Below, one piece after another: positions 1-46,654 of a stretch of 46,654 nt of DNA (position 1 is the first letter of the stretch; each line of letters begins with the position of its first letter). The DNA comes from a virus. The position numbers and the translations under genes were made by a program. The stretch covers positions 1-46,654 of the IMG/VR virus record IMGVR_UViG_3300026519_000019; one strand, 5' to 3'. The notes beneath the pieces were generated by a model. That model was not told where the DNA came from. It saw nothing but the letters and a program-made list of their open reading frames with translations, and did no database searches.

Positions 1-37
1 ACACGTAACAAGCTAAAAAGCCGTTTTAATAATCTAA

Positions 38-301
38 TTAGGCAGGCCCAATTATTTCAAATCCTTGATGCTCTATTCTCCATTTTAATTCACCGTTTTC
101 GATGTGCTCCTTGCTGTACAGGAACCCATCATTACCAAGCATATAAGATTTAGCGGATCGTTTTGTGAATATTCCGTGCCATTTACCAATCTTAGGATCA
201 CATTCAGAGCATAACGCTTTTCCGCCCTTGCCCCTTATCCAGTATCTACTTGTAGCTGTGTTTTCAACACAACCACAACCTTCACATTTGAAAATAGGCA
301 T
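38..301 (-). CDS. Small zinc-ribbon phage protein
   Basis: This 87-residue protein has two cysteine pairs near its N-terminus (CEGCGC and, after about 20 residues, CSEC followed by DPKIGKWHG), the pattern of a small treble-clef or zinc-ribbon fold. Similar CxxC/CSECDP-x-IGKWHG proteins are common among phage early genes, where their function is unknown. An in-frame start lies ten codons upstream, at 331. I chose 301 because a near-consensus AGGAGG (complement of 311-316) sits 9 nt before that ATG. It is the last gene of the leftward early cluster and its stop is 37 nt from the window edge. A nucleic-acid-binding or host-takeover role is inference. Confidence 0.8.
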   Translation of the reverse strand: MPIFKCEGCGCVENTATSRYWIRGKGGKALCSECDPKIGKWHGIFTKRSAKSYMLGNDGFLYSKEHIENGELKWRIEHQGFEIIGPA

Positions 302-375
302 ATTAGATAACCTCCTATAGCTCCTCGACATATTCCCACGGCTCGGTGAGGTTGCTCAATGGTTATTTACAATTG

Positions 376-402
376 ATTATAAATTTCTCAGTTTCACACA
401 AA
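376..402 (-). promoter_or_regulatory. Candidate leftward promoter
   Basis: On the minus strand a perfect TATAAT hexamer (complement of 376-381) lies about 75 nt upstream of the start at 301. A weak -35-like CTTTGT/TTTGTG lies 15-16 nt further upstream. The gap between the genes at 301 and 439 is long for this cluster, which leaves room for a promoter. The -35 match is poor, so this is only a candidate. Confidence 0.25.
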
Positions 403-438
403 GCTTTAAGTATTTTCAATTCAAGTTCTATTTTTGCC

Positions 439-615
439 TCACTTTCCTATAGTCCAATATGCGGCAACATCTTTCACTCTATACTCCTCTTTCTTTCCGT
501 TATCGAATGTAGCCACTAAAGCGAGCACTTCATAGTGCCTTCTACGCTCTTTGATGCTTTTGATTCCTTTTATTATTTTAATGCTGCCGTCTTTATATGT
601 CATACAGAGTTTCAT
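439..615 (-). CDS. Small hypothetical early protein
   Basis: This 58-residue, strongly basic ORF starts MKLCMTYKDG and ends VAAYWTIGK. A good SD (GGAGTAAGGAC, about 4-8 nt before the ATG at 615) and its place in a run of leftward small genes support it. The composition (alternating charged and hydrophobic residues, a KERRRHYEV stretch) suggests a small beta-rich protein, possibly nucleic-acid binding, but I recognise no family. It is separated by 57 nt from the next upstream gene and is probably co-transcribed with it. Confidence 0.6.
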   Translation of the reverse strand: MKLCMTYKDGSIKIIKGIKSIKERRRHYEVLALVATFDNGKKEEYRVKDVAAYWTIGK

Positions 616-672
616 GTCCTTACTCCTTACTTTGAAATTGGTGCCAATTTTTCTTCCTACCCGCCTACTTAA

Positions 673-861
673 TTACCTCATAGTGTTTATCAGGGCTACA
701 CATTCCTGATACGTGTTGAAGGTCTTTAGAAAAGTATATCCGGGACGCTTTCCTCGAGAGTAAAACTTTTCAACTACGGAGTACTTGCCCCCCGCCAAGG
801 GGAGTATAACAAGCTCTCTAGGGGAATTATTTAGGTCATGCTCTTTTAGTGATTTTGTCAT
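673..861 (-). CDS. Small hypothetical early protein
   Basis: This 62-residue protein reads like a small beta-sheet domain: an ELVILPLAGGKYSVVEKFYSRGK stretch gives two or three strands and is followed by YTFLKTF and a C-terminal helix. The start at 861 is preceded by GGAGAAAAGCC, a good SD. The gene overlaps the 3' end of the upstream zinc-ribbon gene (836-1006) by 26 nt, typical of tightly packed phage early operons. No family was recognised, and no function can be assigned beyond membership of the early cluster. Confidence 0.65.
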   Translation of the reverse strand: MTKSLKEHDLNNSPRELVILPLAGGKYSVVEKFYSRGKRPGYTFLKTFNTYQECVALINTMR

Positions 862-1006
862 GGCTTTTCTCCGTTTCTGGCCCCGCTTGAAATTTCAAAG
901 CTTCCGGAATGTTATATTCATGATCACACCGAGAACACTTGTTTTTATCGTGGACATAAGAAACAGTGAGATCGTCGCACCACCCACACCATTCAAGTTC
1001 TCGCAT
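836..1006 (-). CDS. 56-residue zinc-ribbon protein
   Basis: The protein starts MRELEWCGWCDD and has two CxxC pairs, CGWC (residues 7-10) and CSRC (24-27), 13 residues apart. This is a minimal zinc-ribbon or zinc-knuckle arrangement. An AAGGGGGG tract on the minus strand lies about 8 nt before the ATG at 1006. The C-terminus is polar and basic (KITKRA). The arrangement suggests a small nucleic-acid or protein-binding module. With the gene at 38-301 it makes two zinc-ribbon proteins in 1 kb. Function is unknown. Confidence 0.65.
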   Translation of the reverse strand: MRELEWCGWCDDLTVSYVHDKNKCSRCDHEYNIPEALKFQAGPETEKSHDKITKRA

Positions 1007-1190
1007 TATCGGGCCCCCTTGTCACACAAAACAGCGGTGGCTTCTTTTTGGCTGTAAGAGGTTTGTTCATCCAGTCCCGTGCGATTTTAGCATCCTGTTT
1101 ACTTTCGAAATGCCACACTTTATGCCCGTTCCAAAGAAAGGGCCTCCTCTGGCCCGTTTTGATGTTTTTAATACTGAATAAGCGCTTCAT
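993..1190 (-). CDS. Small basic hypothetical protein
   Basis: This 65-residue basic protein starts MKRLFSIKNIKTGQRR and has a central WHFESKQDAKIARDWMN segment. That layout resembles the small strand-strand-helix domains often seen in phage early proteins. I chose the ATG at 1190 over the one at 1199 because GTGGAG lies about 10 nt before it, while the earlier ATG is too close to that SD. The stop overlaps the start of the downstream zinc-ribbon gene by 14 nt, so the two are probably translationally coupled. No family was recognised. Confidence 0.6.
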   Translation of the reverse strand: MKRLFSIKNIKTGQRRPFLWNGHKVWHFESKQDAKIARDWMNKPLTAKKKPPLFCVTRGPDNART

Positions 1191-1237
1191 TGTGTACATT
1201 CTCCACGTTAATTATTCATTAAAAAGCGTCCGTAACA

Positions 1238-1432
1238 CTATTTGTTCTTTTCCTCCTTTAGATTGATTGAACTGTAGAACCCGTGCACAAGGCGAGCATT
1301 GTTTCTTAGCAAGAATTCTCTCTCGAATTGCTGTGCCAATGTCCTGTGTTGATATAGTCCCAGACTACTTGCCTTGGTTCTTTCTCTTAGCATTCTGGCT
1401 ATCTTTTCTTTGGCTAGCCTGTTAGCAGACAT
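1238..1432 (-). CDS. Small helical hypothetical protein
   Basis: This 64-residue protein is basic and mostly helical (MSANRLAKEKIARMLRERTK at its start). A GAGAAG SD lies just upstream of the ATG at 1432. The gene contains an imperfect copy (1355-1367) of the palindrome TAGTCCCGGACTA, which is perfect at two other places in this arm. Function is unknown. The charge and helicity are compatible with a small DNA-binding or host-regulatory peptide, but this is inference. Confidence 0.55.
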   Translation of the reverse strand: MSANRLAKEKIARMLRERTKASSLGLYQHRTLAQQFEREFLLRNNARLVHGFYSSINLKEEKNK

Positions 1433-1541
1433 AAATACTTCTCGTTTTGAGGATACGCTACTATAGTAATGCCTTAATAAATACTATGCAACCTAAAAGG
1501 GCTTGGTGCATACCTATCAGAACCGACATAGTACCATAGTC

Positions 1542-1658
1542 TTACCAAGGAAATTTGCGGTCAATCCAGTCCGCAACACTTCCAAGGATAATGAACATAA
1601 ACAGAATTATCATGGCAATGGCAAGCCACGCAAAGATAAGATCAAGTGTGTCCATCAT
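1542..1658 (-). CDS. 38-residue single-span membrane peptide
   Basis: This short ORF begins with two Met codons and encodes an acidic N-terminus (MMDTLD), one uninterrupted hydrophobic helix of about 22 residues (LIFAWLAIAMIILFMFIILG) and a charged tail (DWIDRKFPW). A strong SD (AAAAGGAGTAAACAAC) precedes it, and the palindrome at 1680-1696 lies 22 nt upstream of the start. The layout fits a small inner-membrane phage peptide, such as a superinfection-exclusion or lysis-modulating factor. No homology is recognised, and the functional suggestion is inference. Confidence 0.6.
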   Translation of the reverse strand: MMDTLDLIFAWLAIAMIILFMFIILGSVADWIDRKFPW

Positions 1659-1679
1659 GTTGTTTACTCCTTTTTGTGG

Positions 1680-1696
1680 AGTAGTCCCGGACTACT
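1680..1696. promoter_or_regulatory. 17-nt palindrome, candidate operator
   Basis: The sequence AGTAGTCCCGGACTACT is an exact inverted repeat with 8-nt arms around a single C. It lies just upstream of the SD of the membrane-peptide gene. The core TAGTCCCGGACTA recurs exactly at 2776-2788 and with one mismatch at 1355-1367. Symmetry and repetition upstream of leftward genes suggest a binding site for a dimeric regulator, but no regulator gene was identified here. Confidence 0.45.
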
Positions 1697-1824
1697 CTGT
1701 TTTAATCACCTTTTTCAAAAAGACGGCCCAGTATGACACATTAAGAAAAGAGAAGCAACCTATATAGAATTGTTCTCTTTGTCTCAATTCGCTATGTGTT
1801 TCAGCACAATAACAGCATAACGGC

Positions 1825-1855
1825 ATAGAGCGCTCACATTCCGCAAACGCTCTAT
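1825..1855. repeat. Inverted repeat after the 242-residue gene
   Basis: ATAGAGCG (1825-1832) and its exact complement CGCTCTAT (1848-1855) flank a 15-nt loop, 12 nt beyond the stop of the leftward gene at 1867. It could form a hairpin that ends or stabilises that transcript. No U tract follows on either strand, so intrinsic termination is doubtful. It could equally be a protein-binding site. Confidence 0.4.
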
Positions 1856-1866
1856 ACCCTTACTTG

Positions 1867-2595
1867 TTAGTGTTGATTGATTACTACGTTCCCCTCTGCG
1901 GGCGGTGCTTGTGGCGGCACAGGCACTAGCTCTTTCAGTACCTTGGCATAACGTTGCTGAACCTTCACTAGGGCCACCACCATCTTTTCTTGCTGATCTT
2001 CTGGCAAATCCTTGTATTGCATGCTCAGAGCGTTAAGAAGATCGGGAAACGACAAGGCCGCTTCCTCCTCACCCACGGCACGTAGATCTGCAACCCGGAT
2101 CGGTGTCACTGATGCTTTGTGCTGTTCTTTTTGGCGTTCTTTCTTCCGTGCGTCGTTTAGGGCTTCCCGAAGTTTCTTTTCAATACATTCCCCTTTGTCG
2201 TTACAGTAATCCGTTACTACCAGCCCGTAATCCGTCCAAGCCTTGACGATATTGCTTTTGGCCTGCGTCCAACACTTCGGGATTACCCTACTGTAGAAGT
2301 CTCCAGCACGTTGAGGATCCTTAAGGAACTGTTCCGCAGCGTAGCATTTGCCGAGGAACCCGCTAGGATCTCCTTTCAGGTCACCACGTGCTGTTGGACT
2401 GGTACCGACGCGGAATTTGTTATGCTTGACAAACCTCTTGGCCAAGGACATTAATTCACCGGCTACGGAGCCTTTGCTGTCGTTCAGATCGTCGATGCCC
2501 ATCTGCAAATTCATGGCGTCGATCATGACTTTTTCAAAGCTGTCCCATTCGCTTGTGGCGGTATCAGCCAGCACAGTGTTTTCTTTGTTACTCAT
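1867..2595 (-). CDS. Hypothetical early protein, 242 residues
   Basis: This is the first gene of the leftward transcript and the largest of the early cluster. The start at 2595 has an AAAGGAG SD. The N-terminal half (about residues 15-130) is helical, with a region around FLGKCYAAEQFLKD and AKSNIVKAWTDYGLV. Residues 140-165 form a highly charged segment (ARKKERQKEQHK). A helical C-terminal part (LLNALSMQYKDLPEDQQEKM) ends in a Pro/Ala-rich tail. I recognise no domain. Its promoter-proximal place beside the divergent AT-rich region would suit a replication or regulatory protein, which is inference only. Confidence 0.75.
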   Translation of the reverse strand: MSNKENTVLADTATSEWDSFEKVMIDAMNLQMGIDDLNDSKGSVAGELMSLAKRFVKHNKFRVGTSPTARGDLKGDPSGFLGKCYAAEQFLKDPQRAGDFYSRVIPKCWTQAKSNIVKAWTDYGLVVTDYCNDKGECIEKKLREALNDARKKERQKEQHKASVTPIRVADLRAVGEEEAALSFPDLLNALSMQYKDLPEDQQEKMVVALVKVQQRYAKVLKELVPVPPQAPPAEGNVVINQH

Positions 2596-2775
2596 GTCAT
2601 ATTACTCCTTTGGTTGTGTGAAAGATACACTCAGGGATGATCACTCAAGAATGACCATCGTGGAGTGCACACTTCACCCACCGACATGGGTACGTATCGA
2701 ATTGTTAGAGAGCCTTGCTTACTATCTACAGGCCAAAGCATAGCACGTGATGAGGCCTCGTGCAACCCCTTCAAA

Positions 2776-2788
2776 TAGTCCCGGACTA
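2776..2788. promoter_or_regulatory. Second copy of TAGTCCCGGACTA palindrome
   Basis: This is an exact copy of the 13-nt core found at 1680-1696, with 6-nt arms and a central C. It lies about 180 nt upstream of the first leftward gene (start 2595), where an operator or activator site for early transcription would be expected. The match to the other copy is direct. The regulatory role is inferred. Confidence 0.4.
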
Positions 2789-2896
2789 CATCAATTAGTG
2801 AAAAGCAAAAAAAAAAAAATGATAAGGAAAGTGTTCCCCGTGGAACGTACTGTCTGTGCCAGTGATTGTAAAGCTAAATGCTTCTCATTTTCAGGA

Positions 2897-2930
2897 GGGG
2901 GTAGGGGGGGGGAAACATAGGGGCTGTGGG
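2897..2930 (+). other. G-quadruplex-like G tract
   Basis: Four G runs of 5, 9, 4 and 3 are separated by loops of 2, 7 and 4 nt (TA, AAACATA, CTGT), matching the standard four-run G-quadruplex pattern. It stands out sharply in an otherwise AT-rich intergenic region. Whether it folds, or has any role in replication or transcription, cannot be told from sequence. Confidence 0.5.
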
Positions 2931-3304
2931 AATATGGAGTATTGAAGTGGAACAAATTTTTTAATATTTTTTTACTTTGCATTCTGAGCAAACAAGAGAC
3001 AAAATAAGCACAATTTGACTGTCCCAAAACAAAAATAAAAGCACGTCTAAGGAAGGAAAAACCAGTAATAAAAACTCCCAAAAAATAAAAGGGTCCTGGT
3101 AATATTTTTTTAAAACCTAAACTTGTGAGGGGCTAGTGCAAACGTTACCCACTTTTTGGGGGAAGTAGGTGAAGTGTTAGTAGTCACTAACTAAGAAAAT
3201 AAAGTTCAATTTAAATTCCTTTATAAAACAAGCACTTATAAAATAATTTAAATATTTATGGAACTATTTTTAAAAGATGGTGTCTAAGTACATAAAGTAA
3301 TTAA

Positions 3305-3337
3305 TAATACTTAGTGAATTAAGTGAACTTAGTATTA
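3305..3337. repeat. Near-palindrome in AT-rich region
   Basis: TAATACTTAGT and ACTTAGTATTA face each other across an 11-nt spacer with one mismatch in the arms. The same TAATACTTA word recurs around 3390-3400. Clusters of such AT-rich inverted and direct repeats are typical of origins, of packaging sites next to terS, or of regulator-binding sites. Which applies here is unknown. Confidence 0.35.
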
Positions 3338-3548
3338 TCAAGTAGATGTGATTACTTGTAATTACATATACGCTTAATAAGTACTTAAGTAATAATACTT
3401 ATATTATATGAATATAATTAATAATATGAACTGGTGAATATTATTAGTTGTATGAAATATAATTTAGTATTATATTGCGAACATGTTGATGTAATCAGCA
3501 TAAGGAGCAATAGGTACTTCAATAATTTTTTTATATAAAAAATATAAT

Positions 3549-4091
3549 ATGCCTACTAAAACAATAGAACATAAAACAAGAGAAATAATAGATACTCTGT
3601 ACAATATGCAACATAGTGCAGAAACTGTACTTGCTGTTGCTCGTACATATGCAGCTACTGGTAATCTGTCCGCAGCTGCCCGAGATAACGAAGTATCTTT
3701 TGAAACAGTAAAGTACTGGAAACAGAAAGATTGGTTTAATTCTATTCTTGAGTTATGCAGACAAGAGTTGCAGAGTAAGCTAGACGTAAAACTCACATCT
3801 CTTATAGACGATGTAGTAGAACACATACAAGACAGGCTCGATAACGGAGACTGGAATCAAAGAGGAACTCAGCGCATTCCTGTAAATATGAAAGTTCTTC
3901 TTCAGGCTATATCTGTCCTGTACGACAAGAGAGCCCTTATTAGAGGAGAGCCTACTTCTCGTATTGAGAGGGTATCAACAGAACAACGCCTGAACAAACT
4001 CTCCCGTAGATTTGCAGAACTTCCTACAAAAGCACAAGAGTTCATTGTCAATAATATTGATGATGACAGCGAAGAAAGAGTAGAGCATTAA
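3549..4091 (+). CDS. terS: Terminase small subunit (module 1)
   Basis: This 180-residue protein lies immediately upstream of a terminase large subunit, the usual TerS place. An N-terminal helix-turn-helix is visible at about residues 35-60 (GNLSAAARDNEVSFETVKYWKQKDW), as in DNA-recognising small terminase subunits. A long helical oligomerisation region follows (about 64-120), then a charged tail. TerS binds phage DNA and hands it to the packaging motor. The ATG at 3549 has no visible SD, being preceded by an A/T run (TATATAAAAAATATAAT), so translation may be leaderless or SD-independent. No better-placed start exists. Assignment rests on position and HTH, not on clear family identity. Confidence 0.75.
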   Translation: MPTKTIEHKTREIIDTLYNMQHSAETVLAVARTYAATGNLSAAARDNEVSFETVKYWKQKDWFNSILELCRQELQSKLDVKLTSLIDDVVEHIQDRLDNGDWNQRGTQRIPVNMKVLLQAISVLYDKRALIRGEPTSRIERVSTEQRLNKLSRRFAELPTKAQEFIVNNIDDDSEERVEH

Positions 4092-4140
4092 TCTGTGCCG
4101 TCCACAAAAGCACAATGTAAAAAAGAAAGGAAAATAAGGT

Positions 4141-5589
4141 TTGCCAGTAAAAACACCTCTTAATACAAAGATATTAGAAGGATTTACAGGCTCCTGCTTA
4201 ACACACACTTTTGATGATCCTCAGCCAATACCCCAGTTTCACAGAGAATTATGGAAACTTTGTTGTGGTTCTTCTAAATATGTAGCGGTAGCTGCGCCGA
4301 GGGGCCACGCAAAATCAACAGCAGTAACACTTTCTTATGTACTTGCCACCGCTCTATTCAGAGAACACACGTATATAATAATTATATCTGATACAGAGTC
4401 TCAAAGCACAGAGTTCCTTAATGACATAAAGATGCAGCTCATAGAAAACGAAGATATTCGAGATCTGTTTGGAGTTGGCAAGTTCATAAAGGACAGTGAA
4501 ACCAACATTATTGTCGAAATGGATGACGGACACAAGTTCCGTATAATGGCCAAAGGAGCAGGGCAACGCATTCGTGGCCGTAAGTGGAGAAACAAACGCC
4601 CCGATCTCATCGTAGTAGATGATTTGGAAGACGATGAGGCAGTAGAGAACAAAGAACGCAGAGCCAAGTTATATGGATGGTTCACAAACGCCGTCATACC
4701 CGCCCTAAGCGACTCCGGCAAAATAAGAGTAGTAGGCACTATCCTGCACATGGACAGCGTTTTAGAGAAGCTCCTGAACAAAAAGTCGTGGAGAACTCGC
4801 AGATATGCAGCACACAATGCCGACTTCTCAGAAATATTATGGCCGGAGAAGTTTCCTAAAGAAAGATTAGAGGCCATAAGAGAGTCCTTTGTAGAGGACG
4901 GAAATCCTTCTGGATATTCACAAGAATACTTAAATCATCCTATAGATGAAAGTACTGCTTATTTCAGAAGAGACGATTTTCAGTTTTATAATCCTGATAT
5001 AATAAAAAATAAGAATTTAACATATTATACTGCAGCAGACTTTGCTATAAGTCAGTCAGCTAAAGCCGATTATACTGTCCTATGTACTGTTGCAGTAGAT
5101 AGCGATAATAAGCTATATGTAGTAGATGTCAGAAGAGGTAGATGGGATGCACGAGAGATCATTGACGAAATGTTCAATGTGCAAATCAAGTACTCTCCTG
5201 AAATATTTACAGTAGAAGCGGGCGCCATAGAAAAGGCTATAGGAGCATTTCTTAATGAAGAGATGTTCAGAAGAGGAGTATTCCTTAATCTTAACAAGCT
5301 CGTTCCCGTGAACGATAAAGTATCTAGGGCCAGAAGTATTCAAGCTCGCTTACGACAAGGCGGAGTATTTTTTAACAATAACACAGAGTGGTACCCTGCA
5401 TTTGAGCAGGAATTAATAAGATTTCCTAGAGACGTACATGATGACCAAGTGGATGCCTTTGCTTGGATAGGACTTACTTTGGACCAGATCGTTCCTGGAT
5501 TGACTCCTGAAGAACAAGAGGACGAAGAATGGTACAAAGAGTTCGGAGAAGACGTAGATTTAGGAAGAAATGTTTGGACAGGATACTAG
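4141..5589 (+). CDS. terL: Terminase large subunit (module 1)
   Basis: This 482-residue packaging ATPase/nuclease has a Walker A variant PRGHAKST (residues 53-60), Walker B LIVVDDLED (D160, D161) and a VGTILH coupling-type motif near 198-203. The RNase H-like nuclease acidic residues are D300 (TAADFA), E359 (TVEAG) and D434/D437 (HDDQVDAF). It cuts concatemeric DNA and pumps it through the portal. The start is TTG at 4141, directly after an in-frame stop at 4135-4137, with AAAGG about 10 nt upstream. No early ATG exists in this frame. Arginines are often AGA/AGG, unlike the second TerL at 16507. The two TerLs share only generic motifs. Confidence 0.95.
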   Translation: MPVKTPLNTKILEGFTGSCLTHTFDDPQPIPQFHRELWKLCCGSSKYVAVAAPRGHAKSTAVTLSYVLATALFREHTYIIIISDTESQSTEFLNDIKMQLIENEDIRDLFGVGKFIKDSETNIIVEMDDGHKFRIMAKGAGQRIRGRKWRNKRPDLIVVDDLEDDEAVENKERRAKLYGWFTNAVIPALSDSGKIRVVGTILHMDSVLEKLLNKKSWRTRRYAAHNADFSEILWPEKFPKERLEAIRESFVEDGNPSGYSQEYLNHPIDESTAYFRRDDFQFYNPDIIKNKNLTYYTAADFAISQSAKADYTVLCTVAVDSDNKLYVVDVRRGRWDAREIIDEMFNVQIKYSPEIFTVEAGAIEKAIGAFLNEEMFRRGVFLNLNKLVPVNDKVSRARSIQARLRQGGVFFNNNTEWYPAFEQELIRFPRDVHDDQVDAFAWIGLTLDQIVPGLTPEEQEDEEWYKEFGEDVDLGRNVWTGY

Positions 5590-5595
5590 AGCACT

Positions 5596-5748
5596 ATGGA
5601 AAAAAAGAAAAGAAAGAAAAAGAAGGTTAAGAATTATATGCTGGGCTCTGGTCTTTTGGGAGGAGCAGCCCGTTCTCTAAAAGGACGTAAATCTAAGATT
5701 GATGCGGCCGTTGATGGCGCAGTAAAGAGAGATTATAAAGCTAAGTGA
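5596..5748 (+). CDS. 50-residue basic head-module protein
   Basis: This short ORF starts 6 nt after the terL stop and encodes an extremely lysine-rich N-terminus (MEKKKRKKKKVKNYMLG). A small Gly/Ala/Leu stretch (SGLLGGAARSLKG) and a basic tail follow. Its stop overlaps the GTG start of the portal gene (GTGA at 5745-5748), which implies translational coupling. Similar tiny basic proteins sit between terL and portal in other phages, as the MCGG protein does in module 2. A DNA- or portal-associated role is inference. Confidence 0.65.
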   Translation: MEKKKRKKKKVKNYMLGSGLLGGAARSLKGRKSKIDAAVDGAVKRDYKAK

Positions 5749-7685
5749 CTATCGAAACTCTGGAGGCTATAGTTAATGAGTCTAACATAGCGGAGACAAT
5801 TGACGAAGATATTCTTGCGTCCATAGGCTCAGAAGTAAAGGCCGGATACGAAAGGGACGAAAACAGCCGCTCTGAATGGAAAGAAAGAATAGAAGCGTCC
5901 CTTAGTCTGGCTTCTCAGGTAGTCGAAACAAAATCCTATCCTTGGCCAAATGCTGCCAATGTTAAGTATCCTCTGCTTACCACAGCAGCGTTACAGTTCG
6001 CTTCTAGGGCCTACCCTGCCCTTATTCCCGGACAAAATCTCGTGAGGGGACGGGTTATAGGATTTGACGAGGACGGTTCAAAGACGGAAAGAGCCATAAG
6101 AATAGGCAAGCACATGAGTTACCAGCTCATGGAGCAAATGGAAAACTGGGAAGAAGATATGGACAAATTGTCTATTATCATTCCCATCGTAGGATGTGCC
6201 TTCAAGAAAACCTATTATAGCGACATAAAGCAGCACAATGTTTCTGAACTCGTACTAGCACAAGACATCGTAGTAGATTACTATACTAAATCCTTAGAAG
6301 ATGCCACTAGAGTAACCCATCGTCTATATCTTACAGAAAGAGACATTAAAGAAAGGCAGCTCTTAGGTATTTACAGAGATGTAGACTTAAGTCCTCCTAG
6401 AGGACTCGAAGAATCTCAAGAGAGTTCAGACAGGTCTGGCATGTCTCAACCTGAGCAGGACGAAGCCACTCCTTACTGCATACTAGAACAACATACATTT
6501 TACGATTTAGACGAGGATGGCTACTCTGAACCGTACATTATCACAATTGAGGAAGATTCTGGAAAAGTACTACGAATTGTACCTAGATTTGATCCGCAGG
6601 ATATTCAGCAAGATAATCTAGGTAATATAGTACACATAAAACCTGTAAATTACTTTACCAAATTCCCGTTCATACCCAATCCTGATGGAGGATTTTATGA
6701 TATCGGCTTCGGAACTCTTCTCGGCCCAATTAACAGCACTATTGATTCTGCAATCAATCAGCTTTTGGACGCAGGTACTTTATCCAACATGCCTTCAGGG
6801 TTTCTTGGAAGAGGCATTAGGCTTAAGGGAGGCAACTACAGGTTCTCTCCTGGAGAATGGAAGTTTGTAAATACTTCTGGAGCAGATATCATTAAGAATA
6901 TAGTACCTCTTCCTATAAATGCCCCTGATTCTACTATGTTTAACCTGCTAGGACTTATGATTAATGCAGGAGAGCGTCTGTCCAGCACCGTAGATTCTAT
7001 GGTAGGAGAGAATCCAGGACAAAACCAAAAAGCCACCACCACTATGGCCGTGCTAGAACAGGGAATGAAGGTATTTAGTGGAATATATAAGAGATTGTAC
7101 AGGTCTTTAAAGAAAGAACTAAAGAAGCTCTATAGACTCAATAGTATGCATCTAAGCGTAGAAGAATATTTCTTAATTTTAGATCCTGGACAGGAGCAAG
7201 CTGCGGCAATAGGTAGGGGCGATTATCAAATAGGCGATGCTGATGTAGTACCTTCTGCAGATCCTAATGTAGCAACAGAACAACAGAGGCTGGCTAAGGC
7301 CGCGGGGCTCCTAGAGCTATTGCAACTAGGAACAGTCAATCCACAAGAAGTTACTAAAAGAATTCTTGAGGCGCAAGATCAGCCGGGAGTTGAAATCCTT
7401 ATGCAGATGCCTCCTCCCCAGCCTAGTTTAGAGCAAATACAGTTCCAAGACGAGTCAGATAGGGAGTGGGCCAAATTAGAAATAGAAAAAATAAAGCTAG
7501 AACAAGATTCCATAAAGATCAAGGCAGACGCCTTGCTTGCTATGGCTAAAGCAGAGTCCGAAGAAGCTGGCACTCAGCTGGAAATGTATAAGTTGCAGCT
7601 GGATACTATACTTCAAGAAGAGGAAGCTTTAAAAGAGAGGCTTGAGAGAGCTGCAGAGAAGAAAGAAGACAAACAAAAGGAATAG
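5745..7685 (+). CDS. Portal protein (module 1)
   Basis: This 646-residue protein follows terL, the canonical portal place. The N-terminal region (about 25-120) contains YPWPNAANVKYPLLTTAALQ and an ALQFASRAYPALIPG segment typical of one phage portal family. The centre contains SAINQLLDAGTLSNMPSGFLGRGIRL, consistent with portal stem and crown elements. The C-terminal 100 residues are charged coiled coil (EKIKLEQDSIKIKADALLAM). Portals form the dodecameric DNA channel at one capsid vertex. The start is GTG, overlapping the preceding stop. It shows no visible similarity to the T7-type portal at 18370, so the window carries two different portal types. Confidence 0.9.
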   Translation: MTIETLEAIVNESNIAETIDEDILASIGSEVKAGYERDENSRSEWKERIEASLSLASQVVETKSYPWPNAANVKYPLLTTAALQFASRAYPALIPGQNLVRGRVIGFDEDGSKTERAIRIGKHMSYQLMEQMENWEEDMDKLSIIIPIVGCAFKKTYYSDIKQHNVSELVLAQDIVVDYYTKSLEDATRVTHRLYLTERDIKERQLLGIYRDVDLSPPRGLEESQESSDRSGMSQPEQDEATPYCILEQHTFYDLDEDGYSEPYIITIEEDSGKVLRIVPRFDPQDIQQDNLGNIVHIKPVNYFTKFPFIPNPDGGFYDIGFGTLLGPINSTIDSAINQLLDAGTLSNMPSGFLGRGIRLKGGNYRFSPGEWKFVNTSGADIIKNIVPLPINAPDSTMFNLLGLMINAGERLSSTVDSMVGENPGQNQKATTTMAVLEQGMKVFSGIYKRLYRSLKKELKKLYRLNSMHLSVEEYFLILDPGQEQAAAIGRGDYQIGDADVVPSADPNVATEQQRLAKAAGLLELLQLGTVNPQEVTKRILEAQDQPGVEILMQMPPPQPSLEQIQFQDESDREWAKLEIEKIKLEQDSIKIKADALLAMAKAESEEAGTQLEMYKLQLDTILQEEEALKERLERAAEKKEDKQKE

Positions 7686-7690
7686 ATCCG

Positions 7691-7903
7691 ATGACAAAAG
7701 TAGAATTTTTAGACTGGAAAGAGCATCCAGTAACGGCAGAAATGTATAAAGCTTTTATGGAAGTACGAGATTCCATAAAAGAAGATCTTGCTACAGGCAG
7801 TACTCTGGGCAACGAATCAGAGACGGCCAGAAGAGTTGGAATGATAGAGGGCTTAGACTTTTTCCTAAATGCAGGATATGACGGAGAAGACGATGAGTCT
7901 TAA
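7691..7903 (+). CDS. Small conserved-type head-module protein
   Basis: This 70-residue acidic protein has the pattern FLDWKEHPVT near the N-terminus, a helical MYKAFMEVRDSIKEDL and a C-terminal ARRVGMIEGLDFFLN. Comparable small proteins with an F-x-WK-HPVT start and an RxxGxIxGL helix commonly follow portal genes in phages. It lies 5 nt after the portal stop and overlaps the GroES-like gene by 11 nt, so all three are one translational unit. The function is unknown. A role in portal or head assembly is inferred from place only. Confidence 0.7.
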   Translation: MTKVEFLDWKEHPVTAEMYKAFMEVRDSIKEDLATGSTLGNESETARRVGMIEGLDFFLNAGYDGEDDES

Positions 7904-8183
7904 GCCAGCAGGTTATAGAATTCTTGTAAGACCAGAGCCTGTAAAAGAGACTACAGATTGGGGGTTTGAGCTTAATATTGATGAGCGGCTAGAGAGAGCA
8001 GCTCAAGTATACGGAGAAATAGTAGCAATAGGAGACTTTGCTTGGAAAGAAGACGGCCCTTGGGCCAAAGTAGGAGATAGGATAGCTTATATAAAGCACT
8101 CAGGAAAATTCCTAACTGATCCAGAAACGAACGAAGAGTTTGTTGTTATTAATGATGAAGACTGTTTAGCAATTCTCAATTAA
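7893..8183 (+). CDS. GroES-like co-chaperonin
   Basis: This 96-residue protein matches the length and layout of bacterial GroES (about 97 residues). It has an N-terminal strand GYRILVRPEP, then a segment equivalent to the GroES mobile loop (WGFEL where GroES has GGIVL). GEIVAIG then aligns with GEVLAVG, KVGDRIAYIKHSGKF with the KVGD core, and NDEDCLAIL with the C-terminal strand. GroES caps GroEL during folding; phage versions such as T4 gp31 let host GroEL fold the large capsid protein. The ATG at 7893 has GGAG 6 nt upstream; an upstream in-frame ATG at 7869 lacks one. Its place between portal and capsid genes suggests it serves capsid folding for module 1. Confidence 0.85.
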   Translation: MSLKPAGYRILVRPEPVKETTDWGFELNIDERLERAAQVYGEIVAIGDFAWKEDGPWAKVGDRIAYIKHSGKFLTDPETNEEFVVINDEDCLAILN

Positions 8184-8196
8184 GGAGAAATAAGAA

Positions 8197-8997
8197 ATGT
8201 CTGAAGAAGGCACTATTAGCGAAGAAGAATTTGAAGAAGTTGGTGATGGACTTTTGCAGGAAGGGGAAAGCACAAGCACATCAGAAGAACTTTCAGATAT
8301 TGAACAAGAGGCTATTTCTAAGGGATGGAATCCCCAAGGAGTAGAGGGTCGCAGAAACCTTACAGCAGAGGAGTTTCTAGATAGACAACCACTGTACGAT
8401 AAGATTCATAAGTCTGATCGAGCAGTAAAGCGTCTGCAGGAACAGCAAGAAGCTCTAATGAAGCACTTAGAGATGCTGCAAAATAATGTAGTGGACCGCA
8501 CAGTTGAGGACCTCAAGAGGCAAAAGAAGGAAGCCCTAGAAGAAGAAGACCACGACCGTGTTATTGAGATTGACGAGAAAATTATTAAGGCGAGAGAGGC
8601 TCCAGAGCCTCCTAAGCCCACACAAAGTACTGAAGTCTTTGATACATGGGTAGAAGAAAATACTTGGTATGAACAGGATGCTAAGTTAAGAAGGTATGCA
8701 GATGCTGTTGGCGCAGAATATGCCCAGCAATATGGCGAGATTACTCCGGCACTGCTTAACAAAATTGCCTTAGAAGTAAAGGAGACTTTCCCCGATAAAT
8801 TTAATGGTACTCGTACTAGACCTAGCCCTGTAGAGGGAGCCCAGCGAGGCAGAGGAAAAGCTAGAGCAGCTAAATATTCGGCTAAAGATCTGGACGAAGA
8901 TGCTAGAAATGTTATGCGGACCCTTGTCCGTAATGGCACTTATTCCAATGAACAGGAATACATCTCAGCTCTAGAAAAATCAGGTTACTTTAGCTAA
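8197..8997 (+). CDS. Scaffold-like protein (module 1)
   Basis: This 266-residue, highly charged protein has the composition of phage scaffolds. The first 50 residues are very acidic (SEEEFEEVGDG), residues about 75-140 are predicted coiled coil (KRLQEQQEALMKHLEML), and the C-terminal third is basic (RGRGKARAAKYSAKD), the part that in known scaffolds contacts the capsid protein. It lies between portal and capsid genes. An AAGGAG SD precedes the ATG. Scaffolds guide procapsid assembly and then leave. I see no protease domain. Assignment is by composition and position. Confidence 0.7.
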   Translation: MSEEGTISEEEFEEVGDGLLQEGESTSTSEELSDIEQEAISKGWNPQGVEGRRNLTAEEFLDRQPLYDKIHKSDRAVKRLQEQQEALMKHLEMLQNNVVDRTVEDLKRQKKEALEEEDHDRVIEIDEKIIKAREAPEPPKPTQSTEVFDTWVEENTWYEQDAKLRRYADAVGAEYAQQYGEITPALLNKIALEVKETFPDKFNGTRTRPSPVEGAQRGRGKARAAKYSAKDLDEDARNVMRTLVRNGTYSNEQEYISALEKSGYFS

Positions 8998-9012
8998 TAA
9001 AGGAAGAAGACA

Positions 9013-9420
9013 ATGGCTACAATTCGCCGAAGCACTAAGAAAGATAATACACGTAAGAGAATTCCCGTAGGGGAGGCAAGAAACATACTTACCGTACAAG
9101 GTAAGGAAAAAGGATTTGTTTATCGTTGGGTAAACGATGTAGACAATCGTATAACAGAATTTAAGCAAGCAGGCTATGATCACGTAGTTGATGATTCATT
9201 AGATATAGGATCTGATGATGTTAAACAAGGCTCTGTTGTAGGAAAAACTATATCTAAAAGCGTTGGGCAAGGAGTTACTGCATATCTTATGCGTATCAAA
9301 GAAGAATGGTACAAAGAAGATCAGCAGGCTAAATTGTCTAAAGTTGACTCCTCCGAAGAACTTATCCGAGCTAATGTTAATAAAATAACTGGTCGGTACG
9401 GAAAAGTTGAAATTAATTAA
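9013..9420 (+). CDS. Hypothetical head-module protein
   Basis: This 135-residue protein has a basic N-terminus (MATIRRSTKKDNTRKR) and a middle region reading KGFVYRWVNDVDNRITEFKQAGY. A helical C-terminal part follows (AYLMRIKEEWYKEDQQAK). Proteins with a similar YRWVND...R-x-x-x-x-x-x-GY pattern occur beside capsid genes in several phages, with no known function. It begins 15 nt after the scaffold-like gene with an AAGGAAG SD. It is probably a minor head protein or assembly factor (inference). Confidence 0.7.
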   Translation: MATIRRSTKKDNTRKRIPVGEARNILTVQGKEKGFVYRWVNDVDNRITEFKQAGYDHVVDDSLDIGSDDVKQGSVVGKTISKSVGQGVTAYLMRIKEEWYKEDQQAKLSKVDSSEELIRANVNKITGRYGKVEIN

Positions 9421-9424
9421 TTTT

Positions 9425-9434
9425 ATACTAGTAT
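9425..9434. repeat. ATACTAGTAT palindrome before decoration gene
   Basis: A perfect 10-nt palindrome lies in the 44-nt gap before the gene at 9465. A close relative (ATACT-CT-AGTAT, 11020-11031) lies in the gap before the endonuclease gene at 11074. Both are followed by the leader word ATGGAGGA that carries the SD. This may be a shared transcript-processing, promoter or regulatory element, or a trace of endonuclease-gene insertion. Confidence 0.3.
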
Positions 9435-9464
9435 CGGCCGGAATGTCATTTATGGAGGAATAAA

Positions 9465-10091
9465 ATGGCTAATACAAACCGTCCTAACGGTTTTATTCCC
9501 GTCGGTACTCTGTCGGGTTCTCCTTGGCAGGCACATCTCCGTCAGTATGATCTGGATGCTTCACATTCGGCTATTGCTACTGGGGATTTGGTTAAAATGA
9601 CCGCTGATGGTTATCTTGATCTGTATACTGCGGGGAGCACTCAGTTTATTGGTGTTGTTGTAGGTATTCTTAACCACGCTGCTGACACTGTTCTTGGTAA
9701 GCAGGGGGATCATTTTCTCTCTAACGACCGTCCTACTCTTTCTGGGGTAAATTCTAAGAGCATTCCAGCCAATACTGTTGGTACTGTGTTGGTGTGCGTG
9801 GCTCCTGATGTTCTTTTGGAGGCGCAGGAAGATGGACTGGTTGATCCTTTGGAGCTGGCAGATGTAGGACAGAATGTGGAGATTATTGGAGGCGGTCCTG
9901 ATGCTACTACTGGAGTCTCTAATATGATGATAGATTCTACTTCTCACGCTATCACTAATACCTTGCCTCTTCGCCTTGTTGGCTTGGTACAGCGTCCTGA
10001 TAATGAGTATATTACTGGGGGCCAGGCATACACTCGCTGGCTCGTCACTCCTGCTAATCACTCGCTTAGTGGCCTGAATGTTGGCGTTTAA
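9465..10091 (+). CDS. Capsid decoration-like protein (module 1)
   Basis: This 208-residue, beta-rich, neutral protein sits directly upstream of the major capsid gene. The start MANTNRPNGFIPVG followed by GTLSGSPWQ is typical of phage capsid-stabilising or head-decoration proteins. The middle holds alternating strands (GDLVKMTADGYLDLYTAG, FIGVVVGI), and the C-terminus (YTRWLVTPANHSLSG) resembles the end of such surface proteins. A strong SD (GGAGGAATAAA) fits high expression. Decoration proteins bind the mature capsid surface and stabilise it against DNA pressure. Assignment is by position and sequence style. Confidence 0.7.
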   Translation: MANTNRPNGFIPVGTLSGSPWQAHLRQYDLDASHSAIATGDLVKMTADGYLDLYTAGSTQFIGVVVGILNHAADTVLGKQGDHFLSNDRPTLSGVNSKSIPANTVGTVLVCVAPDVLLEAQEDGLVDPLELADVGQNVEIIGGGPDATTGVSNMMIDSTSHAITNTLPLRLVGLVQRPDNEYITGGQAYTRWLVTPANHSLSGLNVGV

Positions 10092-10109
10092 TCTAAAGGA
10101 GAATAACTA

Positions 10110-11018
10110 ATGCCTATTACAACTGGTAATTTTGCTCGCGCCCTTGAGCCGGGCGTAAATAAGTGGTACGGAGAAGCTTACGACGAGCACTCCGTGCAGT
10201 ACACTTCCTTGTTTGATACGTTCACTTCTAGAAAAGCTTTTGAAGAAGATATGAGCGTTTCTGGATTTGGTCTTGCGCAAGTCAAGCCTGAAGGGCAGCC
10301 TGTTAATTATGACAGTATGCAGCAGGGCTTCACTACTCGTTACAATCATGTCGTCTATGCTCTTGGTTTTGTAATTACCAAAGAGATGTACGATGACGAT
10401 CTGTATGATATTGTCGGCAAGAGAAACGCTAGAAACCTCGCCTTCAGTATGCGCCAGACCAAGGAGATTGTTGCTGCTAATGTCTACAATCGAGCCTTTA
10501 ATCCGTCCTATGCAGGAGGTGACGGGAAGGAGCTGTGTGCTACCGATCATCCTAACTATGCTGGCGGCACTTACGCTAACGAGCTGACTACTGCAGCAGA
10601 TATTAGTGAGGCGTCTTTGGAGCAGGCATGTATTGATCTTATGAACTTCACGAATGATCGTGGACTTAAGATTAATGTTATGCCCAAGTCTCTCATTATT
10701 CCTGTACAGCTTTCCTTTGAAGCTCATCGTATTCTGAACAGCACTCTTCGTGTCGGTACTGCTGATAACGATCCTAATGCTCTTCGGGATATGGGCCAGT
10801 TTCCTGGAGGTATCGTAGTTAATAACTACTTGACTGATGCTGATGCATGGTTTATCAGAACTTCTGCCCCAGATGGCATGAAGCACTTTGAGAGATCTGC
10901 TGATAGTTTTGGTCTGGATAATGATTTTGATACGGACAATGCGAAGTTCAAGGCTTCTGGCCGGTATAGCTTTGGTTGGAGTGATCCTCGAGGAATCTTT
11001 GGTTCGCCCGGTGCGTAG
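10110..11018 (+). CDS. Major capsid protein, Mu gpT-like (module 1)
   Basis: This 302-residue protein has the length and features of the Mu-like major head subunit family (gpT). They include an early GVNKWYGEAYDE segment, a central KEIVAANVYNRAFN helix region and GKELCATDHPNYAGG. Also present are LIIPVQLSFEAHRIL and a C-terminal GRYSFGWSDPRGIFG. It would form the shell of an HK97-fold capsid. The SD is AAAGGAG. It shows no apparent similarity to the capsid protein at 20989, which belongs to the BPP-1 Bbp17-like type. Two different capsid shell proteins are therefore encoded about 10 kb apart. Confidence 0.9.
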   Translation: MPITTGNFARALEPGVNKWYGEAYDEHSVQYTSLFDTFTSRKAFEEDMSVSGFGLAQVKPEGQPVNYDSMQQGFTTRYNHVVYALGFVITKEMYDDDLYDIVGKRNARNLAFSMRQTKEIVAANVYNRAFNPSYAGGDGKELCATDHPNYAGGTYANELTTAADISEASLEQACIDLMNFTNDRGLKINVMPKSLIIPVQLSFEAHRILNSTLRVGTADNDPNALRDMGQFPGGIVVNNYLTDADAWFIRTSAPDGMKHFERSADSFGLDNDFDTDNAKFKASGRYSFGWSDPRGIFGSPGA

Positions 11019-11019
11019 A

Positions 11020-11031
11020 ATACTCTAGTAT
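11020..11031. repeat. ATACT-CT-AGTAT inverted repeat before endonuclease gene
   Basis: This relative of the palindrome at 9425-9434 lies 2 nt after the major capsid stop. The following leader holds ATGGAGGA (11061-11068), also seen before the decoration gene. The two leaders therefore look related. The role is unknown. Confidence 0.3.
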
Positions 11032-11073
11032 AAAACCAATAACTCATTAACCTGACCATTATGGAGGACTATT

Positions 11074-11724
11074 ATGAGTACTATAAGATTTTGTGAAGTA
11101 AGAGACTGTAAAAATATTCATGTAGCGCACGGTTTGTGTGATAAACACAGACAACGACTAAAAAAGCATGGACATTTAAAGCAGGCACGTCCCGAAGATT
11201 GGGGACAAAAAGAAAAACATCCTCTTATGGGAACTTACCGCTGGATGAAAAAAATGGAGGCTAAATTCTCTATCTGTAAAGAGTGGAAAGATTTCTGGAA
11301 ATTTGTTGAAGATGTAGGTAATAGACCTTCAGAAAAACACCAACTTCGCAGAATAGACAGACACGGTAATTATTCTCCAGAAAATTGTAAATGGGTAAAA
11401 ATTGAGCCCAATAAAAATAAAGCAGATTATGCTAAACAATGGAGAAAAAATAATCCAGACAAAGTAAAAAACAATGAGCTTCGTAAAAAGTTTGGGATTA
11501 CTTTAGAAGATTATAATAAAATGTACGAGGAGCAGAATGGCTGCTGCAAAATTTGCAACAGCTCCTACAGTAAAGAAAAACAAGCCTTGTCTGTGGACCA
11601 TTGTCATATTACTGGCAAGGTACGAGGACTTCTTTGTAATACTTGTAATCGAGCTTTAGGTATGTTTAAGGATTCTCAGGAAATACTAGAGTCCGCCGCT
11701 AAATATCTTAAAGTAAATAATTAA
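11074..11724 (+). CDS. Free-standing HNH/endonuclease VII homing endonuclease
   Basis: This 216-residue protein has an N-terminal zinc-binding segment (CEVRDCKNIHVAHGLCDKH, about residues 7-25), a middle part with RRIDRHGNYSPENCKWV typical of HNH-associated modules, and a C-terminal recombination endonuclease VII-type domain. That domain has CCKIC (about 162-166), LSVDHCHITGKVRGLLC (about 179-195) with the His-Cys catalytic and zinc site, and NTCNRALG. Such enzymes cut DNA and spread by homing. Its insertion directly after a major capsid gene is a typical homing site. Its codons are AT-rich like module 1. It may be irrelevant to virion function. Confidence 0.9.
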   Translation: MSTIRFCEVRDCKNIHVAHGLCDKHRQRLKKHGHLKQARPEDWGQKEKHPLMGTYRWMKKMEAKFSICKEWKDFWKFVEDVGNRPSEKHQLRRIDRHGNYSPENCKWVKIEPNKNKADYAKQWRKNNPDKVKNNELRKKFGITLEDYNKMYEEQNGCCKICNSSYSKEKQALSVDHCHITGKVRGLLCNTCNRALGMFKDSQEILESAAKYLKVNN

Positions 11725-11783
11725 TCTATAAATTCTCTTTATGAGAAGTTGACGCCCTTTACCAGGGGCAGGGAATAAATAAT

Positions 11784-11984
11784 ATGGCTGATACACATTT
11801 TAGTGGGGTGGATGCTCCTACTTATAAATCCAACGGAGTGCAGGTTATAGGCACTCAGCAGGCCGCAGAAGCGGACCTTAATCAAACTATTATAGGGCCT
11901 TCTATTGCTGAAGTACAGGCTATTTCTGATAAAGTAGATGCTCTTCTCGCTAAACTTCGAGCCCATGGCATTATAGCTACTTAA
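11784..11984 (+). CDS. Small head fibre-like protein
   Basis: This 66-residue protein starts MADTHFSGVDAPTYKSNG and ends in a heptad-like helix, IAEVQAISDKVDALLAKLRAHGII. Short proteins with a MADTHFSG start and a C-terminal trimer-like helix are frequent next to capsid genes and are annotated as head fibre or head-associated proteins. The GGGCAGGGAATAAATAAT leader supplies the SD. Before the homing endonuclease inserted, it probably lay directly after the capsid gene. Assignment is moderate. Confidence 0.65.
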   Translation: MADTHFSGVDAPTYKSNGVQVIGTQQAAEADLNQTIIGPSIAEVQAISDKVDALLAKLRAHGIIAT

Positions 11985-11995
11985 TAGGAATATTT

Positions 11996-12394
11996 ATGGC
12001 CACCATAAAAACAATGATTAATGGCAACCGTAAATATGTCGTTAATATTACAGGCGAATTTAATACTGCTGATGAGATAGATGTAGTTGTAGTCGATCGA
12101 TCTACTCTCACTGGTCCAGACGGAGTAAATATTCCTGGAAGAATTCGTGTAGATGAAATCACTTGGGCAGTAGGAGTTGGTTTTGATTATGTAGTTTTGG
12201 AATTTGATGATGCTACAGACGAAGTAATAGAAAATCTTCAAGGACAGGGCTATATGGACTACCGTCCCTACGGAGGAAAGAGCATGTCTGTAGATCCTAC
12301 TACAGATAATGAGGGAGACATTCTTCTTAGCACTAGTGGAGGAGCCGCCGGAGATTCTTATTCTATACTTTTACACTGTACTCTAAAAAATTAA
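11996..12394 (+). CDS. Hypothetical beta-rich head-module protein
   Basis: This 132-residue protein consists mainly of alternating strands: KYVVNITGEFNTADEIDVVVVD, then WAVGVGFDYVVLEFDD, ending DSYSILLHCTLKN. It starts 11 nt after the head fibre-like gene with an AGGA SD. Comparable small beta proteins near capsid genes are often head-surface or head-completion proteins, but I do not recognise a family. It is followed within 11 nt by the next gene and is clearly part of the same operon. Confidence 0.65.
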   Translation: MATIKTMINGNRKYVVNITGEFNTADEIDVVVVDRSTLTGPDGVNIPGRIRVDEITWAVGVGFDYVVLEFDDATDEVIENLQGQGYMDYRPYGGKSMSVDPTTDNEGDILLSTSGGAAGDSYSILLHCTLKN

Positions 12395-12404
12395 GGAGGT
12401 CTAC

Positions 12405-12905
12405 ATGACTGAAGATAAAGACATAAGTACCTCTGAAATTATTGGGGAGCTCAGAAAGGGAGCAAGAACTTTTAAGATTTTTGAAAAGGCCCTAGCTATA
12501 GCAGAGAATATTGCAGACCATAAAAAACAAGTAACTGTTTTAACAAAAGAAATAAAAGTTCTCTCTTCTGAAAGAGATGCCTTAGATAGTATTTGTGATG
12601 AACTGGTCTCTAAAAGTAACGACGCAGAAAAAAGATTCAAAGAGCTAGACTCTGCAATACAAAAAAGGTTGGAACAGGCGGAGAAAGAGGGAAACGTCCT
12701 TATAGATTCTGCTCGCAAAGAGGCAGCTAGTATAGTAGCTTCTGCTAAAGCAGAGTCTAATAAAATTAAGCAAGGAATTAAGTCCCTACAAAAAACAGCA
12801 CAGGCTGCCAGACAGGCTAAAGATGCTGCAGAAGACGAATATCTGCAAGTAAAAAACAAAGTACAAAAAATAAAAAGTAGTCTAATACAGGAGCTAAGTT
12901 TATGA
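12405..12905 (+). CDS. Coiled-coil hypothetical protein
   Basis: This 166-residue protein is almost entirely charged coiled coil (about residues 25-160) with many Lys, Glu and Ala heptads. Examples are KKQVTVLTKEIKVLSSERD and DSARKEAASIVASAKAE, the latter recalling the stalk of ATP-synthase subunit b-type helices. A very strong SD (AAGGAGGT) precedes the ATG. The stop overlaps the next start (ATGA). A role as a structural rod, assembly chaperone or fibre spacer is possible; none is proven by sequence. Confidence 0.65.
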   Translation: MTEDKDISTSEIIGELRKGARTFKIFEKALAIAENIADHKKQVTVLTKEIKVLSSERDALDSICDELVSKSNDAEKRFKELDSAIQKRLEQAEKEGNVLIDSARKEAASIVASAKAESNKIKQGIKSLQKTAQAARQAKDAAEDEYLQVKNKVQKIKSSLIQELSL

Positions 12906-13093
12906 AGATCTCAGGAGGAACTCCTTCTGCTGGAAATATAATAAAAACCTTTGTTCCAGTAGAAGACTTTTTTAGTGATGTTTTTAATAGCCAATATTGT
13001 AAAAATATGAAGTATAATATCAGAGATACTCATCATGCTCTGTTGCACCACGTGCTTCAGTGGGAACAAGAAGGCAAGGTAAAGGTAGCTTAA
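12902..13093 (+). CDS. Small hypothetical protein
   Basis: This 63-residue protein has no recognised family. It starts MKISGGTPSAGN, has an aromatic, acidic middle (VPVEDFFSDVFNSQYC) and a His-rich helix (RDTHHALLHHVLQWEQEG). It overlaps the coiled-coil gene by 4 nt and is separated from the next start by a single base, so it is translationally coupled to both. The AGGAG of its own early codons is not its SD; it probably relies on coupling. Confidence 0.55.
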   Translation: MKISGGTPSAGNIIKTFVPVEDFFSDVFNSQYCKNMKYNIRDTHHALLHHVLQWEQEGKVKVA

Positions 13094-13094
13094 C

Positions 13095-13481
13095 ATGGCA
13101 CTCACTCACTCTACTGCTGTTCGTAATGGATTAGCAGATTATACTGTAGATCAAATAGATCTTGGTGTTACTGACGTCACTGGAGATCTTGTGATTATGA
13201 CCTCCGGGGATGTAGAAGTTGCCACCTTAACTTGGACAGCTACTCCTGCTTTTGGTGCTGCTGCTTCTGGCACCGCCACAATGAATGCTATTAATGACGA
13301 CACTAATGCTACTGGAGGTACGGCAGCCCTGTTTAAATTTGTAGATAGAGACAACGTTGAAGTTGTTAGAGGTACTGTTACAGCAACAGGCGGTGGCGGA
13401 GATATTGAGCTTTCCTCGGTTACTATTGGTGCTGGAGATACTGTAAGTATTACCTCGTTGACTTATACTGCGAGTCCCTAA
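13095..13481 (+). CDS. Hypothetical head-associated beta protein
   Basis: This 128-residue, Thr/Ala/Gly-rich beta protein starts ALTHSTAVRNGLADYTVDQIDLG, a start often seen in small proteins encoded near phage capsid genes. The rest is repeated short strands (GDLVIMTSGDVEVATLTW, VVRGTVTATGGGGDIELSSV). It is probably a head-surface or neck component. It is the last gene with the AT-rich style of module 1. The next gene begins 3 nt after its stop and marks a change in composition. Confidence 0.65.
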   Translation: MALTHSTAVRNGLADYTVDQIDLGVTDVTGDLVIMTSGDVEVATLTWTATPAFGAAASGTATMNAINDDTNATGGTAALFKFVDRDNVEVVRGTVTATGGGGDIELSSVTIGAGDTVSITSLTYTASP

Positions 13482-13484
13482 CTA

Positions 13485-14357
13485 ATGGCTAAAGTATTAC
13501 CAAGGACACGAGAAACACTTTCCGCAGGCGGGACTACAAGTGTGGCGCTAGGCGGTGCTGTGAGTGGAGCACAGGCTTTTTCTGCTAATGCTTCGGCAGG
13601 CCAGCGAATCGCTGTATGGTTTGAGGATGGAACTGCGCTCCAGTGGGGTATTTGGTATCTCGATGGTGCTGGCAACCTTGTTCAAGACAGATTCATTGGA
13701 TCTACTACTGGGAGCCAACTAACGCTTAGTGCAAGTGCAGAGGCATACTCAGCAGATTTGCCGACGGGGTATTCCGGGTTAGGTCACACAGCGCAGAACA
13801 CAGTTCAGGCTGTAGTTAATAAATACACACCGTTTACGGATAACTGGAGTGGTGCTTATTTCAATAACGCATTCTACTGCATAGCAGCGCACTACCCTGG
13901 GCCAGTAGATGGTGTAGCAACAGGTATCAGGTTCAGGTTACGCACGTCAGCTACCGCAGGTTCTGGCGCAAAAATACGCTGGGGGATCTATGAGCTCAAC
14001 GCTGATTACACACCAATCGGCCAGCCAATTGCAGAGACTGGGGACATATCACTAGAAATTGCTCCTGGATATATAGTTGCTAATTTTGGTGCTCCTGTAG
14101 AAGGATTATTCAATCGTGACCTGGCAGTCGGCTATCTATGGAACACAAACGCAGGTGCAACGATGCATAATTGCCGCAGACGCTATTGGACACCATTTGG
14201 TGTGGCTGGCGACACAACTAATATCGCTACAGCATTGCGCGACGGCACGAATAGAGTTGGGTGGACAACTATGCCAGATGCGGATACCGCTGTATGGAAT
14301 GCGGCCCCTGAAAATGCAGATCAGGCAGCTTTCTTCACTTTGCTGGAGTTGCAATAA
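13485..14357 (+). CDS. Appendage or fibre-like structural protein
   Basis: This 290-residue protein has an N-terminal beta domain (about residues 5-95). It holds RTRETLSAGGTTSVALGGA, GAQAF, a VWFEDGTALQWGIWYLDG strand pair and RFIGSTTGS. That is the recurrent small domain found in phage tail, neck and appendage proteins. The C-terminal 190 residues look like a jelly-roll-type module with repeated aromatic strands (GSGAKIRWGIYELNADYTP, ...TPFGVAGDTT). No convincing SD precedes the ATG, which lies 3 nt after the previous stop. Base composition rises in GC along the gene. It is the first gene of the second part of the window. Receptor binding is possible but unproven. Confidence 0.6.
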   Translation: MAKVLPRTRETLSAGGTTSVALGGAVSGAQAFSANASAGQRIAVWFEDGTALQWGIWYLDGAGNLVQDRFIGSTTGSQLTLSASAEAYSADLPTGYSGLGHTAQNTVQAVVNKYTPFTDNWSGAYFNNAFYCIAAHYPGPVDGVATGIRFRLRTSATAGSGAKIRWGIYELNADYTPIGQPIAETGDISLEIAPGYIVANFGAPVEGLFNRDLAVGYLWNTNAGATMHNCRRRYWTPFGVAGDTTNIATALRDGTNRVGWTTMPDADTAVWNAAPENADQAAFFTLLELQ

Positions 14358-14911
14358 TGGTTACACTGGCGAATAAATTCGGGCTTCCTGAGTACCTAGA
14401 AACTCTTGGCTACGAGGTGCACCAAGTTATCAACCATGATGGCACGGTAAGCGTCAGTCACTCAGGCGGCACGGAGAGCGAGATACAGGCAGCAATAGAT
14501 GCTTACGACCCGCTAATTCCAGCCCAGACAGATGCAATAAAACGAGTAAAATCTGCCGCTGATGAAGCTCGCCGACGTTACGCAAATCCAGAAAAAGATG
14601 GCATCTATCTCACCAAGGCGCAGCAGGCGACAGATTATTTGGCTGCGGTAGCCGCTAGTGGAGGCGTTGAGTTAGCAGACACGTCTGGCTATGAGTTCGT
14701 GGTAAGTGAGCAGCACGCAAGCAATTTCCAATCTGTGTCGGACGCTGCTAATTTCATCCTTGGTATGCGTAACAAATGGCTTGCAATTATGCTGGCAATC
14801 GAAGACATTGCACGTCCAGCAATTACCGAAATCAGCGCACTCACATCTGATGAGTGGCAGCGTGCTGAAGTTATTGCAGATAGCGCTGTGACTGGACTAG
14901 AGGCGACCTAG
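14357..14911 (+). CDS. Tail-fibre-assembly-like helical protein
   Basis: This 184-residue protein overlaps the preceding stop by one base (TAATG). The N-terminal 45 residues form a small beta segment (YEVHQVINHDGTVSVSHSGG). A helical part follows (DAIKRVKSAADEARRRYANPEKDGIYLTKAQQ) of a type often found in phage proteins encoded next to fibre genes. The C-terminal half is also helical (FILGMRNKWLAIMLAIEDIARPAI). It may be a fibre chaperone or a virion component. The family is not firmly recognised. Confidence 0.6.
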   Translation: MVTLANKFGLPEYLETLGYEVHQVINHDGTVSVSHSGGTESEIQAAIDAYDPLIPAQTDAIKRVKSAADEARRRYANPEKDGIYLTKAQQATDYLAAVAASGGVELADTSGYEFVVSEQHASNFQSVSDAANFILGMRNKWLAIMLAIEDIARPAITEISALTSDEWQRAEVIADSAVTGLEAT

Positions 14912-14912
14912 G

Positions 14913-15530
14913 ATGCCCGGTGCAGGCTGGGCAGAACTTGGCAAATACCCGCTTGGTGGGCCGTATAGTGTCTCGTCACCTAGTGGCACAACAATTTCAC
15001 CAGTGACGGCTTCCCTCGGTGTCACGGGTCAACCTGTATCACTGACCCAACCAAACATCATCACCCCTAGTTTAGGCGCAATATCAGTATCAGGTCAGAC
15101 AGTTGACATTACGTTTGGCAGATCAATATCACCATCGCCAGGTGCAATAACAATTAGTGGTCAATCTGCATCAATGTTTTTGTCAAAAAACATTGATCTA
15201 GTTACTGGATCAATTTCATTATCAGGTCAAGCTGTTGACATATTAGCTGATAAAGTGATTTCACCGTCATTGGAGGTGATGAGTGTTAATGGTCAAACGG
15301 TGATAGTAGATGTCCTTACCAGCATCAACCCAGCTACTGGCACGATATCGATAGTCGGCGAAACTGTCGATATAACGACGCTTCGCATAATCTCACCAAG
15401 TAGTGCTACACTATCAATTAATGGTCAATCTGTGACGGTTGGCGCCGTGTTTGTGCAGGTCAAAGAAACAGGTTTCATTTTCAAGCTTGTTGGACCACTC
15501 GTATCAGATTTGATAAAGGAGCTTATATAA
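14913..15530 (+). CDS. Beta-repeat structural protein
   Basis: This 205-residue protein is built from about six imperfect repeats of roughly 28-30 residues. The core is I-SPS-G-ISVSGQ-VDI: IITPSLGAISVSGQTV, SISPSPGAITISGQSA, NIDLVTGSISLSGQAV, and so on. The N-terminus (MPGAGWAELGKYPLGG) and the C-terminal helix (LKLVGPLVSDLIKELI-like) cap the array. Such repeats form stacked beta structures in phage fibres and head appendages. It starts 1 nt after the previous stop region (TAGGATG) and its stop is shared with the next start. It is probably surface exposed. Confidence 0.65.
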   Translation: MPGAGWAELGKYPLGGPYSVSSPSGTTISPVTASLGVTGQPVSLTQPNIITPSLGAISVSGQTVDITFGRSISPSPGAITISGQSASMFLSKNIDLVTGSISLSGQAVDILADKVISPSLEVMSVNGQTVIVDVLTSINPATGTISIVGETVDITTLRIISPSSATLSINGQSVTVGAVFVQVKETGFIFKLVGPLVSDLIKELI

Positions 15531-15790
15531 TGTGGCCATTTAAGTCGAAAATAATTGGCGCGCCTGTGTACATCAACTGCGGTCAAAAGTCTGCTGAATT
15601 CAGGAAAAAAAGGGCACGGTCCCGCATCGAAAACCTGACTGCGAAACTCGCACGACTGCACTCTCGCACAACGCCATTTTCTGAATTATCTCAAGAGATC
15701 GCAAATACAAAAGCGTCAATCAACGCTTGGTCAGACATTCTTGAGCTGGCAGAGCTGGAGCTAACTCAACAAGAACGGAGGGTTAACTAA
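15530..15790 (+). CDS. Small basic coiled-coil protein
   Basis: This 86-residue protein starts MWPFKSKIIGAPVYINCGQ and continues as a basic helix (KSAEFRKKRARSRIENLTAKLARL). A second helix follows (LSQEIANTKASINAWSDIL), suggesting a coiled-coil hairpin. Both start and stop overlap neighbouring genes by one base (TAATG), showing a tightly coupled operon. The function is unknown. In this place it could be an assembly factor for the appendage proteins on either side. Confidence 0.6.
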   Translation: MWPFKSKIIGAPVYINCGQKSAEFRKKRARSRIENLTAKLARLHSRTTPFSELSQEIANTKASINAWSDILELAELELTQQERRVN

Positions 15791-16224
15791 TGGCCTGGGT
15801 AGTCCATTCAAAATGGCTTGAGCGACATTTCGATGGCACTCAGCCACTTGATCTCGATGCCACGCTTGCGGGTGACACAATCAACCTCGGTATTGTGACA
15901 GAATCGGTGATCGATCCTGATGTCGATAACCTATACAGTGGACTCACCCCGGTGACCATTGGCACTGCATGGACCGGCCCTGTCGCTTTGGCTAACATCA
16001 CATGCGGTCTAACAGTAGGCCTTGATTTGTCATTTGACGCGGATGATCCCGCTGTTATTGCGCAAGATGCTGGAGGGTTCACCAATGGTCGAACTCTCGT
16101 GATTTATGAAGCGACAAACAGCTATATCATTGCCACTAGCATCGAAAGCGCTGCATTTGGTAATACCACAGGGTCTATTACAATCACACTGGACGCTAAT
16201 GGTGTGTGGGTGTTATCAATATGA
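15790..16224 (+). CDS. Hypothetical structural beta protein
   Basis: This 144-residue protein begins MAWVVHSKWLERHFDGTQPLDLDATLAG, with an aromatic start and short strands. It continues with Thr/Ile/Val-rich strands and ends NTTGSITITLDANGVWVLSI. The style is that of a small phage virion protein. It overlaps the next gene by 4 nt (ATGA at 16221-16224). I recognise no named family. Its position between the fibre-like genes and terL suggests a head- or appendage-associated role. Confidence 0.6.
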   Translation: MAWVVHSKWLERHFDGTQPLDLDATLAGDTINLGIVTESVIDPDVDNLYSGLTPVTIGTAWTGPVALANITCGLTVGLDLSFDADDPAVIAQDAGGFTNGRTLVIYEATNSYIIATSIESAAFGNTTGSITITLDANGVWVLSI

Positions 16225-16502
16225 AACCTATAATCGCACCAGTTACAGGAGCAGCTACTGCAAAAATATCGATTGATGCTGGTATTAGGTTGACAGTTTC
16301 AGCCGGAAAATTGACAGGCGCTGAAACTGTCACTTTCCAACTTGATGAAGAGGGTGTGTCAACATTAGGTGACTTGTATCAAGATGGCTCAATCCGTGAG
16401 CTGACCGCGACCCACAATGCGATCACAATACCCGGACCTATCGACCTGGAGGTCACGAAATCAGTGACGGCGGCAGCGGTCGGTGTGTACGCGAAAGGCT
16501 AA
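16221..16502 (+). CDS. Hypothetical small beta protein
   Basis: This 93-residue protein starts MKPIIAPVTGAATAKISIDAG and is made of alternating strands (GIRLTVSAGKLTGAETVTFQLDEEG). An in-frame GTG at 16206 is less likely, because the ATG at 16221 forms the standard ATGA overlap with the upstream stop. The pattern resembles small immunoglobulin-like or decoration-type phage proteins. It ends 4 nt before the second terL. No specific function can be given. Confidence 0.6.
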   Translation: MKPIIAPVTGAATAKISIDAGIRLTVSAGKLTGAETVTFQLDEEGVSTLGDLYQDGSIRELTATHNAITIPGPIDLEVTKSVTAAAVGVYAKG

Positions 16503-16506
16503 GCTA

Positions 16507-18123
16507 ATGGGTGTAATAGCATCAGCGATGGCATCCAGCGATGAGTATTACGCTGGTCAAATTGACCTGTTGCTTGCTGACGAGTGTTCTAAATTTTACG
16601 CTGATCCGCATGGTTGGGCTATGTGGGCGTTTGATTGGGACCATGGTGAACTGGAAGGCTTTACTGGTCCTGATACGTGGCAGCGTGACACATTAATTGA
16701 CATCGGAAAACAAGTCGCTGAGCGGGGTTTCGATGGCATTACACCCGTTGACCCAATCCGCGAGGCCACGGCGTCAGGCCACGGCATCGGTAAAAGTGCC
16801 CTTACTGCGTGGATCATTTTATGGATTATGTCAACGCGCCCTTATGCGAAAGGTATCGTCACCGCGAACACATCTGATCAGTTGCGAACAAAGACCTGGG
16901 GTGAACTCGGTAAGTGGAGGGCGCGCTGTATTGTTGGTCACTGGTTTGAATACAACAATGGTCGCGGGTCAATGTCTCTATATCACCACTCATGGCCAGA
17001 ATCGTGGCGCGTAGATGCCCAAACTTGTCGCGAGGAGAATTCTGAAGCGTTTGCGGGGCTGCATGCTGCAAACTCGACACCTTTTTATATTTTCGATGAG
17101 GCGAGTGCTGTCCCTGATAAAATATGGGAGGTTGCCGAAGGTGGGTTGACCGATGGTGAGCCGATGTTTTTTGTATTTGGCAATCCGACGCGTAACACTG
17201 GGAAGTTTCGGGAGTGCTTTAATCGGAGTAAGCATCGTTGGTCAGTGCGGCAGATAGACAGTCGGACTGCGAAGATGACCAACAAGAAACTCATCAAACA
17301 GTGGCTTGATGACTGGGGAGAAGATTCAGATTTCTTTAGGGTCCGGGTGTTGGGGCGGTTTCCGCGAGCAGGCGATACTCAATTTATACCCTCAGACGTG
17401 GTGTTTGATGCACAAAAGCGCGGACCTGGGCGATACTTAGGTGATGATCCATTGATCTGCGGTATTGATGTAGCACGCGGCGGCGATGATAATTGCATGA
17501 TTGGGTTTCGTCGTGGAAAAGACGCGAAATCGGAAAAAACGTATCGAATTCCTGGCGAGAAGTCGCGCAACAGTATGCATGTCATCAGCAAGATCACAAT
17601 GATTTTGGATCGGCATAAACCTGACGTAACATTTTTGGATGAGACAGGTATCGGTGGTCCTATGGTAGATCGCCTGGTGCAGCTTGGGTACCATGTCATT
17701 GGAGTAAATTTCGGTGGAAGAGCTGATGATGAAAAACACTTCGCTAATAAAACTGCCGAAATGGGGTTTAGGTGTCGCCAATGGTTGATGGAAGGTGGTG
17801 CGATAATCGATGATCCGCAATTAGAAGAAGAATTGACATCACGTGACTACTGGCATGATGACAAAGATCGTCTAGTGCTAGAGAAAAAGAAAGACATGAA
17901 GAAGAGGATCAAATGCTCGCCGGACTGGGCTGACCAATTGTATCTCACGTTCGCATATAATGTACCTGCTCGTGAGGTTCCTCGTGACCAACTCGACGCG
18001 GTGGTTCATGTACGCAATTCCGACACTGGTGACTATGACCCGCTAAGTGCCACGGATTCGTTTAGTGACTATGACCCGCTAAGTGCCACGGATTCGTTTA
18101 GTGACTATGACCCACTTGGCTGA
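16507..18123 (+). CDS. terL: Terminase large subunit (module 2)
   Basis: This 538-residue packaging motor has Walker A SGHGIGKSA (residues 90-98), Walker B FYIFDEAS (D197, E198) and coupling motif FGNPTRNTG (about 224-232). The nuclease acidic residues are D321 (GIDVARGGDD), D378/E379 (FLDETGIGG) and D473/D476 (DWADQLYL). An upstream in-frame GTG (16483) overlaps the previous gene; the ATG at 16507 with AAAGG about 8 nt before it is preferred. The C-terminus ends in a 12-residue repeat, DYDPLSATDSFS, present twice plus a partial copy. It belongs to a different TerL group from the one at 4141. No small subunit gene is recognisable next to it. Confidence 0.95.
   Translation: MGVIASAMASSDEYYAGQIDLLLADECSKFYADPHGWAMWAFDWDHGELEGFTGPDTWQRDTLIDIGKQVAERGFDGITPVDPIREATASGHGIGKSALTAWIILWIMSTRPYAKGIVTANTSDQLRTKTWGELGKWRARCIVGHWFEYNNGRGSMSLYHHSWPESWRVDAQTCREENSEAFAGLHAANSTPFYIFDEASAVPDKIWEVAEGGLTDGEPMFFVFGNPTRNTGKFRECFNRSKHRWSVRQIDSRTAKMTNKKLIKQWLDDWGEDSDFFRVRVLGRFPRAGDTQFIPSDVVFDAQKRGPGRYLGDDPLICGIDVARGGDDNCMIGFRRGKDAKSEKTYRIPGEKSRNSMHVISKITMILDRHKPDVTFLDETGIGGPMVDRLVQLGYHVIGVNFGGRADDEKHFANKTAEMGFRCRQWLMEGGAIIDDPQLEEELTSRDYWHDDKDRLVLEKKKDMKKRIKCSPDWADQLYLTFAYNVPAREVPRDQLDAVVHVRNSDTGDYDPLSATDSFSDYDPLSATDSFSDYDPLG
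18031..18113 (+). repeat. 36-bp tandem repeat at the end of terL
   Basis: The 36-nt unit starting GACTATGACCCGCTAAGTGC is present twice without change (18031-18066, 18067-18102), followed by an 11-nt partial copy. It encodes DYDPLSATDSFS, giving the terminase an acidic repeated tail. Identical copies point to recent slippage or duplication. Confidence 0.9.
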
Positions 18124-18161
18124 TATTATTATGGTTATTTCAATACTTAAAGGGCATTGAT

Positions 18162-18368
18162 ATGTGTGGCGGATCAGCACCTATACCACCCCCGCGGTTA
18201 CCAGAAGCAGAGCGCGTTCCAGCTCAGTCATCGAAGCGAAACGATACCGATGCACAAAGACGACGCAAAGCCGCAGGGCGCAGTAGTCGAAGCACCATAC
18301 TCACTGGCACACGTGGCGTGCAGGGTAACGGAGCAGCAACAGCAGTAAAGACCCTATTAGGGGAATAG
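18162..18368 (+). CDS. Small MCGG-type head protein
   Basis: This 68-residue protein begins MCGGSAPIPPPRLPEAER and continues with a basic DAQRRRKAAGRSSRSTILTGTRGV and a C-terminal KTLLGE. The pattern (MCGG, a proline-rich stretch, RRR, S-TILTG-RG, KTLLG) is characteristic of a small protein encoded just before the T7-type portal in many podoviruses. AAAGGG 8 nt upstream is the SD. Its function is not established; a role near the portal is likely from its constant neighbourhood. A rival ORF in another frame at 18157 lacks this pattern. Confidence 0.8.
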   Translation: MCGGSAPIPPPRLPEAERVPAQSSKRNDTDAQRRRKAAGRSSRSTILTGTRGVQGNGAATAVKTLLGE

Positions 18369-18369
18369 C

Positions 18370-20046
18370 ATGCCATCCATCAAAAGCTACAATAAGCGAC
18401 TTGAAGCGTTACGTTCTGAACGTAACACTTTCATTCCGTTGTGGCGTGAATTGTCGGATTACCATTTGGCTCATCGTGGTAGATTCCTCTCATCTGACCG
18501 AAACAAAGGTTTCAAGCGAAACACAAAGCAGATCAATAACACCAGCAGATTGGCATCACGCACACTGGCATCTGGCATGATGTCTGGAATTACATCTCCA
18601 GCACGCCCATGGTTTCGCCTTGGCACCGGTGACAAGCAGTTAGATGATGTGATGGCAGTTAAGTTGTGGCTGCATGAAGTGCAGACCATCATGTATAAGG
18701 TATATTCTGCGTCGAACTTCTATAATGCGCTGCATCAGTTGTATTCTGAACTTGGTGTATTTGGCACCGCCGTAATGGGTATATTCGAGGATTTCGAGAA
18801 CGTTATCTGGTGTAAACCGTACACAATTGGCAGCTATATGCTCGGCATGAACGGACAGAACATCAATGACACGATGTATCGTGAGTATGAATTATCAGTA
18901 GGTAAGACGGTTAAGCAGTTTGGGATTGATAATTGCAGTGATTCAGTGCAGAAACAGTGGAAAGATGGTAACACTGAAGCATGGGTGAAGATTGTCCATG
19001 CCATTGAGCCGAATGACGACCGGGATAATACCAGTGTCAAATCGAGTGACATGCCATTTCGTTCAGTTTATTACGAGGCTAATAAAGGTTCTCGTGACGC
19101 GCAGGATAAATTTTTACGTGAGTCGGGATTTCGAGAATACCCTGTAGTAGCCCCACGCTGGGATGTGACAGGCGAAGATGTCTATGCGACAGATTGCCCT
19201 GGGATCACTGCACTGGGCGATACGAAAGCGCTACAGCTTGCCGAGCGTCGCAAGTACCAGGCGATAGGTAAGCTGGTTAGTCCTCCGTTACAAGGTCCGT
19301 CCGCACTCAAGAACAAAATGAAAGGTGGTCAGCTCAGTTCAAACGACGTTATATGGCATTCAGACAGTAATAATGGCGGATTGCGTAGCATTTATGAGAA
19401 TTACAATCCGCGAATTGATGTTATAACTAGTGAGATACTGAATACAGAAAACCGCATTCAACGTGCATTCTATGAAGATTTGTTTTTGATGTTGGCCAAT
19501 ACTGATCGTCGGCAGATTACTGCGCGTGAAGTGGCCGAGAAGCATGAAGAAAAACTGCTGATGCTCGGTCCAGTTTTGGAGCGATTGCATAACGAACTAC
19601 TTGATCCGGCAATTGATCGCACGTTTAACATGCTGCAACGAAACGGCGTGCTACCGCTACCGCCGCCAGAACTACAGAATCGTGAACTTAATGTTGAATA
19701 CATCTCAGTGTTGGCACAAGCCCAGCGGCTGGTTAATACTGGTGCAATTGATCGAATTACCCAATTCACTGGATCAGTTGCGGCTGTTTGGCCTGCGGCT
19801 CGTCACAAAGTCAATATCAATCAGGCTGTTGATGATTATGCCGAAGCACTTGGTGTTAATCCATCCACCATCGTCAGTGATTCAGACGCACAAGATGCTG
19901 CTGCTGCTGAAGCAGAAATGCAGCAGAGGATGGCCGCGATTGAACAGGGTGAGACGTTGACCAATATGGCGAAGACTGCGTCTGAGACACCCATGGGGGA
20001 CAGTAATGCACTGGACACAATGATGGATAGGGCTGGAGTTTCATAA
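18370..20046 (+). CDS. Portal (head-tail connector), T7 type (module 2)
   Basis: This 558-residue protein has the size of the T7 gp8-like connector family (about 530-560 residues). It has the typical start RLEALRSERNTFIPLWRELSDYHL, then RTLASGMMSGITSPARPWFRL (about 55-75) and YSELGVFGTAVMGIFED (about 115-130). Further marks are LQLAERRKYQAIGKLVSPPLQGP (about 285-310) and TAREVAEKHEEKLLMLGPVLERL near the C-terminus. It forms the dodecameric channel joining head and tail and receiving the terminase. The gene starts 1 nt after the MCGG protein stop. It is unrelated by eye to the portal at 5745. Confidence 0.95.
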   Translation: MPSIKSYNKRLEALRSERNTFIPLWRELSDYHLAHRGRFLSSDRNKGFKRNTKQINNTSRLASRTLASGMMSGITSPARPWFRLGTGDKQLDDVMAVKLWLHEVQTIMYKVYSASNFYNALHQLYSELGVFGTAVMGIFEDFENVIWCKPYTIGSYMLGMNGQNINDTMYREYELSVGKTVKQFGIDNCSDSVQKQWKDGNTEAWVKIVHAIEPNDDRDNTSVKSSDMPFRSVYYEANKGSRDAQDKFLRESGFREYPVVAPRWDVTGEDVYATDCPGITALGDTKALQLAERRKYQAIGKLVSPPLQGPSALKNKMKGGQLSSNDVIWHSDSNNGGLRSIYENYNPRIDVITSEILNTENRIQRAFYEDLFLMLANTDRRQITAREVAEKHEEKLLMLGPVLERLHNELLDPAIDRTFNMLQRNGVLPLPPPELQNRELNVEYISVLAQAQRLVNTGAIDRITQFTGSVAAVWPAARHKVNINQAVDDYAEALGVNPSTIVSDSDAQDAAAAEAEMQQRMAAIEQGETLTNMAKTASETPMGDSNALDTMMDRAGVS

Positions 20047-20324
20047 TGGGAAACGACAGTTTTTATGACGAAAAACCTCAGAAAAAAAAACAAGATTTAG
20101 AAAGTCTTGCTGTTCAGCATTTCATGAAGTTTGAAGCTGGGCGCGAGTTCATGTGGAAGCATTTGCAACAGTGCGGTCTGTTTGAGAACATATTTCACAC
20201 AGATCCTATCAAGCACGCGTATAATGCAGGAAAAAGACAAGCTGGATTGCAAATTGAAAGTGATTTGAAAGAGTACGCGCCTGCGAGTTATATGAAAATG
20301 ATTGAGGAAAATTTAGATGGCTGA
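20046..20324 (+). CDS. Bbp19-like small structural protein
   Basis: This 92-residue protein overlaps the portal stop by one base and the scaffold start by 8 nt. It has the pattern ESLAVQHFMKFEAGREFMWKHL, FENIFHTDPIKHAYNAGKRQAG, then a KMIEEN helix. This resembles the small protein Bbp19 encoded between portal and scaffold in Bordetella phage BPP-1 and related podoviruses. Its exact role is not known; it may be a virion or assembly component. The identification relies on pattern and gene order. Confidence 0.7.
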   Translation: MGNDSFYDEKPQKKKQDLESLAVQHFMKFEAGREFMWKHLQQCGLFENIFHTDPIKHAYNAGKRQAGLQIESDLKEYAPASYMKMIEENLDG

Positions 20325-20976
20325 GAAAGCTGCAACAACGAGTGTTGAAACAGACACAAGTGGATATGAGTCAGTTGACGCAAAGACTGTCTTGACTGAT
20401 GAAACCACTGATACGAATTCTGACGCTGGTGAAAATTCATCTGTTAAGAATGCCGCAGGCGCTGATGAAAACTCAGACGCAGGCGACGCTGGTGAAAAAG
20501 ATAGTGATACACCTCCCGACACCTATGCCGACTTTGCCATGCCAGACGGTGTGACGCTGGATGAATCCGCTCTTTCAGAAGTTACTCCCATTTTCAAAGA
20601 ATTGGGGTTGAACCAAGAGCAGGCTCAAAAGCTGATCGATGTTTATGCAGCGCAGGTCCAGGCGGGTTCGCAGGCGCAGATCGACAACTTTAACCAGCTG
20701 ATGAGTGACTGGCGTGACAAATCAAGGAATGACAGTGAGTTCGGTGGAGACAAGTTTGAAGAAAATGTCAAAATCGCACAATCTGCCATCAACAAATATG
20801 GCACGCCGGAATTGAAACAGCTACTGGAAGAACACGGTGTGGGCAACCACCCTGAAGTTGTCCGGTTCATGGTTCGCATCGGTAAGACGCTGAAAGAAGA
20901 CGTACCAGGTTCTAGCGGTGCTGTGTCATCCAAAGCCGAAGACCGAGTGTCGTTACTTTATCCAAACAGTAAATAA
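20317..20976 (+). CDS. Scaffold protein (module 2)
   Basis: This 219-residue protein is very acidic at the N-terminus (about residues 1-75, rich in Thr, Asp, Glu and Ala). A helical segment follows at about 85-150 (LKELGLNQEQAQKLIDVYAAQV), then a region reading HPEVVRFMVRIGKTLKED near the C-terminus. This is the usual pattern of podovirus scaffolds encoded just before the capsid gene. It guides procapsid assembly. The start at 20317 overlaps the Bbp19-like gene, implying coupling. Confidence 0.85.
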   Translation: MAEKAATTSVETDTSGYESVDAKTVLTDETTDTNSDAGENSSVKNAAGADENSDAGDAGEKDSDTPPDTYADFAMPDGVTLDESALSEVTPIFKELGLNQEQAQKLIDVYAAQVQAGSQAQIDNFNQLMSDWRDKSRNDSEFGGDKFEENVKIAQSAINKYGTPELKQLLEEHGVGNHPEVVRFMVRIGKTLKEDVPGSSGAVSSKAEDRVSLLYPNSK

Positions 20977-20988
20977 CAGAGGTGCATC

Positions 20989-21987
20989 ATGGCTACATTA
21001 GGAAATACTTTTGTCGATCTGATCGACATTTATAAGCAGCAGGATGGGCGAGGTCAGTTTGTACCCATCATCGAAATGCTGCTGGAAATGAACCCGATGC
21101 TCGAAGATGCGATCGCCATCGAGTGTAACAAGGGCACTACTCACCTGCATACTGTGCGCTCGGGTCTTCCAAATGTTACGTGGGGTAAATTGTATCAAGG
21201 TATCCCGAACAGCAAAGGTAAGACTGCTCAGGTCGAAGATACCACTGGTTTTGTCGAGGGGCTGAGCACCATCGACAAGCGTCTGCTGGATCTGAGTACC
21301 AATGAGGGCGCAGTGCGTCTGTCGGAGGCTCAGGCGTATCTTGAGGCCATGGCCAATGAGGTCGCCACCAAAATGATCTACGGCAATAACGCATCTGACC
21401 CTGAAGAGTTCATGGGCTTCTCTCCGCGCTTCAACAGTTTGTCCGCCTCAAACGGCAATCAGATCATTGACTCCGGTGGTGTAGGTTCTGATAACACATC
21501 AATCTGGTTCGTGACCTGGGGTGATAACCAGTGCAGCGTGTTGTATCCGAAAGGCACGTCCGCTGGTGTGCAACGTGAAGACATGGGTCAGCAGCGTGTG
21601 CTCGACAGCGCAGGCAATGCGTACTATGCGATGGAAGAAAAGTTCACTCATCATATCGGTCTCGCAGTTAAAGACTGGCGTTATGTATCGCGTATCGCAA
21701 ACATCGACGTGTCCAATATGCAGGCTGGGTCTGTTGCACTGTACGACTTCATGCGCAAAGCGTATTACAAGTTGCAGAATCGTCGTGTAGCCGGTGGCAA
21801 GATTGCCATTTACTGCAACCGTGACGTGATGGAAGCGCTTGATGCTTTGGCCACGAACGCTGGCGCGTCTGACAGCTTCGTGCGACTGAAGCCGATGGAG
21901 ATCGAAGGTAAGGAAGTTTTGACTTATCGCGGCATCCCCATTCGTGAGACTGACGCCATCATCAATACTGAGGCGCGAGTGGTCTAA
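20989..21987 (+). CDS. Major capsid protein, BPP-1 Bbp17-like (module 2)
   Basis: This 332-residue protein begins MATLGNTFVDLIDIYKQQDG and contains GLPNVTWGKLYQGIPNSKG, LSEAQAYLEAMANEVATKMIYG, a long loop, and IAIYCNRDVMEALDALA. It ends EVLTYRGIPIRETDAI. This is the pattern of the BPP-1-type podovirus capsid protein with the HK97 fold. An AGAGGTG SD precedes it and a strong intrinsic terminator follows. It is the second capsid shell protein in the window and has no apparent similarity to the Mu gpT-like one at 10110. Confidence 0.92.
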   Translation: MATLGNTFVDLIDIYKQQDGRGQFVPIIEMLLEMNPMLEDAIAIECNKGTTHLHTVRSGLPNVTWGKLYQGIPNSKGKTAQVEDTTGFVEGLSTIDKRLLDLSTNEGAVRLSEAQAYLEAMANEVATKMIYGNNASDPEEFMGFSPRFNSLSASNGNQIIDSGGVGSDNTSIWFVTWGDNQCSVLYPKGTSAGVQREDMGQQRVLDSAGNAYYAMEEKFTHHIGLAVKDWRYVSRIANIDVSNMQAGSVALYDFMRKAYYKLQNRRVAGGKIAIYCNRDVMEALDALATNAGASDSFVRLKPMEIEGKEVLTYRGIPIRETDAIINTEARVV

Positions 21988-21999
21988 ATTAAAACCATT

Positions 22000-22027
22000 G
22001 GTGCCGAGGTGATGCTCGGCACCTTTT
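22000..22027 (+). terminator. Intrinsic terminator after capsid gene
   Basis: GGTGCCGAG (22000-22008) pairs perfectly with CTCGGCACC (22015-22023) across a 6-nt loop, followed by TTTT. It lies 12 nt after the capsid stop. It probably sets the level of downstream transcription relative to capsid mRNA, since the next genes run in the same direction. Confidence 0.85.
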
Positions 22028-22049
22028 CAACATTTTGGAGATCAATACA

Positions 22050-22481
22050 ATGATTCTTTCAGCTCAACAGTTGTTTTCAGACAACCAGGCAATCACGGCC
22101 TCTGTGGATTCCACCAATGTCATCGACCTGGGTGCGCCGGACACACCCTATGGTGCCGCCGCCGCATTGAATGACGACATCGGTAAGGGTGTCAAAATCC
22201 CTCTTTTGGCCCAGGTTACTGAGGCGTTCAACAATCTCACCACCCTTGAGATTAAACTCTCGACGGGAGCCACTACTGCGCTGGGTACAACCATTGCGAG
22301 TCAAACCATCGCATTGGCTGATCTGGTCGCTGGTAAAAAGATCAACCTGGACTTTCTGCCCAATGGTATCGTTGAGCGGTATCTTGGCATGGAGTATGTT
22401 GTGGTGGGTGTCGCGCCAACCACCGGGAAGGTTACTGCTGGCATTACTATGGGTAACCAGACCAACGTCACAGGTGCTTAA
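22050..22481 (+). CDS. Capsid cement protein, Bbp16-like
   Basis: This 143-residue protein begins MILSAQQLFSDNQAITASVDSTN and continues VIDLGAPDTP, with a jelly-roll-like strand pattern and KINLDFLPNGIVERYLGMEYVV. This matches the cement protein Bbp16 that, in phage BPP-1, sits on the capsid three-fold axes as trimers and staples the shell. Its place right after a Bbp17-like capsid gene agrees. I placed the start at the ATG at 22050, with TTGGAG about 9 nt upstream, rather than at the in-frame TTG at 22035 within that SD. It is flanked by two terminators. Confidence 0.85.
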   Translation: MILSAQQLFSDNQAITASVDSTNVIDLGAPDTPYGAAAALNDDIGKGVKIPLLAQVTEAFNNLTTLEIKLSTGATTALGTTIASQTIALADLVAGKKINLDFLPNGIVERYLGMEYVVVGVAPTTGKVTAGITMGNQTNVTGA

Positions 22482-22487
22482 TTGATT

Positions 22488-22506
22488 GGGGCTTCGGCCC
22501 CTTTCT
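22488..22506 (+). terminator. UUCG-loop terminator after cement gene
   Basis: GGGGC-TTCG-GCCCC (22488-22501) is a perfect 5-bp stem with the very stable UUCG tetraloop, followed by TTTCTCT. It lies 6 nt after the cement stop. It likely stops part of the transcription or protects the 3' end of the capsid-cement mRNA. Confidence 0.75.
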
Positions 22507-22529
22507 CTAACCCATCTAGGAGCGATGAG

Positions 22530-22838
22530 ATGCCAAGTTATAAAGTCAAAAGTCCGGGGTTTTTCGGGGGGAAATATTACCACCCTGAAGGTAAGCGTCC
22601 CGTCTTGTTTACTGACAAGCCGTTCAGCAAAAAGACAATGCCGTCGTGGCTGGCAGCGATGCCGAAAGAATCAGCTGCTGTCAGGGAAAAGCGCGAGGCT
22701 CAAGAGGCGTCACAAGTTTCCGCCTCTGCTGAAAAGGCTGAGCAAGACGCGAATGATATTGCTCATGCTTCGACCGAGGGTGACGCGGCAGAAGCGCTGT
22801 TCATCGGTAAAGCTGGCAGTTCTGTCGAAACACTCTGA
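22530..22838 (+). CDS. Small hypothetical head-module protein
   Basis: This 102-residue protein starts MPSYKVKSPGFFGGKYYHPEGK. Proteins of this pattern (KVKSPGFFGGK-Y-P-GKR) follow the cement gene in related podoviruses. The C-terminal half is a charged helix (KEAAVREKREAQEAS-like). AGGAG at 22518-22522 sets the ATG at 22530, so an in-frame TTG at 22482 is not used. It may be a minor head component. Confidence 0.65.
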   Translation: MPSYKVKSPGFFGGKYYHPEGKRPVLFTDKPFSKKTMPSWLAAMPKESAAVREKREAQEASQVSASAEKAEQDANDIAHASTEGDAAEALFIGKAGSSVETL

Positions 22839-22849
22839 GGGCGCGAATC

Positions 22850-23155
22850 ATGGACTACGATGGTCAGGTGAAGATCAAGAAAGAAAGTTCGTCACAGGAT
22901 GTCTGCTGCCGTTCCGACGGTGATTATTACCCTTATGGGACAAGCATCAGTGTTGATGGTGATCTTGTTGATGAGTTGAAAACAAACAACCTTGCCGTTG
23001 GTGATGTAGTTAAGGTTCGCGGATATGCATTTGTCGATCATAAATCTGAATCGAGTAACAAGGAGGGGTCTACGAAATCCATCCGGTTACAGCTGACATC
23101 GCTGAAGATCGAACGTGAAGACGATGATCGTGTGAAACAACTCTACGGTGAATAA
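22850..23155 (+). CDS. Hypothetical head-module protein
   Basis: This 101-residue acidic protein begins MDYDGQVKIKKESSSQDV and reads as a small beta barrel (YYPYGTSISVDGDLVDEL, VGDVVKVRGYAFVDHKS, then IRLQLTSLKIERED). The KVRGYAFV strand recalls single-stranded DNA-binding or capsid-staple folds, but the evidence is thin. It lies between the cement gene and the tail adaptor gene in the BPP-1-like order, so a head-completion role is possible. Its stop is 2 nt before the next start. Confidence 0.6.
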   Translation: MDYDGQVKIKKESSSQDVCCRSDGDYYPYGTSISVDGDLVDELKTNNLAVGDVVKVRGYAFVDHKSESSNKEGSTKSIRLQLTSLKIEREDDDRVKQLYGE

Positions 23156-23157
23156 TC

Positions 23158-23814
23158 ATGACCAGCGTGGTTGAAATTTGTAATTTGGCACTGTCAAATA
23201 TTCGCGCTGGTAGTATCAACTCGCTTGACGAAAACAGTTTGCAGGCTCAGCAATGCAAACTGAAATATCCGATCATGAGGGATCGTTTGCTTGCCGAGTT
23301 GCCGTGGTCATTCAATCACAAAATAAAAACACTCGCTGTTTTGACGGATGACGTATTCAACTGGAATTACGCGTACCAATATCCTTCTGATTGTCTGAAA
23401 ATCAACCGATTGATAAGTTCCTACGAGCAGTTGTCAAACGCTGATTCTGATGTTGTATCTCGGTTGGTTGATAGTCAACTGTTGCCGATCAACGATATGC
23501 GTAGGCGAATACCTTACGAGGTGTTTAACATTGATAGCAATAAAGTCATTGGGGCAAATGAATCCGAGTTGCGCATTAGTTATTCAGTCAAAATAGACGA
23601 TCCTAATTTGTTTAGCACTGACTTTGTATTGGCTCTGTCTCACTTGTTATCTGCTGAATTGGCGATACCGATTATCGGTGCTGAAGTAGGGAGGCAGTTG
23701 CGAAATGAATCGTTCCAAATATATAAATTATACCTGGATAACGCCATGGCTGATGATTTGAATGAGCAATACAGTGAACCTGCACTAAGCGAGTTTGAAA
23801 CAATCAGGAGATAG
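23158..23814 (+). CDS. Tail tubular protein A (gp11-like adaptor)
   Basis: This 218-residue protein has the typical start VVEICNLALSNIRAGSINSLDENS, then QQCKLKYPIMRDRLLAELPWSF (about 38-58) and WNYAYQYPSDCLKINRL (about 70-87). The C-terminal ALSHLLSAELAIPIIGAE also matches T7 gp11-type tail tubular protein A. This protein forms the ring between portal and nozzle in short-tailed phages. It belongs with the T7-type portal of module 2. No equivalent exists for module 1. Confidence 0.92.
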   Translation: MTSVVEICNLALSNIRAGSINSLDENSLQAQQCKLKYPIMRDRLLAELPWSFNHKIKTLAVLTDDVFNWNYAYQYPSDCLKINRLISSYEQLSNADSDVVSRLVDSQLLPINDMRRRIPYEVFNIDSNKVIGANESELRISYSVKIDDPNLFSTDFVLALSHLLSAELAIPIIGAEVGRQLRNESFQIYKLYLDNAMADDLNEQYSEPALSEFETIRR

Positions 23815-23817
23815 TTA

Positions 23818-26145
23818 GTGCCACAATTCATACAGCGCAGCTTCACATCTGGTGAGATTGCACCAGCGTTGCAGTCACGCGCTGACACGGTTAAATACGC
23901 CACCGGCCTTAACCTATGTGAAAACTTCTTTGTGCGAGCCCAGGGAGGGGTGTATTCACGCCCTGGGCTGCGTTTCATCGGTGAGTTGGGTGACTCGTCA
24001 AAAGTCGGTCGACTTATCCCATTCTCTTTTAACACGACCCAGACATACATCCTTGTCTTTGAGCATCTGAAGATGAGGGTGATTAAGGCCGGTGGGTATG
24101 TGCTAGCAGGGCCTGGTCCCGCCATTTTTGAGATCGCAACACCATACACTGAAGCGCAGTTGTCACGCCTCAACTACACCCAAAACGCTGATGTGATGAC
24201 GATTGTTCACCCGGACCATGATCCAAGAAACCTCAATCGACTGGCCGATGACAATTGGACTCTGACTGTCATCAATTATGCTTCAACTGTATCTGCGCCA
24301 GTTTTTGCTGGTTCAACTGTAAAATCCATTACGGGGATAACCAAAGCAAACCCTGCTGTTGTGACTGCTGTCGCTCATGGGTTCTCTACAGGTAACACCA
24401 TCACCATTGATAACGTCATTGGTATGACACAGGTGAATGGGAAATCATATAAAATCACGTCATTAACCAATGACACTTTTGAACTCCAGGGGACGGATTC
24501 AACCTTTTATGACGCATATGCCGGCGGTGGAGACGCAACACGTGCTAATAGCGCAACAACAATCGGAGCAGGGTTCGGGTCATACAGCAAAACATACACT
24601 TACGTGGTTACGGCGGTTGACGCTGACGGGGTTGAGTCGTTGGCGTCGTCACCAGCGTCCATAACTACAAAATCACTATCTGTCACAGGTGGTGTTCGGT
24701 TAGGTTGGAACGCTGTCACAGGTGCTGAGTATTATCGCATCTATAAAGACCCTTCAAATAATACTCAAATGTACGGTTGGATTGGAGAATCAAATAACAC
24801 TAATTTTGATGATTACAACTTGGCTCCTATCACTAGCGACGCTCCACCTGAAGATCGACAACCGTTTAGTGGCGTAGACAACAAACCTGCCGCTGTTGAA
24901 TACTATGATCAGCGCCAGATTTTCGCTAACACCAACAACGAATCACAAGTTGTATTTACTACACAAGTCGCTAATTATAATTCTCTACGAACCTCGAACC
25001 CGGCGCGTGATGATGATGCAGTGACGTTCACCATCGCGGCCAAACAGGTCAATGAGATCCGACACATTATATCACTTGACTCGTTAATCCTTCTGACCGC
25101 TGGTGGCGAATGGAAAGTGAATGAAGGTCAAGATAGGATATTAACCCCGTCAACTGCTGGTGTAAAGAATCAATCATATAATGGATCGTCATGGGTAAAA
25201 CCTGTGATCATCAACGACACAGTATTATATTTGCAGGAAAAAGGCGCACGCATTCGTGATCTGAATGGTGATGAGTTTGGTGACAGATATGCGGGGAATG
25301 ACCTGTCAATAATGTCTGAACACCTCTTTGAAGATCATCAGATTATTGAGATGGCCTACGCTGATGAACCTTATGGAATTTTGTGGTGTGTTCGTGATGA
25401 CGGGGTGTTACTTGGGCTTACTTATTTACGTGAGCACAAGGTGTGGGGGTGGCATCAGCATAAAACCGCTGGAGAATTTGAGTCAGTAGCGACTATTAGT
25501 GAAGATGGTCGCGATGCTCTGTACGTCATAGTTAAACGCACAATCAACGGTAATACTGTGCGATATGTTGAACGACTTGAGAAACGTGAAAGTAAAATTG
25601 CCGAAGACGCCTTCTGTGTTGACTCCGGGCTATCTTATAACGGGTCACCGGCTACGGTCATTACTGGCTTGGATCACCTTGAAGGTGAGAGTGTTGCGAT
25701 ATTGACTGATGGATACGTGACCAAAAATAAAATTGTCACTGGTGGCTCGATAACATTGGAGCGTGCCGCATCTAAAATCCATGTAGGTTTACCTTACACT
25801 CCGGCGATTGAGTTGCTCGACATAGACACGGCTTCGACTGTGCAAACAGTCAAAGCACAATCAGTTTCAGTATCCAAAGTGTTCATTGAGGTTGAGGGTT
25901 CGCGTGGAGGGTTTGTTGGACCACGCAAAGACAATGATGCTGGTGATCAGACCATAACGTATCAAGAGATAAAGCCGAGGTTTGATTCGGATGAGTACGA
26001 TACCATCAGTCTGAAAACATACAAGCAGGAAGTCAACATCGAACCGCAGTGGAGTAAAGGTGGCGGCGTTCGTATCGAGCAGAGGTCACCGCTGCCGTTA
26101 GCCATTCTTTCAGTCATTCCCAGGGTTGATATAGGTGGGAGTTGA
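23818..26145 (+). CDS. Tail tubular protein B (gp12-like nozzle)
   Basis: This 775-residue protein is close to T7 gp12 in length (794). It starts PQFIQRSFTSGEIAPALQSRAD, followed by CENFFVRAQGGVYSRPGLRFIG, which is the hallmark of the podovirus tail nozzle family. The centre (about 150-310) is beta-rich and includes a fibronectin-like segment (GVRLGWNAVTGAEYYRIYKD). LYLQEKGARIRDL and KVWGWHQHKTAGEFESVA mark the propeller-like part. The start is GTG at 23818 with AGGAG 8 nt before. It forms the distal hexameric nozzle through which DNA leaves. Confidence 0.92.
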   Translation: MPQFIQRSFTSGEIAPALQSRADTVKYATGLNLCENFFVRAQGGVYSRPGLRFIGELGDSSKVGRLIPFSFNTTQTYILVFEHLKMRVIKAGGYVLAGPGPAIFEIATPYTEAQLSRLNYTQNADVMTIVHPDHDPRNLNRLADDNWTLTVINYASTVSAPVFAGSTVKSITGITKANPAVVTAVAHGFSTGNTITIDNVIGMTQVNGKSYKITSLTNDTFELQGTDSTFYDAYAGGGDATRANSATTIGAGFGSYSKTYTYVVTAVDADGVESLASSPASITTKSLSVTGGVRLGWNAVTGAEYYRIYKDPSNNTQMYGWIGESNNTNFDDYNLAPITSDAPPEDRQPFSGVDNKPAAVEYYDQRQIFANTNNESQVVFTTQVANYNSLRTSNPARDDDAVTFTIAAKQVNEIRHIISLDSLILLTAGGEWKVNEGQDRILTPSTAGVKNQSYNGSSWVKPVIINDTVLYLQEKGARIRDLNGDEFGDRYAGNDLSIMSEHLFEDHQIIEMAYADEPYGILWCVRDDGVLLGLTYLREHKVWGWHQHKTAGEFESVATISEDGRDALYVIVKRTINGNTVRYVERLEKRESKIAEDAFCVDSGLSYNGSPATVITGLDHLEGESVAILTDGYVTKNKIVTGGSITLERAASKIHVGLPYTPAIELLDIDTASTVQTVKAQSVSVSKVFIEVEGSRGGFVGPRKDNDAGDQTITYQEIKPRFDSDEYDTISLKTYKQEVNIEPQWSKGGGVRIEQRSPLPLAILSVIPRVDIGGS

Positions 26146-26599
26146 ATTCATCGAACCAACTAATGATTTGGTCGAGTTCATCGCTGTCAACATGCGCCAG
26201 GCTGATGTTGACGAGGTGTGGGCTTCTCACCGTCACTTACCATATGAAGCACTAATGCGCGGGTGGGATCTATCACACAGCTCTGTTGTTGTCACAGTAG
26301 ATGGTGACCCTTGTGTAATGATAGGGTTGGTGATCCGTGATATATTGTCAGGGTCTGGTATACCGTGGCTCCTTGGTACTGAAGGCGCTGTGAAGCATAA
26401 GCGTCATTTTTTGACTCAAGTCCCAGCAGTGATTGATGAGATGCTAAGTATTTGTCCAAGGCTGTTCAATTATGTGCATGCTGAGAATAGAGTTAGCGTC
26501 AATTGGCTCAGACGCATCGGGTTCACAATTGATGATCCTGAACCCCATGGAGTAGCCCATGAACTGTTTCATAGATTTCATCTTGAGAGAACACGCTAA
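26135..26599 (+). CDS. Internal virion protein A-like (gp13-like, GNAT fold)
   Basis: This 154-residue protein begins MGVEFIEPTNDLVEFIAVNMRQ, followed by DVDEVWASHRHLPYEALMRGW and a GNAT-like strand/helix series. The segment RLFNYVHAENRVSVNWLRRIGF is typical of GNAT acetyltransferase folds and of T7 gp13-like proteins needed for virion maturation. An acetyl-transfer activity is not implied. The GTG start overlaps the nozzle gene by 11 nt and the stop overlaps the next start by one base. Confidence 0.8.
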   Translation: MGVEFIEPTNDLVEFIAVNMRQADVDEVWASHRHLPYEALMRGWDLSHSSVVVTVDGDPCVMIGLVIRDILSGSGIPWLLGTEGAVKHKRHFLTQVPAVIDEMLSICPRLFNYVHAENRVSVNWLRRIGFTIDDPEPHGVAHELFHRFHLERTR

Positions 26600-27168
26600 T
26601 GTGTGAACCAACAACTATAATGGCGGTGGCAACAGTTGCCTCGGCAGCTTTTGCTGCAAAATCTCAAATCGATCAAGGGAACTATCAGAAAGGAGCCAGT
26701 CGGTATAACGCGCGCGTCGCGGAGAATCAAGCACAAGAAGTTCGCCGCGCCGGCACTGAAGCTGAAAACATCCAGCGTCGCAAAACAGCCCTGCTGTTAT
26801 CAAAGCAACGCGCTCAACTTGGCGCTGCTGGGGTTGAGCTGGGTAGTGGCTCGGCACTGCAATTACAAGAAGACACTCAAACCCTCGGTGAAATTGACGC
26901 ACTACGCATTCGTAGTAATGTCGAATCACAGGTCAGATCATTACAGACTGGGGCAGAGCTGACGCTCTCTCAGGGCAATGCAGCGGCATCAGTAGGAAGG
27001 ACAGCGGCAACAGGGACTCTACTTAGCGGTAGCGCTGCTGTGATTGGCACAGGTGTGGCTGACAAGTGGTATACACCAAACAGCTCTGCGAATTTGATCA
27101 AGGGTCAGACAGGGTATGCTGGGGGAACGTCAGGTGTACTCTCTGGCGATGAATTTGCCAATTTTTAA
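26599..27168 (+). CDS. Virion core protein (gp14-like)
   Basis: This 189-residue protein starts MCEPTTIMAVATVASAAFAAKS with a hydrophobic N-terminal segment, followed by a long helix (YNARVAENQAQEVRRAGTEAENIQRRK) and LRAQLGAAGVELGSGSAL-type sequence. This is the usual pattern of podovirus internal core or ejection proteins in the T7 gp14 place. The C-terminus is Gly/Ser-rich. During infection such proteins leave the head and form a channel in the cell envelope. The hydrophobic N-terminus would suit membrane insertion. Confidence 0.8.
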   Translation: MCEPTTIMAVATVASAAFAAKSQIDQGNYQKGASRYNARVAENQAQEVRRAGTEAENIQRRKTALLLSKQRAQLGAAGVELGSGSALQLQEDTQTLGEIDALRIRSNVESQVRSLQTGAELTLSQGNAAASVGRTAATGTLLSGSAAVIGTGVADKWYTPNSSANLIKGQTGYAGGTSGVLSGDEFANF

Positions 27169-27181
27169 TTGAGGTTCTGAC

Positions 27182-28858
27182 ATGCCCAAGATCGCACAAT
27201 ATGAACCAGATCAAGTAAGGTCACAGGTAGTTACGCAACCATTGGCGCAAGATGCTCCCCCCGGTACATTTGGTAATCAGATCGCCAAAGGTGTCGCGGA
27301 TGTAGTCAATGCAGGACTTCAAATGAAGCAGCGCATTGATATTACATCATCTGAAGAAGCACTGGTGCAATTCGAGCGTGATAAAAATGACATATTCTTC
27401 AATCCTGACACCGGGTACTTCAACACCCAGGGTCGTGACGCGTATGACAAATCTTCTGATACTTCAAAAGCACTTGAAGAGTTGAAAAAGAAATACGGCG
27501 AAACACTTAACGCTCAGTCAAAGCAGTTGTTTGACCGAGCGGCTGATGCGCATATTGCCCGCAGCAGTGCTGATATTGCCAGACACGCATCGAAAGGACT
27601 TAAAGCTTGGGAGATAGCGACCATCGAGTCGCAATTGGAAAATTCGCTTGAGAATGCGTCACTGTATTGGAATGACCCTGATCGATTGAGAGTGCAAAAC
27701 GTACTTGGCAGGCAAGCTATTATTGATTCATCTGACTTGATGGGTCTTGGTCCAGAAGCAACAGCAGAGAAGTTGCAAACGTTCGAGTCGACTTTTGCAA
27801 ATTCCACTATCAGTGCAGCCATTCAGAGTAGCGCAGATGAAGGCAGGGTTGCGTTCAAAGAATATGGTGATCGGTTGGAAGGCCCAGACAAAGTAAAGAT
27901 TAAAGCTGCGATTGATCGGAAAACTAACATTGAGAAGACACAATCTGACGCTGTTGCTGCAATACTGACTGCGAGTAGATTGGTTGATCAATATGAAAAC
28001 AGGTCTGATATTGTTGAAGAAGTGAATAAGATAGAAGACGCTGAACTGCGCAAAAAAATAATGACCGAAACAATGACCCAGTTCAACCGGAAAAAACAGG
28101 CTGAAAGAGAACAAGAGAATGATTATTATCAGATAGCCATCGGTCAAGTTAATGACGGTTTGTCACCGACTGAAATAGAATCGAAGAATCCTGAAGTTTG
28201 GTTGGGGATGACTGACATTCAGCGGAATAACATTTTGTCAGGTAAACACCAGCTAACTGACCAAGTTGTTTTGGCAAATTTCAGATTACTTGGTGTCAAA
28301 GAAAAAGCGGCTTTTGAACCAATGAGTATCGCAGACAAAGTTAAACCTGCCGATCTGCAAAAAGTAATCAGTGAAGTCAATGCCGCTAAGAAAGGTAAAC
28401 AAGGTAGCCGGGTTAAATCGTTGACATCTAAAGCCATTGATGCCGCTGAAGGTGCGTTTGGGAAAAGAAGCAGTTGGAAAAAGAGGAGCGGTGGGTTCAC
28501 TGAAAAAGGAAAACTTGCCAACGATTTCCTAAGCGATCTTCAAGACGCCATTGATGAGTTTGAAGAAAATAAGCAGTCAAAAATCACGCCTGCTGAAGAA
28601 AATCAAATAATCAGCGAATTCACTCAGCGAATTGTAGTCGAGCGTTCTGCTTTTGGTCTTGACTTCCTTGCGCCCGATATCGAGATTGATTTGAGTAACA
28701 CGCCAGCTAACGATGTTCGAGTGTTGAACCGGATCATTAACAACACCCCAAACATCGATGTCAAAGATTTGACTGATGCGTATCAGTTCCTTATCGATAA
28801 CAATCAACCCGTGACGGTCACCAGTCTGAAAAACGTATATGAACAGGGAACAAAATAA
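27182..28858 (+). CDS. Internal ejection protein (gp15-position)
   Basis: This 558-residue, mostly helical, charged protein lies between the gp14-like and giant proteins, where T7 encodes core protein gp15. The N-terminus reads MPKIAQYEPDQVRSQVVTQPLAQ, followed by FNPDTGYFNTQGRDAYD, a repeated pattern in internal virion proteins of podoviruses. Long coiled stretches follow (about 80-320). I see no enzymatic motif. It probably forms part of the core stack and the periplasmic DNA tunnel. The stop overlaps the next start by one base. Confidence 0.8.
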   Translation: MPKIAQYEPDQVRSQVVTQPLAQDAPPGTFGNQIAKGVADVVNAGLQMKQRIDITSSEEALVQFERDKNDIFFNPDTGYFNTQGRDAYDKSSDTSKALEELKKKYGETLNAQSKQLFDRAADAHIARSSADIARHASKGLKAWEIATIESQLENSLENASLYWNDPDRLRVQNVLGRQAIIDSSDLMGLGPEATAEKLQTFESTFANSTISAAIQSSADEGRVAFKEYGDRLEGPDKVKIKAAIDRKTNIEKTQSDAVAAILTASRLVDQYENRSDIVEEVNKIEDAELRKKIMTETMTQFNRKKQAEREQENDYYQIAIGQVNDGLSPTEIESKNPEVWLGMTDIQRNNILSGKHQLTDQVVLANFRLLGVKEKAAFEPMSIADKVKPADLQKVISEVNAAKKGKQGSRVKSLTSKAIDAAEGAFGKRSSWKKRSGGFTEKGKLANDFLSDLQDAIDEFEENKQSKITPAEENQIISEFTQRIVVERSAFGLDFLAPDIEIDLSNTPANDVRVLNRIINNTPNIDVKDLTDAYQFLIDNNQPVTVTSLKNVYEQGTK

Positions 28859-31800
28859 TGCCGTTCGACCCAAGCAAAGTTGACCTGAGTTCAATTTCAG
28901 AAGTAGCAACTGGGGAAGAGGTTGATTCATCTTTCAACACTCAAGATGACAATCTTGAGTTCACCATGGGTGAAGCGGCGAAAGTTAACCCTGACAATCA
29001 TGCCAAAGTTTTGGATCTGAGTAGGAAAACAGGGATTCCGAGTTTCGCTGTCGAGGCTGACATTGACTCAGTTAAACAGATCGTTAACAAAAATGAGTTC
29101 GATTTCAGTAGTCTTAGAGATAAAAGCCCGGTCACTGCTGGATATCTGACCAATATCGACAACGCTATCGTTGCTCAAGATGATGTTGATATTATGCAGT
29201 CAATTGAAGACACGCTGACTGCGGCTGGGAAATATCTCAGTGACATCGGCAGCGGGTTTGAGAAAGGTCAGTTGACAGTTGAATCGTCTGATATTGGCCT
29301 TAGCAGGATGTATTCAGCATTGGGGGTTGGTGAAGCTGTCACTGACGACCAGATAAATCGATTGAAAGAAATCGAAACCCTGACAAATAAAGACAATGAG
29401 GTGTATGGGTTTCTGTCTGGCGCACCTATTGCAGCGGCTGAGCAGCTGCCAATCATGTATGAAATACTCAGCACTGGTCTCGGATATAGTGTCGCAGGGG
29501 CCGGGGTAGGCTATGTCGCGGGTAAACTCCCCGGTGCTACAGCAGGGGCGCGCATCGCAGGTCGCGTTGGTGTCGCCAAGGCTGCATTCGATCTTGAAGC
29601 AGGGCTGGCATTCAACGAGTTCTCAGCTTTAAAAGATGAAAAAGACAATTTGATGAATCCGAAAATCGCAGCAGGTGCAGCGGTTTTGGTGGGTTCAATC
29701 AACGCGGGTCTTGAATTCATCTCACTCATGGCACTCGGTCGCACTGTCACACCGGTGATGCGCGCAGTAATCAAGAGCAAAATTAAGAAGTCATTAGCGA
29801 CTGAAACAGGTCGGCAAATGATTGGTCGATTGCTTAAAAACTACGGTATTTCTGTAGGTACTGAAGCGGTTACTGAGGGTGCTCAAGAATTCACCAATGT
29901 TATCGGTACTGAACTGGCGAAGTACATTGATAAAGACTCGTTCACTGAGCAAGACTTGTCATCTGCAATGGACAGAATATTCAGCATTGAAACTGCTGAG
30001 CGTGTGGGAGGTGCCGCTAAAGTAGGTGCTCAGGCGTCGTTGATCTTTGCAGGTGCAGGTACTGCTGCGAGTGTGATAGTTGAGACACGGCAGCGTGACA
30101 AACTGTCTACGGATGAGCAGTTACGCATCGATTCACTCAATGCTGATGCTGAAAACTCGAAACTACGCGAGCGCGACAAAGAGTCATTCAAGCAGTTTGT
30201 CAGTGAAGCCGATGGTGATAATGACACTCAAGTATTTATCGATGGCGCTCAGGTATCGTTATATCTGCAAGATAAGACCTCTGAAGATATCCAGGCCGAC
30301 CCAGCATTGAAACTATTGTCTGAGAAGGCGGCTGAAGCTGCTGCGCTTGGTAATGACGTACAAGTCCCTGTGAGTGACTTCGCTGGTGAGATAGCTGGTA
30401 CTGAGCACTACGCACAACTGCGTGACGCCATGACTCTCTCCGGTGAGTCAGTGTCACCGTTTCGTCAAGAGCAGGCGAAGAAGGAGACTGAGAGTTACAT
30501 CAAATCACTGATGAATGAAGCTAAGCAGAATGCCAGCGAGTATGTCGAGGCTCAGGAAATCTATGACACGGTACGTGAACAACTGGTTGACTCAGGTCAG
30601 GTCAGTGCCGCTAACGCTTCTATCATGGCGCAAGTAGTACCTGCCTGGGCAACAGCGCAGGCGCAGCGCAGTGGTAAAACAGTGCGACAGGTTTACCAGG
30701 ACGCGGGTTTGATCATCGAGGGACCACAGACTGGCGAAGCTGCGCGCATCGCTGTCGAGCAGGTGTTGGAGCAGAATATTGTTGACAGTAAACAAGTGCG
30801 TAAATTACAGGAGGAACTAGCACAAATAGAAAGTGAATTTGAGGTATTACGTAAGCCAGGTGCATATGATGATAAGAAGTGGGAGTCTATTAGTGATAGG
30901 GCTGCGCTAGTCAGAGCTGAACTGATAAAGCTAACCGGTGATCCTTATGGCAAGCAGAAAAATAAAAAAACAAGTAAGCCATCCGATGACATTCTCAATG
31001 CTAAATATGATTCGCCTAGTAAAGTCCCTGAAGAAGTTATGAGTTGGTTAATTAAAAACAACCAAATATTGACGAGTGACGCTACTGACGCTGTCAGATG
31101 GTCGAGAATATATGACACATTGAACGATGAAAGATATCCCCCTGGTGAGGTCACCATTTACCGTGCTGTCATAGGTGATGGCATTCGCCCAGGTGATTGG
31201 GTAACAACATCACGTGAGTACGCGGAAGATCATAATGACAGGTATCTTGAAGGAAAAGGTAACATTATTGAAGATGTTGTTAATGGACCTGATTTATTGG
31301 TTTCACCAACGGGTAACCTTGAAGAAGCGATATTTGCACCGCGTGAATTTTCAGGAGTAATATCGCACGGCGAACCGGTGGAGTTCAAACTGAAAGATTT
31401 AACACCGTTACTAGAGCGTGATTTGCTTGCACAATCACCCGCTAAATCAAAAGCACGAGGCTATTACGACCCGGCAAACAGTGTCATCCGCCTAACTGAA
31501 GCTGCTGACCTTTCAACATTCCTGCATGAGTTTGCTCACTTCATGTATGAGATGGAGCTGAAAGGTAACACTGACCTGGTGAAAAGTATTAACAATTGGT
31601 TCAAGCGTAACGCTGAAGATATTGCTAAAGAGGCGAACGGTTACCTGGGTGATGAGTTTGATGTGTTGAAGCAGAGTGATGTAAAGAAGTTCACAGATCA
31701 ACAGAAAAAGAAAATAATCAATACCGAACGATTTCTTGACATCGGTTTAAAGATCGGTGGGAAAACTAAATTATATAGAGGTATTTCAGATACAACCGGC

Positions 31801-34800
31801 ACCCATTCTGCTGTTTATGGAAAGGGGTTGTATGTTTCAACAAATAAAAAAGAAGCTGCTGAATTTGGTAAGGTTATTGAAATGCAGCGAAATGATTTAC
31901 CATCAAAACCTTTAAGATTCAGAGATGCAATGACATTTCAAAATTGGGAAAGTTACATATATCGTGACGTTCTCAATTTCAGAAGGCGCAGTGAATTTGA
32001 ACAGAAATTCGGAACACCTGATGAGTGGATACCTTTACTCGGTGATTATGATGGGGTTCAAATTGGCGAAGGTAACGGTGCGTTTTTTGTAAAATTCACC
32101 AAACGATTCTCACAACCAACAACCCCACCAACAGCCAAAGAGGGTTCAATTACTGCTGATGATGTAATTGCATTCCTTGACCAGGCCACCACCGGTGATC
32201 GTGACAAAGATGCAGCAATCCGTCGTGCTGTGCATGAGCAGTTCGCACGTGGGTTTGAGAAATACCTGATGGAAGGTAAAGCGCCATCAATCGAGCTGCG
32301 CAACGCCTTTCGCACATTCGCACGCTGGCTGACACGCATCTACCAGTCACTGCGTGGAAAACTTAATGTGAACATGGACGATCAAATGCGCAAAGTATTT
32401 GATCGACTGCTTGCTACTGAAGAACAGATCACAGCAGCAGAAGCACGTGCGCGAGTTGAGCCGATGTTCACTGATGCTGCGATGGCGGGCATGACTGAAG
32501 AAGAGTTCGTCAATTACCAGAAGCGGCAAGAGAAAGTGAAGGATGTGCAGGCTGAAACGCTGCGCGACAAAATTATCAAACAGCTCACCCGGCAAACTGA
32601 GAAATGGTGGAAAGAAGAGAAGCAGGATATCATCGATGAGGAAATCGAAACGCTGAAAAAAGAGCGTGTCTATGCTGCGCGTGAGAGGTTGAAAGCCGGT
32701 GATTTGAAACTCGACCACGCCACCGTGAAAGAAATGGTCGGGGAAAAGAAGACAAACAAGATTGGCCGAACTTCGATCATTGTACCACCTAAACTCATCG
32801 GCATGACTGCCAAGGGTCAGCAGGGTATGCACCCGGATGAAGCTGCTGTGTTCCTTGGGTACGAATCCGGGTCAGAGATGCTGAAGGATTTGATAGAGGC
32901 CGCGCCCATCGGCGACCGTGCTGAGGCCAATGCTGAGGCTCGCATGATAGAGCGCCACGGTGACATTCTCACTGATGGTACTATTGAGCGTGAGGCCGAT
33001 GAGGCTGTGCAGAATGAGGAACGCGGAAAGCTGATTCTGAGTGAACTCAAAACACTGGCAAAAGGCACTACCGTGCCGACCATTGACCGTGCCACTATCA
33101 AAACCCTTGCTGAGACAAACATTGGCAAGTTGTCATTCCGTGAGATTCACCCAAACAAGTATCGTCGTGCAGAGATCCGTGCAGCACAGGAGGCTGCTCG
33201 CATGCTAGCAGAGGGTGACCGCGACGGTGCGGCCGCCGCTAAGCTGCGACAGGTGATGAACTACTACCTGGGTATGGAGGCGACGAACGCGAAAAACGAA
33301 ACGATGAAAATCGTTGATCGAATGTCACGGTATGGAAAGAAGAAGATACGTGAAGCAATAATCCGCGCAGAAAATGGTTATTGGGATCAGATCAGTAAAA
33401 TTCTCAGTCGCTTTGAGTTCAGAAAATCAGCCACGTTGAAGGAAGTTGAGAGCATCAACACGTGGATGAAGGACCACATAGAATCAGACGGTGACGGCTT
33501 GGTACTATCTGATGCAGTCCTCGATGAGTCCTATGTCACCCACTGGAAAGACGTGCCGTTTTCCGATCTCCAGGGCATCAATGACTCGGTGAAAAATATC
33601 GAGCATGTCGCCCGATATGCCAACAAGATCAAACTGCAACAGGAAGAAATCGATTTCAAAAAACTGAAACAGCGTTGGGTTGACCACATTAACGAGCAAG
33701 ACCAGCGGTTTGCCACAAAAGGGAGCCGCAGTCGAATCGATGATTCGCGCGAAGCAACTGCAATGGAGAATGTACGCAAGTGGGCATCACAGCTCACCAA
33801 GGTGCCGTTCTTGGCTTCGTGGCTTGACGGCGGCGAACGCACAGGGTTGAGTCAAGATATCCTGGTACAGCAGCTAACAGACGCTCTTGATGCCAAGATT
33901 AAGATGGTCGATGAGATTGCTACGCCGGTGATGAAGCTGATTTCAAACCGTAGCAAAGCCGATCAGAAGCGCCATAACACTAAAATCTGGATACCTGAGA
34001 TCAATGATTATTTAATGGGTCACCAGATACTCGCAGTGGCACTGAACACAGGTAACCAAAGTAACCTGAAAAAGTTGTTACTTGGTGAGGGTTGGGCTGA
34101 TCCTGCTATTGAAGCCGAAATCAATTTTAACAATTCAAAGCTGCAAGCTGTACTTGCTCACATGAACAAAAATGACTGGCAATTGGTGCAGAGTATTTGG
34201 GATCAAATGGAGTTGCTTTACCCGCAGCTTGCGGAAGTTCATCGCCGTACTACGGGGTTGACTCCGCCAAAAGTGATACCAACACCTGTTGTCACAAAAT
34301 ACGGCACGTTTAAAGGCGGGTATTACCCAGTTAAATACTCACCGAAACGCAGTCACAAGGCTGAGAAAAACGCGGAGAAGCGTGACGCTGAGACTGAATC
34401 AATGTTTAACAACACCGCGAGCATACAGTCATCGGTGAACGCTGGGGCAACCAATGAGCGCACAGGGTTCTATGATCGAATTCATTTGAGTCTTGAGGTA
34501 GTACCAGACCACTTCAACGAGGTCATCCACTACATCACTCACCATGATGCAGTTCGGCAGATTAACCGGTTGATTCAATCACCTGAAATCGCAGACGCGA
34601 TCACTGGTGTACTCGGTGAAGAAGAGTTCAAGCAGCTTAAGCCATGGTTGAATGATGTCGCAAAAGATGGTCGCCAACAGCCCACGAAAACGTATATCGA
34701 TGAAGCGTTCGGCAGGTTGCGTTTCGGCACCACCCTTGGTGTGATGGGCTTCAAGGCGTCCACAGGCATCATGCAGTTGTTTGGTCTGCTGACCACAGCA

Positions 34801-35778
34801 GCAGAACTTGGCGCAGGCCCGACTATGCAGGGTATTTTCACCACTGTAGGTCGCAGTTGGTACATAAAAGCTGTGCGTAATCTGCTGGGTAGTCGTGACG
34901 ACATGCAGACTGGTTGGGAGTTTGCCACTGAGCGATCGAAGGTGATGAGTCATCGCGCGTTGACAATGGATCGTGAAATCAAAAATGCCATGGATAGGCT
35001 GCGCGGAAAAACAGGGCTGATGGCTGCTGTTCAAGAAGCGTCGATGAAACACATCGCGCTGATTCAGACTTACATGGTTGACCTCCCGACGTGGCATGCA
35101 GCGTATAACAAGGAGATCAGTGAGTCAGGTGACGAAGCCAGGGCAATCAAGCGTGCCGATTGGTCTGTTGAGAACCTACAAGGCTCGGGTGCGACTAAAG
35201 ACATGGCAACGATTCTTAGAAACCAAAGCAAGATCCACACCACGTTTACCATGTTCATGACGTTTTTCAGCTCGTTGGGGAATCTTAGCCGTGACCTGGT
35301 GAAGGGTAAGCGTACTGGAATATACTCGACTACGGCGGTAGCCGCGAAGCTGATGTTCCTGTTCACTCTCCCGGTATTCTTTGAAATGCTGATGCGCGGT
35401 GATTTCGATGAGCCAGAAGACGACGACGAGCGCCTGAGTAAGTTTGCTACAGCAGTAGCGCTTTATCCGTTGACATCAGTGCCTTTCGTACGCGATGTTG
35501 CCAGTGGTTTGATTGGTGATTATGGGTACAACAGCTCGCCGGTTGCGTCGTTGCTTGAGAAGGGTATACAGGGTACCAAGCAGATCGGTGAGAGAGCGTT
35601 CACCGATGAAGAAATAACAAAATCGGCAATAAAGAACACCAGCAAAGTTGTGGCAGCGGCAGCGGGCATTCCCGGCGTCAATCAGGCGTGGGCCACCGGG
35701 GAGCACCTGTATGATGTTATTGAGGAAGGTGAGGACCTGACTGCACGCGAGTTACTTTTTGGTCCTGATCGCAAGTAA
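28858..35778 (+). CDS. Giant polyvalent ejection protein with peptidase- and ART-like domains
   Basis: At 2306 residues this is far longer than T7 gp16 (about 1318), whose place it takes. The N-terminal 90 residues (VNPDNHAKVLDLSRKTGIP) and hydrophobic stretches at about 180-220 and 270-300 fit an ejected, membrane-crossing protein. Residues about 700-845 look like an ADP-ribosyltransferase (ART) fold: R769 (YRAV), T784-S785 (WVTTS) and E822/E823. A zincin motif HEFAH lies at 890-894, with FARGFEKYL near 1129-1137 as a likely third-ligand region. Between them lies a second ART-like segment (R974 in LYRG, S994-T995 in YVST). A long helical region follows and a hydrophobic C-terminal part lies at about 2160-2185. 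Both ART-like regions are AT-richer than their surroundings. Confidence 0.85.
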   Translation: MPFDPSKVDLSSISEVATGEEVDSSFNTQDDNLEFTMGEAAKVNPDNHAKVLDLSRKTGIPSFAVEADIDSVKQIVNKNEFDFSSLRDKSPVTAGYLTNIDNAIVAQDDVDIMQSIEDTLTAAGKYLSDIGSGFEKGQLTVESSDIGLSRMYSALGVGEAVTDDQINRLKEIETLTNKDNEVYGFLSGAPIAAAEQLPIMYEILSTGLGYSVAGAGVGYVAGKLPGATAGARIAGRVGVAKAAFDLEAGLAFNEFSALKDEKDNLMNPKIAAGAAVLVGSINAGLEFISLMALGRTVTPVMRAVIKSKIKKSLATETGRQMIGRLLKNYGISVGTEAVTEGAQEFTNVIGTELAKYIDKDSFTEQDLSSAMDRIFSIETAERVGGAAKVGAQASLIFAGAGTAASVIVETRQRDKLSTDEQLRIDSLNADAENSKLRERDKESFKQFVSEADGDNDTQVFIDGAQVSLYLQDKTSEDIQADPALKLLSEKAAEAAALGNDVQVPVSDFAGEIAGTEHYAQLRDAMTLSGESVSPFRQEQAKKETESYIKSLMNEAKQNASEYVEAQEIYDTVREQLVDSGQVSAANASIMAQVVPAWATAQAQRSGKTVRQVYQDAGLIIEGPQTGEAARIAVEQVLEQNIVDSKQVRKLQEELAQIESEFEVLRKPGAYDDKKWESISDRAALVRAELIKLTGDPYGKQKNKKTSKPSDDILNAKYDSPSKVPEEVMSWLIKNNQILTSDATDAVRWSRIYDTLNDERYPPGEVTIYRAVIGDGIRPGDWVTTSREYAEDHNDRYLEGKGNIIEDVVNGPDLLVSPTGNLEEAIFAPREFSGVISHGEPVEFKLKDLTPLLERDLLAQSPAKSKARGYYDPANSVIRLTEAADLSTFLHEFAHFMYEMELKGNTDLVKSINNWFKRNAEDIAKEANGYLGDEFDVLKQSDVKKFTDQQKKKIINTERFLDIGLKIGGKTKLYRGISDTTGTHSAVYGKGLYVSTNKKEAAEFGKVIEMQRNDLPSKPLRFRDAMTFQNWESYIYRDVLNFRRRSEFEQKFGTPDEWIPLLGDYDGVQIGEGNGAFFVKFTKRFSQPTTPPTAKEGSITADDVIAFLDQATTGDRDKDAAIRRAVHEQFARGFEKYLMEGKAPSIELRNAFRTFARWLTRIYQSLRGKLNVNMDDQMRKVFDRLLATEEQITAAEARARVEPMFTDAAMAGMTEEEFVNYQKRQEKVKDVQAETLRDKIIKQLTRQTEKWWKEEKQDIIDEEIETLKKERVYAARERLKAGDLKLDHATVKEMVGEKKTNKIGRTSIIVPPKLIGMTAKGQQGMHPDEAAVFLGYESGSEMLKDLIEAAPIGDRAEANAEARMIERHGDILTDGTIEREADEAVQNEERGKLILSELKTLAKGTTVPTIDRATIKTLAETNIGKLSFREIHPNKYRRAEIRAAQEAARMLAEGDRDGAAAAKLRQVMNYYLGMEATNAKNETMKIVDRMSRYGKKKIREAIIRAENGYWDQISKILSRFEFRKSATLKEVESINTWMKDHIESDGDGLVLSDAVLDESYVTHWKDVPFSDLQGINDSVKNIEHVARYANKIKLQQEEIDFKKLKQRWVDHINEQDQRFATKGSRSRIDDSREATAMENVRKWASQLTKVPFLASWLDGGERTGLSQDILVQQLTDALDAKIKMVDEIATPVMKLISNRSKADQKRHNTKIWIPEINDYLMGHQILAVALNTGNQSNLKKLLLGEGWADPAIEAEINFNNSKLQAVLAHMNKNDWQLVQSIWDQMELLYPQLAEVHRRTTGLTPPKVIPTPVVTKYGTFKGGYYPVKYSPKRSHKAEKNAEKRDAETESMFNNTASIQSSVNAGATNERTGFYDRIHLSLEVVPDHFNEVIHYITHHDAVRQINRLIQSPEIADAITGVLGEEEFKQLKPWLNDVAKDGRQQPTKTYIDEAFGRLRFGTTLGVMGFKASTGIMQLFGLLTTAAELGAGPTMQGIFTTVGRSWYIKAVRNLLGSRDDMQTGWEFATERSKVMSHRALTMDREIKNAMDRLRGKTGLMAAVQEASMKHIALIQTYMVDLPTWHAAYNKEISESGDEARAIKRADWSVENLQGSGATKDMATILRNQSKIHTTFTMFMTFFSSLGNLSRDLVKGKRTGIYSTTAVAAKLMFLFTLPVFFEMLMRGDFDEPEDDDERLSKFATAVALYPLTSVPFVRDVASGLIGDYGYNSSPVASLLEKGIQGTKQIGERAFTDEEITKSAIKNTSKVVAAAAGIPGVNQAWATGEHLYDVIEEGEDLTARELLFGPDRK

Positions 35779-35815
35779 ATGCTAAACTCACATTAACAGA
35801 AGCAGAGGCCATACA

Positions 35816-38317
35816 ATGACCGTTACCACCCTTAATATCACGTCGGGACCATACACCGGCAACGGTGCATCGAACGAGTATTCGTACACGTTCAGGGTCA
35901 AGGATAAAACACAGCTCTCAGTATATGAAACAGACACTAACGGTGTGCAGACACTACTCACTGTCGATACAGATTACACGGTGAACAGTGTCGGGTCTGA
36001 TACAGGCGGGACAATCACCAGGCTCGCAGGCAATCTCCCGTCGGGTTACACGTGGTACATCAGATCAAACTACATCGAGAACCAACTGACTGAGTTTGCA
36101 TCACAGGGTGGGTTTTTCCCCGAGGTGCATGAGAATCAGATGGATCACCTCACTTTTCTGATTCAGCAATTACGTGACACGCTCGGTCGCCAGATCGCAT
36201 TGTCAGATACCATTGACATTGATGGGGTGTTGACCATTGCAAAAGACGCCGCTGCAAGAGCGGGTTTGTTCTTGGCGTTTGACTCTAATGGCGATATTAC
36301 ACTGACAACGGGGACAGGGACAGACGCCGGGTTACGCACCGAACTGGTGAACGGAGTGTTTGCTCTGCGTGATTGGTACACGGAGACTGCGGCGTCTTAT
36401 GCATCTGCTACAACCTTTACTGTTTCAGATACTACTAATTTTCATGTAGGACGGAGGGTAAAAACTTCGGAAGGCGCCTATGGCGTCATTACTGGTGTGT
36501 CGGGTACGACCATCACTGTGGAACTCTCCAGTGGTGCTTTGACTGCGGCTCTTGCTTCGGTACAACTTGGCCCGGCAGCGGATTCAACCAGTGCGGCGGT
36601 GCAATACTATCCACTGAAAAGTGGAGAGATTGGAGTTGTTAATTATCAGTATGAGTATGGAGATGTTAGCAGGTACGGCGCTGTAGGTGACGGGATAACT
36701 GATGACGCTGCTGCAATACAAAATTTCATAGACTCTTCAAGAAATTTAAACTTACGAACAGTGTATATTAAGAGACCTAGTTCGGCTTACGCAGTTTCTA
36801 AGTCTATTTTAATTCCTATAGATTTGTCTATTGTATGTGATCCTACTACTAAGTTTATCCCCATAGCCGGTGGTACATACACTGGGGGGTTCATTTTTCT
36901 TGTTAATTCAACTGATGCTGTCGGTTGGGTAGAACAATACCCAAATTTACCTAGAGGTGAGATTAGGAACATTCAAGTAGACAATAGTGCTACATTACTG
37001 AGTGGCATAAGAGTTTTATTCTTAGGTTCGGCTCACAGGGTAGTTGGCATAAGAGGCACTAGAGTTGCACAAATTATTAGAACAACTGATAACTACTTAG
37101 ACCAATTGACTATAGACGGGGTTCACGCCCAGCAAGTAAACTCATTGGAATATCAAGTAGATATTCGAGGCCTTGGGGATGGGCTGACAATAAATAATGT
37201 ACATGTAACTCCTGTGACGGCTACAGACAAGCCCAAATCAACTTACATTGGTGGATGTCTTGGAGGAAAACTTTCCAGAACAATTGGCGGAGAAATAAAA
37301 GTAGTTAATTCTCGCGCTGTTACGCTGGAAAATTTACATATGGAATTTGGTGAGGTTTATATTGTAGATAGCTCTATAACAATAAAAGAAAGCTTTATCT
37401 GGGCAGGAGACTCGCCCAGAGTTAATATATCAAGTGCAAATCAGAGTGGGCATGTAGTTACATTAGAAGGGTGCAAGTTTATTTATAACTTAAATAAAGC
37501 TAGTGCGGCTTACACTGATACAGATGTAAAAATTCATCCCGATACCCACCTGATTGTGAAAGGCTGTGCCAAACATGTTAGCACAACAACAGCTATTAGT
37601 GTGGGACAATCACATGGCATTTTGGTAGAAGATTCTACTGGTATTGGCCTAAGTAGATGGAATGACTATTCACATATGCTATCTTCTGATGGAGTAATAG
37701 AGCAAGGAGAAAGAGTATCTGTCAACAAAAGCCTGGTTATTGGCACAGGCGCCGTAAGCACTATGGGCAGTCTTTTTAGTTCTTCTTACGTTACTTGGAA
37801 AATTGCTTCTGGTACTTATTTTTACCAAATACAATTTTTATATGATAGAACTAGATTAGTAGGCCAGGGCAACAGTAACCCAGAGCAATCTATTACTCTC
37901 TCTAATGGGGGAAATGGAGTTCTGTTACCTGTAACCCCCAGTAGTACTAGAACAAGAAGTGCTATTGTACGAATATACAGAGGCACAGCGTCAAATAGTT
38001 ATGATTCTTATGTGGATCTGCCTGTGTTGGCGGCTATGCATTATTATGATGACGGAGACAACTGTAATGGATTCTTATGGAAAAGCCGCACCGCAGGCCC
38101 AGTGGACTCTTTGACACAAGGAGTTGAGTATATTGAGGTTAATGGGGAAAACGTTCTTCTATTATCTTCTGCCGTGCCAGCAGGAACATTAGGAACTTTT
38201 ATTGTGGGGGACGAAGTGAAATATAAAACTCCATCACCAGGCGGCTACGCTAAAGCCATATGTACAGTCTCAGGAGCGCCTGGTACTTGGAAAGATTATG
38301 GAGCGATAACAGTATGA
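35816..38317 (+). CDS. Tailspike with T7 fibre-type anchor and beta-helix
   Basis: This 833-residue protein has an N-terminal T7 gp17-type anchor (about 1-135): YTGNGASNEYSYTFRVKDKT, FASQGGFFPEVHENQMDHLT and LIQQLRDTLGRQ. After a linker, the motif YGAVGDGITDDAAAIQNFI (about 283-301) opens a pectate-lyase-like right-handed beta-helix, typical of capsule-degrading spikes. The C-terminus is beta-rich. The anchor should attach to the module 2 tail. From about 36400-36640 onward the DNA becomes AT-rich and arginine codons shift to AGA/AGG, in the style of module 1. The receptor-binding part was therefore probably exchanged. The enzyme substrate cannot be predicted. Confidence 0.88.
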   Translation: MTVTTLNITSGPYTGNGASNEYSYTFRVKDKTQLSVYETDTNGVQTLLTVDTDYTVNSVGSDTGGTITRLAGNLPSGYTWYIRSNYIENQLTEFASQGGFFPEVHENQMDHLTFLIQQLRDTLGRQIALSDTIDIDGVLTIAKDAAARAGLFLAFDSNGDITLTTGTGTDAGLRTELVNGVFALRDWYTETAASYASATTFTVSDTTNFHVGRRVKTSEGAYGVITGVSGTTITVELSSGALTAALASVQLGPAADSTSAAVQYYPLKSGEIGVVNYQYEYGDVSRYGAVGDGITDDAAAIQNFIDSSRNLNLRTVYIKRPSSAYAVSKSILIPIDLSIVCDPTTKFIPIAGGTYTGGFIFLVNSTDAVGWVEQYPNLPRGEIRNIQVDNSATLLSGIRVLFLGSAHRVVGIRGTRVAQIIRTTDNYLDQLTIDGVHAQQVNSLEYQVDIRGLGDGLTINNVHVTPVTATDKPKSTYIGGCLGGKLSRTIGGEIKVVNSRAVTLENLHMEFGEVYIVDSSITIKESFIWAGDSPRVNISSANQSGHVVTLEGCKFIYNLNKASAAYTDTDVKIHPDTHLIVKGCAKHVSTTTAISVGQSHGILVEDSTGIGLSRWNDYSHMLSSDGVIEQGERVSVNKSLVIGTGAVSTMGSLFSSSYVTWKIASGTYFYQIQFLYDRTRLVGQGNSNPEQSITLSNGGNGVLLPVTPSSTRTRSAIVRIYRGTASNSYDSYVDLPVLAAMHYYDDGDNCNGFLWKSRTAGPVDSLTQGVEYIEVNGENVLLLSSAVPAGTLGTFIVGDEVKYKTPSPGGYAKAICTVSGAPGTWKDYGAITV

Positions 38318-38724
38318 TGAAAGCCCTAATCAAAACAGGTCTTCCTCTGCGGGAAAGCGACAAGTGGGGTCAGGGGTACTTCGGTGCCCCGCGAGGTTCC
38401 CGCACTCACCGTGGAATCGATTACCAGTGCCCAGCTGGGGCTGCTGTCCTTGCCCCAGTGGCCGGGATGGTTACAAAGCTTGGGTATCCTTACGGTGATG
38501 ATCTGTCGTTTCGTTATGTGCAGATTACCGATAGTACGGGCATCCACCACCGGGTATTTTATGTTGAGCCTCAAATCTGGGTTGGCCAGGTGGTCAAAGC
38601 TGATGCCCCGATTGGGATGGCCCAGGATCTTGAGCGTCGCTACCCTGGCATCACCCCGCACATTCACTACGAGATCAAAAAAGACGGTGAATTTATCAAC
38701 CCTGAAACTGAGGGTAGTGTATGA
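38314..38724 (+). CDS. M23-family peptidase (endolysin)
   Basis: This 136-residue protein has the M23/LytM metallopeptidase signature: H32 and D36 in THRGIDYQ and H116/H118 in PHIHYE, separated by the GAAVLAPVAGMV strand pair. It would cut peptide cross-links in peptidoglycan. It lacks a signal peptide, so it would depend on the holin-like gene that follows. I start it at the ATG at 38314, which overlaps the tailspike stop (ATGA). The longer reading from 38260 lies inside the tailspike gene. It is the first gene of the lysis cassette. Confidence 0.88.
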   Translation: MMKALIKTGLPLRESDKWGQGYFGAPRGSRTHRGIDYQCPAGAAVLAPVAGMVTKLGYPYGDDLSFRYVQITDSTGIHHRVFYVEPQIWVGQVVKADAPIGMAQDLERRYPGITPHIHYEIKKDGEFINPETEGSV

Positions 38725-39281
38725 ACTTTTCGGATATTTTTAATGCGATTAAAGGGCCTTTAGCTTCTGTAGCTGCTTCTTTAATCCCTGGAGGCCCCTT
38801 GATTCTTGGGGCAGTTAACGCATTATTACCAGAAGATAAAAAACTACCACCAAGTGCTACAGGTAGCCAGATAGTTGATGCTGTTGAAAGCCTTCCTCCC
38901 GAGGCCCGAGCATCGCTTATGGAGAAGCGCATTGATTTGCAAATTGCCCAAGAAGAAGGGTGGACTGATAGATATAAAGCCATGACAGCTGCGGATAAAC
39001 AAAGCACACGCCCCAAAATTGCACTCATGATGGCTCAAGTTACGTGCTTTGTCATTCTCATATTCACAGTTGCCATTTCGGTCCAAATCTTTACAACTGG
39101 AATAGAGTCCCTTGCATCAGCCTCAGGCGCTTGGACAGTGTTTGCGACCCTTCTCGGAATCCCCTCTGCCGTGCTCGCAAAATATTTCGGCGAGTTGAGA
39201 AAAGAACATTCTCAACGCCTCGGTGTTAAAGATCAAGGAATGAACGCCTTGTTAAAAAGCATCATTGGAAAAGTATCATGA
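38721..39281 (+). CDS. Holin-like membrane protein
   Basis: This 186-residue protein resembles three-transmembrane holins of the gene-transfer-agent type. The N-terminus is hydrophobic (GPLASVAASLIPGGPLILGAVNALL). A soluble helix reads DLQIAQEEGWTDRYKAMTAADKQSTRP. Two further spans follow (IALMMAQVTCFVILIFTVAISV and a second in WTVFATLLGIPSAVLAKYF). The RYKAMTAADKQS-x-RP segment before the second span is characteristic of this group. It would open the inner membrane to release the endolysin. It overlaps the M23 gene and the next gene by 4 nt each. Confidence 0.82.
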   Translation: MNFSDIFNAIKGPLASVAASLIPGGPLILGAVNALLPEDKKLPPSATGSQIVDAVESLPPEARASLMEKRIDLQIAQEEGWTDRYKAMTAADKQSTRPKIALMMAQVTCFVILIFTVAISVQIFTTGIESLASASGAWTVFATLLGIPSAVLAKYFGELRKEHSQRLGVKDQGMNALLKSIIGKVS

Positions 39282-39529
39282 CGGAAAAAGAGGTTGTCAA
39301 ACAGGCTATTCGTGAAGTCCTTGAGGAACGGAACAACCTCGACGCAGTGACCCATGCAGAGCATCACAGATTCATAGGTGTCCTCGTCAAAGAACACCAG
39401 GTCTCAAATGCTCGAAAAGAGAAAATAAAAACTCAGATCATGGGTTGGAGTATAATTTCAATCACTACGGCATTCGTAGGTGCTCTTGGGTATGCCGTAA
39501 TTAAATGGATCGAGCAAATAAAGGGCTAG
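39278..39529 (+). CDS. Small lysis-cassette membrane protein
   Basis: This 83-residue protein has a charged N-terminal helix (EKEVVKQAIREVLEERNNLDA), a His-rich stretch (HAEHHRFIGVLVKEHQ) and one C-terminal membrane span (WSIISITTAFVGALGYAVIKW). It overlaps the holin-like gene by 4 nt. Its place suggests a pinholin, antiholin or spanin-like partner. It lacks a lipoprotein signal, so an o-spanin is unlikely. Its stop overlaps by 4 nt the stop of the convergent helicase gene; no terminator is visible between them. Confidence 0.7.
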   Translation: MTEKEVVKQAIREVLEERNNLDAVTHAEHHRFIGVLVKEHQVSNARKEKIKTQIMGWSIISITTAFVGALGYAVIKWIEQIKG

Positions 39530-41022
39530 AAGAAATTTACGCTGAGGTCATTCGTTGTGATGCCGTGTCGGTATCGCTGTAACGCTGCTTTCAGTCCTTC
39601 CTGATCATCAGTCTTTCGCTCAATGGCGTCAGCAACAGCTAAATCAACGGTGTCATTGCATAGTATCCTGATGATCGACACTGGTTTGGTTTGCCCCTGG
39701 CGATCGATTCGCCCGCACATTTGGTCATATAATTCCAATGACCAGTTAATACCGAACCACACGACGATGTGCCCAGTTTCCTGTAGTCCGTCAACCCCGT
39801 GCCCCATTGATGCCGGGTGACCAACCAGCAATTTAATGTCGCCGGAATTCCAACGGTTGATTATCTTCTCTGTGTCTGCTGATTTCGTTTTAGTCAGGTT
39901 GACTGGCCTATACTTTTTGAACCTCTTCACGATGCGGTCAGCATCCGCAGTGAAGGAGTAACTGCACAGCACAGGTGACCCGGCAGCCTCTTCAAGCACT
40001 TCTTCAAGCGCGTTCAGTTTTGCATCATGCACCGCCTCAAATTCAGGTGAGTCACTGCTAAGATATGGAGACCCATTACAGAATTGTAGACACTTATTTG
40101 ATACCGATGATCTGCTGAATACTTCCACTTCATTCCCACTGTCGAGCTGGGTGAACATTTGCTTTTCGATTTCGTCATACGCCTTTCGCGCAGCGATAGG
40201 AAGATCAACCATCATATTTGTGGTTACTGCATCAGGTAGATCGAGGTGTTCACGCGCGTCCATTTTCACGGTTATGTCGCTAATCTTGTGCTCGATCCAT
40301 TGCTTACCTAAATCAGTCGGTGAATATTTCCACCCGTTGTAGTCACTGGTGAAGTAACTATCCTTGTAATGGGTGATGTATTCACCCAAACGAACTCCGC
40401 CATCGACTGCCAAAAACTGTCCGTGTAGATCCAGATAACCATTTGATGCGGGAGTCCCGGTTAACCCTGTCCGGTATTTGAAGTGGGGTATTATTTTTCG
40501 CCAGCCTGTAATTTTGATTTTGTAAGTTTCACCGCGTCCGTCTTTGCGGTCACGATTACCGCCAGCCATGCGCAGCGCTGTGCTGTTTTTTAGTTTCGAC
40601 ACCTCATCATAAACCACCATTTGAAACGGTAACGGTTTCTCCTGGCTGAGGTAGTAATGGTCGAGCTGCTCAGCTAGCCAGTTCATGTTTTCATAGTTGA
40701 TCAGATAGATATCAGCATCGGCAAAGAGCGCACGTGAGCGCTTCTCCCTTGTCCCATGTATCACACTGAATCGTAGATGCTTGGTATGAGTCCACTTTCG
40801 TGATTCTCTCGCCCATACAGCCTGTATCACACGCAATGGGCCAAAGATGAGGGTTTTCTCTACCTGCCCTGCACGCATACGGTCAACGATTGTCGTGAGC
40901 GTGATCGGGGTTTTGCCTAATCCCATTCCAAGCCATAGCATCGAGTCAGGGTGAGTCAACTGATGGACCACACATTCTCGCTGGTAATCGTGGAGCTGCT
41001 GAGGTGTGAGTAGGTCAGTCAT
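39526..41022 (-). CDS. SNF2/DEAD-type helicase
   Basis: This 498-residue superfamily 2 ATPase has motif I GMGLGKT (residues 32-38), motif Ia around FGPLRVIQAVW, and motif II VVYDEVSK (D139, E140). Also present are motif III LTGTPASN (about 203-210) and, near the C-terminus, the motif VI region GRIDRQGQTKPV. This compact SNF2-like form commonly accompanies DUF2815, DUF2800 and VRR-NUC genes in phage replication clusters. It probably remodels DNA or protein-DNA complexes during replication or recombination. The start overlaps the VRR-NUC gene by 4 nt, showing a leftward operon. Confidence 0.92.
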   Translation of the reverse strand: MTDLLTPQQLHDYQRECVVHQLTHPDSMLWLGMGLGKTPITLTTIVDRMRAGQVEKTLIFGPLRVIQAVWARESRKWTHTKHLRFSVIHGTREKRSRALFADADIYLINYENMNWLAEQLDHYYLSQEKPLPFQMVVYDEVSKLKNSTALRMAGGNRDRKDGRGETYKIKITGWRKIIPHFKYRTGLTGTPASNGYLDLHGQFLAVDGGVRLGEYITHYKDSYFTSDYNGWKYSPTDLGKQWIEHKISDITVKMDAREHLDLPDAVTTNMMVDLPIAARKAYDEIEKQMFTQLDSGNEVEVFSRSSVSNKCLQFCNGSPYLSSDSPEFEAVHDAKLNALEEVLEEAAGSPVLCSYSFTADADRIVKRFKKYRPVNLTKTKSADTEKIINRWNSGDIKLLVGHPASMGHGVDGLQETGHIVVWFGINWSLELYDQMCGRIDRQGQTKPVSIIRILCNDTVDLAVADAIERKTDDQEGLKAALQRYRHGITTNDLSVNFF

Positions 41023-41330
41023 CTGTAATGTTCGGCCAGTGGTTTGTTAAATCTCATAAGATCATCGATCAATTTATCAACACCTTCCTTGCCGTAGACT
41101 GTGCAAACGAGCGCGCCTTTTTCTCGCAATCGATTGTGCTCACGCTCTTGACCGGGTTTAAAGCTGCCATCGATAGTTTTCACCTCGACGAAACAAACCC
41201 CACCATACCGAATTACAATGCGGTCAGGAGCACCGTTGCATCCGAGGCTAATCCATTTCCGGGTTATCCCACCGATCAACTTTACTTGTTCATCGAGATG
41301 TTTTTCAACTTTGTTTTCACGGACTCCCAT
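41019..41330 (-). CDS. VRR-NUC nuclease
   Basis: This 103-residue protein is a minimal VRR-NUC (PD-(D/E)XK) nuclease: GAPDRIVI supplies D36, and VCFVEVKT supplies E49 and K51. An N-terminal helix (ENKVEKHLDEQVK) contributes an acidic residue. Stand-alone enzymes of this kind act on branched or flapped DNA. An in-frame TTG at 41345 exists. I chose the ATG at 41330 because GAGGA lies 8 nt upstream of it. It overlaps the helicase gene by 4 nt and follows the polymerase gene by 28 nt. Confidence 0.88.
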   Translation of the reverse strand: MGVRENKVEKHLDEQVKLIGGITRKWISLGCNGAPDRIVIRYGGVCFVEVKTIDGSFKPGQEREHNRLREKGALVCTVYGKEGVDKLIDDLMRFNKPLAEHYR

Positions 41331-41358
41331 TGGCACTATCCTCAATCAATTCACCACA

Positions 41359-43398
41359 TTAAACTGAACCCTGTAACAACGGCTTTACGAGTTTTTCTGT
41401 TTGGCTGATGTACCATTCGTAATTGAGATCATCAGGGTGATAATTGCTCTGCGCCCATTCATCTTGGCTAATGTCATTGCACAACATCACATTCCAACCA
41501 GTGTTCACACCGCTGCGACGCTCAGCATATGTTGACTTGTTTTTGGTATGGATGCGCTCATCCCAAATACCTGGACCAATCTCAGCCATGACTTCGGCGA
41601 AATATGAATCGGTCAGTTTGTTTGCGCGTTTATACTCACCTGGTGGACCATTCGGTGGCATCACTTTTTCAAGTGGCTTCCCTTCTGTGCTGACATAGTA
41701 ACGCACGATGTTGCTGACTTGCTCACCTCCCCATTCAAGAGTGCTTGATCTCGGCACTTTTGTGCGAAGAAAAAAATCAAATATGTCGTTATGCTTAATA
41801 ATAAACTCACGGATATCGGTACCGTGTACCAGCGCTGCTTCAGCAGCCAGCGCAACCACCCTGGCAGACCAATCTTTATGGTACGGCAGCTCCCTTGTGC
41901 CGGGGCTCTCTTCGGCTGTGACATGCGCGTATGCACCTATACGCTTCAGTTTTCCATTAGACTTTTCAGCGATGTATGAATTTACATCTCGGATAAACAT
42001 CCGATTATACAACGCCTCTTCCAGTTCGAGTTTAGTCAAACCCTCCCACCAACGGCACACAGAGCGCGTGTGATCAAGATATTCGTGTGGACATAGATAG
42101 GTGACACCATCAGTGTTTGCTTGAATCATGCGCAACCCTGGTACTTTCAGTAGTTGCTCAACGAGCATGCACAACAGTAGCTGACCATTGATGGTGATGG
42201 ACATTGTGTAGAATGGATCAAGGAACGGTGAGTAATTATTATTGCTGCCGCCGTAAGCACCATTTAGCGCTAACTTGAACGCTTCATTCTCCGGTGTACC
42301 CTTCGCGTACTCCTTGCGAGTTTTATAGATGCCGACGTAGGCGTCACAGAATGCTTTGCCAAGGTGGGCTGGAAACAGGTCATTCTTAATAGCGAGGTTC
42401 GGATAAAAACTGGCGACATCCACATCAACCAGTTGATGAGTGTCAGTTGTGTGAACCACCTGTGACTCGACTGACGCGTGCAGTCCACCTGTACCAAAGT
42501 GATAATCAAGGCCAGCAACAGTAGCGATCAACCCTTTAAAAACACCCTTCGTTTCAGTGATGACCTTCGACTGTAGATACGTCATGATTTGCTGAAAAGG
42601 TAAGGTCTCAAATTTCACATATGGAAATATAACCTGCGCCAAGTCGATTGAGTCGCGTTTTGTCTGGCGTTTAACTTTCCTGTCGCCCTGGTATTCATAA
42701 CAACTGATACCGCGCTTTTCCATCTCAGTGACCAAGATCGTTTCACCGATCTTCACGTCACTCATGTTCATCATGTTCTTACCGAACTTTTTTGACAAAC
42801 CCTCGCGCATTTTGATGTGTGATGCAGTACGGTCGACGAACATATCGGTCGCATCAATGTCATGCCACATGTAACCGATGAGTATATTAATCTGATCACT
42901 GGTTAGCACTGTGCCAACTGGGAATGGCAATTCTTCGATGCTGTTCATTCGCATATTGAATTCAAGCACCTTTAGACTTGTCGCTTTTGATACGTTGTCA
43001 AAATGATGGATCTTGTACAGGTCGATTTGGTCAACCTTCCATTCTGATTCCCACACCATATGAGAAAACTTTGCAGACCCATGAGCATCAATGATCGCCA
43101 TCGCTTTATTATAGATATCAGCAGCGGTGATGCCTGCGTTTCTGTTCTGATAAATGAAGTGCATCACCGGGTAATCAAAACCAATGTTATTGAACCCGAT
43201 AGCGCGACACCCTTGTTCACGCATCACATCAATGAAATTGCATAACCGTTGTGTATCGTTACGCCTGAAACTGATCTCAAATAACCACCTGCGCCGAGTG
43301 ATACGGTGCAAGAACCCGACCGTGAATGCGTTTGGGAATGTCTCTTCGTCATACACGATATCACCGTGTGTGATGCCGAAGAGGAAATCAGGATTCAT
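41359..43398 (-). CDS. Family B DNA polymerase
   Basis: This 679-residue polymerase has a 3'-5' exonuclease domain: D17/E19 in YDEETF, FNNIGFDYP with D75, and YMWHD with Y176/D180. The polymerase domain shows family B motifs: DVDVASFYPNLA (D327, like DxxSLYP), K375xxxN379 in KLALNGAYGG (like KxxxNSxYG), and QANTDGVTY (D430). In the last, the first Asp of the usual DTD is Asn. No family A motif is present. It should replicate the phage genome. The gene overlaps the ParB-like gene by 11 nt and lies in a leftward operon with helicase and nuclease. Confidence 0.9.
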   Translation of the reverse strand: MNPDFLFGITHGDIVYDEETFPNAFTVGFLHRITRRRWLFEISFRRNDTQRLCNFIDVMREQGCRAIGFNNIGFDYPVMHFIYQNRNAGITAADIYNKAMAIIDAHGSAKFSHMVWESEWKVDQIDLYKIHHFDNVSKATSLKVLEFNMRMNSIEELPFPVGTVLTSDQINILIGYMWHDIDATDMFVDRTASHIKMREGLSKKFGKNMMNMSDVKIGETILVTEMEKRGISCYEYQGDRKVKRQTKRDSIDLAQVIFPYVKFETLPFQQIMTYLQSKVITETKGVFKGLIATVAGLDYHFGTGGLHASVESQVVHTTDTHQLVDVDVASFYPNLAIKNDLFPAHLGKAFCDAYVGIYKTRKEYAKGTPENEAFKLALNGAYGGSNNNYSPFLDPFYTMSITINGQLLLCMLVEQLLKVPGLRMIQANTDGVTYLCPHEYLDHTRSVCRWWEGLTKLELEEALYNRMFIRDVNSYIAEKSNGKLKRIGAYAHVTAEESPGTRELPYHKDWSARVVALAAEAALVHGTDIREFIIKHNDIFDFFLRTKVPRSSTLEWGGEQVSNIVRYYVSTEGKPLEKVMPPNGPPGEYKRANKLTDSYFAEVMAEIGPGIWDERIHTKNKSTYAERRSGVNTGWNVMLCNDISQDEWAQSNYHPDDLNYEWYISQTEKLVKPLLQGSV

Positions 43399-44233
43399 CA
43401 GTAACTTCTACACTTTTGATTAACTTCACTGCTTCCTCCAACGCGCGGAACTTATCAACGCTGATCGTGATTTTTACATCACCGGAGTAGTCGTCAGGTA
43501 TTTCAGCGTCGAATACACCTGAGATTGCAAGTAGTGAATCATTGATGTGGTGAGTCATCTTTGGCGTCAATCGTTTCTTCCTATTGACCACCTTCGGCGT
43601 GACTTTCTTGGCGCCAGTTTCCAGCCCCTTTTTCGCTTTCTCAGTAGCGGCTTTGGCACCTAGATCAGCGAAGAGTTGCAACGCATAGGTTGCGCTTATC
43701 TTGTCAGCGTTAACCATTTCCTTCAACTCATGAGGCATTTGCAACATGGTGAGATAGCGTGCGACTTGGGTTGATGTGCAACCAATCTTCTTACTGATTT
43801 CGGTGTCATTCAGGCCATAAGCACTGAGGCGTGATATCACTTCAGCACGTTGCAATGCTTTCAGTTTAAGTCCGTCATTGGATGTCAGAATAAGCGCGGT
43901 CTGTTCAACGTCATCACCACGGTATTCTTCGACTTTGACGCGCTTGATATCGTGACCATCATCAATGGCAGAAAGAACAGCGCGACGACGACAATGACCT
44001 TCTCGAACGACTACGTTGCCATCGATGATGGTCACGATAATGGCAGGTATATAACGCCCCTCGATATAGGACTGTTTCAGGCGTTCGATATGCTCGATTA
44101 CATCAGGGTCGCTGTAATCACGCGGGTTGAAATCTTCCTGTTCAACCAATAGTCGCGGGTCAATAGAAAATCCATCACCCCTGGCACATACTTCTTTGTT
44201 ATTTCTCTGAAACGCTTTTAGCGAATTGATCAT
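43388..44233 (-). CDS. ParB-like DNA-binding protein
   Basis: This 281-residue protein has a ParB/Srx-type N-terminal domain: LLVEQEDFNPRDY, then ERLKQSYIEG, IDGNVVVREGHCRRRA (the GHCRRRA box corresponds to GEHRxRA). A helix-turn-helix follows (LNDTEISKKIGCTSTQVARYLTML). The C-terminal third is basic and then acidic. ParB proteins bind specific DNA sites; recent work shows the N-terminal box binds CTP. In phages such proteins may regulate or aid replication. I chose ATG 44233 (AGAGGTGG upstream) over two GTG codons at 44242 and 44239. Confidence 0.85.
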   Translation of the reverse strand: MINSLKAFQRNNKEVCARGDGFSIDPRLLVEQEDFNPRDYSDPDVIEHIERLKQSYIEGRYIPAIIVTIIDGNVVVREGHCRRRAVLSAIDDGHDIKRVKVEEYRGDDVEQTALILTSNDGLKLKALQRAEVISRLSAYGLNDTEISKKIGCTSTQVARYLTMLQMPHELKEMVNADKISATYALQLFADLGAKAATEKAKKGLETGAKKVTPKVVNRKKRLTPKMTHHINDSLLAISGVFDAEIPDDYSGDVKITISVDKFRALEEAVKLIKSVEVTDES

Positions 44234-44250
44234 AGTCACCACCTCTTTTT

Positions 44251-44277
44251 AAAACACCCTCCCGCGAGAGAGAGGGT
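44251..44277 (-). terminator. Leftward terminator after DUF2815-like gene
   Basis: On the minus strand ACCCTC and GAGGGT (complement of 44272-44277 and 44256-44261) form a 6-bp stem with a 10-nt loop, followed by GTTTT. It lies 11 nt after the stop of the DUF2815-like gene. It may partly terminate transcription and so raise that protein above the downstream genes. Confidence 0.55.
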
Positions 44278-44287
44278 AACAGTCAAG

Positions 44288-45019
44288 TCATGCAAATGAA
44301 GGTCGAATGGCGAGACCTTGATCGATCAGTATTTGCTCGGTCCAACCGGGTGTCGCCAGATATTGTTCGAGCGTTACGCCGTTTGCTGCCGCCGTCATCT
44401 GTAACGGAGCAGCAGGAGCGGGAGCGGCAGCGGGAGCGGCAGCGGGAGCGGCAGCGGGAGCGGGAGCGGCAGCGGGAGCGGGAGCGGCAGCAGGAGCAGC
44501 AGGAGCAGCAGTCACCCCTGCAAACATCTGTTCGACCGACGGCTTACCGTCCAGGCGACCCATCGGTGGTTCTTCCTCAGTCACCATAACACCATTCAGC
44601 CAGCCGCCGATGCCACCCTTGCCTTTCGTGTACGCTGAGATATTGGCGCTCACGTAGGCCACCATACCCGAGTAGACTTGACTCGGATCGATAATAGGTG
44701 TCGATGTCGCGTCTACTACTGCGGGGCGATCATCCGCTTTTGCACTGCAACTGAACACAAACCAGCCGCTGAAGCGAGGGTCGTAGTAATCTTTACCCGC
44801 GTATTTCACATCGTATGCCTTAAAGCATTCATCAGCGCCAGTATAGCCTGACGGGAACCCGTTGGCTTTAGCGGCGTCAACTTCTGCCTGGAGCGCAGAA
44901 ACCTGAGGGTCATTTGGGGGGAGGAGCACCGACACACCGAATTTGGCTTCAGTTGCGCCTTTTGCGACCTTCGGTGTGAAAAGTGTGGGAAAGGATAGGA
45001 TACCTTTGATCAATGGCAT
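44288..45019 (-). CDS. DUF2815-like single-stranded DNA-binding protein
   Basis: This 243-residue protein starts MPLIKGILSFPTLFTPKVAKG and contains FGVSVLLPPNDPQ, YDPRFSGWFVFSCSAKADDRP and VYSGMVAYVSANISAYTKGKGGIGGWLNGV. That is the pattern of the DUF2815 family, considered SSB-like from its OB-type fold and place in replication clusters. Between about residues 165 and 205 lies a low-complexity Ala/Pro linker (A-P repeats), followed by a C-terminal segment (NGVTLEQYLATPGWTEQIL) that may contact partners. The SD is GAGGTGA. It probably protects single-stranded DNA. Confidence 0.85.
   Translation of the reverse strand: MPLIKGILSFPTLFTPKVAKGATEAKFGVSVLLPPNDPQVSALQAEVDAAKANGFPSGYTGADECFKAYDVKYAGKDYYDPRFSGWFVFSCSAKADDRPAVVDATSTPIIDPSQVYSGMVAYVSANISAYTKGKGGIGGWLNGVMVTEEEPPMGRLDGKPSVEQMFAGVTAAPAAPAAAPAPAAAPAPAAAPAAAPAAAPAPAAPLQMTAAANGVTLEQYLATPGWTEQILIDQGLAIRPSFA
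44403..44512 (-). repeat. Ala/Pro low-complexity repeat in SSB-like gene
   Basis: The tract is made of GCAGCGGGAGCG-type units, encoding an alternating Ala-Pro linker on the minus strand. A similar Ala/Pro/Thr repeat with a related 12-bp unit occurs at 46556-46654 in another gene of the same operon. Confidence 0.85.
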
Positions 45020-45033
45020 AATATGTCACCTCA

Positions 45034-46380
45034 TTAAATGAATGAAACTGAATCAGTTTCGATTTTTGGAACATCGGCAAACATTAAGTCAACCGAATCG
45101 TTTGCAACTTTTTCACGCGCTACTTTTTTCAGAGTGAGTTTCCCCTCCACATACGTGATCAACTCTTTTTTGATACGCTCTTTTTGAGCGTCATTCAGCT
45201 GTGGGAGTTTCATTACTTGCGCGGGGGAAATGAGTTTCGGCGGATAAATGTCCGCTGTTTTAAGTTTTCGACCCCTCAGCTTTTTGGCGATCACTTTTTC
45301 GTCTTCGTTCCACTTGTTTGAACCTCTGCCAGGCTGCATAGCGTAACCTGGTACAGTAATACCCTGACCGATGCGGTCTTTGATTTCGGATTTGACCTTG
45401 TCGAATACTGCCTGAATACCTTCTTCCGCGTCAGCTAATTCAGCTAATTGTTCCTCAGTCAATGACTTTGGATCAGTCATCACTTTACTGATGTATTCAA
45501 ACAGACTCTGATTACCTGGCACAATTTCATTTGTTGCCATAGCCTCCACCACTCGTAACGATTGATTAGATTGTTCGGTGCAATGACCGCCGCGTTTCGG
45601 GTTTGCTTTGCACCACTGACAATGTTTGCCTGGCACCAGTGGTGCATTTGGATCGTCAGTTGCGTGCGCCGCCATGGCTAACTCTTCGGCAGCTTCAACA
45701 ACCGAGGTCACAGTGACACCATCTTCTGGTCGAGTTGTGCACTGATACCGCACAACAGGATTTGTTTTCGGTTGGATGATCGTCATACGGCAACCTCTGA
45801 CGTTACCCGGTGTGAACGGCCTAACTTGCGTGGTAGGGCTAGCTATATGAGGTCGCAATTTTCCAAACAGGTAACTGATGTTCTGACTGTTATTTTTTTC
45901 AGACACATACCCTTGACCATCCTTGTAATCGACGACCTCAATGAAATACACTTCGCCAGTCATTTTGTGACGTGCAGTCAGAGTGATATCGCATGTACCC
46001 CACCAATCGTCGCGCCCAAAAGCACCACCAGGGTCTGACTTGGTTTCTGATTCGACCAACACGTCGCAATCAGGCCACATCTCTGTGAGTTCGTCTACAC
46101 GGCGTCTGATATAATCTAGCGCCATCTGAACACGCTCAATCCGATCCGGGGCAACCAACCATCCGTTGGGGTTGTCCTCATGATTCGCACCGATGATCTG
46201 CTGATCATACACGTGGGCATTAACATTGTTTTCCAGACACATTTCAAGCAGAAGATGAGACCCTGTGCCATCAATTGCAGCTGCACCTGGGGCATCTTCA
46301 TATCGAGATTCTTCCCTTACTGACCCGGGGCAATTTGGCCAGCGCTTATTTGACGGACTTAACCGTGCATGTTCTCCCAT
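45034..46380 (-). CDS. DUF2800-like PD-(D/E)XK (Cas4/RecB-type) nuclease
   Basis: This 448-residue protein starts MGEHARLSPSNKRWPNCPGS, the standard start of DUF2800 phage proteins. GTGSHLLLEMCLE (about 38-50) is followed by the nuclease core: GTCDITL (D131) and IEVVDYKDG (D151, K153). A cysteine-containing segment HCQWCKANPKRGGHC (about 260-275) may bind a metal or iron-sulphur cluster, as in Cas4-type exonucleases. It would resect DNA ends for recombination or replication. An AGGGG SD precedes the ATG at 46380. It lies next to the SSB-like gene, its usual partner. Confidence 0.85.
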   Translation of the reverse strand: MGEHARLSPSNKRWPNCPGSVREESRYEDAPGAAAIDGTGSHLLLEMCLENNVNAHVYDQQIIGANHEDNPNGWLVAPDRIERVQMALDYIRRRVDELTEMWPDCDVLVESETKSDPGGAFGRDDWWGTCDITLTARHKMTGEVYFIEVVDYKDGQGYVSEKNNSQNISYLFGKLRPHIASPTTQVRPFTPGNVRGCRMTIIQPKTNPVVRYQCTTRPEDGVTVTSVVEAAEELAMAAHATDDPNAPLVPGKHCQWCKANPKRGGHCTEQSNQSLRVVEAMATNEIVPGNQSLFEYISKVMTDPKSLTEEQLAELADAEEGIQAVFDKVKSEIKDRIGQGITVPGYAMQPGRGSNKWNEDEKVIAKKLRGRKLKTADIYPPKLISPAQVMKLPQLNDAQKERIKKELITYVEGKLTLKKVAREKVANDSVDLMFADVPKIETDSVSFI

Positions 46381-46382
46381 TA

Positions 46383-46654
46383 TTACGCCCCTGGCTGAAT
46401 TGCACGAACAGCGGTCAGCAGCTCCTGCTGCTTATCACTTGGTAGATCGCTCACTGACGTGACGCCGAGTGCAGCCATCGCGGCATCGATCGGTGCACGA
46501 TCACCGATGCGCTTGAATTCTTCAACGAGGCGAGCATTCATTTCTTCGGCTGTCAGAGCGGTAGCAGGAGCGGTAGCAGGAGCGGTAGCAGGAGCGGTAG
46601 CAGGAGCGGTAGCAGGAGCGGTAGCAGGAGCGGTAGCAGGAGCGGTAGCAGGAG
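46383..46654 (-). CDS. C-terminal part of a replication-operon protein
   Basis: This leftward reading frame is open to the window edge and stops at 46383-46385. The visible C-terminus is a repeated Ala-Pro-Ala-Thr linker followed by a helical domain (LTAEEMNARLVEEFKRIGDR, then MAALGVTSVSDLPSDKQQELLTAV) ending IQPGA. The final domain resembles C-terminal helical segments in phage proteins acting on single-stranded DNA, but the main domain lies outside the window, so no function is assigned. Its stop is 2 nt before the DUF2800-like start. Confidence 0.75.
   Translation of the reverse strand, partial: PATAPATAPATAPATAPATAPATAPATAPATALTAEEMNARLVEEFKRIGDRAPIDAAMAALGVTSVSDLPSDKQQELLTAVRAIQPGA
46556..46654 (-). 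repeat. 12-bp tandem repeat at window end
   Basis: The unit GTAGCAGGAGCG is repeated about eight times with no visible change and runs to the last base. It encodes Ala-Pro-Ala-Thr on the minus strand. Such a tract is a frequent point where sequence assemblies stop. Confidence 0.9.

Follow-up and report, generated by a model that had tools for sequence, protein, structure and literature searches.

A GroES co-chaperonin as an inherited core gene in the head module of a widespread phage lineage

We find that the open reading frame (ORF) at 7893..8183 (+ strand) of the IMG/VR virus record IMGVR_UViG_3300026519_000019, whose 46,654 nucleotides were analyzed as a whole and are called the window below, encodes a real phage GroES of 96 aa, ordinary within its lineage. 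GroES is an inherited core gene of this widespread lineage, and nearly all the phages that we found with the same type of capsid protein carry it, usually in the same slot. The complete reading, in which this core-gene GroES acts as a lid on the host GroEL with the capsid protein as most likely client, is one we consider quite probable.

The protein matches the Pfam Cpn10 family (PF00166) over residues 3-94 when scanned directly (29.7 bits against a cut-off of 21.1, E 6.9e-7), as well as phrog_3188, described as "co-chaperonin GroES", over residues 1-96 (37.2 bits). When all six frames of the window were searched with PF00166, the ORF was missed, because the fast first look gave no candidate; since the direct protein scan is above the cut-off, we treat this as a false negative. 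In single-sequence phmmer comparisons with solved GroES chains, the window protein matches 3nx6 with E 4.5e-5 and E. coli GroES (1aon) only weakly, with E 0.043, whereas the family profile retrieves E. coli GroES from the PDB sequences at E 3.7e-9. A Cpn10 match is present in all 65 aligned sequences. The first 11 bases of the ORF are shared with a small ORF that precedes it (7691-7903), and a GGAG motif resembling a ribosome-binding site lies just 5' of the start; an alternative, longer in-frame start occurs at 7869.

AlphaFold2, given an alignment of the protein with 64 viral relatives, yielded a model with a mean pLDDT of 88.7. The structures that match this model best belong without exception to Cpn10/GroES, Cpn20, or gp31, with a Foldseek probability of 1.00 and VIA Z scores ranging from 11.6 down to 8.1; GroES/Cpn10 chains score between 10 and 11.6, and the first other fold to be matched, a quinone oxidoreductase, scores 7.0. 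In the GroES ring, the N-terminal segment and the C-terminal strand pair between neighbouring subunits, and we observe both of these parts in the alignment and in the model of the window protein. An earlier note, made from the sequence alone, had recognized a GroES-like length and strand order in this ORF and proposed structure prediction as a check; the GroES fold was indeed obtained, and profile, structure, and alignment all bear out the identity as well as the length and strand order.

The mobile loop corresponds to the segment TDWGFEL (residues 21-27, 7953..7973, + strand), aligned to GroES chains and the 64 relatives, where E. coli GroES has SAGGIVL. The mobile-loop-like WGFEL pointed out previously (residues 23-27) is thus at the expected position. 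The loop glycine, G24 in the window protein, is kept in 61 of the 65 aligned sequences. In the tripeptide that binds GroEL, the first position (F25) is hydrophobic in 100% of these sequences and the third (L27) in 97%, which, together with the glycine, suggests selection for GroEL binding as far as conservation can tell. The middle position is hydrophobic in 74% of the sequences and is Glu in the window protein, which counts against a role as GroEL lid. In the roof region, residues 55-62 of the window protein read GPWAKVGD, and across the phage Cpn10 group a GPWCKxGD-like motif is conserved, with Trp in 53/65 and Cys in 48/65 aligned sequences; this motif may be a marker of this phage Cpn10 clade.

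The gene lies in a head module with the order TerS-like (3549-4091), TerL, portal, small ORF, GroES, scaffold-like, two ORFs, and Mu gpT-like capsid protein. The terminase large subunit (4141..5589, +; phrog_38, 316 bits) and the portal protein (5745..7685, +; phrog_1216, 117 bits) are followed by the small ORF of 70 aa already mentioned (7691..7903, +), which has a homologue in the related contig L001 and annotated ORFs of similar size in the same slot of other phages. On the other side of GroES, the product of 8197..8997 (+) has no confident family match, and a scaffold function is inferred from its position and its acidic, helical character; the location between portal and scaffold described earlier is therefore correct. 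The major capsid protein (10110..11018, +; phrog_371, 58 bits) has 302 residues, or about 33 kDa at 110 Da each. Directly 3' of the capsid gene, we observe a gene for an endonuclease VII / HNH homing-type endonuclease (11074-11724; phrog_307, 118 bits), which is probably a mobile insertion since it has no counterpart at that place in L001.

To place this module among its relatives, viral contigs were gathered by their capsid protein, and phage records were added, so that the loci were not selected by GroES. GroES is found between the portal and capsid genes in 52 of the 54 loci with both genes detected, and upstream of the capsid gene in 30 more, the majority of which end before the portal is reached, which amounts to 82 of 84; 19 loci were too short upstream to judge its presence. 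The same gene order occurs in Alcaligenes phage QDWS535, seawater phage 023Pt_psg01, Pelagibacter phages HTVC023P and HTVC027P, Roseobacter phages CRP-901 and CRP-902, phage DSL-LC04, Planktothrix phage Pag-Yong1, Caulobacter phage RW, and several Manatee Spring genomes, the portal being annotated as hypothetical only in some of them. The lineage includes the isolated phages HTVC023P, HTVC027P, CRP-901, CRP-902, QDWS535, and Pag-Yong1, and a published survey counts GroES as one of 13 core genes in the HTVC023P type (PMC9599517). The placement between portal and scaffold, which had been thought unusual, is thus the normal slot, including in isolated phages with Alcaligenes, Pelagibacter, Planktothrix, and Caulobacter hosts.

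Two genomes, vir526 and MW202601, depart from this arrangement. An explanation of these as GroES-less viruses of archaeal hosts was ruled out, since a whole-record search detected Cpn10 elsewhere in both. Cpn10 outside the portal-capsid slot is located at 42883-43134 in BK063670.1 and at 13798-14013 in MW202601.1, distant relatives with the same capsid family; in one of the pair it lies just upstream of TerL, and the virus is assigned to Methanomicrobiales.

A profile search for Cpn60/GroEL, which used the same fast first look that missed the GroES ORF, gave no match in the window or nine relatives, and the likely partner is therefore the host GroEL, with the phage supplying the lid only. The proposed need of the capsid for its own form of the host folding chamber thus holds in one respect, as the gene travels with the capsid lineage, and fails in the other, as the chamber itself was not found in these ten sequences. 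The window GroES would form a seven-fold lid whose mobile loop would dock on host GroEL, F25 and L27 occupying the places of Ile25 and Leu27 in E. coli GroES. This lid would close the host chamber over newly made phage proteins, competing with or replacing the host GroES, and its main cargo would most likely be the major capsid protein of 33 kDa, whose gene lies 2 kb downstream.

That the capsid protein is the client is likely, and this assignment has to be weighed against a more general role. GroES might be kept because it raises the folding capacity of GroEL during infection, to the benefit of many proteins of phage and host and without the capsid protein as a special client, the position beside the portal gene setting only the time of expression. 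The small capsid protein, which requires no enlarged chamber, is consistent with such a general advantage, as are the two relatives with Cpn10 away from the portal-capsid slot and the observation that T4 gp31 supports all GroES-dependent folding in E. coli (PMC6318259). Nevertheless, the position of GroES ahead of the capsid gene hardly varies, and the GroES distances follow those of the capsid protein somewhat more than those of the portal. Over 45 loci, GroES and capsid distances correlate with r 0.85 (permutation maximum 0.30), GroES and portal or scaffold distances with r 0.82 each, and the partial r is 0.45 for GroES-capsid given the portal and 0.23 for GroES-portal given the capsid protein. 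These correlations are suggestive only, because all four genes are co-inherited, and co-inheritance that extends over the entire head module points to no one protein as client, the capsid protein included. We hold the general advantage to be a realistic possibility, if a tentative one. Since a capsid protein of about 33 kDa should fit the normal chamber, the chamber-size reason given for T4 would not apply, and plain supply of a lid, or a lid adapted to this particular protein, appears likelier than an adaptation to size.

Alternatively, the GroES fold could have been repurposed, for example into a head protein with a structural or assembly role or into a decoy blocking host GroEL. The gene is indeed inside the head module, and the mobile loop is divergent in some relatives (e.g. 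L108). Nevertheless, the loop glycine and the outer hydrophobic residues are kept in the great majority of sequences, as binding to GroEL predicts, and we judge repurposing improbable.

A further question concerns the window itself, in which the full set of TerL, portal, and capsid genes occurs twice and which is probably an assembly chimera of two unrelated phages, A and B, joined at about 12900-13500. Genes up to 12394, the minus-strand ORF at 1867-2595 among them, have their matches in phage-A contigs (L001 and the remainder of its contig, G001), and genes from 14913 match an unrelated phage-B group (L016, L019, and others). The strongest change point in trinucleotide composition falls at 13251-13501, and the GC content of the window rises from ~0.38 to 0.49 across the change. 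Each half is open at one end. In L016, the genes 5' of TerL follow a TerS-like ORF (3432-3932), which has no counterpart at that place in the window. The phage-A capsid protein was not found in 41 phage-B contigs, nor the phage-B portal in 36 phage-A contigs, in repeat searches whose positive controls were detected, and a DNA search of 12405-16600 against phages gave no match. In the phage-B part, a 2306-aa ORF (28858-35778) matches phrog_9880, of unknown function, over about 1200 residues and shows a weak match to a ParB C-terminal domain.

The change in composition, the switch in homology, and the absence of both modules together from any tested relative make it probable that the "module 1" framing of the earlier note, with its contrast to another capsid module of the same genome, arose as an artefact of assembly. 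A genuine recombinant that carries both head modules complete and has a GroES lid dedicated to one capsid protein, so that host folding capacity would be divided between two capsids, is very improbable. The GroES finding holds for a chimera and a recombinant alike, because the gene is well inside the phage-A part. Finally, that the protein is a small beta-barrel resembling GroES by chance, as the weak single-sequence match to E. coli GroES might hint, is hardly credible given the concordance of profile, structure, and conservation and the retrieval of E. coli GroES by the family profile.

In this large lineage, a phage-encoded GroES thus belongs to the permanent core and is not an occasional auxiliary gene, so that cultured members, for example the phages of Caulobacter, Alcaligenes, and Roseobacter, offer a test of the capsid-client idea. 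With a capsid protein that should fit the normal chamber, these phages could also reveal whether lids are kept for reasons beyond chamber size.

Compared with known systems, the closest are the phages of the lineage itself (HTVC023P/HTVC027P, CRP-901/902, QDWS535, Pag-Yong1, and RW), which share with the window the GroES family and the arrangement portal, small ORF(s), GroES, scaffold-like gene, two ORFs, and Mu gpT-like capsid protein. Their GroES proteins align with that of the window at about 24-38% identity; in several of them the N terminus is longer by tens of residues than in the window protein, and their loop is usually KTKGGIxL instead of TDWGFEL. Bacterial GroES/Cpn10 (PF00166) resembles the window protein in fold, length, N- and C-terminal strands, and mobile-loop position, whereas the window protein is phage-encoded, without an adjacent groEL, and the phage group has a slightly shorter roof region with a conserved Trp. 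T4 gp31 is likewise a phage-encoded GroES fold, matching the window model with VIA Z scores of 9.1-9.6 (rmsd 4.0 for the match at Z 9.1); no gp31 chain was among the matches of the family-profile search of PDB sequences up to E 0.1, which listed cellular Cpn10s. gp31 binds host GroEL, can replace GroES, and is essential for folding the capsid protein gp23 (PMC6318259). A capsid client is accordingly known in T4 and likely here. Nevertheless, gp31 has a longer loop and is without roof loops, features believed to make room in the chamber for gp23 with its 56 kDa (PMC6318259); the capsid protein of the window, by contrast, has only about 33 kDa.
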